In this document: positions 1 to 64,000 of the stretch, piece by piece
Numbering within the stretch: the first letter of the stretch is position 1
How the letters are laid out: each line of letters begins with the position of its first letter
DNA from: Pseudomonas putida
GTDB lineage: Bacteria; Pseudomonadota; Gammaproteobacteria; Pseudomonadales; Pseudomonadaceae
Reading direction: 5' to 3'
DNA length: 64,000 bases
Assembly: GCF_009883635.2 (NCBI RefSeq)
Contig: NZ_CP026115.2
Location: 5,766,001-5,830,000 of the forward strand
The notes under the pieces: generated by a model
Database searches by the model: none
The model's input: only the letters and a program-made list of their open reading frames with translations
What the model was told of the DNA's origin: nothing
Program-made: the position numbers and the translations under genes

Positions 1-240
1 CGATCTTCGGTCGGTACGCCGGTCAGGGCCATTATGAGTGCACCAGTCGTAACGGCAGACAGTCTTCAGAGTATTGAGCACTGCATGGAAGTCATGACCG
101 AAAGACATCTGCGCCATTTACCAGTGGTGGAAGGTGATCAGCTCATTGGCCTCTTATCAATCGGTGATCTGGTGAAAGAGGCCATCGTCGAGCAGGCTGA
201 CCTAATCCGGCAATTGGAACACTATATTCGCGGGCACTAA
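1..240 (+). CDS. CBS-domain protein, C-terminal part (5' end outside window)
   Basis: The reading frame is open from base 1 to the stop at 238-240, so the gene starts upstream of the window and only about 79 codons are visible. They carry a CBS half-domain: a V-R-A-I-M segment, then 'MTERHLRHLPVVEGDQLIGL', then a 'LLSIGDLV' strand-helix pattern typical of the second CBS motif. CBS pairs bind adenosyl nucleotides and regulate partner proteins or act alone as cytosolic energy sensors. The tail after the domain is short and charged and carries no second functional domain, so this is probably a stand-alone two-CBS protein of about 140-150 residues. The ATG at 34 is internal to the domain and not a believable start. 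Confidence 0.85.
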   Translation, partial: RSSVGTPVRAIMSAPVVTADSLQSIEHCMEVMTERHLRHLPVVEGDQLIGLLSIGDLVKEAIVEQADLIRQLEHYIRGH

Positions 241-333
241 GCGACCGAGAGTGCTTCGGATGTAGAGCTCATGGGCCTTGTTGGTATGAAAGGTGATACC
301 CAACGGTCGGAAATTTTTCAGGGAGCTTTTGAT

Positions 334-1953
334 ATGGCCAAGTTAACCACGGCACGACGTATTGTTATCGGTTTTGCAATTGCGCCGATGGTTCTGATTG
401 GCCTGACTTTTTATGCGTTGCACGATCTGGCAACGCTGAAAGACCAGGCAATGGTGATCGTTAAACAGGACTGGCCGAAAATTGATCCGATCATGGTCAT
501 CGCTACAGGTGTGCGAGACAACGCTAGGAACACGAGGGATTTGCTGATCGACAAGGAGAATCAGCAAGCGCAACAAGCCATTGAGGCCACTAAAAAGCGA
601 ATCAGCAAAGCACTCGAAATGCTTGAGCCGTTGCTCGATTCTCCGGATGGCAAGGCTGCCTACGCTGCCCTGAAACAGAACCGCGAGGCATACGTCTCGG
701 CGTTCACCCAGGTGCAGGTGTTGATCAGGCAGGGGGCTTTTGATGACGCGATGACACAGTTAAAACAGCGCGTTGTCCCAGCCGAACAGCAGGTTTATAA
801 AAGCTTGGATTCCTTGATAGCGCTACAAGGGCAGATCTTCGCCGATCGCGAAAAGTCGGCACAGACGCTGTACAACGATGCCCAACTGAACATGTTGGGA
901 TTACTCGCGTTTTGCCTGACCTCTGTCATCGTCGCTGCGGTCATAGTGACGCGCAGTGTCACCCGACCTTTGGGTGGCGAGCCCAATGATGCTGCACGGG
1001 TACTGAGCCAAATCGCGCAGGGTGATCTGACGATTCAGGTGCCATTGAATGCAAGTACTGACGACAGCGTGATGATGAACATGCACCAGATGCAGCAAAG
1101 CTTGAATGCGATGGTGAAACACATCGCGGCGTCGGCCCAACGGGTGGCAAGCTCTTCCGAAGAACTCACCGCGGTAAGTGGCCAGACCCGCAGCAGTCTG
1201 CAGCTGCAGGGGCTGGAGATCGAGCAGGCTGCGGCGGCGGTCAATCAAATGACGGCGGCTGTCGATGAGGTCGCACGCAATGCGGTCAGTACCAGTGAAG
1301 CGTCAAGGGTGTCCGAGCAAACTGCCCTATTCGGCCGTGAGCAAGTCCGGGAAACGGTGTCTTCTATTAGCACGCTGGCGGAAGGCATGACGGATACCTC
1401 GGAGCGTATCCAGCAATTGGCCAAAGGTGTGCAAGAAATCAGCTCGGTACTTGACGTTATTCGTAGCATTGCTGAGCAAACCAATTTGTTGGCCCTCAAC
1501 GCGGCGATCGAAGCAGCTCGTGCCGGCGACGCCGGACGCGGTTTCGCGGTGGTCGCGGATGAGGTACGGGCTTTGGCCCATCGTACTCAAATGTCGACTC
1601 AGGAAATCGAACAGATGATAGGCAATATTCGGCTCGATACAGTGCAGGCTGTTAACGCCATGCAGAGCAGCAGTCATCTGGTGCAGTCGACCCTGGAAGT
1701 CGCGCAACGCTCCGGCGATGCGCTGGACGAAATCGCCCGTTCAATCTCGCAGATCAACGAGCGCAATCTGCTGATCGCGAGCGCCACGGAGGAGCAGGCC
1801 CTAGTGGCGCGTGAGGTAGATCGAAATTTGGTCGGGATCCGTGACGTGTCCGAACAAGTCTTGGTGGGAGGGCAGCAAAGCCAGGCAGCAAGTTTGGAAT
1901 TGGCGCAGATGGCAGGAGCCCTGCTTGAAACGGTAGCTCGCTTCAGAGTTTGA
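334..1953 (+). CDS. Methyl-accepting chemotaxis protein
   Basis: Inner-membrane chemoreceptor of about 539 residues. I chose the ATG at 334 because a purine-rich CAGGGAG lies just upstream and the hydrophobic first membrane helix (IVIGFAIAPMVLIGLTFYAL) then starts at about residue 11; an upstream in-frame ATG at 271 would add an unlikely polar leader. The order is TM1, a periplasmic four-helix bundle sensor (about residues 33-185), TM2 (LLAFCLTSVIVAAVIV), a HAMP linker, and the long cytoplasmic signalling coiled coil. The highly conserved hairpin tip is present (EQTNLLALNAAIEAARAGDA, then GRGFAVVADEVR), so it should engage CheA/CheW. The C-terminus ends FRV without a CheR-binding pentapeptide. 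The ligand cannot be read from sequence. Core-type Pseudomonas gene. Confidence 0.93.
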   Translation: MAKLTTARRIVIGFAIAPMVLIGLTFYALHDLATLKDQAMVIVKQDWPKIDPIMVIATGVRDNARNTRDLLIDKENQQAQQAIEATKKRISKALEMLEPLLDSPDGKAAYAALKQNREAYVSAFTQVQVLIRQGAFDDAMTQLKQRVVPAEQQVYKSLDSLIALQGQIFADREKSAQTLYNDAQLNMLGLLAFCLTSVIVAAVIVTRSVTRPLGGEPNDAARVLSQIAQGDLTIQVPLNASTDDSVMMNMHQMQQSLNAMVKHIAASAQRVASSSEELTAVSGQTRSSLQLQGLEIEQAAAAVNQMTAAVDEVARNAVSTSEASRVSEQTALFGREQVRETVSSISTLAEGMTDTSERIQQLAKGVQEISSVLDVIRSIAEQTNLLALNAAIEAARAGDAGRGFAVVADEVRALAHRTQMSTQEIEQMIGNIRLDTVQAVNAMQSSSHLVQSTLEVAQRSGDALDEIARSISQINERNLLIASATEEQALVAREVDRNLVGIRDVSEQVLVGGQQSQAASLELAQMAGALLETVARFRV

Positions 1954-1999
1954 GCTCGGTGGTCGAGGCGACGAGGGCACTACGATGGTGTTGACTGCA

Positions 2000-2102
2000 A
2001 GCTGAGCGCGTATCCGTGAAGGAGGGACGCCTATGCGTCGAGACGTCGGCGCACGACGATGGCTCGATTCACGACAGTCGGGCCCGGCAGGGCGCGCCCT
2101 CA
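2000..2102 (+). repeat. Dispersed hairpin-rich repeat, copy 1 (divergent)
   Basis: This stretch aligns by eye with 3761-3865 and with the minus strand of 44829-44933. Shared blocks are GAGCGCG near the start, a GAGAC block in the middle, a GGCT..TTCACGACAG hairpin block, and a final GGGC..GCCC hairpin. It lies between the chemoreceptor and a small convergent gene. Copy 1 is the most diverged. It may be a mobile structured element or a small RNA; I do not recognise a named family. Confidence 0.5.
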
Positions 2103-2107
2103 TCGCT

Positions 2108-2440
2108 TTACAGGGCTTTCAACATCCGCTCCAAGGTTTGATGCTCCCACGTTGATAGCAGTGCAACCGGATCTGTCCGATCGCCTGAATCGAAGTCCCA
2201 GCGCTTTCCCTCCGGGCTCACACACCGCTCGCAGTAGTCCAGTTCATCACAGTCGTTGTAGATCGTGATCCGCCATCCCTCTACATCCACTTCGAAATGG
2301 CAGGCGTACACCTGCTCCCAAGACTGAATGCCGACCTTGGTCATTGTCCGCCGTCCGAGCACTACCTCTCGTAACACCTGGCAGACCTCTCGAGTAGTCA
2401 GCGTGCTTGGAGAGGAGTCACTGCAGTCGTCTAGAGTCAT
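2108..2440 (-). CDS. Small conserved protein (DUF7693-like)
   Basis: Cytosolic protein of about 110 residues if started at the ATG at 2440; that start has AAGGAAG seven bases upstream, better than the more distal in-frame ATGs up to 2488. The core reads 'REVCQVLREVVLGRRTM', then a 'GWRITIYNDCDELDYCERC' stretch with two cysteines, then 'GKRWDFDSGDRTDPVALLST' and an 'LERMLKAL' end. I associate this layout with a small Pseudomonas family annotated DUF7693, of unknown function; the family name is from memory and should be checked. It is transcribed away from the gene at 2501, so both promoters share 2441-2500. No catalytic motif is visible. Confidence 0.6.
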   Translation of the reverse strand: MTLDDCSDSSPSTLTTREVCQVLREVVLGRRTMTKVGIQSWEQVYACHFEVDVEGWRITIYNDCDELDYCERCVSPEGKRWDFDSGDRTDPVALLSTWEHQTLERMLKAL

Positions 2441-2500
2441 ACGCATCTTCCTTCGCTCATCCGATCGAGGATATTCCCTTTCACACAAAGGAGCGACGTG

Positions 2501-2752
2501 ATGGCTTCAATCGACGAAAGCTTGGATGAGGCTCGCATCATTGAAAGGGCCCTCCTGCGCATCAAAGCCATCGGCTTAGCCAAGGGTGTAGACGAAGTCA
2601 CGTACCGCTTTGGCCTTGCTACTGGTTACATCGCTGCAGCTCTAGACTGCGGAGTCTTGAGCAACGATCAGTGGGAGCGGCTTCTGATCCTTGCGGAAGA
2701 GACCCAGGAATCACATCCACGCTCGAACGGTAGCTCGGGGAGGTTTGACTGA
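2501..2752 (+). CDS. Small hypothetical protein
   Basis: An 83-residue protein starting at the ATG at 2501, seven bases after a clear AAAGGAG (2487-2493); a GTG three bases earlier is the only close alternative. The sequence is helical and soluble (ARIIERALLRIKAIGLAKGV, then LATGYIAAALDCGVLS and QWERLLILAEE) and ends in a polar SHPRSNGSSGRFD tail. No membrane segment, metal site or known domain is visible, and I do not recognise the family. It diverges from the gene at 2440. The strong ribosome binding site and helix-friendly composition support a real gene. Confidence 0.6.
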   Translation: MASIDESLDEARIIERALLRIKAIGLAKGVDEVTYRFGLATGYIAAALDCGVLSNDQWERLLILAEETQESHPRSNGSSGRFD

Positions 2753-2771
2753 TAGGCTGAATTTCCTGTGG

Positions 2772-2785
2772 AGTACAAATGTGCT
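2772..2785. promoter_or_regulatory. LexA2-type SOS box (AGTAC-N4-GTGCT)
   Basis: AGTAC at 2772-2776 and GTGCT at 2781-2785, four bases apart. This equals the AGTAC-N4-GTGCT operator I recall for the second LexA protein (LexA2) of P. putida. It lies after the small gene ending at 2752 and about 160 bases before the gene at 2947, which would be the candidate target. A function here is inference. Confidence 0.45.
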
Positions 2786-2946
2786 CTTTTGTTCTACAGC
2801 CAATTATTAGACAGACCCCTAGACAGAATGCTGATGGCCGGGAGCCTTGGGTCGTGCAACCTGAGTCCGCTCTGACAGAAGGGAAAATTCTGCAGTCCCT
2901 GCAGTGTCTTGGTTATCTGTGACGTATCAGCCGTGAGATCCGCGAT

Positions 2947-3264
2947 ATGCATCCAACGACACCAGACGGTCGCTATTTCGTAGTCAAAGGTCAGCCCTGG
3001 CGCTGTAGCAATCCCTCGCTCTCTGATGAAGAGCGTCAGCATCTGGTGGACGCACTGAGGGAGGCGCGGCGAGCCGTTAAAGAAGCGAAGGCATCGGATG
3101 ATGCAGATCAGATGCGAACCGCAAGAGCAGAAGTAGAACAGGCGAAAAGGGCACTAGGGGAGAGGGGCCCGGTGTGGTGGGGCGACGGCAGTCCGGACTA
3201 CAACCGCTATAGGGCAATCAACACGCCTTACGCTGAGTGGTACCGCTCATTGTCCGAGCCATAG
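2947..3264 (+). CDS. Conserved small protein, function unknown
   Basis: A 105-residue protein beginning MHPTTPDGRYFVV, followed by 'GQPWRCSNPSLSDEERQHLV', a charged helix (ALREARRAVKEAKASDD..RAEVEQAKRALGERGPVWWGD) and 'PDYNRYRAINTPYAEWYRSL'. I recognise this layout as a small protein conserved in many Proteobacteria and annotated hypothetical; no function is established that I know of. The start fits the family N-terminus, with GAG in 'gtgagatccgcgat' as a modest ribosome site. A central coiled-coil-like helix and a Trp-rich loop suggest a protein-protein role. It stands alone, with an AGTAC-N4-GTGCT site upstream at 2772. Confidence 0.72.
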   Translation: MHPTTPDGRYFVVKGQPWRCSNPSLSDEERQHLVDALREARRAVKEAKASDDADQMRTARAEVEQAKRALGERGPVWWGDGSPDYNRYRAINTPYAEWYRSLSEP

Positions 3265-3470
3265 AGACCATAGGCGCATGGGGCAGATTTTGGCCAGTCA
3301 CACAAAGGCACTAATGTGGCAACTGAATCAGCCCATTTACTTTCTGGAAGGGCACTAGCGATCGAGCATGGTGGGGCAATAGCCGGCCTTCAGCCGAATT
3401 TTCGATGGTTAATGCTCCATCGGCACACTTTCGTCTCTGTAGTGCATCGGTTATTCGGGCAGGAGCCCGC

Positions 3471-3689
3471 CTATGGCTTTACGCTCGCCGCTACCAATTC
3501 TGCTATGCCTTCCCGAACGGCATCGATATTGTCGTCCAAGGTGGCAAGCGCCCCATTGACGTTGTCCACAACCGTGGCTGCGCCTCTATCACCAACCCAT
3601 TTGGCTAGCTCTTCGACGGCGGCGCGCAACGCATCCTGGTTATGGCTGAGGCGCTCAAGGACTTCAGCAGCTGTCCGTAGCTCTTTCAT
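3471..3689 (-). CDS. Small helical hypothetical protein
   Basis: Predicted 72-residue soluble protein, MKELRTAAEVLERLSHNQDA, then heptad-like helices with 'LRAAVEELAKWVGDRGA' and 'LATLDDNIDAVREGIAEL'. It looks like a short coiled-coil protein of the kind seen in phage or plasmid cargo, but I recognise no family. No convincing ribosome site precedes the ATG at 3689. Coding is supported only by the regular amphipathic pattern. Opposite-strand frames across 3316-3705 are also open but look like noise. Confidence 0.45.
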   Translation of the reverse strand: MKELRTAAEVLERLSHNQDALRAAVEELAKWVGDRGAATVVDNVNGALATLDDNIDAVREGIAELVAASVKP

Positions 3690-3760
3690 GATTAGCGTGT
3701 CCTAGTGAGGTTGGAAGCAAACCTTGTATCACGGCCTCCGTTAGTAAAGCTGGCCGCAAC

Positions 3761-3865
3761 AAGCGGAGCGCGTAGGCGTGACGGATGGACGCCCGGAGGG
3801 CCGAGACCACGGCGCACGCCGGGGGCTTGGTTCACGACAGCCGGCTCCGAAAGGGCACGCCCTCG
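3761..3865 (+). repeat. Dispersed hairpin-rich repeat, copy 2
   Basis: Best-preserved direct copy of the repeat also seen at 2000-2102 and inverted at 44829-44933. It reads AAGCGGAGCGCG-TAGGCGTGA, then GGATGGACGCCC, GGGCCGAGACC, GGCTTGGTTCACGACAGCC (stem GGCT/AGCC) and GGGCACGCCC. Several short stems in a fixed order suggest selection on RNA or DNA structure. It lies between two small genes in non-coding DNA. Confidence 0.55.
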
Positions 3866-3986
3866 CTATCTGAACAACAGCATCAGTAACCCCCGCAGGG
3901 CTACGTGCCACTGTAAGCTCATGCAGAGCTATAGACTCGTTCAGATCTGTCGCTGGTTAATGACCCATTTTAAGGAGCAACACCTG

Positions 3987-4235
3987 GTGTTCAGGACGTT
4001 GATGGAGTTGATCTATGTGGTGAGCGTGGCTTTCACTGTACTCGCGCTCGTTTTCATACCGTGCGCGATCCTGAGCCTCGGAATGCTGCTCGTACTCGGT
4101 ATCGACGACAGGTTTGTAGAGCCCGTTGTGACTTACATTGCATTCCCAGAGGCTGTTGTGATCAGTGGCTATTTGCTGGTTCGCTACAGGAGGCAAATCA
4201 CTGAAATCATCGAGTCGATCACCCCGTGGTGGTGA
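3987..4235 (+). CDS. Small inner-membrane protein
   Basis: I start this at GTG 3987 because a perfect TAAGGAG (3971-3977) lies nine bases upstream; the frame is open back to 3705 but the upstream part reads as the repeat element and is not protein-like. The product is 82 residues with two membrane helices: ELIYVVSVAFTVLALVF..LGMLLVLG and VTYIAFPEAVVISGYLLV. It ends in a short basic, cytosolic tail (RYRRQITEIIESITPWW). No family recognised. The downstream phosphoesterase begins 24 bases later on the same strand, so the two may be co-transcribed. Confidence 0.6.
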   Translation: MFRTLMELIYVVSVAFTVLALVFIPCAILSLGMLLVLGIDDRFVEPVVTYIAFPEAVVISGYLLVRYRRQITEIIESITPWW

Positions 4236-4259
4236 CGTAGGAATGCGTGGGGGAAACGA

Positions 4260-4943
4260 GTGATTTGGTTTCTGGGCGACGTACATGGGCGTTTTGACCA
4301 TGTGATCAGGCTGGTGAAGCTCCATCGCCCCGAGGCAGTGGTCTTCCTGGGTGACCTTGAATGCAGCTTACCCCTGGACATGATCCTGCGCCCGATCCTG
4401 GATACCACTGAGATCTGGTTCATTCACGGCAACCATGACTCTGATCGTCCAGCCTATTGGCATAACCTGCATAGCTGCGGCCTCGCTGAACGCAGCCTGC
4501 ATGGCCGTGTAGTGGAGATTGCTGGCCATCGCATAGCGGGACTGGGTGGCACATTCGAGTCCCAAGTTTGGCTACCAGGTAACCCTGATACCGGCATCCA
4601 AAATTACCGGGAATTTCTCGAGCGTCTGGCGCTCAGGCCGCAGCACACAGACATACTCGCGACGAAAAGACAGCACGCGCTTTCTGCAATTTACCCGGAT
4701 GACTACTTCACGCTCGCGATGGTTAGGGCCGACATTCTGGTCTGCCACGAGGCTCCCAGCTGCCATCCTCACGGTTTCTCAGAGATCGATGAACTAGCCC
4801 AGGCAATGGGCGCAAAAATGGTCGTGCATGGGCATCATCATGATTGCCTGAATTACCGGTCTGACTGGCCAAAGCTTGGTTTTGAGGCTCATGGTGTGGC
4901 GTTTAGATCCATCATGGCCATCGATGGTTCGGTCATCAGCTGA
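4260..4943 (+). CDS. Calcineurin-like metallophosphoesterase
   Basis: A 227-residue cytosolic phosphoesterase starting at GTG 4260, with GGGGAAACGA just upstream. Metal-binding motifs of the calcineurin-like fold appear in order: FLGDVHG (D7, H9), FLGDLE, HGNHDSD, then HEAP and a final VHGHHHD. The family uses two metal ions to hydrolyse phosphomono- or diesters, from proteins to nucleotides and RNA caps; the substrate here is unknown. The length fits the short YfcE/PrpE-like members without extra domains. Together with the small membrane protein just upstream it may form a two-gene unit. All motifs look intact, so it should be active. Confidence 0.82.
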   Translation: MIWFLGDVHGRFDHVIRLVKLHRPEAVVFLGDLECSLPLDMILRPILDTTEIWFIHGNHDSDRPAYWHNLHSCGLAERSLHGRVVEIAGHRIAGLGGTFESQVWLPGNPDTGIQNYREFLERLALRPQHTDILATKRQHALSAIYPDDYFTLAMVRADILVCHEAPSCHPHGFSEIDELAQAMGAKMVVHGHHHDCLNYRSDWPKLGFEAHGVAFRSIMAIDGSVIS

Positions 4944-5019
4944 GGTGAAGTGTCTGCGGACTGCTGCAAGTCGCTTGGTCATTGCTATCGACGTTTCGGA
5001 CTCGAAGAGACTGGTTGAC

Positions 5020-5961
5020 TCATTCCTCCAGCTTTCTGATGAGCCCACCAAACTGCTGAGCCGGCTCGACATAGCGAAGGGCAGATTTCATGTCGCTCCA
5101 GCCCACGTACTCCATGAGTGTCTTGATGTCCCATCCTGAGCTCGCTGCCCAGGTAGCAAACCCTCGCCGGATCGAGTGAGCACTGTAGATCTCGGAGGGC
5201 AAGCCACACCTATTCAAGGTGTCGCGGAGGAGAGGAATAAGGCTGTGGGCTGCGATCGGGCGATCGCTGATATTGCCCCAGCGATCAATCCCCCTGAACA
5301 CGCCGCCACGAGTGAGGCCAGCAGCTTCGATCCAGTTCAGGTACGCCTCGACCGGGCACAGTTTGCTCAGTGATGGTGTCTTGTACTCACGGCCAGTGTT
5401 GTGTCGGTCTCCTTTGGAAGACCCTAGATAGAACCTGATCCCGACGTATCGCTCCGCATGCGTATTCTCGATCGTGAGCCTAGCCAGTTCGTCCCCGCGG
5501 AATCCCCTCCAAAAGCCAATGGTGAGCAAAGCGATGTCGCGGGTCGCCTTGAGTAGAGCCGCCATGTTGCCGGCAGCTCTTGCCTGAACAACCTCATCCT
5601 CCAGGTGCGCCACTGCTTTTTCCAGATGCAATAACGCCAGAGGAGCTGCTTGCTTCTGCTGCACGGGGTGTACCGCCCGGATGCCCTTCAGCAACTGCCT
5701 GACCTTGGGGGCTTTTGTGGGGTCGGGGAAGCCGTTGCTTTGGTGCCAGTTCGCCAGCGCAGCTAGACGTTGCTTCAGCGTGCTCAGCGCCAGCTGGTCG
5801 GCGTACTCCGCGATATAGCGGACAACGGACTCAGTGGTGGTGGGCAGGAAACCGCCCCAGGTGACTTCGTAGTGGGAGAGGGCGGCCGCATAGCTCTTCG
5901 ACGTGTTCTGACGAACGCTCGCCTCCAAGTACCTATCTGCCTTGTTGATCATATCAACCAC
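5020..5961 (-). CDS. Tyrosine recombinase / island integrase
   Basis: Site-specific recombinase of 313 residues starting at GTG 5961 after GGGGA. The N-terminal half is a SAM-like core-binding domain (SYAAALSHYEVTWGGFLP ... LSTLKQRLAALANWHQ). The C-terminal half carries the catalytic set: Arg in GFWRGFRGDEL, the HSIRRGFATW box (H-x-x-R), a Trp in place of the second His in YVGWSD, and the nucleophilic Tyr in ALRYVEP near the C-terminus. All key residues are present, so it should be active. It diverges from the KfrA-like gene at 6167 and marks the left edge of the defence island, so it is the likely integrase. No att repeats could be identified by eye. Confidence 0.9.
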   Translation of the reverse strand: MVDMINKADRYLEASVRQNTSKSYAAALSHYEVTWGGFLPTTTESVVRYIAEYADQLALSTLKQRLAALANWHQSNGFPDPTKAPKVRQLLKGIRAVHPVQQKQAAPLALLHLEKAVAHLEDEVVQARAAGNMAALLKATRDIALLTIGFWRGFRGDELARLTIENTHAERYVGIRFYLGSSKGDRHNTGREYKTPSLSKLCPVEAYLNWIEAAGLTRGGVFRGIDRWGNISDRPIAAHSLIPLLRDTLNRCGLPSEIYSAHSIRRGFATWAASSGWDIKTLMEYVGWSDMKSALRYVEPAQQFGGLIRKLEE

Positions 5962-6045
5962 GTCATTTCCCCGTTTTCAGCCTTCGGTGGCTAGCCTTGG
6001 CCATTTGTACCGCCTTTCAGGCGATTTTACCCTCGTTCTAAGGGC

Positions 6046-6078
6046 TGGCAAGCCATAACTCTTGATTATGTCTTGCCA
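6046..6078. promoter_or_regulatory. Inverted repeat in the integrase/kfrA divergent promoter
   Basis: TGGCAAG (6046-6052) and CTTGCCA (6072-6078) form a perfect 7-bp inverted repeat with a 19-base spacer. They lie in the A+T-rich 205-bp region between the divergent integrase and KfrA-like genes. KfrA proteins repress their own promoters by binding inverted repeats, so this is a candidate operator; a recombination arm site is the alternative. Confidence 0.4.
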
Positions 6079-6166
6079 AAATTCTAGGTAGAAAATGGTT
6101 TAACACGTGATAAAGTGGCACGTAATTACATGAAACGTAAAACAGTACGAAATCGTAGGAGGGATC

Positions 6167-7159
6167 ATGGCTAGAGGCGGTATTAACCTGGCGCTTGTGC
6201 GCAAAGCTCGTGAAGCGCTGATTGCCCGAGGCCAGAATCCAAGCATTGACGCGATTCGTATAGAACTTGGAAATACCGGCTCAAAGACGACAATTCAGCG
6301 CTATTTGAAGGAAATAGAGACTCATGACCCTCGGCCATCCGCTTCTCCTTCGAGGCTAAGCGATGAGCTGACTGAGCTAGTGGGCAAAATGCTGGAGCGT
6401 TTGCTGGAGGAAGGGAGCGAGGCGCTGGCGCATGAACGTGCCTCCTTTGATCTTGAGCGCCAGGCGATGAAGCAGGAGGTGGATACACTTCAACGTCAGC
6501 TAGACCAGGCGAAAGACCAGATCGCCACGCTGCAGTCAGCTATGCAAGCGCAGGATGAAGAGCTCAAAACGACTCATTCCTCACTGCAGACCGAGCTCAC
6601 ACGCAACGCCAGGCTCAGCCAGAGCTGCACTGATTTAGAGGTGCGGGTTCAAGAAAAGGACGGGCAGATTCAGTCCTTGGAGCAAAAGCATGCGCATGCC
6701 CGGGAGGCCCTCGAACACTATCGTGCTTCGGTCAAGGAGCAGCGAGACCAGGATCTGAGCCGCCATGAGTCCCAGACCTATCAAATGCAGCAGGAGCTGA
6801 CCGTCCTTCAGCAAACGCTCATGGTCAAACAGGAGGAAATCTCCCGATTGATCCGGGATAACGAGCGGTTCATTGCCGAGAGTCGCCAACAGACCAAAGA
6901 GAACTCGCACCATCGCGAGGCCCTCGAACGTCTGCGGGGTGACCTAGGCATTGCTAATGCCGCTACTGCCCGTGCGGAAGGTGCCAAGGAACTGCTCGCT
7001 AGCCAGTTGGAAGCCAAATCTAAAGAGGCCGGCGACGCTCAGTCGGAGGTTGCAGCCGCGAAGCTGAGGGAGGAGGGTCTGGTACATAAGCTCGCCAGAG
7101 CAGAAGCAGAACTTGCAGCGCTGGGTTCATTGAGCGAAGCGGATGGCTCACAGGCTTAG
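6167..7159 (+). CDS. KfrA-like DNA-binding coiled-coil protein
   Basis: A 330-residue protein with an AGGAGGGATC ribosome site. Residues 1-60 form the KfrA_N helix-turn-helix (INLALVRKAREALIARGQNP, then SIDAIRIELGNTGSKTTIQRYLKEIE). From about residue 65 to the end runs a long alpha-helical coiled coil rich in Q, E, R and L. KfrA of IncP plasmids binds operators upstream of its own gene and its coiled coil helps plasmid maintenance. On the chromosome such proteins often accompany integrases of genomic islands. It diverges from the recombinase at 5961, which suggests joint control. Role in the island (partition, regulation or excision control) is inferred. Confidence 0.85.
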   Translation: MARGGINLALVRKAREALIARGQNPSIDAIRIELGNTGSKTTIQRYLKEIETHDPRPSASPSRLSDELTELVGKMLERLLEEGSEALAHERASFDLERQAMKQEVDTLQRQLDQAKDQIATLQSAMQAQDEELKTTHSSLQTELTRNARLSQSCTDLEVRVQEKDGQIQSLEQKHAHAREALEHYRASVKEQRDQDLSRHESQTYQMQQELTVLQQTLMVKQEEISRLIRDNERFIAESRQQTKENSHHREALERLRGDLGIANAATARAEGAKELLASQLEAKSKEAGDAQSEVAAAKLREEGLVHKLARAEAELAALGSLSEADGSQA

Positions 7160-7192
7160 TACTGATAGCCTTCAACCAGTAGTACATTGTGG

Positions 7193-7206
7193 AGTACATT
7201 TGTACT
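7193..7206. promoter_or_regulatory. LexA2-like palindrome AGTAC-N4-GTACT
   Basis: AGTAC (7193-7197) and GTACT (7202-7206) make a perfect palindrome with flanking G/C bases. It differs by one base from AGTAC-N4-GTGCT. A further AGTAC sits just before it at 7180. It is about 285 bases upstream of the GTG start at 7491 and could serve that gene. The same palindrome recurs at 60755-60768. Confidence 0.35.
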
Positions 7207-7490
7207 CGTTCGAGGATTCGTAGCTCGCGATTCGAGCCTGGTGGTACCCGTGCGAAACCAGCGCCAGCCATATCCTCAAATTTCAGGCGTACGAGTACCT
7301 GAAAATCGCCACCGCAGGTGCCATCTGCACAAAAATTTTTAGAGTGTTGGGTTGTATTTGCAAGCAAAGCGAAGGTGGCGGCGAAGCCGCCAAAAAGGCG
7401 ATCCCCCTAGCCGTAAGTGCTGGACGGGATCAATGCAAAGCCGATCATCAGTGCGGCTGACGACCTAAAACCGAACATACAGGAGTTCCC

Positions 7491-9212
7491 GTGCTACAGG
7501 CTGCAACTGGCAAGCTCTTCAGCAATCGCGATAACCCACGTACCCAGGATCTCAAAGGGGTGATCTACACGAACCTGAATCTCGGGGCTGTTGAGCGAGT
7601 CAGCACCAGGATCGGGAGCCTGATCAACCTGGATACTTCTCACACTCCGGCCGCGCTGGGGTATGAAATGACCGAGTACATGGAGGCGGCTGAGCCGGAG
7701 CCTGGGGTTCTGGTTTCGCGCACCATGGGTGCTTACATTGACGACTTTGCTGACGTGGCGTCCTTCAGCCTGCAGGTGATTTGCTCGCCTGACGTTCACG
7801 TTGCTGAACGCCTGCTACGCCAGCGTCCCCGACCAGGGGAACGGCAGCCCAGTGAGCGCATGGCACGCTTCTATGACGCATCCGTGATGGTCACTCAGTC
7901 CGAGATCCAGGCTTTCGAAAAGTTAGCCGAGCAACTGATCGGGTTGCAGCGCAGCACATACCTTGCGGCCATCCAGGCCATCAGAACGTACGTGGCCGCT
8001 GTTCACAGGATGAGCGATGACCTCAACCTAGCCTACACGTTGCTGGTGATGTGCATTGAATCTCTGGCTCAGAAGTTTGATGGCCACGAACCAGCCTGGG
8101 CGGATATTCCTGAACCGAAGAGGACGGGGATCGATGCGGCTCTGGATGGTGCGGATGAAGCGTGCGCGAATGCAGTCAGGGCCGCGGTGCTGGAAGTGAT
8201 CCACCCACGCCTTAGCTATCGATTTGTCCAATTCATACTCGCCTACTTGCCGGCGGATTATTTTACCGCTCAAGCCGATGCTCAGGCACATCCGATCGGG
8301 CGCCGTGACCTAGAGGCAGCGCTCCAGAATCTCTATGGGGTGCGCTCAAGCTATGTTCACACGCTCAAACCGTTGACCAAGGAATTTCTGCACTTCGCCA
8401 GCCACCATGAAACCTGCGAGGATGATGGCAAGCTCACCTTCACCTTCCAGGGGCTGTTTCGACTCGTCAGGGCGGTAATCATCGAGTTCGTTCGAAAGGC
8501 AGATAAGATCGAGCACGAGCCATGTAACTACGAGTGGGATAATCCTCACCTTCTGAGGATCAGACTCGACCCGTCGATGTGGATGTACAACCCTGCAGGC
8601 TTGAATAGCCAGACGCCCAGGCGCTTCTTCCAAGGGGTGGTCGAGCTGTTGGATCAGTGCCTGCTTGAGTACCCCGACCGCAAGCTCCACCGACCTGCCC
8701 AAGTGATCGGCGCCGGCTTCAGTATCCTGTCGCAAATGAGCGAACCTCAGAGGGTTTCGTTCTTAGCGTTCTGGTATCTCTCCAACGTCTATCTAGGGCA
8801 CGAACCAGGTCAGAGGTTCCATACGGACAAAGAGCTGGAGCTGCTGAACAAGCCCAGCGTCGAATCCCTGATTGCGCAAGCAGTCCTCGGTTGCGATACG
8901 GAATGGACACCGGCAGACCATCAGACTCAGCTAGATCGCTATTACGCGCAGCGCTACAAGCCCACTGGCATCAAGGTACCTGCAAACGTGGAGACGTGCA
9001 TGGAACTGGCAATGGCTGAACGCTACAGGCTGGCAGGTGACTCGACTTCGGCTATCTCAGCGTTGGCGTCCGCGGCCGAGAACTGCCCGCATCTCAAACA
9101 CCTGCGTACATTGTCGGCTGGGTATGACCCTGACACTCCCATCGCGTGGCTTTCGATCATCTACCCACGCACCACAGGGCCGCGGGCAACCCTCGAATGC
9201 AATGGTTTGTGA
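7491..9212 (+). CDS. HEPN-motif protein, candidate defence RNase
   Basis: A 573-residue cytosolic protein starting at GTG 7491, with AGGAG six bases upstream. I do not recognise the full-length family. The middle looks like a HEPN domain: a helical region (LNLAYTLLVMCIESLAQKFD) is followed by 'LYGVRSSYVHTL', i.e. R285-x4-H290, the R-x4-6-H signature of HEPN ribonucleases in the common 'Y..RS..VH' form. The N-terminal 130 residues look like a separate mixed alpha/beta domain, and the C-terminal 150 residues are helical. The next gene starts 87 bases downstream on the same strand and carries a nuclease-like motif, so the two may form one system. No membrane segment. RNase function is inferred from one motif. 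Confidence 0.55.
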   Translation: MLQAATGKLFSNRDNPRTQDLKGVIYTNLNLGAVERVSTRIGSLINLDTSHTPAALGYEMTEYMEAAEPEPGVLVSRTMGAYIDDFADVASFSLQVICSPDVHVAERLLRQRPRPGERQPSERMARFYDASVMVTQSEIQAFEKLAEQLIGLQRSTYLAAIQAIRTYVAAVHRMSDDLNLAYTLLVMCIESLAQKFDGHEPAWADIPEPKRTGIDAALDGADEACANAVRAAVLEVIHPRLSYRFVQFILAYLPADYFTAQADAQAHPIGRRDLEAALQNLYGVRSSYVHTLKPLTKEFLHFASHHETCEDDGKLTFTFQGLFRLVRAVIIEFVRKADKIEHEPCNYEWDNPHLLRIRLDPSMWMYNPAGLNSQTPRRFFQGVVELLDQCLLEYPDRKLHRPAQVIGAGFSILSQMSEPQRVSFLAFWYLSNVYLGHEPGQRFHTDKELELLNKPSVESLIAQAVLGCDTEWTPADHQTQLDRYYAQRYKPTGIKVPANVETCMELAMAERYRLAGDSTSAISALASAAENCPHLKHLRTLSAGYDPDTPIAWLSIIYPRTTGPRATLECNGL

Positions 9213-9299
9213 CGGGCCATTACTGCAGCTGTTGATTTGCTCTCCTGCAACCCCCACAGGGGATCGTAAAGGGTCATTGGTAAAGTCCTGCTAGTAGCC

Positions 9300-10403
9300 A
9301 TGGCGCTGAAGCAGTACGACCATCCGAGCATTGAGCTAGCAGTTGCAACCATTTTCAGAACAGCCATGGAGAACACGATGGGTAACCTGCCCAGTGGCCG
9401 AAAAGAGCTGCAAGTGACAGTCTGCAATCCCTTCATTCCCCCTACAGAGTATCGCCAGGGAATGGCGCTTGCCGTGGAAGGGATCGGAGCGCATCTAAGC
9501 CAGCGCGAATTTGAGGCTCTTGTGTACAAAAAGCTGCGGCTGGAAGACCCAGCACCCGCGGAGTATCAATACCTCCAGGCTGCAGTCGAGCTGACCGTGT
9601 GTGCTCATTTCGCCCATTTTTTTCCAAGTGATTTCACCTACGAAGACAAGGTGGTTCGACCTCGTGATGTTGACTGCTCCTTCCGTAGTGAAGGCTTTAA
9701 GTTCAACGTGGAGGTGAAATGCGCTGACTATACGACCAAGCATGAGATCGACTCGGCAAACCAGTTCATTATTCGGTCGATAGGTCGGTTGCCGGACTAC
9801 GACGATGCAACCGCACAGCTTCAAGAGACCTTTGCGAGCGGAGGAAAAATACTGGCGAAGGGGCTTCATATGGACAATAAGCTGAAAGACTACTTGTATG
9901 ATGCCAATGGGAAATTCCCGGACAGGGCAGACGACACCCAGTACAACGTACTCGTCGTTGGATGCGATGACCCTTGGGACATGCGGCAGTGGGAAGGCTA
10001 CCTCACGGGCACACAAGGTCTGTTCACCGAAACCCCCTTCGCGGATGCATCACGTTATGACAACGTCGATCTAGTTGTCCTGACCAACCTCTACCATCGT
10101 CATAAATCGGTCGAGCAGAAGGACAAGCTGACGGGACACTGGGAGTTTTCCAACGCCTTTTGCCTTCTCTATGAAAATCCCAGATCCAAGAAGTCCAGAT
10201 CGATGCTTTATGCATTTTCCAGGACGCTGCGTTTCTACAACAACGAAGTCATTGAGCATAAGATGGAGGGTGATGCACCTGATCATCTCTCAGAGCGATT
10301 AGCCATCACACATTATGTCGGTCAGGTGCTATGGCCAAGCGGGCACTTCACCTTTCAACCCAAGTCAGGCAGACCACGCAAAGCCGGAAACGAGGCTGGC
10401 TAG
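9300..10403 (+). CDS. Hypothetical protein with PD-(D/E)xK nuclease-like motif
   Basis: A 367-residue protein of unrecognised family. Residues 123-140 read R-D-V-D-C then a strand and N-V-E-V-K, giving D125 ... E138-V-K140. This matches the D-x(n)-(D/E)-x-K core of the restriction-endonuclease fold, on two predicted beta strands as expected. The preceding helical region (LQAAVELTVCAHFAHFFP) could carry the first acidic residue. It follows the HEPN-motif gene on the same strand and ends 22 bases from the convergent pPIWI-RE gene. It might be the DNA-cutting partner of the HEPN protein or an accessory to pPIWI-RE. The ATG at 9300 has a weak ribosome site, so a slightly later start is possible. 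Confidence 0.55.
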   Translation: MALKQYDHPSIELAVATIFRTAMENTMGNLPSGRKELQVTVCNPFIPPTEYRQGMALAVEGIGAHLSQREFEALVYKKLRLEDPAPAEYQYLQAAVELTVCAHFAHFFPSDFTYEDKVVRPRDVDCSFRSEGFKFNVEVKCADYTTKHEIDSANQFIIRSIGRLPDYDDATAQLQETFASGGKILAKGLHMDNKLKDYLYDANGKFPDRADDTQYNVLVVGCDDPWDMRQWEGYLTGTQGLFTETPFADASRYDNVDLVVLTNLYHRHKSVEQKDKLTGHWEFSNAFCLLYENPRSKKSRSMLYAFSRTLRFYNNEVIEHKMEGDAPDHLSERLAITHYVGQVLWPSGHFTFQPKSGRPRKAGNEAG

Positions 10404-10425
10404 CGTGGCATCTCGATCGGCAATA

Positions 10426-12792
10426 TCAATACCGGCCTTTCCTCAGTTTCTCAGCCACCGGATGATCCTCTGCAATCTGCCGGGCCGCATGAAGCGGGGA
10501 GGGAAGCCGCAGGAAACCATCCCACAGCGGCGCATTCTTGCACCAGTATCCCGCCTGCAGCGCCAACTGATCTTTGTTTGCAAAATCCCCTTCCTGAATC
10601 ATCACAAACTCGGTCACCCCGAGCTGCAGCCACGAATCCTTGAGCTGTGACTGTGTGACGTCATAGCGGGTGTGCTTTCGGTGAGAGCGCACCTTGTGGA
10701 AGGTCTTGGAATACGACGTGAAGTAGTACACCAGCTCTTGGTGTTCAGCCTGGTGCACGCCAATACGATTGCCTATGAACATGGGCGCCAGCGGCGAAAG
10801 GGAGTGGACGCCTGTCATTTGAGCCGTTTGATGATCAGACCGCGTGCGGATCAACCAGGCGTTTTTCGGTACCGGTGGTAAGCCATGGCCGGCGCCGTCA
10901 TTCATGCCTGGGTACAGGCGCTTAGCGCCGGCGTTGATATAAACAATCAGCGGGCTGTCAGCCACTGGGGTCGGGGCCAGGAGCGCCTGCCTGATCAGCA
11001 GCTTCGTAGCCTCCCCATCCAGAAGTTTTGGGTTCGCATGAATGGCGCAGAGGCCTTCACTGTAACTTCTCCACTGGCCCGGTTGACCTCCGGCTCCATC
11101 CACGTAGACCTGCATCTCGCTTGTGTTGACCACAGCGCGCGTGATGACGGGCAGGTACACACTCAGTTTGCTGAGGTAATCGACGTAGATCGAAACCACG
11201 GTCGTATCAGCCGGGATGCCTGCTGTGCGCTCTAGAGGGATCGGTACATAGCCGGTACCGCGGATGGCATCGATCAGGCTGTTGATGCCTGGGTAATCCT
11301 CTGCCTTGTCGGATTCCTCAGCGTTCGCCTTGGCCTTACGCAGTCGGCTTTTAAGCCCTGCGGCAATACCCTTGGAGGAGGCAGCCCCTTCAGCCTGCGG
11401 CGGAAGGTGGAAGATGAACTGCGTGGTGACCCTATGCTTAGCGCAGAGCGCTCGCAAGACATGTTTCGGATCGTTGTCGTCTTTCGTGGCCACCTCGGGC
11501 GTAGTCTCGATGATCGCAGCGTCCGGCATCCAGGCGGTCAGCCGCGGCAGCAGTTCATCGATAAACCAATTTTGGATGTCGGCCGAACTCGTTTTGGTGG
11601 TCAGTATGCGCTGCGCATCCTTGCACTGGATCTGTTGGAGCAGGACTTGAGGCTTAGGCTTGTCCCTAAACACGTGGGAGACTGATTCCAGATGGGTGTA
11701 CGCCGTGTTAATGCGCATCATGATGTCTGTATGCGCGGTTACCACCGCGAGGCGGATAGGCCGCGCTGGCGCATAAGAGACGTTGTCTCGCAGGGCGATC
11801 AGCCGACCGACATACCGGGTCAGCATGGGCTTGGCGGAGGCTACGGTTTTCTGGACGTGGAAGCTTGCTTGGTCGAGGATGACCGTTCCGACGCCACTGC
11901 CAATGGGTGAGCCAATTGGCGTGTGGGTGTGAATAGGCCTGAGGGGCCCCGACAGAGACACTTCATTGCCACCCAATGCCGGCAGGCTGCCTTCTCCCAT
12001 GTGCTGGATGAGCTCCGCGGCGGGGCTGGAGTAGACCGTCTGATATTGGCCCTCGCCAATACGTATCGTGTGGATCTGAAACTTGGAAATTCCGTAGTCA
12101 GTCTTGAGCCAGGTCGAGTGTGTGGTATGGCGCCACTCGGGCAGAATGTGGCTCAGATGCACCGTCACGGATGCGTACTGACTGGGCACCTTGTGCAGCA
12201 ACAAGAGGTTCGTCGACATTGAGTGCATGGCCACGGCCTTGCGATCGCCTCGGGCGTAGAGCAACGGGCTGTCCCAGGCGACCAATGAACCGTCGCTGCA
12301 CACCGTGAGGTTCAACAGGACAGAAGAGTCCATCGGCTTGGTCGATAACTGATGGGCCAGCATCCAGGGGACGACTTTGTAGGCCAAAGTCGACTGTCGT
12401 GGGTCGCGCATGACGTCGGACGCATGAAGCGGCATGGCGAGATCGGGTATCAGCGCATGAACGAAGTCCTGTTGGCCAGGCGGTGTGTTGCGCAGGATAT
12501 GCTGAGCCCATACGTTGATTGCCCGGTTCAGTTTGCTGGAGTCGAGCGCCTTCAGGGACACTATGGCTGGCGCGTCTTTGCTTTTGAGCAGTTGCGCGTT
12601 GACCCAGACAGGGCCGCCTGACAAGTAGCTGAGGATCTCTTCCAGTGACTCAGTGGGCAGATATGGCTTGCCGAAGTGGTCGGTGAGTAGCGCCCATGCA
12701 TTCAAGAATTCACTTGAAGCATGGTACTGCGTGACGGGAGGGAGCTCGTCCGGATCAAATCGGAACAGGTTAGTCCTCAGGGAAATCGTCAT
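10426..12792 (-). CDS. pPIWI-RE protein (PIWI/RNase H-fold, conflict system)
   Basis: A 788-residue protein I assign to the pPIWI-RE family, the prokaryotic PIWI branch described bioinformatically by Burroughs, Iyer and Aravind (2013). The N-terminal half is the variable X/MID-like region. The C-terminal third shows the RNase H-like PIWI pattern: 'EMQVYVDGAGG', 'PLIVYINAGAKRLYPGM', 'WLIRTRSDHQTAQMT', 'ELVYYFTSYSKTFHK', 'GVTEFVMIQEGD' and the typical end 'LRLPSPLHAARQIAEDHP'. The strongest support is context: it is the last gene of an overlapping trio with a DinG-type helicase (23-bp overlap) and a REase-fold protein. The family is predicted to target R-loops or replicating invader DNA. The assignment is by eye; an alternative is an unrelated RNase H-like protein. 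Confidence 0.72.
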   Translation of the reverse strand: MTISLRTNLFRFDPDELPPVTQYHASSEFLNAWALLTDHFGKPYLPTESLEEILSYLSGGPVWVNAQLLKSKDAPAIVSLKALDSSKLNRAINVWAQHILRNTPPGQQDFVHALIPDLAMPLHASDVMRDPRQSTLAYKVVPWMLAHQLSTKPMDSSVLLNLTVCSDGSLVAWDSPLLYARGDRKAVAMHSMSTNLLLLHKVPSQYASVTVHLSHILPEWRHTTHSTWLKTDYGISKFQIHTIRIGEGQYQTVYSSPAAELIQHMGEGSLPALGGNEVSLSGPLRPIHTHTPIGSPIGSGVGTVILDQASFHVQKTVASAKPMLTRYVGRLIALRDNVSYAPARPIRLAVVTAHTDIMMRINTAYTHLESVSHVFRDKPKPQVLLQQIQCKDAQRILTTKTSSADIQNWFIDELLPRLTAWMPDAAIIETTPEVATKDDNDPKHVLRALCAKHRVTTQFIFHLPPQAEGAASSKGIAAGLKSRLRKAKANAEESDKAEDYPGINSLIDAIRGTGYVPIPLERTAGIPADTTVVSIYVDYLSKLSVYLPVITRAVVNTSEMQVYVDGAGGQPGQWRSYSEGLCAIHANPKLLDGEATKLLIRQALLAPTPVADSPLIVYINAGAKRLYPGMNDGAGHGLPPVPKNAWLIRTRSDHQTAQMTGVHSLSPLAPMFIGNRIGVHQAEHQELVYYFTSYSKTFHKVRSHRKHTRYDVTQSQLKDSWLQLGVTEFVMIQEGDFANKDQLALQAGYWCKNAPLWDGFLRLPSPLHAARQIAEDHPVAEKLRKGRY

Positions 12793-15700
12793 CAGGTAGC
12801 CCCTCAGTCTCTTGTGAGCCTGCAGGTGTTTGCGGGCCCGAAGTCTCGATGTACAGCGTCATAGCTTCCACCAGCCCCGCGTGGTGCGTGGAAAACTCGC
12901 TCCAGTGGCCATCCTGCTTGAGCTTGTAAATGGTGCGTTCCAACAGCATCGCCCAAGTGTAGCGACTGTCGAAGAACGCCGCGTCGGCCAGGTAGCAGGT
13001 GACGGGAGTGCCTCCACGCCGGGCACGCCCAACCAGCTGGGTAAGCGTGACCAGGACGTTCATGATGGTGAAGAACCGGATGGCTTTGCGTTGGCTGTAA
13101 AAGTAGGGCGGTGCCAGTCGGATACCGTTGAGTATGCGGTTTGCCATGGCGCGCTCTGCCAGCAGCGCAAGGCCTGGACTCGCTGACGCCAGCACACTCT
13201 CGCCAACGCTGTAGCAAAGGTGCGCGAGGTTGTTGCCGGGCTGGTCTGAAGAAGGCAATGGTCGCACACACACCACCACACCCCCCAATGCCGACTTGCC
13301 GTCGGCGGTCACGATGTTGTGACCCCGCGCCATCGGATAGATCGAGCTGACCATCAGTTGCACATTCGCGTTGGGGCCGTCGGCGAATTCGACGAGATCG
13401 TCGTAGGTGAGCCGGTTCGCAAGCGGTAAGCGCTCTTGTCGATCGGTTTTCTTGCCGCCCCTGATCCATGCGACCTTGCGCTGCCCTGCAGAAATTTCAT
13501 GGAGGGTTGATGCGAGCTGTTCTGCCTCAGCGTCACTTCCTGTGACAAGTAGCAACCGTGCTCGATGGCAGGTGTTGGCGTCCTGTTCCAGGGCCGCCAA
13601 GCGGCTGGTGAGCCAAGGCCAGAGCTCATAGGCCAGATCCCTTACGTTGAGCAGGCGAGAATCCAGAGGGGCGCCTGAAACGTGCACGGAGACATTCACA
13701 TTTTCAAAGCGAATATTCCCCTTGGCGTCCGGAACGTCGATCAGTGTCTTGGCGTTCAAATCGAAGCAGCTGGCGCCAGGGAAGAACGCCGTGGCGCTGA
13801 AGCCAATGAACGTGCGATTCACACCAGCATGGATCTTGGACGTCAGGTTCGGCAGATACTGAAGTGTCCGATGCGGATCCCCGGACATAGCCACGACCTG
13901 AAGCGACCAGGTGTCCCGCCCCTCCAACTTACGTTTGAAACCGTAGACAACGCGTTGCAGCGGCCCAAGTGGCGTCGGACTGAAGGGCGCCGAGCCCGAA
14001 AGATCCTGCTGCACCCTCAACGCCGCGGCTACCTTCGCACGAGCAAGCATGGGGACATCTGAATAGAGGGTACGAAGGCTGGTCTCAATGAAGTGCAAAC
14101 CCGTCCTGATGACCAATGACGACTTGAGCTTTTCGAGTTTATCGTCGTTCAGCTTCCTCCCTAGCTGTTTACGTGCCGCCAAGGTGCGAAGCAGATCACC
14201 AATGTTGACGACCACCTCCATTGGGCTTGGCAGCGCGTCATTGTGTGAGAAGGCTTGCAAGAGTTCCTGCAGCGGCGCCAGATGGGGAGGAATTCTCTGA
14301 TCGCCGTAGCCGCAGACACCATCGAGCACCGATGGGTCGACGCCAAGGTAATCAGCGATCATCTGATCTTCCGCACGCTCCCACACGGTTTCGCGGTCTG
14401 GCCATTTCAGGTGCTTCAAGGCCAACTGGAGCAGCCGTGTCGTATGCAGGATTACCGCATTGCAGCCCCGCTGGGCACGATACAGGGTCGGGGCATCGAC
14501 ATCTGGAATGCTGTCCCGCCCAAAAATCTCCATGTGCAGTTCAGCCAGGCTGCTGTGCTCGATGTGGTTGCTCAACGGCAGCTCAAACACGCTGGTGTCG
14601 ATGGCACTCAGTAGAAGGCCATCGATCTCATCGACCATGAACAGTGAGGCCGTTTTGAGCAGCAGCTCCAGTAGACTTCTTGATTCACCACCCCCACCTT
14701 CGACAGCGATACGGGTGGTACCGGAAATCAGAGCATGGTGATTGACGACGACGATGTCCGCTGCCAAAGCTTGTTCGAGCATCGTGCGCTTGCCGCACTG
14801 GTTTAAAAACGGACAGCTGCGTATGCGTTTAAACGTCTCACGCCCTCGGCGCTCACCCGGGATCTGCAGATTGAAGCAGGGCTCTTCATCCCGAGGACTT
14901 ACGCTCTCGTCTGTTGCGCAGGCATCGAGGAGGCACCGATAGTCGTAGGGGTGATCCTCTCGGCCACGTGCCAGGTAAAAATCTCCCGCTTTAGCAATCC
15001 GGCGCTGGGAGTGCAGCGGGGCAATCTTCAGGTGGGGGGCGACGATACGCACCGAACGTTTCAGAGCCTCAACCATGTTGCGCACGTCAGTCAGGTTGGG
15101 AACCGCAATAACGACCCGATGCCCTTGCAAGGCGGAATGGATGCCCATCAACCCCATGACGACAGTTTTCCCTGTTCCTGTCGGCGCATTGACCCGGTAG
15201 AAATTTCCCGCATTTGCCTCTACGCGCTCTTCATTTCGCACGATTGAGTTCAAGGAGCTTCGATGGCTCTGGTGCAGATGGTTGATCGGGTCGCGTCCCG
15301 CTTGATCGAGCGCACTGGCCAACTCATGCAGCGAAGCCTTCTCCCAGGCAAACTTCGGCACGTCCAAGGCTTCAACCAGGGGAAGAGGGGTGTCATTTAG
15401 CACCAGTCGCGAGCGCTGGACTTTGGGAATGACGAACGTGCGATACCCATCGGACTGTGTTTCTCGAAGAATAATCTGTCCGTCCACGGGCCATTTCGTA
15501 CATGAAGCTGCAGTTGACTCCACCTTGATAGCGCAGAGTTTCTCTTCGATCAGGCCGTCCAGGTCGAAGCCTTCCTGGAAACAGTAAACGTCGGTTTCGG
15601 TCAGGGGTGGCGGGACTTCTTGGCTAGCTAGGAGATCAGCACCCGCTGCCCGAAACGGCGAACCAGCACCGAAGATAATCCGCCGCGCCTCGTCCAGAAA

Positions 15701-15910
15701 TCGCCCAGTCTGGTTCAAGTCGACAGGGCGGTACTTGATGAGCGTGATGATCTGCTCGCGTGCCACCTCAGAAGCGCTTTCCCAACCGATCCACAGATGA
15801 GGACGTCCTACCAGAAAGACTTCAGCGTCAGCGAGGGTCGGCTCCTTGCTGATGTGCTTGATGGCCAGCCCAAGCGCCAGGGCGGTTGCACTTTCAGTTA
15901 ACGTTGACAT
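12770..15910 (-). CDS. DinG-type Fe-S helicase of the pPIWI-RE cassette
   Basis: A superfamily-2 DNA helicase of about 1046 residues. I chose ATG 15910 (MSTLTES) over the ATG at 15934 because GAAAGAG precedes it. Walker A is APTGTGKT (residues 242-249) and Walker B is FMVDEID. Between them is the XPD/DinG-type Fe-S cluster region with four to five cysteines (YDYRCLLDACAT, EPCFNL, RSCPFLNQCGKR). Late motifs include 'GFSATAF' and 'LVGRARRGG'. The first 220 residues form the extra domain expected for the pPIWI-RE three-gene cassette. It overlaps the REase gene by 13 bp and the PIWI gene by 23 bp, so the three are translationally coupled. Likely role: unwinding DNA or R-loops for the PIWI/nuclease partners. 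Confidence 0.82.
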   Translation of the reverse strand: MSTLTESATALALGLAIKHISKEPTLADAEVFLVGRPHLWIGWESASEVAREQIITLIKYRPVDLNQTGRFLDEARRIIFGAGSPFRAAGADLLASQEVPPPLTETDVYCFQEGFDLDGLIEEKLCAIKVESTAASCTKWPVDGQIILRETQSDGYRTFVIPKVQRSRLVLNDTPLPLVEALDVPKFAWEKASLHELASALDQAGRDPINHLHQSHRSSLNSIVRNEERVEANAGNFYRVNAPTGTGKTVVMGLMGIHSALQGHRVVIAVPNLTDVRNMVEALKRSVRIVAPHLKIAPLHSQRRIAKAGDFYLARGREDHPYDYRCLLDACATDESVSPRDEEPCFNLQIPGERRGRETFKRIRSCPFLNQCGKRTMLEQALAADIVVVNHHALISGTTRIAVEGGGGESRSLLELLLKTASLFMVDEIDGLLLSAIDTSVFELPLSNHIEHSSLAELHMEIFGRDSIPDVDAPTLYRAQRGCNAVILHTTRLLQLALKHLKWPDRETVWERAEDQMIADYLGVDPSVLDGVCGYGDQRIPPHLAPLQELLQAFSHNDALPSPMEVVVNIGDLLRTLAARKQLGRKLNDDKLEKLKSSLVIRTGLHFIETSLRTLYSDVPMLARAKVAAALRVQQDLSGSAPFSPTPLGPLQRVVYGFKRKLEGRDTWSLQVVAMSGDPHRTLQYLPNLTSKIHAGVNRTFIGFSATAFFPGASCFDLNAKTLIDVPDAKGNIRFENVNVSVHVSGAPLDSRLLNVRDLAYELWPWLTSRLAALEQDANTCHRARLLLVTGSDAEAEQLASTLHEISAGQRKVAWIRGGKKTDRQERLPLANRLTYDDLVEFADGPNANVQLMVSSIYPMARGHNIVTADGKSALGGVVVCVRPLPSSDQPGNNLAHLCYSVGESVLASASPGLALLAERAMANRILNGIRLAPPYFYSQRKAIRFFTIMNVLVTLTQLVGRARRGGTPVTCYLADAAFFDSRYTWAMLLERTIYKLKQDGHWSEFSTHHAGLVEAMTLYIETSGPQTPAGSQETEGLPDDDFPED

Positions 15911-16932
15911 AGCTCTTTCACCCACTGCAGGCACTGGGATTCAGACTTGATCTGCTTAGGGCTGCACTGCTCATTTAACGAATCGGAGTGCTGCCGTTGG
16001 TAGTCCGGAATGATGTAGATAGCCCCAGTGGATGGGGTATCTACCAGGTGAAGGCCCAGATTTCGAGGCGAATTCCAAACCTTGGCATCCAGCGAGTAGG
16101 TTCGATCATTGACCGTGAAGCGCAGGTCAGCCTGGTCGACGTCGGGCCACAGCTCAGCAGAAATCCCTAGCCGAGCAATGCCATCGCGCAAGCGCATCTC
16201 CAGCAGCCCCGGAATCAAGGTAAATGTCCACAATGCGGGGACTAGCCGGTACTTGTTCTTGGCAGTGACGGGGTGAATGACCTTCGAGGTTCTGACGCTC
16301 ACCAGGTCGTCAGCCATCCACTGGAAAATTCCGACGGTTTGTTCACACCACTGCGCGCCGCAGGACACTGCCCGGTGCTGAATCTCCATCGGCCACCCAC
16401 ATCCCGGACACAGGTAGATACAACCCGAGCGGATCAGATGCTGAGGTATCGGTTCGTACAGCGAGTTGAAGCTGACTTGAAGCGGGATCAAGAAGTCCAG
16501 GCTACTGTCAGCGTCTACGACCCCATGCTCGATCAAAAACATCCGGAACAGCCGGTATTCATCATCGCCATGGGGTCGCGTCCGGCAGAGGTCGCGAACC
16601 TTCTTCACGATTTGCTGGATACGCTCCCAGCCCAAGCGAGGGTTGGTCTCCAGCGCGATCGCGCTGCACAGCATGGTGGGTTCATCGGCGAACTGCAGAG
16701 CGCCCTCGTATCCTTGCCTGAGACGACTGTCCAGCCATTGCTCAAGCGGCAGGCTGAGGCAGGAGAGCAGATTTGCGATCGTGCGGGGAGGGGAACCGGG
16801 CTCCAGCCACCAGAGCAGGGCGCTGGCCTGGCGCATGAGGTCATGCCGCTCGGCAAATTGGCGGGCATCAAGCTGCGCTGCCTCTACGATCAGGCCGAGC
16901 AAGCGCTGGGCGTCGCTATCCACTGAGTCCAT
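15898..16932 (-). CDS. REase-fold protein of the pPIWI-RE cassette
   Basis: First gene of the trio, 344 residues from ATG 16932, which follows AAAGGGGGG; the frame is open further up to 16995 but without a ribosome site. The N-terminal 150 residues are helical. A zinc ribbon follows (C175-x2-C178 and C191-x4-C196). The C-terminal 100 residues read 'GISAELWPDVDQADLRF' then 'SLDAKVWNSPRNL' and 'GAIYIIPDY'. That is the restriction-endonuclease core E260 ... D269 ... D282-A-K284, and this W-P-x-V-D-x-x-D-L ... D-x-K-x-W arrangement is what I associate with the REase component of pPIWI-RE loci. It probably cleaves DNA with the help of the helicase. Catalytic residues appear intact. Confidence 0.78.
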   Translation of the reverse strand: MDSVDSDAQRLLGLIVEAAQLDARQFAERHDLMRQASALLWWLEPGSPPRTIANLLSCLSLPLEQWLDSRLRQGYEGALQFADEPTMLCSAIALETNPRLGWERIQQIVKKVRDLCRTRPHGDDEYRLFRMFLIEHGVVDADSSLDFLIPLQVSFNSLYEPIPQHLIRSGCIYLCPGCGWPMEIQHRAVSCGAQWCEQTVGIFQWMADDLVSVRTSKVIHPVTAKNKYRLVPALWTFTLIPGLLEMRLRDGIARLGISAELWPDVDQADLRFTVNDRTYSLDAKVWNSPRNLGLHLVDTPSTGAIYIIPDYQRQHSDSLNEQCSPKQIKSESQCLQWVKELCQR

Positions 16933-17330
16933 AAGCCCCCCTTTACTTGGAAGCATGTGTCTCTGCGGAGCATCGTGCTCTGCACGTCTTACCACCGGAT
17001 CAAGCAGGCTGGTTCAATAAATCGATTATCGCAAGACAACCGGTCGGATCGCGCCGTGCTCGCTGGCGTCGGCGTCCAGCTGAAAGCCCCATGCAGCCTA
17101 TTCTACTGTTCCGTTGGGCCTTCCTGTTTGGGGCGCCACGTTCCGATCAATGGCCAGGCGTATGAGCCTTGGGAGGGGCTGGGGGTAGGGCTTTACTAGC
17201 TACCAGCATTGGGTAGCCTCCGGCAGGATTTCGTGGCATATAGCTATTACATCCAGGGAGGAATGATTGTCGCTAGGCTGGCGCTGGGCCAACCCACTCC
17301 CTGCCACTGAACAAGGATGGGAGCAGCGCT
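16933..17330. other. Divergent intergenic region between pPIWI-RE and Gabija operons
   Basis: About 400 bases separate the start of the REase gene on the minus strand from the OLD-nuclease gene on the plus strand, so both promoters must lie here. Frames crossing it (for example 16947-17199) lack ribosome sites and protein-like composition. GGGTAGGG at 17183-17190 is one of the KOPS-like octamers. I see no clear palindromic operator or terminator. Confidence 0.5.
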
Positions 17331-19397
17331 GTGTACCTTTCGGCTTTGAAGATCGAAAATTTCCGCCAGTTCGGCCATGGCGATCACGCGTTGGACATCC
17401 AGTTCAACGAAGGCGTGACCGCCCTCGTTGGTGAAAACGACGCTGGCAAGACGGCGGTCATCGACGCGATCCGCTACGTGCTGCAAACCCGGGATGCCGA
17501 ATACCTTCGATTACAGATCGAGGACTTCCACATTGCCAGCGATGGTACTCAGGCCGAGACCATCACGCTCAGGTGCACCCTGGAAGGGCTGAGCCTCGCG
17601 GAACTGGGTGCTTTCGTTGAGTATGTGACGTACACCGGTGGCGTGGGGCGTCTTTATGTACATTGGTCAGCTCGTCGCGTTGTCGCCTCAGCCTCTACCC
17701 GCAAATGGGTCGACATCTCGGTTCGCTCGGGTGAAAAAGGAGAGGGGCCTTCGCTGGACGTGGGTGTACGACAGCTGCTCGCCACTGCATACCTGAAACC
17801 GCTGCGCGATGCCGAGCGAGAAATGTCACCAGGCCGGAATTCCCGGCTGTCCCAGGTATTGAGCAGTTTCCCTAATATTGATGCGGGTAACGCGTTTGAT
17901 CCCGCGGCACTCCCGACCGACCTCACCGATGCAGAAGCCCTCAGCATTGCCGGCATGGGGGATTTCCTTCGTCACTTGGTGAACCGTCACGGCGCTATCG
18001 TCTCCGCGCAGAACGAGATCAACGATACGTACCTTCGGCCTCTATCGCTGGCTGGCCAGCCCCTAACCAGTCGCATCGGCTTTGGGGAAGCTGGAACGGA
18101 TCCCGCTAAGCTCAAGCAGATCCTGGAGCGGCTAGAGCTCGGCCTGCTGGATCATGCCACTGGGGAGGCGCGCGGCATCTACGGTCTGGGCTCCAACAAC
18201 GTGTTGTTCATGGCCTGTGAACTCTTGCTCCTAGGCAAAGAGCCTGACGGGCTTCCGCTGCTCCTCATCGAAGAGCCGGAGGCCCACCTGCACCCGCAAC
18301 GTCAGCTCCAATTGATGGAGTTCCTCGAAGCCGCGGCTAAGCCCTCCACGGGGTTGAGACCGGTTCAGGTCATCCTCAGCACCCATAGCCCGAACCTGAG
18401 TTCGAAGATACCGTTGCAGAACCTGGTGCTGATGCAGCGGCAACGGGCGTTCTCGCTCGCCGAGAGTGAAACCTGCCTGGCACCAGATGATTATCGCTTC
18501 CTCAGCCGGTTCCTTGATGTGACCAAGGCGGGGCTGTTCTTCGCTAAAGGCTTGCTCGTGGTTGAAGGTGATGCAGAAGCGATCCTCCTACCGTCACTGG
18601 CACGTCGGTTGGGTAAGGATCTGACCAAGCACGGGGTTTCGATAATCAACGTGGGCGGTGTCGGCCTGCGGCGCTATTCGAAAATCCTGCAGCGCAAGGA
18701 CACGTCCAAAGGCGAGATCACAGTGCCCACAGCCTGCATCACCGACATGGATGTGATGCCCGATTGCGCGCCAGAGATTCGGGGCCTGAAGGGGGTCAAG
18801 GGGGCGGTTTGGCCAGACATCGCCAAGCGGCGCTGGCGCGCCGAAAAAGATTTCGGTTCCACACCGGGAGACATTGAAAAAGGCCTGAAGGTACATCGCG
18901 AGAAGCGCGGAGAGAGTGACGGGCAATGTGTGCGGACGTTCGTTGCCGACCACTGGACGCTCGAATACGACTTGGCGTTCAAAGGGCTCTCGAAGGAAGT
19001 CCATCACGCCGCATACCTGGCCATTTATGAGGAAAAGATCGACGACGGCACGGAAACCAAGGCTAGCCTGCTGAAGAAGGCGCAGAAAGCCTTCGAAAAT
19101 ATCCAGACGACCCATGCCTCCGAGGAAGCCCGTTGCTCAGCGATCTACAAACTGTTCAATCGGGCGTCAAAAGCGATCGCAGCCCAGCACCTGATCGACT
19201 TCATTGAACAAGGTTTCGAAAACGGTTCCCTAGATGCCACGAAATTGCGGGGATTGTTGCCAACCTACGTTGTCCATGCGATCGAGTACGCAACCGGAGG
19301 TGCAGCCCTGGCTACCACCCCCGGCCCGGCTCACCCGCTCATGGCGACGGCAGCACCGGCAGGTTCTACTGATCCGCTGGAAGAGGCCTCCGAATGA
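17331..19397 (+). CDS. gajA: GajA-like OLD-family ATPase/TOPRIM nuclease (Gabija)
   Basis: A 688-residue protein starting at GTG 17331 after GGGAG. The N-terminal ABC-type ATPase starts with 'MYLSALKIENFRQFGHG', Walker A GENDAGKT (34-41), and a Walker B near residue 311 (LLLIEEPEAHLHPQRQ) followed by 'VILSTHSPNL'. The TOPRIM nuclease follows with LLVVEGDAEAILLP (E412) and ITDMDVMPD (D472, D474), the acidic metal-binding residues. This is the class 2 OLD layout. The next gene, overlapping by four bases (ATGA), encodes a UvrD-like helicase, the defining Gabija arrangement. In Gabija GajA nicks DNA when nucleotide levels fall and GajB senses DNA ends. It is about 100 residues longer than the Bacillus protein, mostly at the C-terminus. 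Active-site residues look intact. Confidence 0.82.
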   Translation: MYLSALKIENFRQFGHGDHALDIQFNEGVTALVGENDAGKTAVIDAIRYVLQTRDAEYLRLQIEDFHIASDGTQAETITLRCTLEGLSLAELGAFVEYVTYTGGVGRLYVHWSARRVVASASTRKWVDISVRSGEKGEGPSLDVGVRQLLATAYLKPLRDAEREMSPGRNSRLSQVLSSFPNIDAGNAFDPAALPTDLTDAEALSIAGMGDFLRHLVNRHGAIVSAQNEINDTYLRPLSLAGQPLTSRIGFGEAGTDPAKLKQILERLELGLLDHATGEARGIYGLGSNNVLFMACELLLLGKEPDGLPLLLIEEPEAHLHPQRQLQLMEFLEAAAKPSTGLRPVQVILSTHSPNLSSKIPLQNLVLMQRQRAFSLAESETCLAPDDYRFLSRFLDVTKAGLFFAKGLLVVEGDAEAILLPSLARRLGKDLTKHGVSIINVGGVGLRRYSKILQRKDTSKGEITVPTACITDMDVMPDCAPEIRGLKGVKGAVWPDIAKRRWRAEKDFGSTPGDIEKGLKVHREKRGESDGQCVRTFVADHWTLEYDLAFKGLSKEVHHAAYLAIYEEKIDDGTETKASLLKKAQKAFENIQTTHASEEARCSAIYKLFNRASKAIAAQHLIDFIEQGFENGSLDATKLRGLLPTYVVHAIEYATGGAALATTPGPAHPLMATAAPAGSTDPLEEASE

Positions 19398-21382
19398 CGC
19401 TCAGGCAACTGGTTGCCCCCATTACTGACGCAGATGTGGACTGGGTCATCGAGCTTATGGGGCTAGATCCGCTGGACGAGCCCCGCCGTGATTTCTTGAA
19501 GTCCATGGACACAGTCGACGTGGCGGCCTGTCCTGGGAGCGGGAAGACAACCCTGGTCGTCGCCAAGCTTGCCATCCTGGCTCGTCATTGGAAGAGTCGT
19601 ATGCAGGGTATCTGCGTGCTTTCGCACACCAACGCGGCCAGAGAAGAGATCGAGAAACGCCTTGGTGGCACCGAGGTGGGCCAACGACTGCTGCGCTTTC
19701 CTCACTACATCGACACTATCCATGGCTTCACTGGCCGATTTTTGGCGTCACCATGGTTACGCTCGCAGGGCATTGCACTGCAGGCAATCGATGATGAGGC
19801 CACTCACAAAGCTCGTCGAAGGGAGCTGTCATATCGTGAACACTTAGGTGCACAGGCCGCCTTCGAGAAAAAATTTAACAGCCTTCACAACTTGCGAGTG
19901 CGGTCTGCCGACTTCGATGATCCCCTCGGCGATGAAGACATTGGTTTTGCGCCACACACGGCAACCTACAAGAGTGTGGTGAAATCATTGAGCGGCGCGG
20001 CCAAGGCCGGTTACTTCTGCTTCGATGAGGTATTCGTGTTAGGGCACGCCTTACTCGACCAGGAGCCGGCCGTGGGCGGTGCATTGCGCCTGCGCTTCCC
20101 ATGCGTGTTGATCGATGAAATGCAAGACACCCAACCTGACCAGGCGGGTGTTCTTCAACGGGTCTTTCCTCATGATGACCCAGATGTGCGTGTCATTCGT
20201 GTCGGAGATCCCAACCAAGAGATCTTCGAGAAGAAGACGCCCTTGCAGGATCCCTTCCCTGATCCAGGGCGTCAGTTGGAGATTGCAAGCAGCTTCCGGT
20301 TTGATCAGGCCATCGCATCGATCGCCAATTCGTTCGCGTATGTCCCAATCACGAATGGACTGATCGGACTTCGTGCTCCACGTGCCCCGGGCAGCGTCCC
20401 CAACACGATCATCGTCTTCCCTGATAACGATGCAACGGGTGTGTTGGATGAATTCGGCAAGCTGGTGCTGGAGCACCTTCCGGCAGAGTCCCGCGAGGCT
20501 GGTGTGTTCGCCGTCGGTGCTGTACATCGGCTTGAGAACTTCAAGGCAAACCAGTACCCGAAAGCCCTGGAGCATTACTGGCCATCCTACCGGTCTGACA
20601 CAACGAAGACATCGTTCAAGCCTCGTACCTTTGCGGAAGGCGCACACGTTGCCAGACGTACCGCGATGAAAGAAGCCACAGCTGCTCCCGCAGTTGAGTT
20701 GTTGGCTTCATGCTTGTTAAACCTCGGCACACTGGCGTTCCCCGGCAGCTTGATGCAACTGAGAGGTCGACACCACGCTGCAGTGGAGGAAAAGCTTACC
20801 GCGAAGCCGCAAGCATTCGCACAGTATCGAGAGTGCCTTCAGTTGATCCTATTCGGAGCGGCTGAAATGACCGAACAGGAGTGGCTCACGACCATTGCTC
20901 CGAGAGTGCTGGTGGTGGCAACCGCGCTTCATGATGCCGAAGGCGTGACTGTAAATCTGGAGGGTTACCAGTATCTTGCTTGGCAGGTAGCCCCAGTTGC
21001 CAATGAGGCCAGCGAAAGTGGTGGCTCACTGATCAACACTTACCGGTACCAGGATGGTACCGATGGCGTCGACATTCGTATGTCATCCATCCATTCGGAA
21101 AAGGGCAAAACTCACGCGGCTACGCTGATCCTGGAGACCTTCCGGAAGACCCACTTTATTCAGAAGCTCATGCCATGGCTCGAATGTCAAAAGGCAGCGG
21201 CCAAGCGACCACCGGACAGCGCCAAGAAGGACATGATGCTGATGTATGTGGGGATGACTCGACCATCTCAAATGCTGTGCCTGGCTGCCCGCAAAAGCAG
21301 CATGGGCGAGGGGACAACGGGAGAAAAACGAAGGGCTGCGCTAGAGGCCGCAGGATGGTCGATTCTGGAACTTGAGACCTGA
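19394..21382 (+). CDS. gajB: GajB-like UvrD/Rep-family helicase (Gabija)
   Basis: A 662-residue superfamily-1 helicase translationally coupled to gajA through ATGA. Motif I is ACPGSGKTT (about 45-53), motif Ia is 'VLSHTNAAREEIEKRL', motif II near residue 240 is 'LIDEMQDTQPDQ', motif III is 'VIRVGDPNQEIFE', motif IV includes 'ASSFRFDQAIA', and a late motif reads 'SSIHSEKGKTHAATLILE'. The final motif VI region has 'LMYVGMTRPSQMLCLA'. All are typical of UvrD/PcrA-like enzymes. In Gabija this protein hydrolyses (d)NTPs and recognises DNA termini, activating the GajA complex. It is longer than the Bacillus GajB. No damage is seen. The gene at 21476 follows on the same strand after 93 bases. Confidence 0.82.
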   Translation: MTLRQLVAPITDADVDWVIELMGLDPLDEPRRDFLKSMDTVDVAACPGSGKTTLVVAKLAILARHWKSRMQGICVLSHTNAAREEIEKRLGGTEVGQRLLRFPHYIDTIHGFTGRFLASPWLRSQGIALQAIDDEATHKARRRELSYREHLGAQAAFEKKFNSLHNLRVRSADFDDPLGDEDIGFAPHTATYKSVVKSLSGAAKAGYFCFDEVFVLGHALLDQEPAVGGALRLRFPCVLIDEMQDTQPDQAGVLQRVFPHDDPDVRVIRVGDPNQEIFEKKTPLQDPFPDPGRQLEIASSFRFDQAIASIANSFAYVPITNGLIGLRAPRAPGSVPNTIIVFPDNDATGVLDEFGKLVLEHLPAESREAGVFAVGAVHRLENFKANQYPKALEHYWPSYRSDTTKTSFKPRTFAEGAHVARRTAMKEATAAPAVELLASCLLNLGTLAFPGSLMQLRGRHHAAVEEKLTAKPQAFAQYRECLQLILFGAAEMTEQEWLTTIAPRVLVVATALHDAEGVTVNLEGYQYLAWQVAPVANEASESGGSLINTYRYQDGTDGVDIRMSSIHSEKGKTHAATLILETFRKTHFIQKLMPWLECQKAAAKRPPDSAKKDMMLMYVGMTRPSQMLCLAARKSSMGEGTTGEKRRAALEAAGWSILELET

Positions 21383-21475
21383 GGCAAACCACCGCACCGC
21401 GGTTACGCGCTTTGTAGCGCGAATACCATGGAACAAATACTTACAGATCTGACTGTGCACTAGAAAGGATGACTA

Positions 21476-22585
21476 ATGCTGATCACCTCCGCAACGCCCC
21501 AAGAGCTCGTAGACTGGTTCCACACCAGGCAAGAAGACCAGCGGATCATGTGCGTCATGCTGGCGCCGGAATTGGAAGACCAGCAGAAGCTGAAGGAGTT
21601 GACTCTCCGCTTTGCAGCGGCAGACGCTTGGCTCGGCAGCGAAGTAGCTTTCATCTTGCTTGATCCCAACGGAGATTCAGCTGTGGGGCTCAACCGTGGC
21701 ATGGGGGAGGTAGGGGCGTTTTCAGGCACCGCTTTTCCGCTGCGCGACACCACGGGTTTTCGAGATCTGACAGATGACTGGGCACACCATAGAGAACATG
21801 TGGCGCAGACATCAGCACGCGGGATGGCAAGGTTCGTCCCGGAGTTCATGGAGATTTTTGGGGTAAACCCCCAAGACCTGCCTTGCCTATCATTGGTCGT
21901 TCAGGGGGTGGACGAATCCATTGTCCTCTCCCTAGGAAAGGACTGGACTGTCGACGACCTAAAAGCGCTTCTGCAAAAAATCCGCAAGATTGTGGATGAC
22001 GCCCCGAATTTCAAAAAAGAAATTTCGGGTATGGCAGGCTTGCTACCCCAATCCTTGGAGCGAATCCAAGATCTCGTCAACAGCATCAGTGCAAAGGTAG
22101 CTCAGGCATCCAAAATCTTGGATCAAGTGCTTCGTCGGCATAATGGGAACGATGACGATCGTCAAATGGTGGCGTCGTATGTAGGTCAAGGCTGTCAAGG
22201 ACGTGAGATTCTTGAAAGCGTCCTCGCGCGATTCTCGTTCAAGGATTCTGAGAAATTCCTCAGGGACGAACAGATCACGCGCTTGTTGAAGCTGGCGGAT
22301 GAACTGGATAGCCGTCGAGCACCACTGATTGAGCTGAAACGGGGTGGGCTCTTTATCCCATCGGTGGCGGAGCTGGCCCAGCATTGGGTTGAAAGCCGTG
22401 ACAAGTTGTTCGAAGAGCTTCAAGGCCTTCTACCAGCGAAGCAGGTCGCCACTACCCGGATCAACCGCAGCCAGCTGACCCGGCTGAAGTCAGTCCTGGA
22501 ATTTGTGAACACTTCGGGAGATGTCGTGGGTAAGGCGGTTGCTGCATATGACTGGATCACCAAGCTGACGGGGAAGGGCGGCTAG
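21476..22585 (+). CDS. Unrecognised protein downstream of the Gabija pair
   Basis: A 369-residue cytosolic protein with a good GAAAGGA ribosome site. I do not recognise a family. The first 150 residues are a mixed alpha/beta domain (RIMCVMLAPELEDQQKL ... GSEVAFILLDPNGDSAVG ... LPCLSLVVQGVDESIVLSLG). The rest is helical: a segment rich in I, L and S (LLPQSLERIQDLVNSISAKV), then 'FSFKDSEKFLRDEQITRLLK' and a C-terminal coiled-coil-like region. It follows gajB on the same strand with a 93-base gap that contains only a weak promoter candidate, so it may be an added Gabija component, a regulator or an immunity factor. No catalytic motif seen. Confidence 0.55.
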   Translation: MLITSATPQELVDWFHTRQEDQRIMCVMLAPELEDQQKLKELTLRFAAADAWLGSEVAFILLDPNGDSAVGLNRGMGEVGAFSGTAFPLRDTTGFRDLTDDWAHHREHVAQTSARGMARFVPEFMEIFGVNPQDLPCLSLVVQGVDESIVLSLGKDWTVDDLKALLQKIRKIVDDAPNFKKEISGMAGLLPQSLERIQDLVNSISAKVAQASKILDQVLRRHNGNDDDRQMVASYVGQGCQGREILESVLARFSFKDSEKFLRDEQITRLLKLADELDSRRAPLIELKRGGLFIPSVAELAQHWVESRDKLFEELQGLLPAKQVATTRINRSQLTRLKSVLEFVNTSGDVVGKAVAAYDWITKLTGKGG

Positions 22586-22713
22586 CCTGAACACTACGAC
22601 TGGTGCGCCTTACAGGTAACGCTTACCGGGGGGCTTGAGCGCGTCGGGGCTGGCTTAGCAGCACAGCCCCGAACACTTTCAATCGAGTCCTCGGGAGCGG
22701 TCTAACGCTCTCG

Positions 22714-23664
22714 CTACTTGTCATACTTGGAGGGCAATGGGCAGTCGTAATTGACGTCAATCATGTCCAAGTTCTGCAACTCGAAATTGGCATAGCTTGT
22801 TCCATTTGACGTACGGACTTTGGGCTGCCCGTACACAAACACGAACGCGGTCGGCTTGGACTCCTGGGAGATCTTTGAAAGCCTGGTCGCCATGAGGTTC
22901 TTGAGCTTGTAGCGCTCCACGAGCTTGTCCGAAACGAAGCTTGAGGTCGTCAGGCTTTCGGCTCCGCGCATCAAGCATTTCTTGAACTTGATCCGGTATG
23001 CATCGTTTTTTCTGGTGCGGTCAATGTAGGCCCAGCCATAGTAGATGACAGGGTGGTCGGGGAGGTCATTCAGATCCTGCTCCCAAATGCATTTGAAAAT
23101 ACTGTCGTACGCCACATCCTGCCCGGCAATGTTGATGCGGCGAAACTCCAAGGTGTTGTCGGATCGATAGCGAATGTACCGACTGACCACCGAGCGGACG
23201 GAATAGATGGGGCCAACCAGCCCTGTTTCACCCAGCTTGGCAGTGTAAGGCCTGGTGCTCTTAGCGCGTTTTTTCGCTACATGCACATCGGCCGCGGGAT
23301 CTTGGGTAGGTTCGTCATAGTACGAGTCAGGACGCTCAAGCTTGAATACGTCCACAATGGACTGATCGACTGTTCTGCGCTCCTGCCCGTCAGGGCCGTT
23401 CGGCTCCACCTCCAAGTCGATTCCCTTGCCGTTCACGATCCCGCATGCCTCACTATGGTCTCCGTAGACCTTGAAGTGTGGCACCACCCGCATGCTCTGA
23501 ACGTCCTTATCCAGATTCGCACAGGTCACCTGGGCTGAGCAGTCAGCTCCAGGGCAAACGAAAGCTCGTTTATTGGTGATGACACCTGCCCAGAACAGGT
23601 CATAGGCTCGATCAGGATCGACGAAATCCCCAGCCTCAACGCTAAACGCAACATCCAAAGCCAT
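22714..23664 (-). CDS. Hypothetical protein with N-terminal Cys/His zinc-finger-like motif
   Basis: A 316-residue protein starting at ATG 23664 with AGGAGGT upstream, at a rather long spacing. Near the N-terminus it has 'RAFVCPGADCSAQVTCANL' then 'HFKVYGDHSEACGI', a C-x4-C ... H ... C arrangement resembling the zinc finger that precedes the nuclease in CoiA-like proteins. The middle is charged and low in order; the C-terminal half is a beta-rich domain (IRYRSDNTLEFRRINIAGQD ... PVIYYGWAYIDRTRKND ... TAFVFVYGQPKV). I cannot name the family. It is transcribed toward the Gabija genes and away from the ImmA/IrrE gene. A DNA- or RNA-binding island protein is a fair guess. Confidence 0.5.
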   Translation of the reverse strand: MALDVAFSVEAGDFVDPDRAYDLFWAGVITNKRAFVCPGADCSAQVTCANLDKDVQSMRVVPHFKVYGDHSEACGIVNGKGIDLEVEPNGPDGQERRTVDQSIVDVFKLERPDSYYDEPTQDPAADVHVAKKRAKSTRPYTAKLGETGLVGPIYSVRSVVSRYIRYRSDNTLEFRRINIAGQDVAYDSIFKCIWEQDLNDLPDHPVIYYGWAYIDRTRKNDAYRIKFKKCLMRGAESLTTSSFVSDKLVERYKLKNLMATRLSKISQESKPTAFVFVYGQPKVRTSNGTSYANFELQNLDMIDVNYDCPLPSKYDK

Positions 23665-23855
23665 GTTTCCAGTAAACCTCCTGTAATCCGTCCACCGCCA
23701 CTACGGGGCATCCAACCGCTCAGCCCCCCCCCAACGGCAATCGCCGCGAACGAATCCTCGCACACTACGTGACGCTCGGCGATCTGTAGCGGTGGCAAAA
23801 TGCGATCAGCAGGATTTCGACATAGCAGGCTCATTCTACCGTTCATCGGCAAAAC

Positions 23856-23901
23856 CTATATATTGGGTTGGTCACATATCGAAAGCACTACATATTGGGC
23901 T
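23856..23901. promoter_or_regulatory. Direct repeat upstream of the ImmA/IrrE gene
   Basis: CTATATATTGGGTT (23856-23869) and CTACATATTGGGCT (23888-23901) match at 12 of 14 positions and are exactly 32 bases apart, about three helical turns, so they fall on the same DNA face. They lie just upstream of the ATG at 23938 and could be a tandem operator. The cognate regulator is unknown. Confidence 0.35.
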
Positions 23902-23937
23902 AGATGGTGCTTGAGAGCCTACATCTGGTGTTTTGCC

Positions 23938-24630
23938 ATGAACGAAACCCATATCGAGAAAGCAGCGACTGACCTGCTCATGCAGATTTACCGTGATCGC
24001 CGGTACCTGTGGCCAGATCAAGATATTCCGCCGATGATGATGCGCAGCCCCCGGATCGCTGCCATGGTCTGCGGCTACGACTACCATGAGCATCCCACCC
24101 TGGGAGACACCCCGTTCAACAGGCATAACACCGGTACTCGCATCGCAGGCCTGATTGACCGTCAATCGAACAAGATCGCCGTCGCGACTGAGTTCGGTGA
24201 CAAAGTCCAGCTCTTCACCGGCGCGCATGAGATCGGCCATCTTGTGCTCCACGAAGACACTGTCATGCACCGCGACCGCGCTTTTGACGGCAGTCCTCTG
24301 CAAGCACCACGTGCACCTGCAGAGAGACAAGCCGATCGCTTCGCCGCCTGCTTCCTCATGCCTCAAAAACTGGTGAGGAAACGGTTCGAGTTCATGTTCT
24401 GCTGCAAGGGCCAATTGCGCTTCAGCGACGTGATTGCGTATCACCTCGATCCCAACAATCCGGATCGGCTTCTCTACTCCCCGAAAGAGTCGGGGGAACG
24501 TGAGCTGGCGCTGGCGCGTTGCACCCGATTTAACAACCAGCACCTGGTGTCACTGGCCCAGCAGTTCGGTGTCTCAGACTCGGCGATGGCCATCCGGCTC
24601 AAGGAGCTGGAGTTGGTGCGCTGGCCTTAG
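23938..24630 (+). CDS. ImmA/IrrE-family metallo-endopeptidase
   Basis: About 230 residues from ATG 23938 (MNETHIEKAA); the frame is open upstream to 23800 but that part reads as the repeat-bearing promoter. The zinc peptidase signature 'GAHEIGHLVLHED' (H-E-x-x-H) is followed by an ERQADRFAACFLMP segment, the E-x-x-A-D/N-x-F-A-A pattern of ImmA/IrrE proteins. ImmA cleaves a mobile-element repressor on DNA damage; others derepress genes by cutting XRE-type regulators. The C-terminus ends in an HTH-like segment (LVSLAQQFGVSDSAMAIRLKEL), typical of this family. No partner XRE repressor lies beside it, so its target is unclear. It is convergent with the MvaT paralogue. Confidence 0.8.
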   Translation: MNETHIEKAATDLLMQIYRDRRYLWPDQDIPPMMMRSPRIAAMVCGYDYHEHPTLGDTPFNRHNTGTRIAGLIDRQSNKIAVATEFGDKVQLFTGAHEIGHLVLHEDTVMHRDRAFDGSPLQAPRAPAERQADRFAACFLMPQKLVRKRFEFMFCCKGQLRFSDVIAYHLDPNNPDRLLYSPKESGERELALARCTRFNNQHLVSLAQQFGVSDSAMAIRLKELELVRWP

Positions 24631-24721
24631 AGCGGGCAGGGCGTTCTGGCTATACCTGGAGCGCGCAGTCGGCGGGAGTTGTTGGATCGCCTAGAGAGGC
24701 ACACTGTTCTGGGTAAATAAA

Positions 24722-24744
24722 AAGGGGCCTTCACGAGGCCCCTT
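24722..24744 (-). terminator. Intrinsic terminator of the MvaT paralogue
   Basis: AAGGGGCCT-TCACG-AGGCCCCTT is a perfect 9-bp stem with a five-base loop. Read on the minus strand it ends in a T-run (CCCCTTTTTATTT), about 20 bases after the MvaT-like stop codon at 24763. It may also stop readthrough from the convergent peptidase gene. Confidence 0.85.
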
Positions 24745-24762
24745 ATCCTTGCTTCTGAAGGG

Positions 24763-25131
24763 TTACTTAGCTAACCAGCTCTCGACTTCGTCGGCACCAT
24801 GCTGGCTTTTCCACTCTTTCAAGGTCTTGTGGTTACCACCCTTGGTCTCGACGCGCTCGCCTGTGTGAGGGTTCTTGTAGACCTTGAGCTGACGAGGCTT
24901 GCGGCTGGACTTTTCAGCCACAGCAGCTGGTGCACGTCGACTGGCAGATTCAGGGTCAAGAATGGCTATGATATTGCGCAGGCTGTAGCCGTACTCCGAG
25001 AGCAAGCTACGGAGCTTTTTTTCAAATTCGATTTCGCGCTTAAGGCCATCATCGTTTTTGAGAGTCTCAAGCTCGGCCAGCTGAGCAGCCAGTTGTTGCT
25101 CCAACGCACGGAATTCGGCGAGTCTGGACAT
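24763..25131 (-). CDS. MvaT/H-NS-type xenogeneic silencer, paralogue 1
   Basis: A 122-residue nucleoid protein. The N-terminus (MSRLAEFRALEQQLAAQLAE ... EIEFEKKLRSLLSEYGYSLRNIIAILDP) is the coiled-coil oligomerisation domain of Pseudomonas MvaT/MvaU/Tur proteins. A basic linker (SSRKPRQLKVYKNPHTGERV) leads to the C-terminal DNA-binding motif 'ETKGGNHKTLKEWKSQHG', ending 'VESWLAK'. These proteins bind A+T-rich horizontally acquired DNA and silence it. Its position inside a defence island, just downstream of the ABC-3C operon, suggests an accessory copy rather than the main chromosomal MvaT. It is full length and intact. A strong terminator follows. A second paralogue is at 50467-50832. Confidence 0.93.
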   Translation of the reverse strand: MSRLAEFRALEQQLAAQLAELETLKNDDGLKREIEFEKKLRSLLSEYGYSLRNIIAILDPESASRRAPAAVAEKSSRKPRQLKVYKNPHTGERVETKGGNHKTLKEWKSQHGADEVESWLAK

Positions 25132-25354
25132 TTGATGCTCCTGTCTATGGTGCGTCGAGTACAGGGGTGGGGCTACAGGCCATCAATGCGCAGGTTCAAA
25201 CCGATGCCTGAGGCCGTAAGCGCCAGCGCATCCAAGCTACTGAGAACATTTCAGCGCTTGTTTCAAATGTCTGCAGCTTGAATGAGACACTCACTGTGTG
25301 GTCATCATGCCATATCACGACGACCGTTCGTCACGCTGGTTAAGGTCGACCTCA

Positions 25355-27857
<2,503 letters not shown>

Positions 27858-27861
<4 letters not shown>

Positions 27862-29048
27862 TCGTCCCATAGCCTCCAATGAAATTCTTCATTTCGGGTG
27901 CCAGGCTCCTCATCCGCCAGCAAGTGATAGATGCCGTTTCGGAAGGTTTGAGGAGTGTCCTGGAAACTACACAGGGGAGTAACTGGGGCGGCGCAGCTCT
28001 CCGAGAAGAAAAGGCGAGAAGCCGCCAGCTTGGTCGACCTGTCTGAATGTGTGTCAAGTTTTTCCATGGCCGAATCTCTCGCCCAAAAAGCGGCCTCGTG
28101 ATGATTATCTTGGTAACGTGAAATATCTTCTGGGCTAACAGAGCAGTCCCGGATCATCCCTGAGACGTGCTCGTGCGCCTCAAGCAAGTTCAGGGTGGCG
28201 CGTGATAAATGTTTCTCCGCTCCGATCTCGATCAGCTTGCGGGCAAACCGCCGGCTTCGCATGTGAGGCTCAGCGGCCTGACGGCTAATTAGCTCGGTGT
28301 TGATAGCGGGGAAGGTCACCGGGCCCACCATGTGCCGCTTGGTAAGCTCTTGGAGCTTGGCGTTGAACTCGCGCCCCTTGATTTCCCAGCCCTGGGCGAT
28401 ACGGCTGGCGTCCATCATGAAGCCGAACAGGTCATTGACGTAATCATCTTTCCGGTTCGGGTTGATGCCACCCAGTTTCTCTTTTTTGTACGCGGCGATA
28501 AGGGCGGCCAGGTTTTGCTGCTCTGGCAGAATCCGAATCTTGGGGATAACGGCGAGGAGTGACTCCCGCATCTCCGTGCTTAAGACAGCTTTGCGTTGCG
28601 AAGTGAGCTTACCTTGCTTGGGACTAGTACCATCAGAGGGCAGCTCCGACTCCTGCTTACGTGGCTTGCGCTTGCCTATCGCCGCATTGATGGAGGTGAG
28701 CAGACCTAGGCGTTGGGAAGGGTCGCTCTCGTTCCATCGACTAAGCGTTGATCGACTGCCGAAGCTTTGCGTCGTAAGTAGGACTAGCTCCTCAAACCGC
28801 TCATGATCGAACGCCGGCTTGAGCCAGTTATGCAGAGTATTCCAGAAATTGGTATGCCCGTCGGAGAGGTCGTCTTCCCACATCTTGACCTCTACAGCGC
28901 CCTCCCGATCGACGGCAACATCGCCAAATACTTCGATCCAGAGGGATTGATCATCTTCGAGCTTGTGACAGTACTCGATGGCGACGTGGATCTGGTACTT
29001 GATGGCTTCGAAGAGCTTTCGGGCTTCAAAATCGATTGTTGACTGCAT
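27858..29048 (-). CDS. ABC three-component system effector-like protein with PD-(D/E)xK motif
   Basis: First gene of the ABC-3C operon, about 396 residues if started at ATG 29048 (MQSTIDFEAR); the frame is open to 29075. Residues 39-55 read I-E-V-F-G-D-V-A-V-D then A-V-E-V-K, that is E39 ... D43 ... E53-V-K55, the restriction-endonuclease core seen in DUF4297/Cap4-like dsDNA nucleases. It continues 'HTNFWNTLHNWLKPAF', also typical of that group. A basic central linker (GKRKPRKQESELPSDG) precedes a C-terminal helical domain that probably binds the middle component. Predicted role: DNA degradation triggered by the ATPase. The nuclease call rests on the motif and has not been tested against structures. 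Confidence 0.68.
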
Positions 29049-29301
29049 GGCTAACCTAGCGGGTGCCCGAAGCACACCTCATTATTGTTGCCATGAGGAC
29101 GTTCGGGGGATGGTGAATCCGAGGCTACTGCGCGGCGGCTCATGCATATTACCGTGACCAGTGGCAGATGGCCATTTTGGATCCTGATTGAGCTGCCAGT
29201 TCGCCCATTTGGAGTATGCCAAGTTAGCACTGCGCACTCGGCATTCTTGGACAGGAGCGGCAGGTCATGCGCAGCGAGCTATGGGGCAAATCCCAAACTA
29301 C

Positions 29302-32300
29302 CTATACGCCAGTCAAGTCCTGTGGGCCCAGATAAATGATGTCGATCGTGCTCGTGTCTTGGCCAACGTTGACGCGCAGCAATCCCTTCCGGGCGGGATT
29401 CATCGAATTCTGCAGAGTTCCTAGGAGTGCGCCGTCAACCGCTAACACTTGCGCTTTTCCTGCATGTTCGTACAGCTGAAGCGGGGTACTTGGAGGTGGT
29501 GAGGCGTCCAGCCAGTTGACCTTTCCCCAATAAGAACGTTTGGCCCACATGTGACTCTCACGCGGCTCGAAACTGCCCATGAAATCGAGCCAGATGTTCC
29601 TCGTTTCGGCGGTCGGCCAATTGGGCGAAACGTTTAGCTGTGTCACCTCTTCTGAAAGAAGCCAGCGCCGGAGCCCATCACTTGTATCGAATGTGGCTCC
29701 GGTATCAGTGACGGCCTTGATGGCAGCCATCCTTGAGCTGAAGCCCGCTTGAATTAATAGTGCCGCTGCCCGGTTCAGCGTTCCAGTTTCAACCGCTGCG
29801 ACGGCCAAGCCAAGCTCAAAATTATCGAGGGATAGTTCAACGACCGTATCATCGTTAGCTTCTGCCCGGACTCGGATTGCTTCCATTGCCCAAGGCAGGC
29901 GATAGACAAGGCCGTTCTCTATAAATCTCAGGGTTTCTGAGGCTTCATCAGCAGAATGGCTGGTTATTGCTCGACCTTGCAGCCATCGCTTCAGAATGTC
30001 CTGCCAGTTTGCAGGTAGTGCGTCGGGCATGAAGGGATAGAAGGAAAACACGTGTTGAGCAATAGCAGTAAGAGCCTCGATTGCAACGCTTTCATCATCC
30101 TGGATTATTCCCGCGTTCGCCGTCACCAGCAATAGATTGAGCTCCTCTGCCAACGCGTCAAGAGTCTTGCCTGTGGCCAGCCCGATACCTGCCAGAAAGT
30201 AGCCTCGACGCTGGACGGAGCTAGTTTGGCTCCAAATCAGAGTGGCACGTGACCTCAGGCCTGCTTTCAACGCGTTCTGAGTGTTTTCATCACAACGAAG
30301 TAATCGGCGATGCCATAGCGAGGATTGAAGGATATCGTCAAGTGCAGACTCAATGTTGCTGTCGTCAACGTCACTTCCGCCAATCAAACTCAGGACGGCC
30401 GTGTCGAGAGTGGCCACATGTCGTTCCCAGTCGGCCCGAGCAACCTGACTCTCCTCAGGCTTCTCTGAGTTAAGCTCAGGGAAGCTCCACGCCATCGCAT
30501 TGTTGGCGACGTACTCGACTAACGCGTCAATGTCGCCCCCAATTTTTCTCGACATGCGCACTAGCAGCGTGACAACAAGCTGGACTAATCCGCTTTCCAT
30601 GTTGCGGGCGCCTAGGTCACTGATCAATGCTTCCCAATTTTTCCGTCGCTGTCCTGCCTTGTCGAAGATGGGGAAAAGCACCATACCTTCGACATCGACG
30701 TAAGCTCGTCCTGCCCGACCAATAACATTCTTGAATTCTGAAATATCAATTCGCTCGCCCGATCGGTGCAACGAATGCATCACCACTGCGGTGGCAGACA
30801 AATTTAAGCCTTGCGCCAGGGTAGGTGAGGATATTGTGACCCTGAGGACACCCTCGCGAAGCAAGCGCTCAACCTCCTTGCGATACGCCGTAGGCAACGC
30901 CCCGTGATGCAGCGCAACACCCAGGCGCAGGCATTTCAGGATCGAGCTCTCCGCTCCGAGCCATTCTTCGCCAAGTGCGATGGCAGTCCTCAGCGTGGCG
31001 GGATCAACCTCAAGGAGAGATCGGAGCGCTTCGCGCTCGTAGAGATCAATAATCACATCCGCATAAGGTTCGACACTGCTTCGTTGTGGGCAGAAGATGA
31101 GTACGGTTTGCCCATCATCAATAAGGCGCCAGGCTGTAGCGAGGCAGAGTTCGCGTTGATCATTAGGGAAAATCTTCGTCCGGCGGCGTTTTGGCCGCAC
31201 CCAGACTGGGGGAACGCTCCCCTCTAGATAACGTTGCACCCAAGGGCGCTCATCACCAACGCGCAGACTGAGACGGGCGGTGGAGTTGGTGGCATTCCAA
31301 GTCACTTCACCGAACCGAAGCCGGGTAGGGCGCCAATCGTTTTTGATCAGATCGCCTGGGTGATCTTTGCGCAGCCAGTTAGAGAAGTCTTCCAACTGAT
31401 CGCCATCTGGAAGGATTGCCGATAGACACACAATTCGGCGTTGATCAGCGTCTGCACGACGCAGCAAGCGTTGGATTTGCACTTCGTAGCGTACTTCACG
31501 TTCGTTGAGACCTATCATATGGCCTTCATCGAAAACCAGCAGGCCGACGTCGTTCAGGAGGTCTGGGTCATTGCGCAGGGCAAAGTCTATTTTTTCTGGT
31601 GTTGCGACGATGATGTTTCGGCCTCTGATTGAGTCCTCATCAATGCCGCTGACGCCAATGCTGCCGTAAAGCGCAGAGATCGTTTTACCAAGAGGCCCAA
31701 AGCTTCTCTGCAGAGTAACCTCAGTCTGAGCGGAAAGGGCCCGCAATGGTGTGATAAACGCGACACGCTTTCCAGCAGCCAAGCACCGAAGGATGCAAAG
31801 CTCTGCGATTCGGGTTTTCCCCGCGCTGGTCGGGAGCGAAACCACGAGATCGTCAGTCTGATCAGATGCTCGGTGGGCAGCATCGATTTGTGAGGGCCAA
31901 AGATCAAGCTCAGCACGAGGGCGCTGGTGCAGTAGGGCAATGAACAGCTCACGGAGCTGTGGCCAGTCGGCTGCCTCTCCTCCGGTGGGTTGAGGCGGTA
32001 CATTAACGTGGAAAGTGTTAGACCACAGGTCTGTGATCAAATGAATCGCAATTCGGTACGCCCACCACTGGGGAAGCATGTTCATTTCACTGGAAATGGC
32101 GAGGCCAGTTCCAAGCCGATCCTTCGCTTGCGTAAGCAGTACTTCTTCACCCCGTTCAAGCGCGGATATGAAAAGCGCCATTCCCGCCATGAACGTATCG
32201 GTCAATGCAGTGTTGAGACTTTCGAAAAGGAAGTCGTCGCTGTCCTTCGAGGGTTCTCCTGCAGCCTCCAACCTGTCGAGGGTTCCCTGAACCTCCGCAG

Positions 32301-32820
32301 CGATGGCAGCGTCGCTACCCTGCCCAGATGCACGATAGTCGAAGACCATCGCGCGAAGCTCGTGGAGGTTGCGTCGCATAAGCAAAGCGAGTGCACGCTC
32401 TATTAAGCTGAAGTTATTCTCGGCTACTACAACCTGGAGCAACGAGTAGGCCCTAGCGGAGAGGTGCGCCAGGTGGTAGCTCGCAGCTGTCATGATGAAG
32501 TGAAAGTCTCGATCTATTTCCTCGGGATTGCCCTTGGAGATCACTGCCTCAAGAGCTGTCGCCGCATGTTCGAAAGCCGTGCGAGCTTGCGCTGAGTCGC
32601 CCTGAAGATCTCGCAACCTTAACCCCAGGCCGAGTAGGGAGTAGCCGTAAGAGTGCAGGTCATAGCTAAGCTGGGGCGCGAATTCAGGGGCATCAGGGGG
32701 GAGCACACCGTCGCGCCAGATAATTGCTCTTGCTTGGCCTCGTGCGATGAGACGGCCGCGGAAACCTGGGGTTGCCGCTTCGGCAATGGTCGCGACAATT
32801 GCTTCAGATGTTGTTGGCAT
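29302..32820 (-). CDS. hamB: HamB-like Ski2-type helicase (Hachiman)
   Basis: A 1172-residue superfamily-2 helicase. The first 300 residues are helical. Walker A is LPTSAGKTRIAE (near residue 330), motif Ia is 'ITPLRALSAQTE', Walker B is LLVFDEGHMIG (near 430), then 'VCLSAILPD'. The second RecA domain has 'VLIFCPQRSSVEPYA', 'HHGALPTAYRKEVERLLREG', 'VTISSPTLAQGLNLSA' and 'VIGRAGRA', the Ski2-like motif VI. A long C-terminal region follows. The upstream DUF1837 gene overlaps it by 17 bp, giving the Hachiman HamA-HamB pair. In Hachiman HamB holds HamA inactive on DNA and releases it when it meets damaged or phage DNA. All helicase motifs look intact. Confidence 0.83.
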   Translation of the reverse strand: MPTTSEAIVATIAEAATPGFRGRLIARGQARAIIWRDGVLPPDAPEFAPQLSYDLHSYGYSLLGLGLRLRDLQGDSAQARTAFEHAATALEAVISKGNPEEIDRDFHFIMTAASYHLAHLSARAYSLLQVVVAENNFSLIERALALLMRRNLHELRAMVFDYRASGQGSDAAIAAEVQGTLDRLEAAGEPSKDSDDFLFESLNTALTDTFMAGMALFISALERGEEVLLTQAKDRLGTGLAISSEMNMLPQWWAYRIAIHLITDLWSNTFHVNVPPQPTGGEAADWPQLRELFIALLHQRPRAELDLWPSQIDAAHRASDQTDDLVVSLPTSAGKTRIAELCILRCLAAGKRVAFITPLRALSAQTEVTLQRSFGPLGKTISALYGSIGVSGIDEDSIRGRNIIVATPEKIDFALRNDPDLLNDVGLLVFDEGHMIGLNEREVRYEVQIQRLLRRADADQRRIVCLSAILPDGDQLEDFSNWLRKDHPGDLIKNDWRPTRLRFGEVTWNATNSTARLSLRVGDERPWVQRYLEGSVPPVWVRPKRRRTKIFPNDQRELCLATAWRLIDDGQTVLIFCPQRSSVEPYADVIIDLYEREALRSLLEVDPATLRTAIALGEEWLGAESSILKCLRLGVALHHGALPTAYRKEVERLLREGVLRVTISSPTLAQGLNLSATAVVMHSLHRSGERIDISEFKNVIGRAGRAYVDVEGMVLFPIFDKAGQRRKNWEALISDLGARNMESGLVQLVVTLLVRMSRKIGGDIDALVEYVANNAMAWSFPELNSEKPEESQVARADWERHVATLDTAVLSLIGGSDVDDSNIESALDDILQSSLWHRRLLRCDENTQNALKAGLRSRATLIWSQTSSVQRRGYFLAGIGLATGKTLDALAEELNLLLVTANAGIIQDDESVAIEALTAIAQHVFSFYPFMPDALPANWQDILKRWLQGRAITSHSADEASETLRFIENGLVYRLPWAMEAIRVRAEANDDTVVELSLDNFELGLAVAAVETGTLNRAAALLIQAGFSSRMAAIKAVTDTGATFDTSDGLRRWLLSEEVTQLNVSPNWPTAETRNIWLDFMGSFEPRESHMWAKRSYWGKVNWLDASPPPSTPLQLYEHAGKAQVLAVDGALLGTLQNSMNPARKGLLRVNVGQDTSTIDIIYLGPQDLTGV

Positions 32821-33583
32821 TGGCGATCACCCGGTCATAGACAGCCGCAACGAATAGGGGGTGCTCATCCACATGCAAGCCTACAGCCCATTGCTTAATA
32901 GCTCCCGGATAGCGTTTTAAAGCAGCGGTCAGAAGCGCCTCAGGCGCATTGCCTGAAAAAGTAAAGAGCAGATGCCGAACGTCCTTAGGCTGTATACCGT
33001 CGATAAGCTGAGCATCATCGATAGCATCCGCCAACGGTTCATTGCCTAACTCCAGCAAACGCTCGGCGATGAACGCGAGCGCGTGAGCAGAAGGCAAACC
33101 ACCGTCCTTATCAAGACCTTCGCGAGCCTCGGTCAGCACTTGGTTTGTGAGCTTGGCGCGGCTCTTTGCTTCTGCCTTGATAAAGACCAGCCGGTGTGTA
33201 GCAGGATCCTCCAGCATGCCAATGACGTCATCACCTCGCATCGCCATGTTCCGGTGGTCTTTCCAGCGAAGTCTCTTGATCAACGACCGAAAGCCGCCGC
33301 TCTGCGTATCAATCCACTCCGTTGCATAGATTTCACCGAGGTCACCTGATCGAATCTGCTTGGACGTCGGAAGCTTCCCTTCAATTAACTCTGCTGCAAC
33401 CGGCTTACCAAGCCGCGCAAGTGCACGTGCTATGCGTTCTTCTGAGGCGTAATGTCCTGGGATGACAGAGGCGGTCGCTTCAACCCCGGTCTGACGGTTG
33501 GCTATCTGACCCGTCAGCACTCTGCGAAAGTGGTTTCCAACAGGCTCATCAGCGGAATCGCACCAATCGTTGAACTGCACCAT
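32804..33583 (-). CDS. hamA: HamA-like DUF1837 nuclease (Hachiman)
   Basis: A 259-residue protein with the DUF1837 core: 'RSGDLGEIYATEWIDT' (E84), 'LIKRLRWKDHRNMAMRGDDV' (D118/D119) and 'RLVFIKAEAKSRAK' (E138-A-K140). This E ... D ... E-x-K set is the PD-(D/E)xK active site of HamA, the effector nuclease of Hachiman. Released HamA degrades DNA non-specifically and so aborts infection. It is the first gene of the two-gene operon, reading leftward into hamB. A 390-base divergent region upstream separates it from a DUF2513-like fragment and should hold the promoter. Length fits the family and no active-site residue is missing. Confidence 0.85.
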   Translation of the reverse strand: MVQFNDWCDSADEPVGNHFRRVLTGQIANRQTGVEATASVIPGHYASEERIARALARLGKPVAAELIEGKLPTSKQIRSGDLGEIYATEWIDTQSGGFRSLIKRLRWKDHRNMAMRGDDVIGMLEDPATHRLVFIKAEAKSRAKLTNQVLTEAREGLDKDGGLPSAHALAFIAERLLELGNEPLADAIDDAQLIDGIQPKDVRHLLFTFSGNAPEALLTAALKRYPGAIKQWAVGLHVDEHPLFVAAVYDRVIANANNI

Positions 33584-33780
33584 CTATTTTCTTCCTTGAA
33601 GACTTTTCCGCGTTTGATGAAGCTGTCTAAGCCCCCAGCAACGGCGTAGGGGGCCGACGTGAGTATGAGTCTATCCGCGCGGGGCAAGTCCACGCTATTC
33701 AAATTCCCTCTAGACGGTTTCCCAAGATTCTTTACCGCCCCCACACAGGACGGTTGGGCGTATGTGCTCGCCTGGCATGA

Positions 33781-34182
33781 GTGGAGCGACCAATCTGTCA
33801 GTGGGTGCGCGAGTCCATGCAGGAAGGGTTTAACAGGGGTGCAAAGCTTGAGGATATGCTACTGCGGCTTTCGCTGGCCTGTGAGAATCATGCTATCCGA
33901 ATCTCCTGGTGGGACGGCTTACTCCCATCGGCCCAGGGTGCAGGCCTTACCGCACTCAGAGAGAACGCGATGAGATTGAACAAAGAATTGGTTCGAGAAA
34001 TTTTGCTAGCAGTCGAGGCGAGCGAAAAATCACCACGCTCTTGGATAAACCTTTCTAGTGAAGGCCACGGAGAGGAAGTGATCGCATACCACGTGATGCT
34101 GCTTGATGAAGCCGGCCTGCTTGTAGGTCAGGATCTCAGCTCCATGAGCAGGTTCGACTGGAGACCCAACATGCGAGGCTAA
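33781..34182 (+). pseudogene. DUF2513-like gene, probably truncated at the 3' end
   Basis: The frame is open from ATG 33781, but the recognisable part starts at ATG 33970: 'MRLNKELVREILLAVEASEK', then 'EEVIAYHVMLLDEAGLLVGQ' and 'SRFDWRPNMRG'. This matches the DUF2513 pattern of short phage- and island-borne proteins (RDLIREILLAIE ... I-x-Y-H-x-x-L-L-x-E-A-G-L). Family members continue with an LTWxGHEFLD-type ending that is missing here; the stop comes right after the point where it should begin. So I read it as a 3'-truncated remnant. The first 63 codons of the frame are of unclear status, as no ribosome site supports 33781. Confidence 0.5.
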
Positions 34183-34639
34183 TGCTGCGAGCTGCTTGCC
34201 CATATTTGCTCCTTTCAGGAGCGCAGAAGCCCCATGCGCGAAATCAAAAGGGCAGCATAGGGTATTTGGGAAGCAGTCGAAAGTAGAGCAAAGCATGCTA
34301 CCTAGCTGCAGGATATTTCGTGTCTATCGCGCCTTCGGGCTCGCAGAGAACGGCTGAAATCTCAAGCTGGAGGGTGGAGATTTACGCCGGGGAGGCGCTC
34401 ATGCTAGGAGCGGAACATTCTGAATGAGCTCGAAAGAAGGCGGCCGAGCATCGCCATTCGTCGAATCAATCTAATGAGATATTGTCGCCTCACCTAGATT
34501 AAGAGGAGGTTGCCTCACCTCAGCTCTGGTCGACTCAAACAGGTTCTTCACCCATCACTTCCTTCCAGCATCTTATGACTCAGCTGTCTTGCGACAGATA
34601 AAGCGACCAGCAGCAAAGACAGCGATTGAGGATCATGAG
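34183..34639. other. Non-coding stretch, about 460 bases
   Basis: No protein-like frame on either strand. It holds a short hairpin GCTCCT-TTC-AGGAGC (about 34206-34220) without a T-run, and two copies of GCCTCACCT about 26 bases apart just before the next gene. These could be regulatory for the gene at 34640; nothing else was recognised. Confidence 0.4.
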
Positions 34640-35728
34640 ATGGCCAACATACTCACCCATGTTGCTCGACATGCTAAAGCGGAACTCCTCGCTGCAGGCA
34701 TTGAAGTGGGGCACGCGAAACTCCAGGAAGTCCTGGCTGCGCTCCTTGGCTACCACACCTATCGTGCACTTAAGCATGAAGAGGGTGACCAAGAGCTTGA
34801 GTATCATCTGTCCGATGCGGAGTTCATCGTTCTCGACCAGGAGCTTGGCGAATTCCGTGCTGCTGAGCTGTTCGAGCTTCCTGGCGAGGTGTTGCTCAAG
34901 TGCATAGCGACGCTGGAGGAATGCCTGCCAGCTCAGGTTCTCCCAAGCGTGGACGCGTACCTTGAGCGTCATGGAATGAACGCAGTAATCGCAGCGTTGA
35001 CAAACAACCCGCAAAAGGGATTTCACCTTGGGCCAGATTGGAGCTCAAGGTACGAGCTGAGCCCTGACCAACGTTTTTCATTTCATGAGCCAATCTGGGA
35101 AGCGCGTCGTTCATGGCAGGTGCATGCCGAAGTCTCATTGCAGAGCAATGCACCTGATGCTGAGCTTCAGGAAATCAATGTACTGCTCACTCATGCGAAA
35201 GCGGGCCGCTCTGGATTGGTCTTGAAGGGAGTCAACCCGGTCGAGGACATCACTGCGGTTCTTGACAGCATGCAAGTGGATCAGCTGGTTCGAAGAGATG
35301 ACGGTTCAGTTGGGCGCCCTTGGGTAGCTATTGTTGTTCATAGCACCTCTGGTGCCGTCCTTGGAAGCGCCGTTTCATTTGCTGACACTCCAGAAGCTGT
35401 AGAGGTCGACGCTTTAACCGATGCGCTCGATTCTGCTGTGCATGGTGATAATGATGGAGGAAATGGAACCAACGGTTACCACATCTTCCAGCTTGATGTG
35501 GATCGCGACTTTACGTCTGCACGGCTAGCAAATGGCCCTAGAAGGGGGATTGAGATCATTCACCGCTCCAATCGCCCTAATCAAATGGGCGGAAGAATGG
35601 AAGCTATTTTTCACAAGATCTCGAAGTCAATGCTCACAAAGCAGACAAGCCTACGCGCCCTGGAACCTATTGCAGATATGGAAATAGTGTCGACTGAAGA
35701 GATCGAGCAGCTCTTCAAAAAGAGCTGA
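34640..35728 (+). CDS. Hypothetical protein with N-terminal 'glyoxalase-related' helix motif
   Basis: About 362 residues from ATG 34640, preceded by GAGGATCAT; an in-frame ATG at 34589 lacks a ribosome site. The N-terminal 50 residues (ILTHVARHAKAELLAAGIEV, then GHAKLQEVLAALLGYHTYRA) match a helical module often found at the start of island-borne hypotheticals, usually written as A-K-x-L-R-x-x-L ... L-x-x-L-A-x-x-x-G-Y. The middle (residues 140-230) is alpha/beta, and a later part has an acidic loop (HGDNDGGNGTNGYHIFQLDV). I cannot assign a function. It is monocistronic: about 450 non-coding bases lie before it and an intrinsic terminator follows. Confidence 0.6.
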   Translation: MANILTHVARHAKAELLAAGIEVGHAKLQEVLAALLGYHTYRALKHEEGDQELEYHLSDAEFIVLDQELGEFRAAELFELPGEVLLKCIATLEECLPAQVLPSVDAYLERHGMNAVIAALTNNPQKGFHLGPDWSSRYELSPDQRFSFHEPIWEARRSWQVHAEVSLQSNAPDAELQEINVLLTHAKAGRSGLVLKGVNPVEDITAVLDSMQVDQLVRRDDGSVGRPWVAIVVHSTSGAVLGSAVSFADTPEAVEVDALTDALDSAVHGDNDGGNGTNGYHIFQLDVDRDFTSARLANGPRRGIEIIHRSNRPNQMGGRMEAIFHKISKSMLTKQTSLRALEPIADMEIVSTEEIEQLFKKS

Positions 35729-35750
35729 AGGCTCACAACCTTGGTAAAGA

Positions 35751-35775
35751 GGAGGGCACACGCCTTCCTTTTTTT
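35751..35775 (+). terminator. Intrinsic terminator after the gene ending at 35728
   Basis: GGAGGGC (35751-35757) pairs with GCCTTCC (35762-35768), with one G-T wobble and a four-base loop, followed by a run of seven T (35769-35775). It lies 23 bases after the stop codon. Confidence 0.8.
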
Positions 35776-36144
35776 GCCTGTTAAATATGAAAGGCGCAGA
35801 GCTCGTCTGGCGTCACTCAGGACAACCACCCAATGGGCTAAACCCCGGAACTTGGTGTTGTTATTGGCGACTTACGCAAAGTCGACAAAGAAAGGCTCTG
35901 GTATTTCTCTACTGCTCACCAGATCCCATAGCTAGCTCTACATCTAAGACGCGGATGAATGAACGGCTCAAGGACGCGACATCCTCGAGCCATCTGTCAC
36001 ATCGGCATTTTCAGGGAACTGACTGAGCCTGATTGGATGCCATTGGTTGAGGTCAAATCGTAGGGATGCAAGCCTAGCGAAGATCGAGGGGCGAGGCGAT
36101 CGCTGGGCCTGGCTGCGGCATCCGGCCTAACGGGCAACCTTTCT

Positions 36145-36207
36145 CATAAATTGACCCGCCTGGAGAGCCCTGAGAGAAACGGCGGAGGTAACCACTGTCA
36201 ATTTATG
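36145..36207. repeat. 63-bp element with perfect 11-bp terminal inverted repeats
   Basis: CATAAATTGAC (36145-36155) and GTCAATTTATG (36197-36207) are perfect inverted repeats. Inside them CCGCC (36157-36161) and GGCGG (36181-36185) form a second nested pair. The element sits in the otherwise non-coding stretch 35776-36370, where I see no other feature. It could be a MITE-like scar, a cruciform/recombination site, or a two-stem RNA. No flanking target duplication was obvious. Confidence 0.5.
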
Positions 36208-36370
36208 CTAAATATTGAGGTAGCCCCTGACGCGCATGCCAGGCGACTTGAATCTGATTCATGTAGGCGTTGGAACCTTTGCGTTTTTAGCAAGATACGT
36301 TTTTTGGCCTGACAGACGGTCAAGCGCACTCAGCTAAAATTGGATCTTAACGGTATGTGGAGCCTCGCTC

Positions 36371-36667
36371 ATGAACGCCCCTCATCGCTCAGAAGCCATC
36401 CGACTTGCTCAAGAACGCATCAGCGAGCTTGAGAAGGAAATAAGCTGCCTGCGGCAAGCAGAGCAGTCTGATCGCGAGTTGGAGTTTACTGGCAAGCTCT
36501 TCAGACTGATGAAAAAATTCAAGCTCGAGCCAGGGGAGGTGATTGATCTACTTGTGACCCGAGGAGATCTTGATAGACGACTGTTCGGATGCGAAACCAC
36601 CTACAAGCTAAAGCACATCCTAGGCCTCAGACAGCTAGAAGCCGAACGCAAGGGGCGAAGGCCATGA
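36371..36667 (+). CDS. MvaT N-domain-like protein without DNA-binding domain (A)
   Basis: A 98-residue protein. Residues 12-66 (LAQERISELEKEISCLRQAE ... ELEFTGKLFRLMKKFKLEPGEVIDLLVTRGD) follow the MvaT oligomerisation pattern: a coiled-coil helix, then an E-F-x-x-K-L-x-x-L-M helix, then the 'EVIDLL' dimer helix that in MvaT ends ILDP. The C-terminal 'KGGNH-x-LK-x-W' DNA-binding motif is absent; in its place is a short basic tail (KLKHILGLRQLEAERKGRRP). It could therefore join MvaT filaments without contacting DNA in the usual way. Its stop overlaps the ATG of the next gene (ATGA). The similarity is by eye and moderate, so an unrelated helical protein is possible. Confidence 0.55.
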   Translation: MNAPHRSEAIRLAQERISELEKEISCLRQAEQSDRELEFTGKLFRLMKKFKLEPGEVIDLLVTRGDLDRRLFGCETTYKLKHILGLRQLEAERKGRRP

Positions 36668-36978
36668 AACACGTGCAAGGCATGAGCAAGAACGGTGTCA
36701 CTGACGCTTCGCCAGTGAAGCCGAACGAGTCCAAATCCTTGATTTTGGCCCAACTCCTTAAGCTTGAGAGAAGGATAGAGTCCGAATATGACTCAGCTTC
36801 TGCGGTGCTCGAGACTCCAGGAGTAGTAGAAACATTAAGGTTCCTGGCTGAGCTGGATACTTTGGCAACCCGTCATGACTTCTCGCCTCGAGAAATAATC
36901 ATGATGTTAGAGCCGAACTATTTTGAGACAGCAGACGAGCAGCAGTTGGAACAAGGGGCGGCCAACTCAACTAAATGA
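36664..36978 (+). CDS. MvaT N-domain-like protein without DNA-binding domain (B)
   Basis: A 104-residue protein starting at ATG 36664, which overlaps the TGA of the upstream gene, so translation is coupled. After a polar 25-residue leader comes 'LILAQLLKLERRIESEYDSA', then 'VVETLRFLAELDTLATRHDF', then 'SPREIIMMLEPNYFE'. The 'SPREIIMMLEP' segment lines up with 'SLRNIIAILDP' of the MvaT copy at 24763. As in the preceding gene, the C-terminal KGGNH DNA-binding motif is missing and the protein ends in an acidic tail (ADEQQLEQGA). Together the two could form a heterodimeric antagonist or modulator of MvaT. The sequence is clearly diverged; the assignment is tentative. Confidence 0.55.
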   Translation: MKHVQGMSKNGVTDASPVKPNESKSLILAQLLKLERRIESEYDSASAVLETPGVVETLRFLAELDTLATRHDFSPREIIMMLEPNYFETADEQQLEQGAANSTK

Positions 36979-38111
36979 ATATTTAGTTGAGTTATATAGA
37001 TCACTGAGCTCAAAAAGGGGAGTTTGGCCACCTCAAACTCACCTTCTATATGCGTAAATCCTAGAACCTAATGTCTAGAGCTGGCGATATCTAAATACAT
37101 CATTCACCCACAAAGTCTGGGCAGTTTCAAGCAATCAAACTGTCGCTCTGACAGCTACGCCTTGCAAGTATTGGACTTGGAGCGCCGCCCACCTTGAGAG
37201 GCCATTGATTTGATTATCGTTTCTCGGAGATTGGTGAGCACTTTCCGCCAAAACGCGAGAGTCTGCAAAACTGCGCCAGCGGCCGCTGGCAATACCGCGC
37301 GCAGCAGCACCTTTAGTTCCAGCTGTTGCTGTGATCTGTCGGCAAGTAGTTAAAGCTGCTACGCAAGGTATGGAATTATTACATTGATGTGGGAACCTCT
37401 GTCTTACTTCCATGCAGCTGGCTGGGCCTCTGGTCTGATTTTCCCCCTTGAAACCCATGATCGTGGTTTCATTTAAGAGTAGATAATCAAGGGCTGATGC
37501 TGCGGGCGCCGCAACCTGGTTACGCTTGACGGTCGCCCTTGAGCCTTCGTCAACAGTTGATGCGATACCGACGCTCAGGTTTAGAACGTTCAAAAGAAAG
37601 GAAGTCAGCGCAGGAAGCGATTTCGATGACTTCGCGTCAGTGGACGAAGTCATCAGCTTCGACTAGGGACTGATATGGCGGTTTCACTAGCAAAATGGTG
37701 TGCTCAAGGCAGCTAAAAGGCACTTGAGTCGAATTACTTCCAGATCTAGGGTCAGAGTTTCTTCGACATACTCATTTGAAATGGCTTGGGCGACGTCAGC
37801 GGATTTGAAATGTACTTCAGGTGTGGCCCGTGTGGAATATACGAATCTGCGCATAATGCATATTATGTTAAATGATTTATTAGTTGGATACGCCCGCTCT
37901 GCAACCTTTCACGATTCGCCGACCTCTCCGTTCACGAATCACCGACCGTCATCAAATCAATCGGTTAGCGCCAGGATCTGCAAGGAGTCTCAGCAAGGTG
38001 TTCACCAATGACCGACTTACTGGTGCAGCATTCAGCAGATTTGACGACTCTTACAATCTGACTAGCCTTACAACGTCAATGTGATTCTCCGCTTCTTGAT
38101 TTTATCTAAGG
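36979..38111. other. Gene-poor stretch containing the dif-like site
   Basis: About 1.1 kb with no convincing gene. A minus-strand frame (37135-37653, 172 codons) is open but low-complexity and Ala/Ser/Thr-rich with no ribosome site, so I do not call it. The only clear signal is the dif-like site at 37846-37873. The stretch is A+T-richer than its surroundings. Confidence 0.5.
37846..37873 (+). other. dif: dif-like XerC/XerD recombination site
   Basis: The 28 bases split as XerC arm TCTGCGCATAA (37846-37856), central TGCATA (37857-37862) and XerD arm TTATGTTAAAT (37863-37873). The E. coli dif arms are GGTGCGCATAA and TTATGTTAAAT with centre TGTATA, so 25 of 28 positions agree and the XerD arm is identical. 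dif is where XerC/XerD, driven by FtsK, resolve chromosome dimers at the terminus. GGGNAGGG octamers that guide FtsK point toward this site from both sides: plus strand at 10496, 16785, 17183, 22571, 24634 and 31323; minus strand at 56728, 59118 and 62100; one exception at 32318. I take this as the chromosomal dif; an Xer-using mobile element copy is the alternative. Confidence 0.85.
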
Positions 38112-38918
38112 GTGGCGGCTATGGAACACCCATTCATCCTGTTTCCGATTTTTCCTCCCTACAAGCATTGGTTTCCTAACAGCGCACAGGCCTTTCCTGC
38201 AAACCGGAATGTGAATGCTCGTATGGAAGCCATCGATCCGTGTGCGCAACCGTTTATGAGCGCCTGGTACTGCAATGAATACCTTACCTGGCGTGGATTT
38301 GTTCATATGGACGAACAAATTTACTCGGTTATGACACGATCGCTGGAAGTAATGCTGCTCTGGAGCTTCTCTCAAAGGATTTCACTGTTGGACTGGGATG
38401 AGCGCCATGTGGACTCATACTCGATTTTTTGCGCTCAACCACCCGAGTCCTGGACGAGCTCTGCACCACATCACAAATATGCTGAGGCACCTCATACTCC
38501 GTTTTACGATTGGCCAATTAATCAAGAGTGGCGCCCATTTAAGCGTTCAGCGTGTGCTACGGGAGACGCTGGAAAAATCGTAGCCACGTCTCATCATCGC
38601 AAAATCAACTGCGCAAGGGAGTTCTTCGATTTTTATCATTCAATGACAATGAGTGCTCGGCCGAATCCCGTCAGTAGAAGAATGCATACACCTCCAAAAT
38701 TGCCTAAAAATCATGGACTACCGACTTTCACAAACCACCAGATGGACTGGCTATTAAAATTTGCACTTGAGGATGGCCTACAGTCCGATAAGGCTCTGGA
38801 GATTGGGGTGCTGATGAGCTTCGCTCGGTGGACTGATTACCCGCGTGCCACTGTCATCGGTACAAACCAAAGTTCTAGCTCTCTTGCCCAGTTCACTCGA
38901 AGCAATAGCGGCGTGTAA
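38112..38918 (+). pseudogene. Tyrosine integrase remnant lacking the catalytic domain
   Basis: A 268-codon frame whose product looks like the N-terminal part of a phage-type tyrosine integrase. It has a core-binding pattern (SVMTRSLEVMLLWSFSQRI ... DVDSYSIFCAQPPESW) and a 'WPINQEWRPFKR' segment that I associate with the '(D)W-R-P-F' joint of one island integrase group, then 'REFFDFYHSMTMSARPNPV'. The expected Arg of the G-x-R-x-x-E box, the H-x-x-R box and the catalytic Tyr never appear: the frame ends at 38918 at about the point where the catalytic domain should begin. It overlaps the HNH fragment. It lies 240 bases from the dif-like site. Assignment by eye; function lost. Confidence 0.5.
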
Positions 38919-39165
38919 ATTTGACTTCGGTTCGGTCTACGGTGAGGTCGCCAAAGGGCTCATCCACGTTCATCACATCATTCCGCTGAGTTCGATCGGT
39001 TCCGAATATGAGCTCAACCCCATAACCGACCTCATCCCCCTGTGCCCGAATTGCCATGCGGTGGTTCATCGTGGTGCCGAGGTCATGAGCATAGAAAAAC
39101 TCAAGGAATGCCTAGCTACAGCGAGAGCAACATCGCTTGAGACAGATGACCAGCGATTGACATAA
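38845..39165 (+). pseudogene. HNH endonuclease, 5'-truncated
   Basis: Only the C-terminal domain of an HNH nuclease is left: 'ACKFDFGSVYGEVAKGLIHV', 'HHIIPLSSIG' and 'DLIPLCPNCHAVVHRG', the H-H ... N ... C-P-N-C-H-x-x-x-H catalytic and zinc pattern of McrA-like enzymes. A full protein should have 100 or more residues before this and an earlier cysteine pair. The frame here begins inside the integrase remnant (first ATG 38845), and the first 20 codons do not look like this family. So this is a fusion junction of two decayed genes near 38860-38920. Whether the short product folds is unknown. It ends with an intact C-terminus. Confidence 0.6.
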
Positions 39166-39289
39166 GAGGTAAGAACCTATCTACAGGGTACTTGCGGTGG
39201 CTTTGGTGATGATTCGTGGTTTCTAAGATAGGAGCACATGTCGGGCCGGCGCACGTCTAACCCACTGCCAAAGGAGCTATGGGAGTCCT

Positions 39290-39937
39290 ATGAAGATTCA
39301 GGGCATCATTTTCGACTGTGACGGCACCTTGGTAGACAGCGAACGCCTAGCAGCGCAGCTGTTGAGTCAGTTGTTGGGAGAGCGGGATGTTTAGATGTCA
39401 CCTGTCGAGGTACTCATCCGGTTTCGGGGTGTCCAATTCCAGTGCTTCGTAGATGGTCTGCGTGACCTCTACCCTATGCTTTCTTCCGAGGCTCTCACGG
39501 CTGGATTTCGCACGCGGAGCATCCCTCTCTTTGAAGGGGGCTTGGATCCAATGCCGGGCGCAATCGAGTTTGTAGAGGCGCTCAATATTCCTGCATGTGT
39601 GGCTTCCAATGGGCCTCGCATCAAGATCGAAACCTGTCTCAAAGCTGTTGGCCTTTATCCTGCCTTCGAGAAGGCCATCATCAGCGCATATGAGGTGCAA
39701 GCCTGGAAGCCCGACCCTAAAATTGTGCTTCATGCGGCGGAGCGTTTGGGATTAGCACCCGACAACTGCCTGGTGGTAGAAGACAGCTTGTCTGGTGTTG
39801 AGGCAGGGCTGCTCGCGGGCTGCCATGTGGCGGGCTATGGCGATACTGACTTTTCCAGGTTTGTCGGTGATGCGAATTTCTACCTTTGTCCCGACTACCG
39901 TGCGCTGACTCAGTTGTTAGGCCGAGTGATTGCCTAG
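39290..39937 (+). pseudogene. HAD-superfamily hydrolase interrupted by an in-frame TAG
   Basis: From ATG 39290 the frame gives 'MKIQGIIFDCDGTLVDSERL', the nucleophile motif of HAD phosphatases (D9, D11). After 34 codons an in-frame TAG (39392-39394) interrupts it, and the same frame then continues as 'MSPVEVLIRFRGVQFQ ... ACVASNGP ... AWKPDPKIVLHAAERLGL ... CLVVEDSLSGVEAGLLAGC', with motifs II (S), III (K) and IV (D) all intact, to the stop at 39937. Without the TAG it is a normal 215-residue beta-phosphoglucomutase/GPH-like hydrolase. The second part lacks the nucleophile and cannot act alone. Either a recent nonsense mutation, readthrough, or a base-call error. Confidence 0.8.
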
Positions 39938-39958
39938 AAAGCAGCTGGAACGTCACAG

Positions 39959-40909
39959 TCAGGCGGATACGACCCGCCGTGCATCCCTTCGCACGGCCTG
40001 AGGCGGCACACCAAATCCGCGGATAAACACCTCTCGCAGGTGTCGGCGATCCCTGAAGCCTGTCTCCCGAGCTACCACATCTAGGCTGTGCCGACTCTGC
40101 TCAATCATCAATCGGGCAGCCTCAAGGCGCAGGCTTTCCACGGCCTTGGCCGGTGATTGCCCCGTCTCGGCGGTGAATACGCGGGTGAACTGCCTGGGGC
40201 TCAAATGAACGACCTCAGCAAGCTCCTCCACGCTGAGTGCACGAGTAAGGTGCTTGCGGGCGTAATCCAGAGCCATCTGGATACGATCAGACTTCGGCGA
40301 AAGCGACAGCAACTCGGAGTGCTGTGATTGTCCACCGGAGCGGCGCTGATGCATGACCAGCTTACGCGCCACTGACCGCGCCATCTCGGTGCCCAAATCC
40401 TTCTCCACCATGGCCAGCGCCATGTCCAGGGCGGCAGTCATACCTGCAGACGTCCATATCGGCCCATCCACGATGAAAATCCGGTCTTCCTCGACTTCGA
40501 TTTTGGGGTGCAACTCGCGAAGCTTGTTCGCATAGGCCCAATGGGTCGTTGCCCTCCTGTTATCGAGAACACCTGCCTGGGCCAGCACGAAACAGCCCGT
40601 GCATAGGCCTGCCGTGCGCCGCGCACCGTCGACAAAGCTGCGCACGCTCGCCAGCACCTCTTCACTTGGCGGTGTCAGAGGCGTCAATGTCCCCGTAATC
40701 ATCCAGGTGTCGGCCAAGCCTGGCGCACCCAGGGGAAGCGTATCCATGTACATCCCGAGAGACGAACGGACGGTGCCGCCCTCAATGGAAAAGTTCTGGA
40801 TCTTGTAAGCCGTCTCGCCGGCAACAATGTTCGCGAACTCGAATACAGCCTGAGTCGCCAGTGACATGACCTGGAAACCTTCAGTGATGAGGTAGCCGAC
40901 CCGGTGCAT
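39959..40909 (-). CDS. GlxA-family transcriptional regulator (DJ-1/PfpI + AraC)
   Basis: A 316-residue regulator. Residues 1-170 are the DJ-1/PfpI-like sensor domain with the nucleophile-elbow region 'TAGLCTGCFVLAQAG'. The C-terminal 100 residues form two AraC helix-turn-helices ('LSVEELAEVVHLSPRQFTRV', then 'LDVVARETGFRDRRHLREVF' and 'GFGVPPQAVRR'). GlxA-type regulators activate nearby catabolic or redox operons in response to small molecules. The gene diverges from the SDR at 41016 with only about 105 bases between, so it probably controls the 41016-43157 cluster. A fragment of a related gene's 3' end recurs at 56020-56120. The plus-strand HAD remnant converges with it 22 bases downstream. 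Confidence 0.9.
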   Translation of the reverse strand: MHRVGYLITEGFQVMSLATQAVFEFANIVAGETAYKIQNFSIEGGTVRSSLGMYMDTLPLGAPGLADTWMITGTLTPLTPPSEEVLASVRSFVDGARRTAGLCTGCFVLAQAGVLDNRRATTHWAYANKLRELHPKIEVEEDRIFIVDGPIWTSAGMTAALDMALAMVEKDLGTEMARSVARKLVMHQRRSGGQSQHSELLSLSPKSDRIQMALDYARKHLTRALSVEELAEVVHLSPRQFTRVFTAETGQSPAKAVESLRLEAARLMIEQSRHSLDVVARETGFRDRRHLREVFIRGFGVPPQAVRRDARRVVSA

Positions 40910-41015
40910 GGTTGAGCTCCATTATGCGATGTCCTGAAAACGTAGCATATGCGTCGTTTTAGACGAAAGCACGCTCCGCCATCATGACTCCACACCCAAT
41001 CGCTGGAGCATGACC

Positions 41016-41813
41016 ATGACGCAGGAATTCAAAGGCACCGCGCTCATCACAGGCGCTTCCACCGGGATCGGTTCGATCTATGCAGAGCAGCTTGCACGTC
41101 GCGGCTACGACCTGGTGCTGGTCGCACGGAACCGTGAGCGGCTTAACGCGTTAGCTGGTCGGCTCACTACCGAGACCCAACAGGCTGTGGAGGTGTTCGC
41201 AGCTGACTTGGCTAATGCCGAGGGCCTGCGCCAGGTGGAGCGCAAGCTGCAGGAAGACGCCAGCATCACAATGCTGGTCAACAACGCAGGTGTTGGTACT
41301 CATACCAGCTTGCTGGATAGTAATGTGGAGCGCATGGCTGAGATGATCAATCTCAACGTCACCGCCCTCACCCGCCTTACTTACGCTGCCATCCCAGGGT
41401 TCGTTGCTCGCCAGCATGGCGCCGTCATCAACATTTCGTCCGTCGTGAGCCTCGCGCCAGAGATGCTCAATGGCGTTTACGGCGCCAGCAAGGCGTATGT
41501 CACCGCCTTTACCCAATCCCTGCACAAAGAACTTGCGGACAAGGGCATCAAGATCCAGGCGGTACTGCCTGGCGCCACTGCAACCGACCTCTGGGAGATC
41601 GGCGGCCTACCCCTCAAGAACCTTGATCCCGGCATTGTGATGTCGGCCCAGGATCTGGTGACTGGCGCCTTGCAGGACTTCGACAAGGACGTACTGATCT
41701 CCCTGCCGTCGCTGCATGACCTGCAGGCTTTCGAGCGTTACGAAGCCAGCCGACAAGCTCTGTTCGGCCAGCTTTCCAAGAGCCAGCTCGCCCCGCGTTA
41801 CAGCGCCAACTGA
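41016..41813 (+). CDS. Short-chain dehydrogenase/reductase
   Basis: A 265-residue cytosolic NAD(P)-dependent oxidoreductase. I start at ATG 41016 because GGAG lies seven bases before it; the in-frame ATG at 41010 is only one base from that GGAG. Motifs: nucleotide-binding TGASTGIG, 'NNAGVG', catalytic Ser in 'VINISSVVSLAP', and Y-x-x-x-K in 'YGASKAYV'. Substrate unknown. It is the first gene of a run of three (41016, 41836, 42639) with 22- and 38-base gaps, divergent from the GlxA regulator, which likely controls it. Intact and of normal length for a classical SDR. Confidence 0.88.
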   Translation: MTQEFKGTALITGASTGIGSIYAEQLARRGYDLVLVARNRERLNALAGRLTTETQQAVEVFAADLANAEGLRQVERKLQEDASITMLVNNAGVGTHTSLLDSNVERMAEMINLNVTALTRLTYAAIPGFVARQHGAVINISSVVSLAPEMLNGVYGASKAYVTAFTQSLHKELADKGIKIQAVLPGATATDLWEIGGLPLKNLDPGIVMSAQDLVTGALQDFDKDVLISLPSLHDLQAFERYEASRQALFGQLSKSQLAPRYSAN

Positions 41814-41835
41814 CTATCCGCGAAGGAAACCAATC

Positions 41836-42600
41836 ATGAAACTGACCGCCAACACCATTTTTATCACCGGTGGTACCTCAGGCATTGGCCGCGCCCTTGC
41901 CGAAGCCTTTCACCAGCGTGGCAACAAGGTGATCGTTGCAGGCCGCCGGCAGGCACTGCTGGACGAGATCGCTCATGCGAACCCTGGCATCGACACGGTA
42001 AGACTGGATATCAACGACTCCCAGCAAATTGCACAGGTGGCCCAGAAGGTTATCCAACGCCACCCTTCGCTGAATGTGATCATCAACAACGCCGGCATCA
42101 TGCCGTTCGACAACCCCGCATCCGGTGATTACGACGATGCCCAGGCTGTAAGTCTGCTGGAAACTAACTTACTCGGCCCGGTGCGTGTCAGTGCCGCCTT
42201 TGTTGAGCATCTCAAGCGCCAGCCGGATGCATACATCATCAACAACAGCTCGGTACTGGCCTACCTGCCACTGGCAGCCACCGCACTGTATTCGGCTACC
42301 AAGGCAGCCATCCACTCCTACTCCCTTTCGCAGCGCTTCACCCTGCGTGACACGAGCGTCAAGGTCTTGGAGATCGCCCCGCCCTGGGTCGATACCGATC
42401 TGATCCACAAAAGCGGTGACGACCGTGCAATGTCGCTGGATGACTTCATGCAGGAAACGCTGGCCAAGCTTGAAACCGCTACCACCGAAGTTTTGGTAGA
42501 CCGCGTCCTGCCGCTGCGTGCGAACCAAGGGGCTAACGAGCATGAACTGATCAACCTGTTCAATCAGTCCGTGGTCGAGAACCCGATCCCGGTTGCCTGA
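41836..42600 (+). CDS. Short-chain dehydrogenase, DltE-like
   Basis: A 254-residue SDR starting at ATG 41836 (MKLTANTIFITGG) with AAGGAAACC upstream; the frame is open further back only by reading through the previous gene. Motifs: TGGTSGIG, 'VIINNAGIMPFD', Ser in 'YIINNSSVLAYLP', Y-x-x-x-K in 'YSATKAAIHSY'. The 'MKLTANTIFITGGTSGIG' start and 'EIAPPWVDTDL' resemble the oxidoreductase group called DltE-like (COG3967), which in Gram-negatives has no link to teichoic acid. It follows the first SDR by 22 bases and probably belongs to the same operon. The substrate is unknown. Confidence 0.86.
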   Translation: MKLTANTIFITGGTSGIGRALAEAFHQRGNKVIVAGRRQALLDEIAHANPGIDTVRLDINDSQQIAQVAQKVIQRHPSLNVIINNAGIMPFDNPASGDYDDAQAVSLLETNLLGPVRVSAAFVEHLKRQPDAYIINNSSVLAYLPLAATALYSATKAAIHSYSLSQRFTLRDTSVKVLEIAPPWVDTDLIHKSGDDRAMSLDDFMQETLAKLETATTEVLVDRVLPLRANQGANEHELINLFNQSVVENPIPVA

Positions 42601-42638
42601 CCTGACACCGGTACGAATATTTTTCAAGGAGTCGACTC

Positions 42639-43157
42639 ATGACGCGTATCAATGCTCTCACTTTGGATCAGGCGCCTGCGGCCGCCCAAACGGCGTTGCA
42701 AGGGGTAGAAAAAGGCTTGGGCTTCATCCCGAATGCTTTCGCCACCCTCGCCCACTCGCCTGCAGCGTTGGGCGGATACCTCGCGTTGTCCCAAGCGCTG
42801 AACAAGAACAACCTCAGCCCCGCCGAGCGTGAAGTGGCGGCGCTGGCTGCATCTGAAGTGAATGGATGTGACTACTGCATCGCTGCGCACAGCTTTTTCG
42901 GGGCCAAAGCAGGACTGGATGGCGATGCGCTGCTGGCTGCACGGGCAGGCACGCTCGATGGCGTTGCTGCATTCGCCAGGGCAGTGACAATCAGTCGAGG
43001 GCAGGTCAGCGATGCTCAGTTGGTAGCGGCACGGGAAGCAGGGTTGGATGATGCGAAAATCGTGGATGTGATCGCCCAGGTTTCCCTGCTGACGCTGACC
43101 AACTACCTCAACAACGTGGCGATGACGGATATCGACTTCCCACCTGCCGGCAAGTGA
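42639..43157 (+). CDS. Carboxymuconolactone decarboxylase / AhpD-like protein
   Basis: A 172-residue protein with an excellent AAGGAG ribosome site. The central CMD domain has the redox pair in 'NGCDYCIAAH' (C-x2-C with the downstream His), the AhpD signature, preceded by 'LSPAEREVAALAASEV'. The CMD/AhpD fold either decarboxylates muconolactones or, with C-x2-C as here, acts as an alkylhydroperoxidase-like antioxidant. The cysteines favour the redox role. It is the third gene of the cluster started by two SDRs, so the operon may answer electrophile or aldehyde stress. A 145-base gap and a separate promoter precede the next gene. Confidence 0.87.
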   Translation: MTRINALTLDQAPAAAQTALQGVEKGLGFIPNAFATLAHSPAALGGYLALSQALNKNNLSPAEREVAALAASEVNGCDYCIAAHSFFGAKAGLDGDALLAARAGTLDGVAAFARAVTISRGQVSDAQLVAAREAGLDDAKIVDVIAQVSLLTLTNYLNNVAMTDIDFPPAGK

Positions 43158-43302
43158 TGGACTGTGGGGCATCTGAGTCTGGTCTCCAGTACCTCACGCT
43201 ACTTTCATTTCAAGCGAGAAAGTCTTACTGCATTTAGGCTGTTTTTCGAGTGAATCGAAGCGAATAGCCTACGCCCACTTTGAATCTCATAGAGGTAGCA
43301 CC

Positions 43303-44310
43303 ATGAAGGCTGTCGTTTACACCCAACCCGGATTACCTATTCAAGACGCGCAGTCGCTGTATGACTCAGAAATACCTGAGCCAAAACCCGGTGCCCGTGA
43401 TCTGCTCGTCGAAGTCCGGGCCATTGCCGTCAACCCGGTCGATACGAAGATTCGCGCCAGCCGCGGCGGTGATCAGCCACAAGTCTTAGGGTGGGATGCT
43501 GTTGGAGTCGTCCGCGAAATTGGCTCGGATGTGACACTGTTCCAGCCTGGTGATGAGGTGTTCTACGCTGGCGCCATTGATCGTACTGGCAGCTACAGCG
43601 AGCTTCACGTTGTGGACGAGCGCATCGTCGGGCACAAGCCTCGCAGTTTGGATAATGCTAGTGCCGTAGCCCTGCCACTCACGTCCATCACTGCCTGGGA
43701 ATTGCTGTTCGATCGTTTGGGCGTTGAAGAGAATGGTGGCGAGGGTCAAAGCCTTCTTGTAGTCGGTGCTGCAGGTGGTGTGGGTTCGATCCTAGTTCAG
43801 CTAGCCAGGAAGCTGACTCAGCTCACCGTCATCGGTACCGCTTCCAGGCCTGAGACTCAAGCGTGGGTCAAGGAGCTGGGAGCCCACCATGTCATCGACC
43901 ACACAGTCTCGATCCCTCTTCAGCTGCAGGAACTGAAGCTGAATCCGGTCGATTATGTGATCAGTTTGACGCACACCGACAGTTACCTTGCTCAGCTCGT
44001 CGAAGTGCTTCGTCCCCAAGGGAAGCTCGCACTGATCGATGATCCAGCGCAGCTGGATGTCATGCCGCTCAAGCGCAAATCGCTGTCCCTGCACTGGGAG
44101 CTCATGTTCACACGCTCGCTGTACAAGACCGAGGACATGATCAAGCAACACCACCTGCTCGATAGGGTCTCGAAGCTGGTTGAAGACGGAATTCTCAGGA
44201 CGACGATGGGGGAGCACTTCGGTACGATTTGCGCCGAAAACCTCAAGCGTGCTCATGCACTGATCGAAAGCGGAAAGGCACGGGGCAAGATTGTCCTGGA
44301 AGGCTTCTGA
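43303..44310 (+). CDS. Zinc-free MDR oxidoreductase (quinone-reductase-like)
   Basis: A 335-residue medium-chain dehydrogenase/reductase. It starts 'MKAVVYTQPGLPIQDAQSL' after AGAGGTAGC. The N-terminal GroES-like domain has 'EVRAIAVNPVDTKIRAS' and 'LGWDAVGVVREIGSDV'; the nucleotide fold has 'LLVVGAAGGVGSILVQLARK'. Structural-zinc cysteines are absent, as in the zeta-crystallin/quinone oxidoreductase and YogA-like groups. It probably reduces quinones or alpha,beta-unsaturated carbonyls with NADPH. It stands on the same strand as the SDR/CMD cluster but with its own leader, and may share GlxA control. A hairpin follows at 44328-44361. Confidence 0.88.
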   Translation: MKAVVYTQPGLPIQDAQSLYDSEIPEPKPGARDLLVEVRAIAVNPVDTKIRASRGGDQPQVLGWDAVGVVREIGSDVTLFQPGDEVFYAGAIDRTGSYSELHVVDERIVGHKPRSLDNASAVALPLTSITAWELLFDRLGVEENGGEGQSLLVVGAAGGVGSILVQLARKLTQLTVIGTASRPETQAWVKELGAHHVIDHTVSIPLQLQELKLNPVDYVISLTHTDSYLAQLVEVLRPQGKLALIDDPAQLDVMPLKRKSLSLHWELMFTRSLYKTEDMIKQHHLLDRVSKLVEDGILRTTMGEHFGTICAENLKRAHALIESGKARGKIVLEGF

Positions 44311-44327
44311 TCGCAGCTCAAGGTAAG

Positions 44328-44361
44328 CTGGCGCTCGATCGTTACAGGGCATGAGCGCCAG
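44328..44361. terminator. Hairpin after the MDR gene
   Basis: CTGGCGCTC (44328-44336) and GAGCGCCAG (44353-44361) form a perfect 9-bp stem around a 16-base loop, starting 18 bases after the stop codon at 44310. There is no clear T-run, so it may be a weak or Rho-assisted terminator or an mRNA-stabilising structure. Confidence 0.5.
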
Positions 44362-44445
44362 CATGTCTTGGTTAAACGGGTAATCATGGGTAATTGGTAG
44401 GCTAAAGCCCCGCTGCAACCCGCCAACGAAGAAGCAACCTCTCTC

Positions 44446-44772
44446 ATGAGATCCAAAGTGCTCCAGCTCGAGAAAAACCTTCACGGCCGCGACTTTGTTA
44501 TCGGAGACAAGGTTTACAGCGACGGTGCTGCTACGTCGACTGATCAGGCTGAGTGCTTGAGCGAAAATCTCTAGGAGCTCGAGGAGCGTGCTGTAGCTCT
44601 CAAGACGACGGTGAACAGCAACAAGCTCATTGAAATTCAGGTTATGGCCGAGGAGCTTGAGTCTGTTGTGAGGCTGATCACTTCAATGTGGCAGGACGTT
44701 CGTGGGGGTGTCGAGCAGCAGCGGCTGAGCAATGCCTTGCTTGCCCTCAGCCTCTCGAGTGGTTTGTCCTGA
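44446..44772 (+). pseudogene. Small hypothetical gene with an in-frame TAG
   Basis: From ATG 44446 the frame reads 'MRSKVLQLEKNLHGRDFVIG' to an in-frame TAG at 44572-44574, then continues as 'ELEERAVALKTTVNSNKLIE ... MAEELESVVRLITSMWQDVR ... LLALSLSSG' to TGA at 44770. The second part is a regular amphipathic helix pattern, so the TAG seems to split a former protein of 107 residues. I do not recognise the family; it resembles the small coiled-coil proteins of phage or plasmid origin. It lies just before copy 3 of the dispersed repeat. Confidence 0.45.
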
Positions 44773-44828
44773 CTCGGTGCGGTAAGCCGGTAAGTCGGCT
44801 CGAGCTTGCACGGTAGACGGTTCTAGCT

Positions 44829-44933
44829 TTCCCGGGCGTGCCCGTTGGGTCGGCTCTTGTGAACCAAGCCGCCCGCTTCACATGCGTCTTGGCCCTGCGG
44901 GCTACGATCCTCACGCCTGCGCGCTCCGCTTGC
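44829..44933 (-). repeat. Dispersed hairpin-rich repeat, copy 3 (inverted)
   Basis: On the minus strand this reads AAGCGGAGCGCGC-AGGCGTGA, GGATCGTAGCCCG, GGGCCAAGAC, GGCTTGGTTCACAAGAGCC and GGGCACGCCC. It matches copy 2 (3761-3865) over its length with differences concentrated in the loops, for example CACGAC versus CACAAG between the GGCT and AGCC arms. About 40 kb separates the copies. Confidence 0.55.
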
Positions 44934-45024
44934 CTGAGCGAGTGTACACACAAGCGATAGTCCGGGAAGCAAGTCGTGATGCGCTTTTGCTATCATCTGC
45001 ATCATTTCCAACGACGGGCAGAAA

Positions 45025-45768
45025 ATGGACAAGGTTGTAGCGGATTTCCTGCGGGAGAGAAAAGATGATCTACCGTCTCTTTACGATTGGACGTTTGATC
45101 ACGTTCTGGCGAGCTCTGAGTTTGATATTCCTTTCTCAGGCGAAACCTCTTTCGATCGCACCCTTGAGCTGAAAACAGGCCTTCGAGAGCTAGTCAGCTC
45201 GACCAGTTGTGAGGCTGAGCATGGACGAGTTGCTACCTATTTCATCAAGGTATGGGGTGGGATTACGCGCTTCTCAAAAGTTAGCGAGACGCTGGAGCTC
45301 TTCTCATCTTACAAGGGCTCCACAGCAGTGCCGGCGGGTTTCAAGCCCTCCTTCAAGCTCATCAGCAGTTGGTCAAAATGGGCGTCAATTGTATGCCCAG
45401 ATTGGGCATGTATCTATGATGCTCGCGTCGCGTACTCTCTGAATGCCATCAATTACCTCACAGGTGCCAAGCACCCTATTTTCCCGATGCCTGACGGTCG
45501 TAATACGCGGCTGAAGATGCTGGACATCGCCACTCTGCTGCTGGGTGAACGGCTGCTCCCAGGCGAGAGCAGTGATCCGAAAAACATGAGGAAAAAGCAT
45601 TTTGTGTCGGAGCAAGATGCTTATCCTCAGTACCTGTCCATCGTACGCAAGGTGAGCAATGATCTGTGGGGAGATGAAAAGCATATTCATGAGGTAGAGA
45701 TGCTGCTCTTCGCACTAGCTGATGGTGAGATCTACCAAGAAGTGTTCAATCGCCTCGCAAAGTCTTAG
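45025..45768 (+). CDS. Hypothetical cytosolic protein
   Basis: A 247-residue protein I do not recognise. It is helical with conserved-looking aromatic patches: 'MDKVVADFLRERKDDLPSLY', 'RVATYFIKVWGGI', 'KPSFKLISSWSKWASIVCPD', 'WACIYDARVAYSLNAINYLTG' and 'EVEMLLFALADGEIYQEVF'. Without membrane segments or metal motifs, a role cannot be given. The W..Y-D-A-R-V-A-x-x-L-N pattern recalls hypothetical proteins linked to mobile DNA, but this is only an impression. The gene is flanked by copy 3 of the repeat and an ankyrin gene, so it is probably accessory. Its coding quality (no rare composition, normal length, ATG) is good. Confidence 0.6.
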   Translation: MDKVVADFLRERKDDLPSLYDWTFDHVLASSEFDIPFSGETSFDRTLELKTGLRELVSSTSCEAEHGRVATYFIKVWGGITRFSKVSETLELFSSYKGSTAVPAGFKPSFKLISSWSKWASIVCPDWACIYDARVAYSLNAINYLTGAKHPIFPMPDGRNTRLKMLDIATLLLGERLLPGESSDPKNMRKKHFVSEQDAYPQYLSIVRKVSNDLWGDEKHIHEVEMLLFALADGEIYQEVFNRLAKS

Positions 45769-45849
45769 GGTGACTCCCCTTGCCTGCGTCTTTTTCTCTA
45801 CTCTGCAAATTCTGCATCAAGCGCACAGCCATCCACAGGTCGTAAACGC

Positions 45850-46401
45850 ATGAGCGCTCTGAATCATTTGATAAAGCAAATCTACGAGCAGGCCAAAAGT
45901 GGGAAATGGGACAGTGTCATTTCGGAATGGATGGAGGAACCCATGCTCGCCCGGCTTTGCAGCCGCTATCAGGCCCCATCGTCAGGATGGACATTCTTGC
46001 ACCAAGCCGCTTACTTCGGACACGAACCTGCGTGCAGGGAGCTCATTCGCCTAGGTGGTTCGGCTGCCAAGCTCACCGCCAATGGCAAGTCCGCAGTTGA
46101 GGTCTCTCGAGAGCATGGATTCAACGAACTCGCCGCTTTGCTGAAGGGTTCAATCCTAGATGACCGCTCCTTGTGGTCAACTCCTTCCAACCTCGACCTG
46201 CTGCCCAGCAGCAATCTCTTCCAGGAAGCGAGCGAGCGCCGGGCAAATACTTTGATGCTTATCGGCTATGCGGGAGGAGTCGTCCAGATTCCCAGCGAAG
46301 CTAGGTACTACGCAGATTCATTCGAACGCCCGCTTATTGGATGGCATGGTACGTTCGATCCTCCCTGCGGCATGGACGGTGAATCCATGCTACGAGCGTA
46401 A
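45850..46401 (+). CDS. Ankyrin-repeat protein
   Basis: A 183-residue protein. Residues 40-95 hold two ankyrin-type units: 'SGWTFLHQAAYFGHEPACRE', 'LIRLGGSAAKLTANGKSAVE' and 'VSREHGFNELAALLKG'. The C-terminal domain ('MLIGYAGGVVQIPSEARYYA', 'GWHGTFDPPCGMDGE') is a beta-rich segment seen in a small bacterial ankyrin family of unknown role. Ankyrin repeats bind protein partners. The last 30 codons overlap the 3' end of the convergent gene 46308-47330. Either both genes are real and overlap, or mobile DNA has inserted at this end and one C-terminus is altered. Confidence 0.7.
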   Translation: MSALNHLIKQIYEQAKSGKWDSVISEWMEEPMLARLCSRYQAPSSGWTFLHQAAYFGHEPACRELIRLGGSAAKLTANGKSAVEVSREHGFNELAALLKGSILDDRSLWSTPSNLDLLPSSNLFQEASERRANTLMLIGYAGGVVQIPSEARYYADSFERPLIGWHGTFDPPCGMDGESMLRA

Positions 46402-47330
46402 CGACTTTCCAGCCAAGCCTCGACTTTATCCCGATCATCCTCGGCGCTGCCGGCGCCAGCCGCGACGGCCTCGATAAAGCTTCGCAGCCGAGTCGCTTTC
46501 TCCCACTTCTCCATGTTCTCCACCAGCCGCAGCTGCAACCCCCGCTGGTGCTCCGCGGCCATGATTGCCTGGCGCCGGATCCTTTCCTCCTCCTCGCGCT
46601 GGCGGTGCCACTCCTCCATGTGCGCCCGGTAAGTTCTCATGCGGCCAATAAGCTTGGTAAGACCTGCGCAGAACAGGTGGAGCCTGTCCTCAAGCTGGCC
46701 GGTTTTTCCGTCCGTCCACGTCGTCTGTGAGCCTACATCCGGCTTTTCTTGGGCTATCAGGGTCAGTTCGCCGGTGGAGCTATACACGTAAACTTCGCGG
46801 GGCCCCAGCCAGAGCACCGGCTCCCGCGTTGGTCGACGCTTGGGTTTGGGCTCAGGGGGTGGAGGCGGCTTCACCACTTTAGTCACACGCTCTCGCAGCG
46901 TAACGTAGACAGTTTCCCCATCGAACATGACCGTGGTGCGATTGTGGTCATCCACCGTCCAGCTACATCCTTTCCTTTGGGTGTCTTTGATCAGGGTGTC
47001 CAGTAGTAATGCGGCGCGATCGACCATGTCGCGTGAAATTCGGGTGTACAGCACACGCACGCGACGCAGCTCCACCCGTCCTTCCACATCCTTGGCATCT
47101 TTCACCGCCTGCAGCCATCTACTAACCAGCGGGTGCGGATCAGTCAGCTTTGCCGGTATTGCTAGCTTCTCAGGCTTCGGGGCGCCAGGCGCTTTGGGCG
47201 GTGCCGGCGGAACAAGCGACTTGTCCAGTACTCGAAACGTGATCGATTCGGCGGAGTCCGGCGGGGGCGGCGTCTTAGGGCGCTTCTTTTCGGGCTTTGC
47301 CCAATGCCCACTTCGCGTAACCGTCCGAAT
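46308..47330 (-). CDS. Hypothetical protein, Pro-rich N-terminus, coiled-coil C-terminus; non-standard start likely
   Basis: GTG 47105 is the first usual start, but the frame stays open and protein-like another 75 codons upstream, with a Pro-rich stretch (KRPKTPPPPDSAESITFRVL) and 'LTDPHPLVSRWLQAVK' just before that GTG. The most plausible start is therefore a rare ATT at 47330 after AAGGCGG, giving about 340 residues. The middle contains 'PVLWLGPREVYVYSSTGELT' and the C-terminal third is charged helix (HRQREEEERIRRQAIMAAEH). I know similar hypothetical proteins with a charged helical C-terminus but no function. It follows the pRiA4b ORF-3 gene by 16 bases, so they are probably co-transcribed. 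The last ~25 residues overlap the ankyrin gene and may be insertion-derived. Confidence 0.55.
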   Translation of the reverse strand: MRTVTRSGHWAKPEKKRPKTPPPPDSAESITFRVLDKSLVPPAPPKAPGAPKPEKLAIPAKLTDPHPLVSRWLQAVKDAKDVEGRVELRRVRVLYTRISRDMVDRAALLLDTLIKDTQRKGCSWTVDDHNRTTVMFDGETVYVTLRERVTKVVKPPPPPEPKPKRRPTREPVLWLGPREVYVYSSTGELTLIAQEKPDVGSQTTWTDGKTGQLEDRLHLFCAGLTKLIGRMRTYRAHMEEWHRQREEEERIRRQAIMAAEHQRGLQLRLVENMEKWEKATRLRSFIEAVAAGAGSAEDDRDKVEAWLESRYARSMDSPSMPQGGSNVPCHPISGRSNESA

Positions 47331-47346
47331 TACACCGCCTTGCCTC

Positions 47347-47925
47347 TCAGACCCTGATTTCCTTTAACCACTCATTCGCTTGTTCCCAGTCAAAAGCCGT
47401 TGGGTCAAAGGTTTCCCCATACCATTCCATCATGGCTTCATGCTCCGGGTGGTCGGGGTCTGCCATCGCCTCAAGAAACTCGGCATAGCCCGGCTCGCCA
47501 CCCACGTCCTCTGGAGGGCAGGCATTAGCGCCGTCGACGCAATACGGCACCTGCGGACAGGCAATGGCAGGCAGCACTTTTTCGACTTTGATCCGGTGAT
47601 CCCAGCTGTCGCCAAAGTCATACACATAGCGAAACGTCTTCTTCCCGCACAAGGCTTTGATCAGGGTCTTGCGGGCTTCTGGCTTGACCGGCGGGCCCCA
47701 TCCGTCGGGGTCAGGTATGCCATAGTTTTCACCGGCAATTTCAAACTCATGCAGATGCCCACCTTCCCAGCCCATTACGATCTGGATCACGGAGTGCAAT
47801 CTGCTCAGGGTGATATTTTCCGGTACCGCCACGCGACGCCAAATCGTGGGTTCTATGTATTTCAACTCAATGCGCAGCAACAACAGATCTGCTTCAGGTT
47901 TTGGCAAACGAACAGGGTTGACCAT
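47347..47925 (-). CDS. Plasmid pRiA4b ORF-3-like protein
   Basis: A 192-residue cytosolic protein with the family pattern 'LLLLRIELKYIEPTIWRRVA', 'ITLSRLHSVIQIVMGWEGGH', 'LHEFEIAG', 'FRYVYDFGDSWDHRIKVEKV', 'CVDGANACPPEDVGG' and 'YAEFLEAMADPDHPEHEAMM'. This fold is common on plasmids and next to transposases; its biochemical role is unknown. The conserved 'YDFGDSW-H' and 'CPPEDVGG' segments are intact. The gene starts four bases after the IS66 transposase stop codon on the same strand, so it may be an IS66 passenger. No sign of decay. Confidence 0.85.
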   Translation of the reverse strand: MVNPVRLPKPEADLLLLRIELKYIEPTIWRRVAVPENITLSRLHSVIQIVMGWEGGHLHEFEIAGENYGIPDPDGWGPPVKPEARKTLIKALCGKKTFRYVYDFGDSWDHRIKVEKVLPAIACPQVPYCVDGANACPPEDVGGEPGYAEFLEAMADPDHPEHEAMMEWYGETFDPTAFDWEQANEWLKEIRV

Positions 47926-47928
47926 AGA

Positions 47929-49434
47929 TTAAGCCGCTTCGCAGTGTTCAATGGGGGTGAGAGAAACGTTCCAGGGCAGCAGTTCATCGACCCGATTAAT
48001 CGGATGCTCGGCGATGCGCTCCAGCAGGTATGTCAAATAGGATTGTGGATTCAGACCATTGAGCTTGGCCGAACCCACCAGGCTGTAGATCGCCGCCGCT
48101 CGCTCTCCACCGGTATCGGAACCGGCAAACAGGTAATTTTTGCGACCCAACGCGACGGCGCGCAGCGCGCGTTCGGCGGCGTTGTTGTCGATTCCGATCC
48201 GGCCATCGTCGCAGTAGCGTGCCAATGCCTGCCAACGATTGAGGGCATAGAGGATCGCCCCGCCCAATGTCGATTTTTTCGACACTTGAGCCAGCGTCTG
48301 GTTGAGCCAAGCGTGTAATTGTTCGAGCAGCGGACTGGCCCGGCTTTGTCGAACGGCTTTTCGCTGATTCGGTGGGTGCCCACGGATCTCGCTTTCAATG
48401 GCATAGAGCACTGCAATCCGTTGCAATGCCAGGGCTGCCAGCGGCGAGGCCTGATCTTTGTAGACATCGTAGAATTTACGTCGGGCATGAGCCCAGCAGG
48501 CGGCTTCCTGGATCGTCCCCGAGTCATACAACTGGGCAAATCCGGCATAACCATCGGCTTGTAGAACACCGCTGAAGTGTTTGAGGTGAGCACGAGGATG
48601 CAGCCCCTTTCGGTCAGGCGAGTAAGCGAACCAGACCGCAGGCGGCGTCGAGTCGCCCGCCGGTCTGTCATCGCGCACGTATGTCCACAGGCGAGCCGTT
48701 TTGGTCTTGCCGTTGCCCGGCGCGAGTACGCCAATCGGCGTGTCATCGGCGTGGACTTTGTGACCGTTCATGACGTGACGCTCAAGAGCATTGATCAATG
48801 GTCGCAGCAGCTGACTGCTCTGGCCGACCCAGTCGGCCAAGGTCGAGCGCTCCAGATTCACGCCCTCGCGGGAGTAGATCTCGGACTGCCGATACAACGG
48901 CAAATGATCGACAAATTTGGAAACTAGTACATGGGCCAGCAGCCCCGGGCCGGCAAGGCCTCGGGCTATCGGGCGACTCGGCGCCGGCACTTGGGCGATG
49001 TGCTCGCAGCAGCGGCAAACCCACTTGGGGCGAACATGGCGGATCACTTTAAAGCGTGCCGGGACGTACTCCAGCACCTCAGACACATCCTCACCCAACT
49101 GACGCAGTTGCCCACCGCAACCCGAGCATTGCGACTCGGGCTGGTGGACGTAAATTTCGCGTGGCAGATGTTCAGGTAATGGCTTGCGCCGAGAGACGGT
49201 GCGAGGTGGCGATACGGTAGGTGGCGTCAGTTCAGTCTGACTGACCTCCAACTCCTCGAGGCTCAGTTGGAGTTGATCGATCATCGCTTCCAGTTGCTCG
49301 GAACTGCGACCGAACTGTGCGCGCCGCAGCTTGGCGATCATCATCTTCAAGCGCTCGATCTCTGCCCGCTGGGCAGAGACCAGGGCCTTCAAGGCTTGGA
49401 GATCGTTCGGCAGCGAGTCGGTCACGAGAGTCAT
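47929..49434 (-). CDS. tnpC: IS66-family transposase TnpC
   Basis: A 501-residue transposase. The N-terminus is a coiled coil (LKALVSAQRAEIERLKMMI, AKLRRAQFGRSSEQL), then a zinc-finger-like 'QCSGCGGQLRQLGEDV' and 'KWVCRCCEHIAQVPAP', then the DDE domain ('VHADDTPIGVL', 'LQADGYAGF', 'CWAHARRKFYDV', 'DNNAAERALR') and the IS66 C-terminal 'LNGLNPQSYLTYLLERIAEH'. The catalytic D, D and E are visible. With TnpB and TnpA just upstream on the same strand the set is complete, so transposition should be possible. The protein ends next to the pRiA4b ORF-3 gene. Confidence 0.93.
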   Translation of the reverse strand: MTLVTDSLPNDLQALKALVSAQRAEIERLKMMIAKLRRAQFGRSSEQLEAMIDQLQLSLEELEVSQTELTPPTVSPPRTVSRRKPLPEHLPREIYVHQPESQCSGCGGQLRQLGEDVSEVLEYVPARFKVIRHVRPKWVCRCCEHIAQVPAPSRPIARGLAGPGLLAHVLVSKFVDHLPLYRQSEIYSREGVNLERSTLADWVGQSSQLLRPLINALERHVMNGHKVHADDTPIGVLAPGNGKTKTARLWTYVRDDRPAGDSTPPAVWFAYSPDRKGLHPRAHLKHFSGVLQADGYAGFAQLYDSGTIQEAACWAHARRKFYDVYKDQASPLAALALQRIAVLYAIESEIRGHPPNQRKAVRQSRASPLLEQLHAWLNQTLAQVSKKSTLGGAILYALNRWQALARYCDDGRIGIDNNAAERALRAVALGRKNYLFAGSDTGGERAAAIYSLVGSAKLNGLNPQSYLTYLLERIAEHPINRVDELLPWNVSLTPIEHCEAA

Positions 49435-49469
49435 GATCGGATGCTACCGGTTTTTTTCAGCGTGGTCAG

Positions 49470-49814
49470 TCAGACCGCATGGATAGGTGCTGTGCGTATG
49501 GGTCTTCGCCAATCAATGCCCTCCAACAGCATCGACAGCTGCGCGGTCGTCAGCGACACGCTGCCGCTGGTCGCTTGCGGCCAGACGAAGCGTCCTTGTT
49601 CCAACCGTTTGCAAAACAGGCACAAGCCGTCGCCATCCCACCACAGCAGCTTGATCCGGTCACCGCGCCGCCCACGGAAAGCAAAAATCTGGCCGGAGAA
49701 AGGATCGGTTTCCAGTTGCGTTTGCACCAAGGCCGCCAAGCCGTCGAAGCCACGGCGCATGTCGGTGACCCCAGCGGCGATCCAGATGCGGGTTCCAGCG
49801 GGAGGAGCAATCAT
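49470..49814 (-). CDS. tnpB: IS66 accessory protein TnpB (IS66 Orf2-like)
   Basis: A 114-residue protein with the usual Orf2 pattern: 'IWIAAGVTDMRRGFDGLAAL', 'FSGQIFAFRGRRGDRIKLLW', 'WDGDGLCLFCKRLEQGRFVW' and 'SMLLEGIDW'. It is needed with TnpA for efficient IS66 transposition though its biochemistry is unclear. It overlaps TnpA (49811-49814) and precedes TnpC by 35 bases, the normal IS66 order. The sequence is complete. Confidence 0.92.
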   Translation of the reverse strand: MIAPPAGTRIWIAAGVTDMRRGFDGLAALVQTQLETDPFSGQIFAFRGRRGDRIKLLWWDGDGLCLFCKRLEQGRFVWPQATSGSVSLTTAQLSMLLEGIDWRRPIRTAPIHAV

Positions 49815-50197
49815 CGCAGTAACTGCTGCAAGATGAGTTGCAGGGCTTGCGGGTCAGGCGTGCCGGTGATGCACAGCTTGGCTTTTCCCACTTCAACAAC
49901 GATCTCGTGATGACAGGCTGATGGCGGTTGGGCGAACGGTAGATCTGTCGGCACATCAATCACCTGGACAGGCAACAGCGTTGCACTCTGGCTGACCGGG
50001 CCGAATAGCCCTTCCTGGTATTGCTGACGCCAGCGAAATACCAAGTTGGCATTGACGTCATGTTCGCGAGCGATCAACGACACGGAGGTGCCTGGCTTAA
50101 GCGTGGCTTCGACGACCTTGCGTTTGAACGCTAAAGGGAAGTTTGGACGACGACCGGGCCGACGGGCTGGGGCAACTGTATCCAAGATAGTGTCCAC
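49811..50197 (-). CDS. IS66 accessory protein TnpA (HTH, IS3/IS66 Orf1-like)
   Basis: A 128-residue helix-turn-helix protein starting at GTG 50197. The DNA-binding region reads 'FKRKVVEATLKPGTSVSLIA', 'REHDVNANLVFRWRQQY', and the C-terminus ends with 'HEIVVEVGKAKLCITGTPDP'. It is the first gene of the IS66 operon. Its first codons overlap the short palindromic stretch at 50182-50222 (CCAAGATAGTG ... CACTATCTTGG), which probably contains or adjoins the element's end. Confidence 0.88.
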   Translation of the reverse strand: MDTILDTVAPARRPGRRPNFPLAFKRKVVEATLKPGTSVSLIAREHDVNANLVFRWRQQYQEGLFGPVSQSATLLPVQVIDVPTDLPFAQPPSACHHEIVVEVGKAKLCITGTPDPQALQLILQQLLR

Positions 50198-50426
50198 TAA
50201 AAAATGGTGTCCACTATCTTGGCCAATTTGGAGGGCTGTCAGGAGAGGGGGCTGGGCGTACGGTTACGATCCATTTCCTAGCGGCCTACGAATCTTTACC
50301 GCCATTCCCCATCACCACTTGAGGATTGACGGGAGAAGCGGCGCCGTCGTTTATGACATGTGCCTATAAGCTCAGGAAACTGTAAGCAAAGCACCAGAAC
50401 AGATGACCTACCCCTGACCCAGCCAC

Positions 50427-50453
50427 AAAAAACCTCCACGAATGGAGGTTTTT
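50427..50453 (-). terminator. Intrinsic terminator after MvaT paralogue 2
   Basis: AAAACCTCCA-CGAA-TGGAGGTTTT gives a 10-bp stem with a CGAA tetraloop. It has T-runs on both strands, so it should end transcription in both directions. It lies 14 bases past the stop codon at 50467. Confidence 0.85.
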
Positions 50454-50466
50454 GAGTCATGGCATC

Positions 50467-50832
50467 TTACTTCGAGAGCCAGCTTTCTACTTCATCAGAA
50501 CCGTACTCAGCTTTCCACGATTTCAGCTTTGAGTGATTACCACCCTTAGTCTCAATGACTTCGCCTGTGTGCGGGTTCCTGTATTGCTTGACTTGGCGAG
50601 CTCTGCGAGGAGCCTTCTCTACTGCTGCCGGTGCATTACGGCGGCCAGCTTGAGGATCCAGAATGTTAATGATGTCACGCAAGCTAAAGCCGTACTTGGC
50701 GAGCAAGTCACGTAGTTTTTCTTCGAACTCAATTTCCTGTCTCAACTCGGAGCTACCCTTCATCGCTTCCAGCTCAGCGAGCTGGGCGGCCAAGGTCTGT
50801 TCAAGCTTCCGGAATTCCGCCAAACGGGACAT
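50467..50832 (-). CDS. MvaT/H-NS-type xenogeneic silencer, paralogue 2
   Basis: A 121-residue MvaT-family protein: N-terminal coiled coil 'MSRLAEFRKLEQTLAAQLAE', dimer helix 'EEKLRDLLAKYGFSLRDIIN' with 'ILDPQAG', basic linker 'RRARQVKQYRNPHTGEV' and DNA-binding 'ETKGGNHSKLKSWKAEYG', ending 'VESWLSK'. It is about 65-70% identical by eye to the copy at 24763, with an identical first eight residues. The intact domain set predicts binding to A+T-rich DNA and co-filaments with other MvaT proteins. It lies beside the IS66 element in the A+T-rich accessory zone and may be the core or an accessory Tur-type paralogue. An intrinsic terminator follows. Confidence 0.93.
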   Translation of the reverse strand: MSRLAEFRKLEQTLAAQLAELEAMKGSSELRQEIEFEEKLRDLLAKYGFSLRDIINILDPQAGRRNAPAAVEKAPRRARQVKQYRNPHTGEVIETKGGNHSKLKSWKAEYGSDEVESWLSK

Positions 50833-52135
50833 AAATGATCCTCAGGTCAATGAAATTGCTAGCAGCTTACCTCAAAAAGGGCAGTAAGCCTAATTAATTA
50901 GATAACGATACGTCAAGTTAGTTCGTTATCCAATGGAGCACCCCGCTCACAGAATCCATGGTATGTATATCTTTTTACTAAACAGACCCAATTTACCTTA
51001 AGCGCCTACGCGAGCAAAGCGTATAGCACCCAATCTCGTCGCAGCCGCTAGCTCAGTTTACTTGCATAGGTCTCATGCCGAGAAAACCTCCTCATCGCAT
51101 TCGACGCAATTAACCTCTAAACGTTGCCATAGATTGCGCTCTGCGGAACGCGAAGGAATACAGGCCAAGAAGGTACAACCCTAAGCTACCAGATGGTCGC
51201 CATCCTCGCCTAAGCAACAGTTGGGATTTTTCTTTCACACGATTTTTACAACCCTACGCGACACTAAAGTTATCCCTACGTGTGATAGCCCTTGCCCGCC
51301 TAGAAGTGGGCTTTCTTTAACAAGGCCCGCGCCTGGCTGGCCAAACAGAAACCTGTCGGAGCATCGGACTTTTCGAGCGCGTCAGGCGCGACAAGCAGTT
51401 GGAGCAGCTACGTAACCAATCCTCGGACATCATGTCGGTACCCTTCCCGCTAACGGTACTACCAATCGCGAGGAGATGCGTCTTCCTGCCTCTCGACCGA
51501 TGCAAGAGCACTGATGATTTCTAGACTGCTGGCCACCCTTAAGCGTGTGACATCAGGTTTGTGCATTGCCAGACGAATTCAGTCTGCATCAGGAAGCGCG
51601 ATCAACTCATCAGATCTTGAGGTGCTTCTTGGCCATTATCATAAGGGACGTGACAGTCAGCACGAGTTTCCTTCAGAGATAACGAGCAGGCTGTTCGACA
51701 TCTTTAGGGATGGTCTGAAATAGCCGAATAATATCGGGATAGGCCGGACGACCACCTTCTCTTTTCGGATAATGGGGCTTGAACAGAGCAATCAACCACT
51801 TCCAGGCCCCTCCCTAATACATCTCGATTAGCAATCACTCCTTGCGGGTCTATTTGCGCTTGCCGGCGTACTCCGCGTCGACGAAGGGCATGTGCAGCAT
51901 CAAGCGTATGGGCTGCAAGGTTAGACATCTCGCCAACTCTAGAGTTTCTCTAACGATATTTCGCTTGGGTGTTCCGAGGACGTGCGAGGGGCTCAGGGGT
52001 CGGTCAATCACGAGCCCCTCCGATTTCCGCTTCGTTCGACGCTTCCACGGCGATGTCGCTCTCGCGCCGAAGCTGATTGTGTGTATCTCTTGCATTGCGT
52101 GGCCGAGCCTCCAACCACTGCCGCAGAGCGTGGGG
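50833..52135. other. Gene-poor stretch, about 1.3 kb
   Basis: No convincing genes. A plus-strand frame 51514-51723 (69 codons) and a minus-strand frame 51850-52095 (81 codons, just below the esterase) are open but have no recognised motif and no ribosome site. The 50880-51200 part is A+T-rich as expected upstream of an mvaT gene. Decayed cargo is the likely origin. Confidence 0.4.
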
Positions 52136-53167
52136 TCATAGTCCGCGCGCGCGGATAAAGTCGAGCACCTGTAAGCGCAGTGCTTGGCTCACGGGGTTGT
52201 AGTTCAGGAGAGGGGTCGTGTGATCGGCCCAGATGACTTCTTTGTACGCTACGTCGATACCTGCATCTCGTGCGCGATCGACGAAGTCGCGAATGCCTGC
52301 TATCGGTACGATGTGGTCATTTTTGTGGCCGACGATCAAGGTCGGCGGCGCGAGCGGCGAAAGATAGGTTCCGACCTGAACCGCCTTCACTCGATTGGGA
52401 TGGTCTGCGGGTTCTCCGCCGAGGTAGGCGCGCACGAGTTGCTGATCGTAACCCTTCATAACTGGGTCAGTGTTATTGAAGACCGACTCAGGATCCACGG
52501 CCGGCACTAAGCCGACAACCGCCGAGATTTTTGGCACGTCACCCTTGCAAGGCAAAGCTTGTTGGGTGTCAGCGGCAGCGTATGTTGCGGTGAGTGCCAA
52601 ATTTGCTCCAGCCGAGCCCCCGAGGACAGCAATTCGTGAGGGATCTCCACCGAGCTCCCCCGCCTGCTGTCCCACCCATGCCAGTGCGCACGTCACCTGA
52701 GGCATTGCGATATCCCAGGTTGCGCGATCCGCAGTTGCAAGCGTGTATTCGGGTGATAGGACTAGATAACCCTGTTCTGAGAACCACCGAAGCGTGGCTG
52801 CTGTCTCCGCAGGAGTGCCCGATACCCACCCGCCGCCATGCACATATACCATTATTGGGACGCCCGACGGTGACCTCTCAGCAGCCTCGCCGGGCTCATA
52901 AATGTCCATCTGGAGTTCTGACCCGTAGTCATCGACCATGTAGGCCACCGAGCGATCGGGTGCGCCCGCTGACACGGGCTCCAACGACCACATAATCGGA
53001 GATACCGATACACCGGATTCGAGCGCGAAATGGAGCTGACTGCCGAATATGGTCGATACCCCTACCAGCGCGAGCAGGCTAAGAACCACGACTAGGTTCT
53101 GTACGAAATCCCGAGAAACTGAATTGACGCCCCTCGGAAGCTGAAATTCTGTAGCGTTCCCCGCCAT
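52136..53167 (-). CDS. Alpha/beta-hydrolase (HSL/BD-FAE-like esterase) with IS-derived 5' end
   Basis: A 343-residue esterase: oxyanion motif 'YVHGGGWVSG', nucleophile 'VLGGSAGANLAL' (G-x-S-x-G), Asp in 'VGHKNDHIVPIAG' and His in 'IWADHTTPLLN'. A membrane/signal-anchor helix (VVVLSLLALVGVSTIFG) precedes the catalytic domain. The first 24 codons (53096-53167) lie inside the IS5-type element, so the present N-terminus is supplied by the IS. On the far side of the IS the minus strand continues in frame as 'LLASILL' directly into the helix, which gives the original start region, perhaps the TTG beside GGATAAG near 54062. The catalytic domain is intact and could be expressed from an outward IS promoter. 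Confidence 0.75.
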   Translation of the reverse strand: MAGNATEFQLPRGVNSVSRDFVQNLVVVLSLLALVGVSTIFGSQLHFALESGVSVSPIMWSLEPVSAGAPDRSVAYMVDDYGSELQMDIYEPGEAAERSPSGVPIMVYVHGGGWVSGTPAETAATLRWFSEQGYLVLSPEYTLATADRATWDIAMPQVTCALAWVGQQAGELGGDPSRIAVLGGSAGANLALTATYAAADTQQALPCKGDVPKISAVVGLVPAVDPESVFNNTDPVMKGYDQQLVRAYLGGEPADHPNRVKAVQVGTYLSPLAPPTLIVGHKNDHIVPIAGIRDFVDRARDAGIDVAYKEVIWADHTTPLLNYNPVSQALRLQVLDFIRARGL

Positions 53168-54040
53168 CTACGGAAAGGAATTCTGTGATGGCGAAGCGTT
53201 ACGAACTCTCGGATGAGGCCTGGATTGTGGTTGCTGATCTCTTCACCGAAACCCATGGCCGGGGGCGGCCCCGCCTGAGCGACCGCCTGATGCTCGACGG
53301 CGTGCTCTGGGTGCTCTGCTCGGGTGCTGCGTGGCGAGATATGCCGGAACGCTTCGGCCCGTGGTCAACGGTGTATCAACGGTTTCGGGGCTGGCGAAAC
53401 CAGGGGACATTCGATCAGATGCTCAAACGCTTGCACCTGAGATTGAATGAGCAAGGCTTGATCGATTTGCAAACCTGGATGATCGACTCAACTGCTGTAC
53501 GCGCAACCCGAGCCTCTTCCGGCGCCGGGAAAAAAGGGGGCCTGACGAGCCTGCCGATCACGCTCTAGGCCGCAGTCGCGGTGGCCTGACAACCAAGATT
53601 CACATGCTCTGCGACGCCAACGGGACACCGTTGCGCTTCCTCCTCTCTGGCGGTCAGGCCAGTGACATCAGCTACGCGCAACCACTGCTGGACGAAGTCA
53701 GCATTCCATCGGCCCAACGTGGCCGCCCGCGTAAACGCTGCAAGTGGTTGCTTGCAGACAAGGGCTACGACGCTGAAGCGCTGCGCCGCTACTGCGACCA
53801 ATATCGAATGCAACCCGTCATCCCGATGCGCTCGATGAAGCGCAAGCCCAAGCCTGGCTTACCCAGACTGTTTGATCGGCCCAAGTATCGGCAGCGCAAC
53901 ATCATCGAGCGCATGTTTGGCTGGCTGAAAGAGAACCGTCGGATCGTGACACGCTTTGACAAGCTCGCGAAAAGCTATGCCGCCATGGTCTCGCTGGCTT
54001 GTTCCATGCGGTGTTTGCGACATCTCTTTTCGTACAGAGC
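53096..54040 (+). mobile_element. IS5-family (IS427-type) insertion sequence
   Basis: Ends are GTTCTGTACGAAA on the left (from 53096) and its near-perfect inverse on the right (TTTCGTACAGAGC ending 54040), 12 of 13 matching. CTAG flanks both sides (53092-53095 and 54041-54044), the Y-T-A-R type of target duplication used by IS5/IS427 elements. Length is about 945 bases. It encodes a transposase in two frames joined by a predicted -1 slip. The element has landed in the 5' part of an esterase gene. Confidence 0.88.
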
Positions 54041-54044
54041 CTAG
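53185..54044 (+). CDS. IS5/IS427-type transposase made by -1 frameshift
   Basis: The first frame (53185-53568) encodes the HTH half: 'MMAKRYELSDEAWIVVADLF', 'RLMLDGVLWVLCSGAAWRDM', 'WMIDSTAVRATRA' (first catalytic D). At the A6-G5 run 53530-53540 a -1 shift leads into the second frame, 'GPDEPADHALGRSRGGLTTK', 'WLLADKGYDAEALRRYC' (second D) and 'RNIIERMFGWLKENRRI' (catalytic E), ending at 54044. AAAAAAG is a classic slippery heptamer for this IS group. Without the shift the first frame ends after 127 codons. All DDE residues are present, so the element may be active. The stop codon lies in the target duplication. Confidence 0.88.
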
Positions 54045-54976
54045 CAAGATCGAAGCGAGCAATGGTCTTATCCGAACTATCCAGGTTTAGCTTTGAGCTC
54101 GATTTTGATTCTGCGCCCAGGGAGGGCGCTTTCGATAGCTCACTCTCTTTTTCAGATGTTTTGTTGCGATTTGTCATTCCGCCTACCATTTGACGAATTG
54201 CCATTGGGTAATGGCATCTGCCCGTTGGTTTTAGGTAGTGGTTATCACTTGCTGGTTTTTAAAGAGCGGCACTGCGAAAGCCGAGCTAGTTTTACTTCCT
54301 AGACCGGCAAGGTCAAGCCCCACCCCGGAAAGCATTAAAGTTTAATTAGGCATATATTGACAGACAATTCAGGCTATTTTATTTTACTGTTTTCAACGCT
54401 TAAAAAATATTGGAGGCCCGATAGTGTCAGGCTTTGAGGGGTTGAGCTGGCCTCATGAAAAACTTGCCAAATGAGAAGAGAAATGGAGTATTATTATATA
54501 TATTGACAAAAAACGTATCTGCGACATCGATATATGCGTTCCGCGACGGTGAGGTTCGCATCGAAATCACAGATGTTTTTTGTGCAAATTTTTCCTTGGA
54601 CTCTATGTTCTTGGCCATCGCGGCTGAAAAAGCGTTAGCTAATACGGACACTTTCCGCAGTTTGCGCGGTTAATGCGGACACTTTCAGCACAAGCGGTCA
54701 GTTAAATCGGACACTTTCTGGGAAAAATTTGCAAATAATCTGGACACTTCCCTTCAAAAAGTGTCCTGAGTGCAAATTGGAATGCTGGAGGTCTTGAATT
54801 TCGCGGCTTGCGGGGAGTGTCCACGATTCGCAAAGGTCACAAACTTTATAAAATCCAGCAGGTAAATCAGAACTGGCTCGAGCCAGGAAAAGTTTGATGA
54901 TCAACCGCCACCGCGAGGCCTAGGATAAACACCAAAAAGTCATGTTCCCGCGCCTCAACTCCACAGGAAGTCAAAA
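54045..54976. other. A+T-rich stretch with IS-end-like repeats
   Basis: Between the IS5 element and the lipoprotein gene. The first 160 bases are the former upstream part of the esterase locus. A plus-strand frame 54455-54673 (72 codons, MKNLPNEKRNGVLLYILTKN) is A+T-rich with no known motif; it may be a remnant of a foreign gene. The rest is covered by the repeats at 54645-54766. Confidence 0.4.
54645..54766. repeat. Array of GGACACTTTC repeats, transposon-end-like
   Basis: CGGACACTTTC occurs at 54645, 54675 and 54708, a variant TGGACACTTCC at 54741, and an inverted GTGTCC near 54761. The spacing is 30-33 bases, three helical turns. Multiple short repeats at fixed spacing are typical of IS21-type ends (multiple transposase-binding sites). 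No istA/istB gene is present, so it would be an orphan end. Confidence 0.45.
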
Positions 54977-55201
54977 ATGATCGCTAACCTCGTCAAAGTT
55001 TCACTGCTGGCCGGTGCTGTGTTGTTGAGCGCCTGCTCGGCTTCTGGTGTAAGCACCCGAAACGATTACTCGGTCGACTCCGTGGTGCCGGCCGGGTTTG
55101 GTCCGGGGCCGACGAACAGTGGCAAGAAGATGAATTTCCACGGTAACGCGTTGAGCAACAGCTTTGGCGAGTACAGTTCCGGGTTGCTGCACGACGATTG
55201 A
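54977..55201 (+). CDS. Small lipoprotein
   Basis: A 74-residue protein with a lipoprotein signal peptide: basic start, hydrophobic core (LVKVSLLAGAVLLSAC), and lipobox L-S-A-C with Cys 20 as the lipidated residue. The mature part is short and polar (SASGVSTRNDYSVDSVVPAG ... FHGNALSNSFGEYSSGLLHD) and ends D-D. It is preceded by AGGAAGTC at good spacing. No family recognised; small outer-membrane lipoproteins of this type are common in Pseudomonas. The signal is intact. Confidence 0.75.
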   Translation: MIANLVKVSLLAGAVLLSACSASGVSTRNDYSVDSVVPAGFGPGPTNSGKKMNFHGNALSNSFGEYSSGLLHDD

Positions 55202-55398
55202 ATGAGCACTGCATCTACCACGTCCTGAGCTTTTCACTCGCCGCTGGCTCACTTCGTTCGGATGTCAGCGACAGGTTGTTTGCAATCACGCGTCTTGAAT
55301 CACACCCCTAAACGACGTTTATGGACCTTTGTGTCGAGATCCAGGATGTGCAAATCATGCAAGCTTCAGCCACTGCTATTACCGCTCCAATTTGTTGA

Positions 55399-55988
55399 GA
55401 TGCAATTGAGCTCATCCAGGCGCTGGGGCTTGGCAAAGTTGTGATTGTTGGGTCGTCGCTCGGGGGAATTGCCGCTCAGGTGGTACTGGCGCAGGCGCCA
55501 CAGCTGGTAAGCCATGCCGTACTGATTGGTACGACGCCACCCGGTCAGTTGGCCAAACCCGGTGAAGCCCTGTTCTATGAACTGGCTCGTCGAGAGAATG
55601 ACTTCGAGGATTTTGTAAGCCTTTTTTCGAGCCAACCTCAGATACCAGCCGAGCAGCAGCCGAGGGGGCCTGGGCACGACTGGCTTCACGCATGGCGGAT
55701 CGCAGCCCCCAAGTGCCTGTCGAGTGGGCGGCCCAGCAACTCGGAGACGGCCCCAAGAACCCGGTATTTCCAGCCGAAGCGGTGTTGCATGCACTGGAGA
55801 GTACTACTATCCCCCTACTCCACTTGGGCTCGGGCCACGACATCGTAATCCCGGTCGAAAACTAGTACGCCCTGAACAGTCAGCTGCCGACGCGGACGCT
55901 CGTAAGCTTTCCTAGCGCTGGCCACGGCCCCCATATGCAGTATCCAGAGGCGGCGGCTGCTCACATTGCTGCTTTCATCGCGGCTTAG
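55399..55988 (+). pseudogene. Alpha/beta-hydrolase pseudogene (frameshift plus stop)
   Basis: Fragment of a typical alpha/beta-hydrolase. It enters at 'AIELIQALGLGKVVIVGSSL' with the nucleophile elbow G-S-S-L-G-G, and goes on to 'APQLVSHAVLIGTTPPGQLA'. Near 55670 the frame shifts; then come 'VPVEWAAQQLGDGPKNPVFP', 'IPLLHLGSGHDIVIPVEN', an in-frame TAG at 55864-55866, and 'VSFPSAGHGPHMQYPEAAAA' with the catalytic His. The 5' third, with the oxyanion loop, is missing. It is not functional. It sits next to a LysR tail on the opposite strand, a common pairing, so these may be remains of one locus. Confidence 0.75.
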
Positions 55989-56019
55989 GCTACTCGCGGG
56001 GCCACACGAGTGACCCCTT

Positions 56020-56260
56020 TTAACAGCCGACTACCACTCGCCTGGCATCTCTGCGTACTGCCTGAGGAGGCACGCCAAAACCGCGAACAAACACTTCTCG
56101 TAACCAACGATGCGCCGGATCACGGTGCACCCGTTCCGGCCACAGCATCAGCATCTCAAACCCGTCACGTTCAGCGGCGCCTTGACCACCGTCAGCGCAG
56201 GATTACCGGCCACCAACCGCTGCGATACCATCGCCACCATGTCGGTGCTGGCCCAGGTGG
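56020..56260 (-). pseudogene. Chimeric fragment: LysR C-terminus fused to GlxA C-terminus
   Basis: On the minus strand one frame reads 'STDMVAMVSQRLVAGNPALT', 'FEMLMLWPERVHRDPAHRWL', then 'REVFVRGFGVPPQAVRRDAR', 'RVVVGC' and a stop at 56020. The first part is the end of a LysR effector domain (W-x-x-R-x-H-x-D-P-A-H-R-W-L-R is its usual ending). The second is the end of a GlxA/AraC protein almost identical to the last 20 residues of the regulator at 39959 (REVFIRGFGVPPQAVRRDAR). The joint falls at the shared L-R-E. The fragment has no DNA-binding domain or start and is not functional. It records an illegitimate recombination. Confidence 0.7.
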
Positions 56261-56364
56261 AAGCTGCCCAGGCGCAATCGCCCCAGCAGCATGCCCAAGG
56301 CAATGGCCATAAAAACCGCGATTTCCGGGTTCGAGCGCAGTGCCTGAAGCACGAAGTCGATCAT
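56261..56364 (-). pseudogene. AspT/YidE-like antiporter, N-terminal fragment only
   Basis: Starting at ATG 56364, which overlaps the stop of the MscS gene as ATGA, the frame reads 'MIDFVLQALRSNPEIAVFMA' and 'IALGMLLGRLRLGSFHLG'. This matches the first membrane segment of aspartate:alanine antiporter-like (AspT/YidE) transporters. After about 35 residues similarity stops at the LysR fragment. A full protein has about 550 residues, so only the first helix is left. The coupling with the MscS gene shows it was once in that operon. Confidence 0.65.
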
Positions 56365-57986
56365 CGCTGGCTGTTCTCGGGTGACGACGCCGGGGCGCTG
56401 TACCAGTTCTCCCTGGGTACGACCTTGTCCTGCTCAGGGTCACCCAGATAATGAGGCGACATGATCTGCACGCCATACTCGTTGAACACGTCCTGGATAT
56501 TGGCATGCAGCAGGGTCAGCAGCTCTGCCCGGGGGCGAGGCTCGCTCGGCACGGCCTGGGCCACCAGGCGGTATTCGGGATAGAAATCCGACAAGGCAGT
56601 CTGGAACACCTGGGGTCGAGGGGTATGCAAAACCCCGTCGGTGCGCTTCGCCGCCTCCAGCAGCATCGCCTCGACCTGGCGCCAGGGGGTGTCATAGCCG
56701 ATGGTGACCGTGGTATCGACCACATACCCCTGCCCTTGCACCACACGTGAATAGTTCTTGGTCACTGCCCCGGTGATCATCGAGTTGGGCAGTGTCAGCA
56801 CCTCGCCCAGGCCGGTGCGAATGCTGGTGGTGAACATGCCCAGCTCGGTGACCGTGCCTTCGTGCTCGCCAATGCGCACGTATTCGCCAGGGCGCAGGGT
56901 GCGCGTGTAGGTGAGGATCAGCCCGGCAGCAGCCTGGCCGACCACACTGGTCGCGCCGAGGGAGATCATCAGGCCGATCAGTACCGAAAGCCCCTTGAAC
57001 GCGTCGGTGTCGGCACCCGGCAGATAGGGGTAGGCCATGGCCACAGCAAACAGCCAGATGGCCAGGGCCGTCAGCCGCGTGGTCGGCTGCAGGGTTTCCT
57101 GGGTCAGCCAGCTGATCGTGCCGGGCCGCGCCAGGCGCTCGAGCAGGCGCTTGCTGAAGGCACTGAAGCCACGGGCGATGAAGAAGATCAGCAAGGCGAT
57201 CAGCAGCCCAGGCACTGCATCGACGATACCGGTCAGCACGTGGCGCAACAAACCCAGCAGGTACAGGTTCAGGCTCTCTCCCCACGGCCGCGTATAGGGG
57301 AATCGTTGCAGGACGAAAGTAAGCCATTCATAGGTCAGCAGCAGGATCAACGTCCAGCGCAACAACGCCAGCAGGCGCCGCAACAAGGGGTACAGGTTGC
57401 TCGAGTCGACCAGCTGGGTACGCCCGATGCGCAAGGCGCTGGTGTGTTTGCGCACACGCTGGGGCAACCACGACAGTGCCTTGCCATGCAGCCACAGGCA
57501 GAGTTTGACCAGCGCCAGGTAGATCAAGGTCGCAGCGCCGCTCAAGCCGAGCGCGACCAACAGGAACCGCAAACTGTGTGCCTGCCGGGCTTCTTCCACG
57601 ACCTGGCTCAAGCGTTGGGCAGCCTGTTCGGCGCCCTGGCGAGCATCCAGGTCGGCGCCAATCAGGTCCCCAGTTGAGACGATGAATGCCCGGCGATCAC
57701 CCAGCAGCACCATGTAACTGTCCTGAATCGGGTCCACACTGACCCGGCCAGCAAAGCCCTCGTCGAGCTGTTCATTGATCACCGCTTCGGCGCGCCGGAC
57801 ACGGGCAGCCGGTACTTCGCCCAGCAATGTGGCATGGAAGACCACGATCGAACGGTTGGCGATTTTCAGCTCGGCAGGCTCGGCACTTGCCGACGCCGCC
57901 TCCTCGAATGCTTGACTACTGCCGCACAACAGCGTGGCTGCCAATGCCAGGCACGCCGCCAGGCCGGCAAGCATCCGCCTAGCCAT
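56361..57986 (-). CDS. MscS-family mechanosensitive channel
   Basis: A 541-residue inner-membrane channel. I start at ATG 57986 (MARRMLAGLAACLALAATLL), which gives a proper signal peptide ending near SSQAF; the frame is open to 58037. A periplasmic domain (about 27-165) is followed by several membrane helices. The pore-lining helix reads 'LIGLMISLGATSVVGQAAAG', followed by 'PGEYVRIGEHEGTVTELGMF' and 'TLPNSMITGAVTKNYSRV', the MscS beta-domain signature. The large N-terminal part resembles YbiO/MscK-like members more than small MscS. It releases solutes on hypo-osmotic shock. Its stop overlaps the start of the truncated antiporter. Intact. Confidence 0.9.
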   Translation of the reverse strand: MARRMLAGLAACLALAATLLCGSSQAFEEAASASAEPAELKIANRSIVVFHATLLGEVPAARVRRAEAVINEQLDEGFAGRVSVDPIQDSYMVLLGDRRAFIVSTGDLIGADLDARQGAEQAAQRLSQVVEEARQAHSLRFLLVALGLSGAATLIYLALVKLCLWLHGKALSWLPQRVRKHTSALRIGRTQLVDSSNLYPLLRRLLALLRWTLILLLTYEWLTFVLQRFPYTRPWGESLNLYLLGLLRHVLTGIVDAVPGLLIALLIFFIARGFSAFSKRLLERLARPGTISWLTQETLQPTTRLTALAIWLFAVAMAYPYLPGADTDAFKGLSVLIGLMISLGATSVVGQAAAGLILTYTRTLRPGEYVRIGEHEGTVTELGMFTTSIRTGLGEVLTLPNSMITGAVTKNYSRVVQGQGYVVDTTVTIGYDTPWRQVEAMLLEAAKRTDGVLHTPRPQVFQTALSDFYPEYRLVAQAVPSEPRPRAELLTLLHANIQDVFNEYGVQIMSPHYLGDPEQDKVVPRENWYSAPASSPENSQR

Positions 57987-58483
57987 GAGCGCACACTCCG
58001 AAAGTGGGTATGGGCAGCATCGGCGCTCTCCTGGCAAGCGTGGGTATCAGCAGCGTAGTACACCGCCTGTGGCAAGCAAACGGCGTACACAGTCCAGCGT
58101 TGCCCTGCCGACTACACTCAATGCACACCTGTGTGCACAGAGCCCGCCGCCATGACAACGCTTGGATGGCTGGACCACGGCGGCCTCGAGCGCACCAAGG
58201 TGCCGGGTGCGTTGAGCATTCACTCCCACGCCCATGAGCACTGAACGACGCTATCTGGCTTTTCCGCCTGTCCCCCCTGTTCCGCCGTTGCAGCCGGAAC
58301 AGATATTCAACCCTGCCAAAGGACCCGATACAGGGTGCCGCAAACCCGAACATGGGTGCCATGGCCTGGCGCGCAGATAGCAGTGGTCTACAGGGAGCAT
58401 GGCCGGATTACCCACTTTTTGGAGTTTCCCTGGCTTACAGCAATTCCTGTTCCAACGCTCAGGCAATCGCCGCCCCCGGCACC
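57987..58483. other. Intergenic stretch, about 500 bases
   Basis: Upstream of the MscS gene and downstream of the monooxygenase, both on the minus strand. Several short frames exist on both strands but none has a ribosome site or a domain; 58152-58244 could encode a 30-residue His-rich peptide, which I do not call. The promoter of the MscS gene should lie within the first 200 bases. Confidence 0.4.
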
Positions 58484-60010
58484 TCAAGCGGACAGCGTGA
58501 TGCCTTGTTCCTCAACATATCGGCTCAACACCGCTGTGTCGCCCTCAGGATCGACCATCGCGACATAGGTATCAGGCCGCAATAGATAGGTGGCATTTCT
58601 GGCAATGCCGGCCTGCTCGTACGCAGGCTGCCAAGGGAAAACCTGCAGTGCAATGCCGTGCTGCGTGCACCATTGGGCCAGGTCTGCCTTGGCATCACCG
58701 TACACATGCACGTGCCACGCAATGGCTGTCAGTGATGCGTAGTTGTCCGTCGTGGCTCCAGGCAACCAAGGCAGACGATCACCGCCTTGAACCTCGCCTG
58801 CCTTGCCTTGGCTCAGCGGGCTGTCGCGATAGTCGATGCGGGTTTGCGAAACCACGCGAAACAGGTACTCACGGACACTTTCGCGCTTGTACGCAACGCT
58901 GGCGATGGCTGGCGCGACGTGTGTGCGCACAAATTCGGCGAAGCCGCCTTGTGCGGTAACCAGTGCGAACAGCCTGTCCGTGGTCTCCACCAGTTTGCGG
59001 GCAAAGGCCTGGCGCTCGATCGGGTAGCTGTCGAGCAACCTATCGGCCGCCTTGCCTTTGATCACCGCAGCCAGCTTCCAGGCCAGGTTGTTCGCATCCA
59101 GAATGCCGGTGTTCATGCCCTGCCCGCCTGCCGGGCTGTGGACATGCGCAGCATCGCCAAGCAGAAACGCTCGGCCACGGCGGAAATTATCGGTGACACG
59201 ATGGTGCACGCGATAGGCGGAAAACCAGTTCACCTCAGTGATCTTCAGCTTCAAGCCATTGATGGCGTCATGCCCGACGTCGGCGAACGTCAGCTGCTCA
59301 GGATGCTCTGCACGCTCGTCCCGCACGGTGCCAATCAGGCGGTATTGGTCCTTTTCGCCATAGCACAGCAGCAGCACGAAGTCGGACTTATCAAACGCGA
59401 TGTGTGCCTCACCTGCAGGTTCGATACCCGTTACCCGAACATCCGCCACATAAAAAAGCTGCTTGTAGGTACCGCCCTCGAAACCACTGCCAAGGGCATG
59501 ACGAACGAGCGAATGGGCGCCATCACACCCGGCCAAATACGCCGCAGTGCATGCCACTTCCTGCCCATCAGCCTGTTTCAGTGTGGCGGTGACATGGCTT
59601 TCCCCTTCTTCGAAGGACAGCAGTTCGGTTTGCCGTTCCACGTTCACGCCCAGCGCATGGAGCTGCTGCTCCAGCAAGCGCTCATGACGGTCCTGGGGAT
59701 AGATCAACACGAAGGGGTAGGCAGAAATCGCCGCGCCGGCATCCGTCAAGGGGATGCGTGCTCTGCGCCGGCCTCGGGCCCACAGGTTCATGGCCGGTGT
59801 CTTGTAGCCGGCATCGATCACCGCCTCGGCGAGGTCAAGCTGGCGATAGAGCTCCAGCGTGCGGGCTTGAACGGCCATGGCACGCGACGCTTCGCCCGGG
59901 CCGCTGCTCTTGTCGATGATCCTGACGGCAACACCCTGCCGGGTGAGCCAAAGCGCCAGCGTCAGCCCGGTCGGGCCGGCACCTGCAATGAGAACGTCGG
60001 TTTGCGCCAT
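58484..60010 (-). CDS. FAD-dependent aromatic monooxygenase (class A)
   Basis: A 508-residue flavoprotein starting at ATG 60010 (MAQTDVLIAGAGPTGLTLAL); frames further upstream run through the kinase gene. It has the FAD motif G-A-G-P-T-G, 'AGCDGAHSLVRHALG' (the D-G motif) and 'GDAAHVHSPAGGQGMNTGIL' (the G-D motif binding FAD and NAD(P)H). The PheA/TfdB-like family hydroxylates phenols or polyketides with O2 and NADPH. The C-terminal thioredoxin-like region is present. The P-loop kinase gene ends 16 bases upstream, so they form one operon. The substrate cannot be read. Confidence 0.88.
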   Translation of the reverse strand: MAQTDVLIAGAGPTGLTLALWLTRQGVAVRIIDKSSGPGEASRAMAVQARTLELYRQLDLAEAVIDAGYKTPAMNLWARGRRRARIPLTDAGAAISAYPFVLIYPQDRHERLLEQQLHALGVNVERQTELLSFEEGESHVTATLKQADGQEVACTAAYLAGCDGAHSLVRHALGSGFEGGTYKQLFYVADVRVTGIEPAGEAHIAFDKSDFVLLLCYGEKDQYRLIGTVRDERAEHPEQLTFADVGHDAINGLKLKITEVNWFSAYRVHHRVTDNFRRGRAFLLGDAAHVHSPAGGQGMNTGILDANNLAWKLAAVIKGKAADRLLDSYPIERQAFARKLVETTDRLFALVTAQGGFAEFVRTHVAPAIASVAYKRESVREYLFRVVSQTRIDYRDSPLSQGKAGEVQGGDRLPWLPGATTDNYASLTAIAWHVHVYGDAKADLAQWCTQHGIALQVFPWQPAYEQAGIARNATYLLRPDTYVAMVDPEGDTAVLSRYVEEQGITLSA

Positions 60011-60026
60011 GATCTCATCTCGCACA

Positions 60027-60650
60027 CTAAAGGTTGTTTGAGGCCAGCACGCCCTGAATCTCGGCGACCACCTGCTGTGTCGCGTCTTCGACCGTTCCTT
60101 CGTTACGACACAGCACCCAGCCATGGTCGGCAACCGCCCGCTCGAATGCCTCGGTACAGGCGACCTGCTCATCCAGCCGGCGGATCACCGTACTGCCCAG
60201 CCCCCGCGTACGTGCCGCTGCCCTCGCCCAGGAGGTGTCAGGCGAGGTGACCACGCCGACATGCAGGTCCGGCACTTGCACGTTGCGCTCGCGGTTCATC
60301 TGCAGGATCTCGGCAAACGGGACTGCCCGGCGAAAGGCGGCATCGGAGGGGTACCAGCGATCGATCAGGATGATGCTGTTGGCCGGTTGCCTGGGCAGCA
60401 CGTTGCGGGAAATCCACGCGCGGCTGTCGGCCAGGCGCGCACAGACCTTCAGTTCCAGCTCCTGGCAGGGGTTTCTTGCCAAGTGATTGACCAGCGCCAT
60501 GGTCTCGCCCCTGAAGGGGTCGCTTTTCTTCTCGCACAGCCGGATCACCTTCCTGTTGTCTGCCCTCAGGGCTTGGGTAACAGCCTCCAGCAAGGTGGTC
60601 TTGCCGGTGCCCTTTGGGCCATCGAGCGCGATGAATAGTGGACGATTCAT
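60027..60650 (-). CDS. Thymidylate-kinase-like P-loop NTPase
   Basis: A 207-residue protein with Walker A GPKGTGKTT (residues 11-19) and 'IILIDRWYPSDAAFRRA', the D-R-W/Y motif of dTMP kinases. The LID region 'DTSWARAAARTRGLGSTVIR' is Arg-rich as expected. The true core Tmk is normally beside holB in another locus, so this is more likely a paralogue for a nucleotide-like or other substrate. It lies upstream of a flavin monooxygenase with a 16-base gap, which suggests a shared pathway. A palindromic AGTAC-N4-GTACT site lies in its promoter region at 60755. Confidence 0.78.
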   Translation of the reverse strand: MNRPLFIALDGPKGTGKTTLLEAVTQALRADNRKVIRLCEKKSDPFRGETMALVNHLARNPCQELELKVCARLADSRAWISRNVLPRQPANSIILIDRWYPSDAAFRRAVPFAEILQMNRERNVQVPDLHVGVVTSPDTSWARAAARTRGLGSTVIRRLDEQVACTEAFERAVADHGWVLCRNEGTVEDATQQVVAEIQGVLASNNL

Positions 60651-60754
60651 TTTTCAATACTGCTTGCGAGCTGCTCTGGATACCGAGAACCACATGATGC
60701 ACCGAAACGTTGCCACGGTCTCGCCTGTCTGCCTGATGGCCATAAACAGGCAGG

Positions 60755-60768
60755 AGTACATTTGTACT
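60755..60768. promoter_or_regulatory. LexA2-like palindrome AGTAC-N4-GTACT
   Basis: AGTAC (60755-60759) and GTACT (60764-60768), flanked by GG and CC, a perfect palindrome with the same ATTT centre as the site at 7193. It lies about 105 bases upstream of the kinase start (60650, minus strand) and just after the SDR stop. It could regulate the kinase-monooxygenase operon. Confidence 0.35.
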
Positions 60769-60794
60769 CCGCCTGTATTTCGCCATCCTGATGC

Positions 60795-61547
60795 TCAGAT
60801 CTGTGCCTGGCCACCGTCCACGAATAGCTCCGCCCCGTTGACGAAGCTGGCATCGTCGCTGGCCAGGAACACCGCCGCATTGGCGATCTCGACCGGCTCG
60901 CCCACCCGCCCCAGCGGCACCTGCGCCGCCAGATAATCCAGCAGGCCCTGCTGTTGCCCGGCATCCGGCCCGGCGAGCTCGACCAGCCCGGGAGTACGTG
61001 TGGCGCCTGGGCTGAGCGTATTGACCCGGACTGCGCGGTCCTTCAGGTCCAGGATCCAGCTACGGGCCAAGGCCCGCACGGCGGCCTTGGAAGCCGAATA
61101 CACACTGAATGCCGCCGTACCGGAGCTGCCGGCCGTGGAGCCAGTCAGAATGATCGATGCGTTCTGCGCCAGCAGCGGCAGCGCCTTCTGCACGGTAAAC
61201 AGCACCCCTTTCACGTTGCGGTCGAAGGTATCGTCATAGTGGGCCTCGGTAATCTCGCCCAGGGGCAGCATGGAACCGCCGCCAGCGTTGGCAAACAGCA
61301 CATCCAGGCGCCCTTTTTCCTGACCGATGCGGGCATAGAGTTCATCCAGTTGCTCCAGCCGGGTGGAGTCGACCGCAATGCCGGTGGCATTGCCAACCAG
61401 CGCCACGGCCTTGTCCAGCTCCGCCTGACGGCGCCCGGTGATGTAGACATGGGCCCCCTCCTCGGCAAAGCGTTTTGCCGTGGCCAGGCCGATGCCGGTG
61501 GTGCCGCCAGTGACCAGTGCGATCTTGCCTTCGAGTTTCTTGCTCAT
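60795..61547 (-). CDS. Short-chain dehydrogenase/reductase
   Basis: A 250-residue classical SDR: nucleotide motif '[20 protein letters not shown]', '[20 protein letters not shown]', catalytic Ser in '[17 protein letters not shown]', Y-x-x-x-K in '[12 protein letters not shown]', and the C-terminal '[16 protein letters not shown]'. AAACACC precedes the ATG, with GGGAGAAAC as ribosome site. The gene diverges from the LysR regulator at 61652 with about 105 bases between them, the standard arrangement of a LysR-controlled target, so it is likely induced by that regulator's ligand. Substrate unknown. Complete. Confidence 0.9.
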
Positions 61548-61651
61548 GGTGTTTCTCCCGTAGAGGTGGTGAGTTGCTGTGAGGAGAAGCGTATCGACTA
61601 ACCTGTCCTTTCAAAATAGAATCATTCGAAAGCCATCATTACAGAAATGAA

Positions 61652-62575
61652 ATGCCAAGAATTCCGGATTTCGAAGGCCTGGCGATGTTCGCCAAAGTGG
61701 CCGAAGAAGGCTCTTACGCCGCAGCCTCAAGGACCATGGGCGTGTCAGTGCCCACGGTCTCGCGTGCGGTAGCGCGCCTTGAAGAACGACTGGGTGCGCG
61801 CCTGTTCAACCGTACCTCGCGCCAGCTCTCACTGACGGAATTCGGCCAGCGCATGGTCGAGCAAGCCAGTGCGCTGTATCGCCAGGCCGAGGAAATGGAA
61901 AGCGAAGCCCAGGAGCTGTCGGTGCAACCGCGCGGGCTGGTGCGCCTGGCCGTGCCGATGTCCTTCGGCTTGCGCTGGGTCGCGCCGCTGCTGCCCGAGT
62001 TGCTGGCGCAATACCCTGGGCTGGAACTCGACCTGCATCTGTCCGACTCGACCGTCGACCTGGTCGCCGAGGGTTTCGACGCAGCCTTGCGCATCGCCGC
62101 CCTGCCCGACTCATCACTGGTGGCGCGGCGTATCTGTGCGGTAAGCCAGTACCTGGTAGCGGCGCCGTCCTACCTTGCCCGCCATGGCCACCCCACGCAC
62201 CCGCGCGAGCTGGCTGGCCATGCCTGCATGAGCTACGCCTACCGCGCCCGCAGCCAGGTCTGGCGCTTCAGCCACGCCGACGGCAGCGAGCACGACGTGA
62301 CGCCCCGCGGGCCGCTGCGGGTGACCAACTCGGATGCCTTGATCGCGCCCTTGCTGGCGGGCATGGCGATTGCCGAACTACCGGAATTCATCGCCGCCGA
62401 GTACCTCGCCGACGGCCGCCTCGAGCAGCTGCTGCCCGCATGGCGGATGACCCAAGGGGGCCTGTACTTCGTGACCCCGTCCGCACGTACTCGGCCGCGC
62501 AAGGTCCAGGCACTGGCCGATTTCTTCGTGGAACGGTTGTCGAGCCCGCAGTGGCGATTGCAGCCGCCCGGGTAG
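61652..62575 (+). CDS. LysR-family transcriptional regulator
   Basis: A 307-residue regulator. The N-terminal winged HTH reads 'LAMFAKVAEEGSYAAASRTM', 'GVSVPTVSRAVARLEERLGA' and 'RLFNRTSRQLSLTEFGQRM'. The effector domain follows from about residue 90 with 'GLVRLAVPMSFGLRWVAPLL' and 'FDAALRIAALPDSSLVARRI'. It belongs to the CrgA/YafC-like group that often represses a divergent oxidoreductase gene. It diverges from the SDR at 61547, and both promoters share the 61548-61651 gap. Complete. Confidence 0.92.
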   Translation: MPRIPDFEGLAMFAKVAEEGSYAAASRTMGVSVPTVSRAVARLEERLGARLFNRTSRQLSLTEFGQRMVEQASALYRQAEEMESEAQELSVQPRGLVRLAVPMSFGLRWVAPLLPELLAQYPGLELDLHLSDSTVDLVAEGFDAALRIAALPDSSLVARRICAVSQYLVAAPSYLARHGHPTHPRELAGHACMSYAYRARSQVWRFSHADGSEHDVTPRGPLRVTNSDALIAPLLAGMAIAELPEFIAAEYLADGRLEQLLPAWRMTQGGLYFVTPSARTRPRKVQALADFFVERLSSPQWRLQPPG

Positions 62576-62638
62576 CGCCGGGGCTTTCTGCTGTACTGTA
62601 CGTCACGTGTTTCCCTCTTATTTCCAGGCACCGGCCCA

Positions 62639-64000
62639 ATGACCTCTGACCCTCAAGTAAACCTGACCAACTGTGATCGTGAGCCGATCCAGGTTCCAGG
62701 CAGCATTCAACCCCACGGCTGCTTGCTCGCCTGCGATGCGTCAGCGACGGTCGTGCTGCGTCATTCGCTGAACTTGCCGCAGATGCTTGGGGTGACGGGC
62801 GCAATCAATGGTCAGAAATTGCACGCCGTGCTGGGCGAAGAAGTGGCCCACACCCTGCGCAACTCGCTTGCCCGCACCCGCGAAGGCACGCGGCCATCGC
62901 AGACCTTCAACGTGCAGCTGCCTTCAGGCCAGGCGTTCGATGTCTCGGCCCATGTGTTCAAAGGCACTGCGATCATCGAGTTCGAGCCCGCCGGCGCCAG
63001 CATTGCCGAGCCCATCGAACTCGCACGCACGCTGATCGCCCAACTGCGCGAAGTCGACCAGACCCACAAGCTGTTCCGCGACGCCGCCCGTTTCGTGCGG
63101 GCAGTGCTCGGGTATGACCGCGTGATGATCTACCAGCTGGGTACCGACGGCGCCGGCAAAGTCGTGGCGGAAGCCAAACGTGGCGACCTGGAAAGCTTCC
63201 TTGGCCAGTACTTTCCGGCCTCCGACATCCCCCAGCAGGCCCGTGCCCTGTATCTGCGCAACCCGATCCGGATCATCTCCGATGCCACGTTCAAGACGGT
63301 CGCCATCGACCCGGTGCTGGACCTGTCCGGCGAGCCCCTTGACCTCTCCTACGCGCACCTGCGCAGCGTTTCGCCGATCCACTGCGAATATCTGACCAAC
63401 ATGGGCGTGGGTGCCTCGATGTCGATCTCGGTGATCGTCAATGGCGCACTCTGGGGGCTGATCGCCTGCCACCATTACGCACCGCGCACCCTGGCCATGG
63501 GCCAACGGGTGGCGGCGGAAATGTTCGGCGAGTTCTTCTCGCTGCACATCGAGACGCTGCGTACCCGGCAGAACCTCGAAGCGGCCGTCAACGTCCACAA
63601 GGCACTGGACTCGCTGCAGCGCGATGCCAACCATGCGCCCGACATCGAGGCGTTCTTCCACTCGCGCCTGGGCCAATTCCAGTCGCTGATCCCGTGCGAC
63701 GGCATCGGCATGTCGATGCAGGGGCGCTGGAGTTCGATCGGCCTGACACCCCCCAAGGCCGCCATTGCCGACCTGCTGGGCCTTGCCCAGGGGGTCAGCG
63801 AAGGCAAGACCTGGGCGTCCAACCGGCTATCCATGGCTCACCCCGTGGCCCAGGACTACTTCACCGAAGTCTCCGGCGTGCTGATCATCCCCATGTCGCA
63901 GCAGCCAAGGGATTACCTCATGCTGTTCCGCAAGGAGGTGGTCGAGACGCTGGACTGGGCCGGCGACCCGAACAAGACCTACGAGAGTGGCGCGCTGGGC
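62639..64000 (+). CDS. bphP: Bacteriophytochrome, N-terminal 454 codons (3' end outside window)
   Basis: The frame starts at ATG 62639 and is open to the window end. Residues 1-24 read 'MTSDPQVNLTNCDREPIQVP', with Cys 12 as the biliverdin-attachment residue of bacterial phytochromes. A PAS domain, then a GAF domain ('GYDRVMIYQLG', the key 'YFPASDIPQQARALY', 'SPIHCEYLTNMGV', 'ISVIVNGALWGLIACHHYAP') and the start of the PHY domain follow. A histidine kinase is expected beyond the window. The protein senses red/far-red light and signals through a two-component pathway, in the cytosol. It lies 63 bases after the LysR gene on the same strand, but probably has its own promoter. Confidence 0.92.
   Translation, partial: MTSDPQVNLTNCDREPIQVPGSIQPHGCLLACDASATVVLRHSLNLPQMLGVTGAINGQKLHAVLGEEVAHTLRNSLARTREGTRPSQTFNVQLPSGQAFDVSAHVFKGTAIIEFEPAGASIAEPIELARTLIAQLREVDQTHKLFRDAARFVRAVLGYDRVMIYQLGTDGAGKVVAEAKRGDLESFLGQYFPASDIPQQARALYLRNPIRIISDATFKTVAIDPVLDLSGEPLDLSYAHLRSVSPIHCEYLTNMGVGASMSISVIVNGALWGLIACHHYAPRTLAMGQRVAAEMFGEFFSLHIETLRTRQNLEAAVNVHKALDSLQRDANHAPDIEAFFHSRLGQFQSLIPCDGIGMSMQGRWSSIGLTPPKAAIADLLGLAQGVSEGKTWASNRLSMAHPVAQDYFTEVSGVLIIPMSQQPRDYLMLFRKEVVETLDWAGDPNKTYESGALG

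Follow-up and report, generated by a model that had tools for sequence, protein, structure and literature searches.

A complete chromosomal pPIWI-RE cassette of Pseudomonas putida with an apparently inactive PIWI slicer

The DNA analysed here, a 64-kb stretch of the Pseudomonas putida contig NZ_CP026115.2 (positions 5,766,001–5,830,000, hereafter the window), carries a complete chromosomal pPIWI-RE three-gene system, in which a bacterial relative of Argonaute is accompanied by a DNA helicase and a nuclease. It belongs to the kind predicted in 2013. By alignment with its family, the RNase H site of the PIWI protein appears to be dead. With the PIWI site apparently lost, it is probably the partner nuclease that does the cutting. 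On balance, and with moderate confidence, we favour the view that this cassette is a defence type of pPIWI-RE with an inactive PIWI slicer, in which a guide-loaded sensor works with a DinG helicase and a cutting REase. We hold this view because of the family identity, the residues N620 and L745 of the PIWI protein, the kept motifs of its partners, purifying selection and shared protein trees, and also because of the precedents BPAN and ApsAB and the defence-island setting.

The ORF listing bears out the overlapping genes on one minus strand that a preliminary description of this DNA had reported. Their order is REase, DinG, PIWI, and the frames encode 365 aa (15898–16995, GTG start), 1054 aa (12770–15934, GTG start) and 788 aa (10426–12792). 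From these coordinates, the DinG and PIWI genes overlap by 23 nt, and the REase and DinG genes by 37 nt with the GTG start of DinG or by 13 nt if DinG starts at Met9 (15910); gene overlaps were also compared in 17 relatives. The longer GTG version of the REase frame reaches 16995, and an ATG at 16932 gives a protein of 344 aa. The ATG is the better start, since it is preceded by AAAGGGGGG (read by eye) and the REase of the relative L015 begins at the same residue; the earlier start at 16932 is retained. Promoter- and terminator-like sites, taken as operon signals, were fewer than in shuffled sequences.

Five pPIWI_RE models of Pfam score over their cut-offs in the window. Three of them match the PIWI protein, namely PF13032 (7.3e-19), PF13111 (1.6e-11) and PF18157 (2.5e-8), and two match the REase protein, PF18154 (5.3e-14) and PF18156 (8.9e-7). 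PADLOC labels all three genes (PprPIWI 2.9e-79, PprDinG 8.1e-174, PprRE 9.9e-26). The preliminary description had claimed a complete cassette equal to the 2013 module and had named an HMM search as the check, and both the cassette and the significance of the 788-residue protein hold. Specifically, the RNase H, X, MID, Y and REase models are over cut-off, and the Z-domain model has no match in the helicase at E 0.01. As described in the 2013 work (PMC3702460), the module shares with the window its three families, the REase–DinG–PIWI order, the gene overlaps, the Y domain, the zinc ribbon and the conserved R and E residues.

Protein trees of 21 cassettes, made for PIWI, DinG and REase, have 17, 18 and 17 of 18 splits in common, which shows that the three proteins are inherited together. 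Ka/Ks values against L015 and L038 are 0.111 and 0.103 for PIWI, 0.068 and 0.059 for DinG, and 0.133 and 0.138 for REase; against the relative L016 the values for PIWI and DinG are saturated. The PIWI protein of the window is under purifying selection (Ka/Ks 0.10–0.11).

The PIWI protein (10426..12792, minus strand) consists of X, MID and RNase H-like domains (PF13111, PF18157 and PF13032). Its catalytic columns were calibrated with four orthologues, L021 from P. plecoglossicida, L024 from a MAG, and L025 and L031 from Stutzerimonas. All four have exactly D525, D610, R639 and E718, 2352-bp genes and a 4-nt overlap with dinG, matching the published PsPIWI-RE, and they are 35–37% identical to the window protein. 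At the same columns the latter has D538 (11179..11181), N620 (10933..10935), R649 (10846..10848) and E728 (10609..10611), all on the minus strand. The arginine and the glutamate are conserved throughout the family (45/45 rows each). Of the two aspartates that mark the slicing-competent type, D538 is the kept counterpart of catalytic D525, whereas N620 stands in place of catalytic D610. A further position, L745 (10558..10560, minus strand), is E in all 13 D-type rows, the PsPIWI-RE orthologues among them, and its spacing makes it a candidate fourth catalytic position. All 13 D-type rows combine D at position 620 with E at position 745, and neither residue is found in the 22 non-D rows, which include the window. 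The distant P0030, with T, D and R at 538, 620 and 745, matches neither of the two patterns and is left out of these counts. One new row came from an alignment query aimed at pPIWI-RE proteins of greater divergence. The alignment thus shows, at the level of predicted catalytic positions, a loss of acidic residues at 620 and 745. It is important to note that on a 39-row tree the distribution of the two types requires one change, on a dividing branch with a low support of 33 and with the root left open. The split is approximately one event, and the two losses therefore do not amount to many independent observations.

The earlier assignment of an RNase H-like PIWI protein stands at the level of the domain match, with PF13032 over cut-off. 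It had overlooked that asparagine replaces the second catalytic aspartate and that the D-type has one more acidic position, which is lost here. E579, which is kept in the window, fits the Argonaute spacing better than E561 and may have a catalytic role; the positions compared for this spacing are D478, D546 and D660 of TtAgo and H807 of human AGO2. E561 was dropped as a catalytic candidate, the non-D rows having Q in 12 cases, E in nine and K in one. Since D538 and E579 are both kept, a weak residual activity of PIWI may persist. These two residues would fit a model put forward in 2013 by Burroughs (PMC3702460), in which PIWI senses R-loops or RNA–DNA hybrids and cuts one strand itself, helped by REase and DinG. 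That model would also fit the report that PsPIWI-RE cleaves ssDNA when given RNA guides and RNA when given DNA guides (PMC10991935). Against a working slicer speak N620 and L745, together with the absence of the D-type acids at both sites in every non-D row, and also the D610A mutation of PsPIWI-RE, which abolished cleavage according to the results of that report and left it 'significantly reduced' according to its abstract (PMC10991935). We regard a cutting PIWI as quite unlikely in the window. R-loop targeting, which the preliminary description had read from the helicase, goes back to an inference made in the 2013 paper (PMC3702460). That paper speaks of active and of inactive versions in general terms. 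In the window, the inactive-looking state is seen on a calibrated column, and beyond what is described there it is common to many relatives and under purifying selection.

The MID domain contains a putative pocket for the 5' end of a guide, K443-x3-R447-x10-Q458 (11419..11466, minus strand), which is invariant in 36/36 sequences. A profile comparison places it opposite Y-x3-K-x10-Q of long-B-like pAgos, but the match is statistically weak (probability 1.6%, E 0.032). The classical Piwi model PF02171 has no match at E 0.01 in the window and none in G000, and comparison of the PIWI and REase profiles with solved structures gave chance-like matches only. The preliminary description had called guide use an open question; this is no longer wholly so, because guided cleavage in vitro has been reported for the family member PsPIWI-RE (PMC10991935). 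Concerning the source of guides, an Rfam search gave no RNA match in the window, and the repeats around the cassette are diverged and short with no regular array; one short tandem array lies far away, at 58314. That no guide source was seen in the window, and that the match to pAgos is weak, would suit guide-independent restriction. In this scheme the zinc ribbon and DinG detect DNA that is odd or modified, cutting falls to REase, and PIWI serves as a scaffold or brake. Burroughs likened the cassette, with no methylase and with REase always first, to Mcr systems (PMC3702460). However, the invariant pocket and the guides bound and used in vitro by PsPIWI-RE (PMC10991935) argue against such a mechanism, and we think it unlikely.

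Regarding the partner proteins, the REase protein (15898..16932, minus strand, 344 aa) has a helical Y domain, a zinc ribbon and a PD-(D/E)XK nuclease domain (PF18156 and PF18154). The zinc ribbon C175-x2-C178 ... C191-x4-C196 (16345..16410) and the nuclease motif D269-x12-D282-A-K284 (16081..16128), both on the minus strand, are as first described and invariant in 20 sequences. The DinG-type helicase (12770..15934, minus strand) carries Walker A A250-PTGTGKT257 (15164..15187), of which A250, T252, G253, G255 and K256 are invariant in 24 rows. Walker B DEID at residues 435–438 (14621..14632) and the cysteines C334, C353, C374 and C380 of the Fe-S cluster type (14795..14935) are invariant in the same number of rows. 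In Pfam at E 0.01 the helicase has PF00270 alone, just below its cut-off (24.6 against 26 bits), and its profile matched reverse gyrase among solved structures across part of the motor. The PprDinG alignment starts at residue 16, and invariant columns are present in the N-terminal part. The assignment as a DinG-type Fe-S helicase, also made earlier, is based on PADLOC and these predicted motifs. The DxK and zinc ribbon of REase and the Walker motifs and four cysteines of DinG are kept in 24/24 rows, eight of them non-D. Note that D-type cassettes retain the REase site as well, so its retention is not specific to slicer loss.

If the PIWI slicer is inactive, the protein would most likely load a short guide through the kept MID pocket and would recognise complementary invader DNA or an RNA–DNA hybrid without cutting it. 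DinG would then be recruited and would unwind or translocate on DNA, and the zinc-ribbon PD-(D/E)XK protein would cut. The plasmid or phage may then be lost, or the DNA may be damaged collaterally and the cell may die. The likely working mode resembles that of BPAN, where an inactive long-B pAgo activates an adjoining PD-(D/E)XK DNase (PMC10620215). BPAN differs in belonging to another PIWI family, with the weak profile match given above, and in having no DinG helicase in its description; the window PIWI falls outside the long-B class by its lack of a PF02171 match. The antiplasmid system ApsAB/DdmDE likewise combines an Ago-like protein bearing a MID-like motif with an SF2 helicase and a PD-(D/E)XK nuclease, and the ApsA motif D1420...D1433-V-K1435 has the same spacing as D-x12-DxK of the window (PMC11096173). 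There, helicase and nuclease are one chain, ApsA/DdmD, whereas they are separate genes here, and ApsB is described without typical PIWI and PAZ domains (PMC11096173). Type IV-A CRISPR also joins a guide-directed complex to a DinG-type 5'–3' helicase, CasDinG, which unwinds dsDNA and RNA/DNA hybrids (PMC10450177). CasDinG is CRISPR guided and has a vestigial Fe-S domain, unlike the window DinG with its four cysteines and REase partner.

A Gabija pair on the plus strand (17331..21382), GajA (17331–19397, PADLOC 8.1e-227) and GajB (19394–21382, 1.9e-151), is the divergent neighbour of the cassette, context and not part of it, and the same arrangement is found in L038. In five D-type cassettes, Gabija pairs are co-directional and lie 50–55 nt downstream. 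pPIWI-RE cassettes thus repeatedly adjoin Gabija pairs, and the two systems may work together. The island in the window also carries Lamassu-like and Hachiman-type genes. No cassette match was found in plasmid or phage collections; in a viral collection two contigs matched, and a stretch of 11.9 kb in one of these is identical to L036. The search for an empty island site found relatives of the two flank genes, and both together were absent from the best matches compared.

In the published study of PsPIWI-RE from P. stutzeri DSM 4166, whose gene overlaps the upstream dinG by 4 nt and which is reported to co-occur with a DinG helicase and an 'RNase', the in vivo phenotype is ciprofloxacin sensitivity and not defence (PMC10991935). 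Deletion of piwi-re lowered survival under the drug about 15-fold and gave filaments (PMC10991935), which would support a host role in replication or repair instead of defence. Against such a role, the cassette is patchy, being over cut-off in 10/298 genomes of the genus and 2/398 of the phylum (its own genome counted in both), it occurs among 57 relatives in its own genome alone, and its neighbours are defence and mobile-element genes. We therefore consider a host role very unlikely.

As a tentative extension, it is possible that a large share of the pPIWI-RE family are former slicers turned into a three-chain guided helicase-nuclease, convergent with ApsAB/DdmDE, with which the adjacent Gabija may cooperate. 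The family is, as stated earlier, little studied: titles and abstract starts of the searched literature with the whole word PIWI-RE yielded a lone experimental study, which concerns a D610-type protein (PMC10991935). In Pseudomonas and its kin, cassettes that keep the catalytic residue and cassettes that lack it occur naturally, and both have the same partner genes in one and the same order. The question whether PIWI-RE cuts or only aims a helicase and a nuclease is thereby directly testable on natural proteins.

The preliminary description had claimed a complete pPIWI-RE three-gene cassette, and this is borne out by Pfam and PADLOC: three overlapping minus-strand genes carry the families of this module. 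Specifically, the pPIWI-RE protein (10426-12792, minus strand) matches PF13111, PF18157 and PF13032 and the REase protein (15898-16932, minus strand) PF18156 and PF18154, all above the Pfam cut-off, and the DinG-type helicase (12770-15934, minus strand) matches the PADLOC model PprDinG (8.1e-174). Of the proposed Pfam matches, those of the PIWI and REase proteins were found, and the helicase has no Z-domain match at E 0.01; NCBIfam at the same threshold matches neither the PIWI nor the REase protein. The genome (one contig, 6.19 Mb) has a single copy of the cassette, and a search for PF02171 across it gave no match. The cassette is real and complete, probably works, and belongs to a kind that is known but has been little studied.

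The PIWI active site was calibrated on PsPIWI-RE, the family member studied experimentally in P. stutzeri DSM 4166. Passages of the report by Huang and co-workers (PMC10991935) state that cleavage is abolished by D525A and D610A and not by R639A or E718A; its abstract describes cleavage by the mutants as 'significantly reduced'. In our alignment of 45 PIWI rows (20 related loci, the window and 24 database proteins, some rows repeating the same protein), the proteins of loci L021, L024, L025 and L031 have exactly the published residues D525, D610, R639 and E718, and their genes match the published one in length (2352 bp) and in the 4-nt overlap with dinG. Note that these loci come from one P. 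plecoglossicida, one gammaproteobacterial MAG and two Stutzerimonas, strain DSM 4166 being absent from our loci. The window equivalents are D538, N620, R649 and E728. At the second catalytic position 16 of the 45 rows have D (15 loci and the distant database protein P0030) and the remaining 29 have N, H or S; R649 and E728 are kept in all 45.

Position 745 was counted in a 36-row alignment with P0030, which fits neither class, set aside, leaving 13 rows with aspartate at 620 (D-type) and 22 without it (non-D). It is E in all 13 D-type rows, and in the 22 non-D rows, including the window, it is L (12), H (4), M (3) or, in the rest, I, R or A. Position 538 is D (12) or E (1) in D-type rows and D (15), E (6) or V (1) in non-D rows. 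Position 745 lies 125 residues beyond 620, a distance that we take to fit the fourth position in the DEDX tetrad of Argonautes; assigned by this spacing, 745 is consistent with that position. Likewise by spacing, E579, present in the window, 11/13 D-type and 16/22 non-D rows, would be the glutamate finger. Passages on Argonaute give E512, D597, E637 and D669 with the DEDX pattern. K443, R447 and Q458, which would form the MID pocket, do not vary across the 36 rows and align with Y-x3-K-x10-Q of long-B-like pAgos, with a weak profile match.

The partner proteins of 24 aligned cassettes keep their motifs: D269-x12-D282-A-K284 and the zinc ribbon in the REase protein, and Walker A, four cysteines, DEID and motif VI in DinG. 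Eight of these cassettes are non-D, six assigned by PIWI residues in the 45-row alignment, L018 from a broken PIWI piece (N620, L745) and L019, with position 620 deleted, by kinship and L745. On the 39-row PIWI tree, which is unrooted, the two classes are separated by one change on a branch of low support (33). Against loci L015 and L038, Ka/Ks in the window is 0.111 and 0.103 for PIWI, lower for DinG (0.068 and 0.059) and higher for REase (0.133 and 0.138); three D-type PIWI pairs give 0.066-0.142, and in the comparison with L016 both PIWI and DinG have reached saturation at synonymous sites. The PIWI gene is under selection, not decaying. For 21 cassettes, some of which hardly differ from one another, the trees built from the three proteins have 17, 18 and 17 of 18 splits in common, and distance correlations among them are 0.97-0.98. 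Because of these Ka/Ks values and matching trees, we infer that the three genes are passed on together, with PIWI still selected.

In four of the 25 cassette loci (the window and 24 others, among which L024, L025, L030 and L031 hardly differ), the PIWI gene is broken, with partners unbroken as far as contigs reach. It is split by an insert with an IS66 transposase in L017, where REase is off the contig; it lies in two frames, possibly by sequencing error, in L018; L019 and L030 have large internal deletions. Three are non-D and L030 is D-type. If breaks fell by length (788/2186 aa), all four would hit PIWI with a chance of about 0.017 by our own arithmetic, in a PIWI-based search. Passages of the ApsAB study report that plasmid-keeping colonies often had inactivated apsAB (PMC11096173).

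The neighbourhood holds Gabija (17331-21382, PADLOC), a Lamassu-like LmuB (25355-27403, 4e-109) with ABC-3C-type partners and HamA (32804-33583, PF08878), whose adjoining large DEAD helicase would be HamB. The cassette and Gabija are common to the window and L038 at 81% DNA identity (10425-17053, 17179-21372); L015 has the cassette in common at 93%, and its 22 kb locus has no GajA/GajB match. In five of the 25 cassettes a compact pair resembling GajA/GajB, co-oriented with PIWI, lies 50-55 nt downstream of it (L027:12402-15004, L028:12412-14993, L029:12414-14992, L032:9301-11876, L037:4661-7239), identified by a PADLOC scan in L028 and by GajA similarity in the other four. L027 stands apart from these four in the PIWI tree, and its sister L036 has no such pair among the nearest downstream ORFs. 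In five hand-picked, non-random loci (L015, L019, L020, L025, L028), DRT, Septu, Qat, type I restriction, SngC and Gabija models matched neighbours. A tyrosine recombinase (5020-5961) is paired with a KfrA_N protein (6167-7159), and such a pair also lies close to the L018 and L019 cassettes; at another site (G000:C1:5596536-5597438) the genome encodes a recombinase with 57% identity. Two plus-strand genes (7491-9212 and 9300-10403) match nothing in Pfam (E 0.01), PADLOC and PHROGs; the one at 9300-10403 has a 64% homologue in L019. An IS66 transposase lies towards the right end of the window (47929-49434).

L048:4-12349 has a complete D-type cassette preceded by genes for a replication protein and a 488-aa protein and by a filamentous-phage-type gene of the Zot family; it is 100% identical to L036 over 11.9 kb, so the two count as one observation, possibly inovirus cargo. 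On a viral-collection contig (L049:6259-7203) part of a REase (residues 30-277) directly precedes a C-terminal fragment of PIWI (719-785), and DinG gave no match. In Azotobacter vinelandii CA (L033:10001-10771) the pPIWI-RE protein is reduced to its C-terminal part, and neither DinG nor REase was matched in 20.8 kb. Genes at L060:146-1672 and L061:2430-3644 overlap long pAgo genes, and their products have an E-A-K motif, of PD-(D/E)XK type by eye.

The cassette anatomy is consistent with a guide-loaded, non-cutting PIWI that would recruit the helicase and nuclease. Two systems are precedents for this way of working. BPAN is an inactive long-B pAgo whose RNA-guided binding of target DNA activates a PD-(D/E)XK DNase (PMC10620215); ApsAB pairs an Ago-like protein, with a required MID lysine, with a helicase-nuclease against plasmids and had no activity against eight phages tested (PMC11096173). 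CasDinG is a DinG helicase able to serve a guided complex (PMC10450177). We do not claim membership in the BPAN or ApsAB families, because the window PIWI, unlike long-B pAgos, gives no PF02171 match and, in contrast to ApsAB, helicase and nuclease are separate chains. What our alignments add is that the slicer site, read on a calibrated column, is lost in a set of relatives in which all other features tested are kept; presumably PIWI is selected there for something other than slicing.
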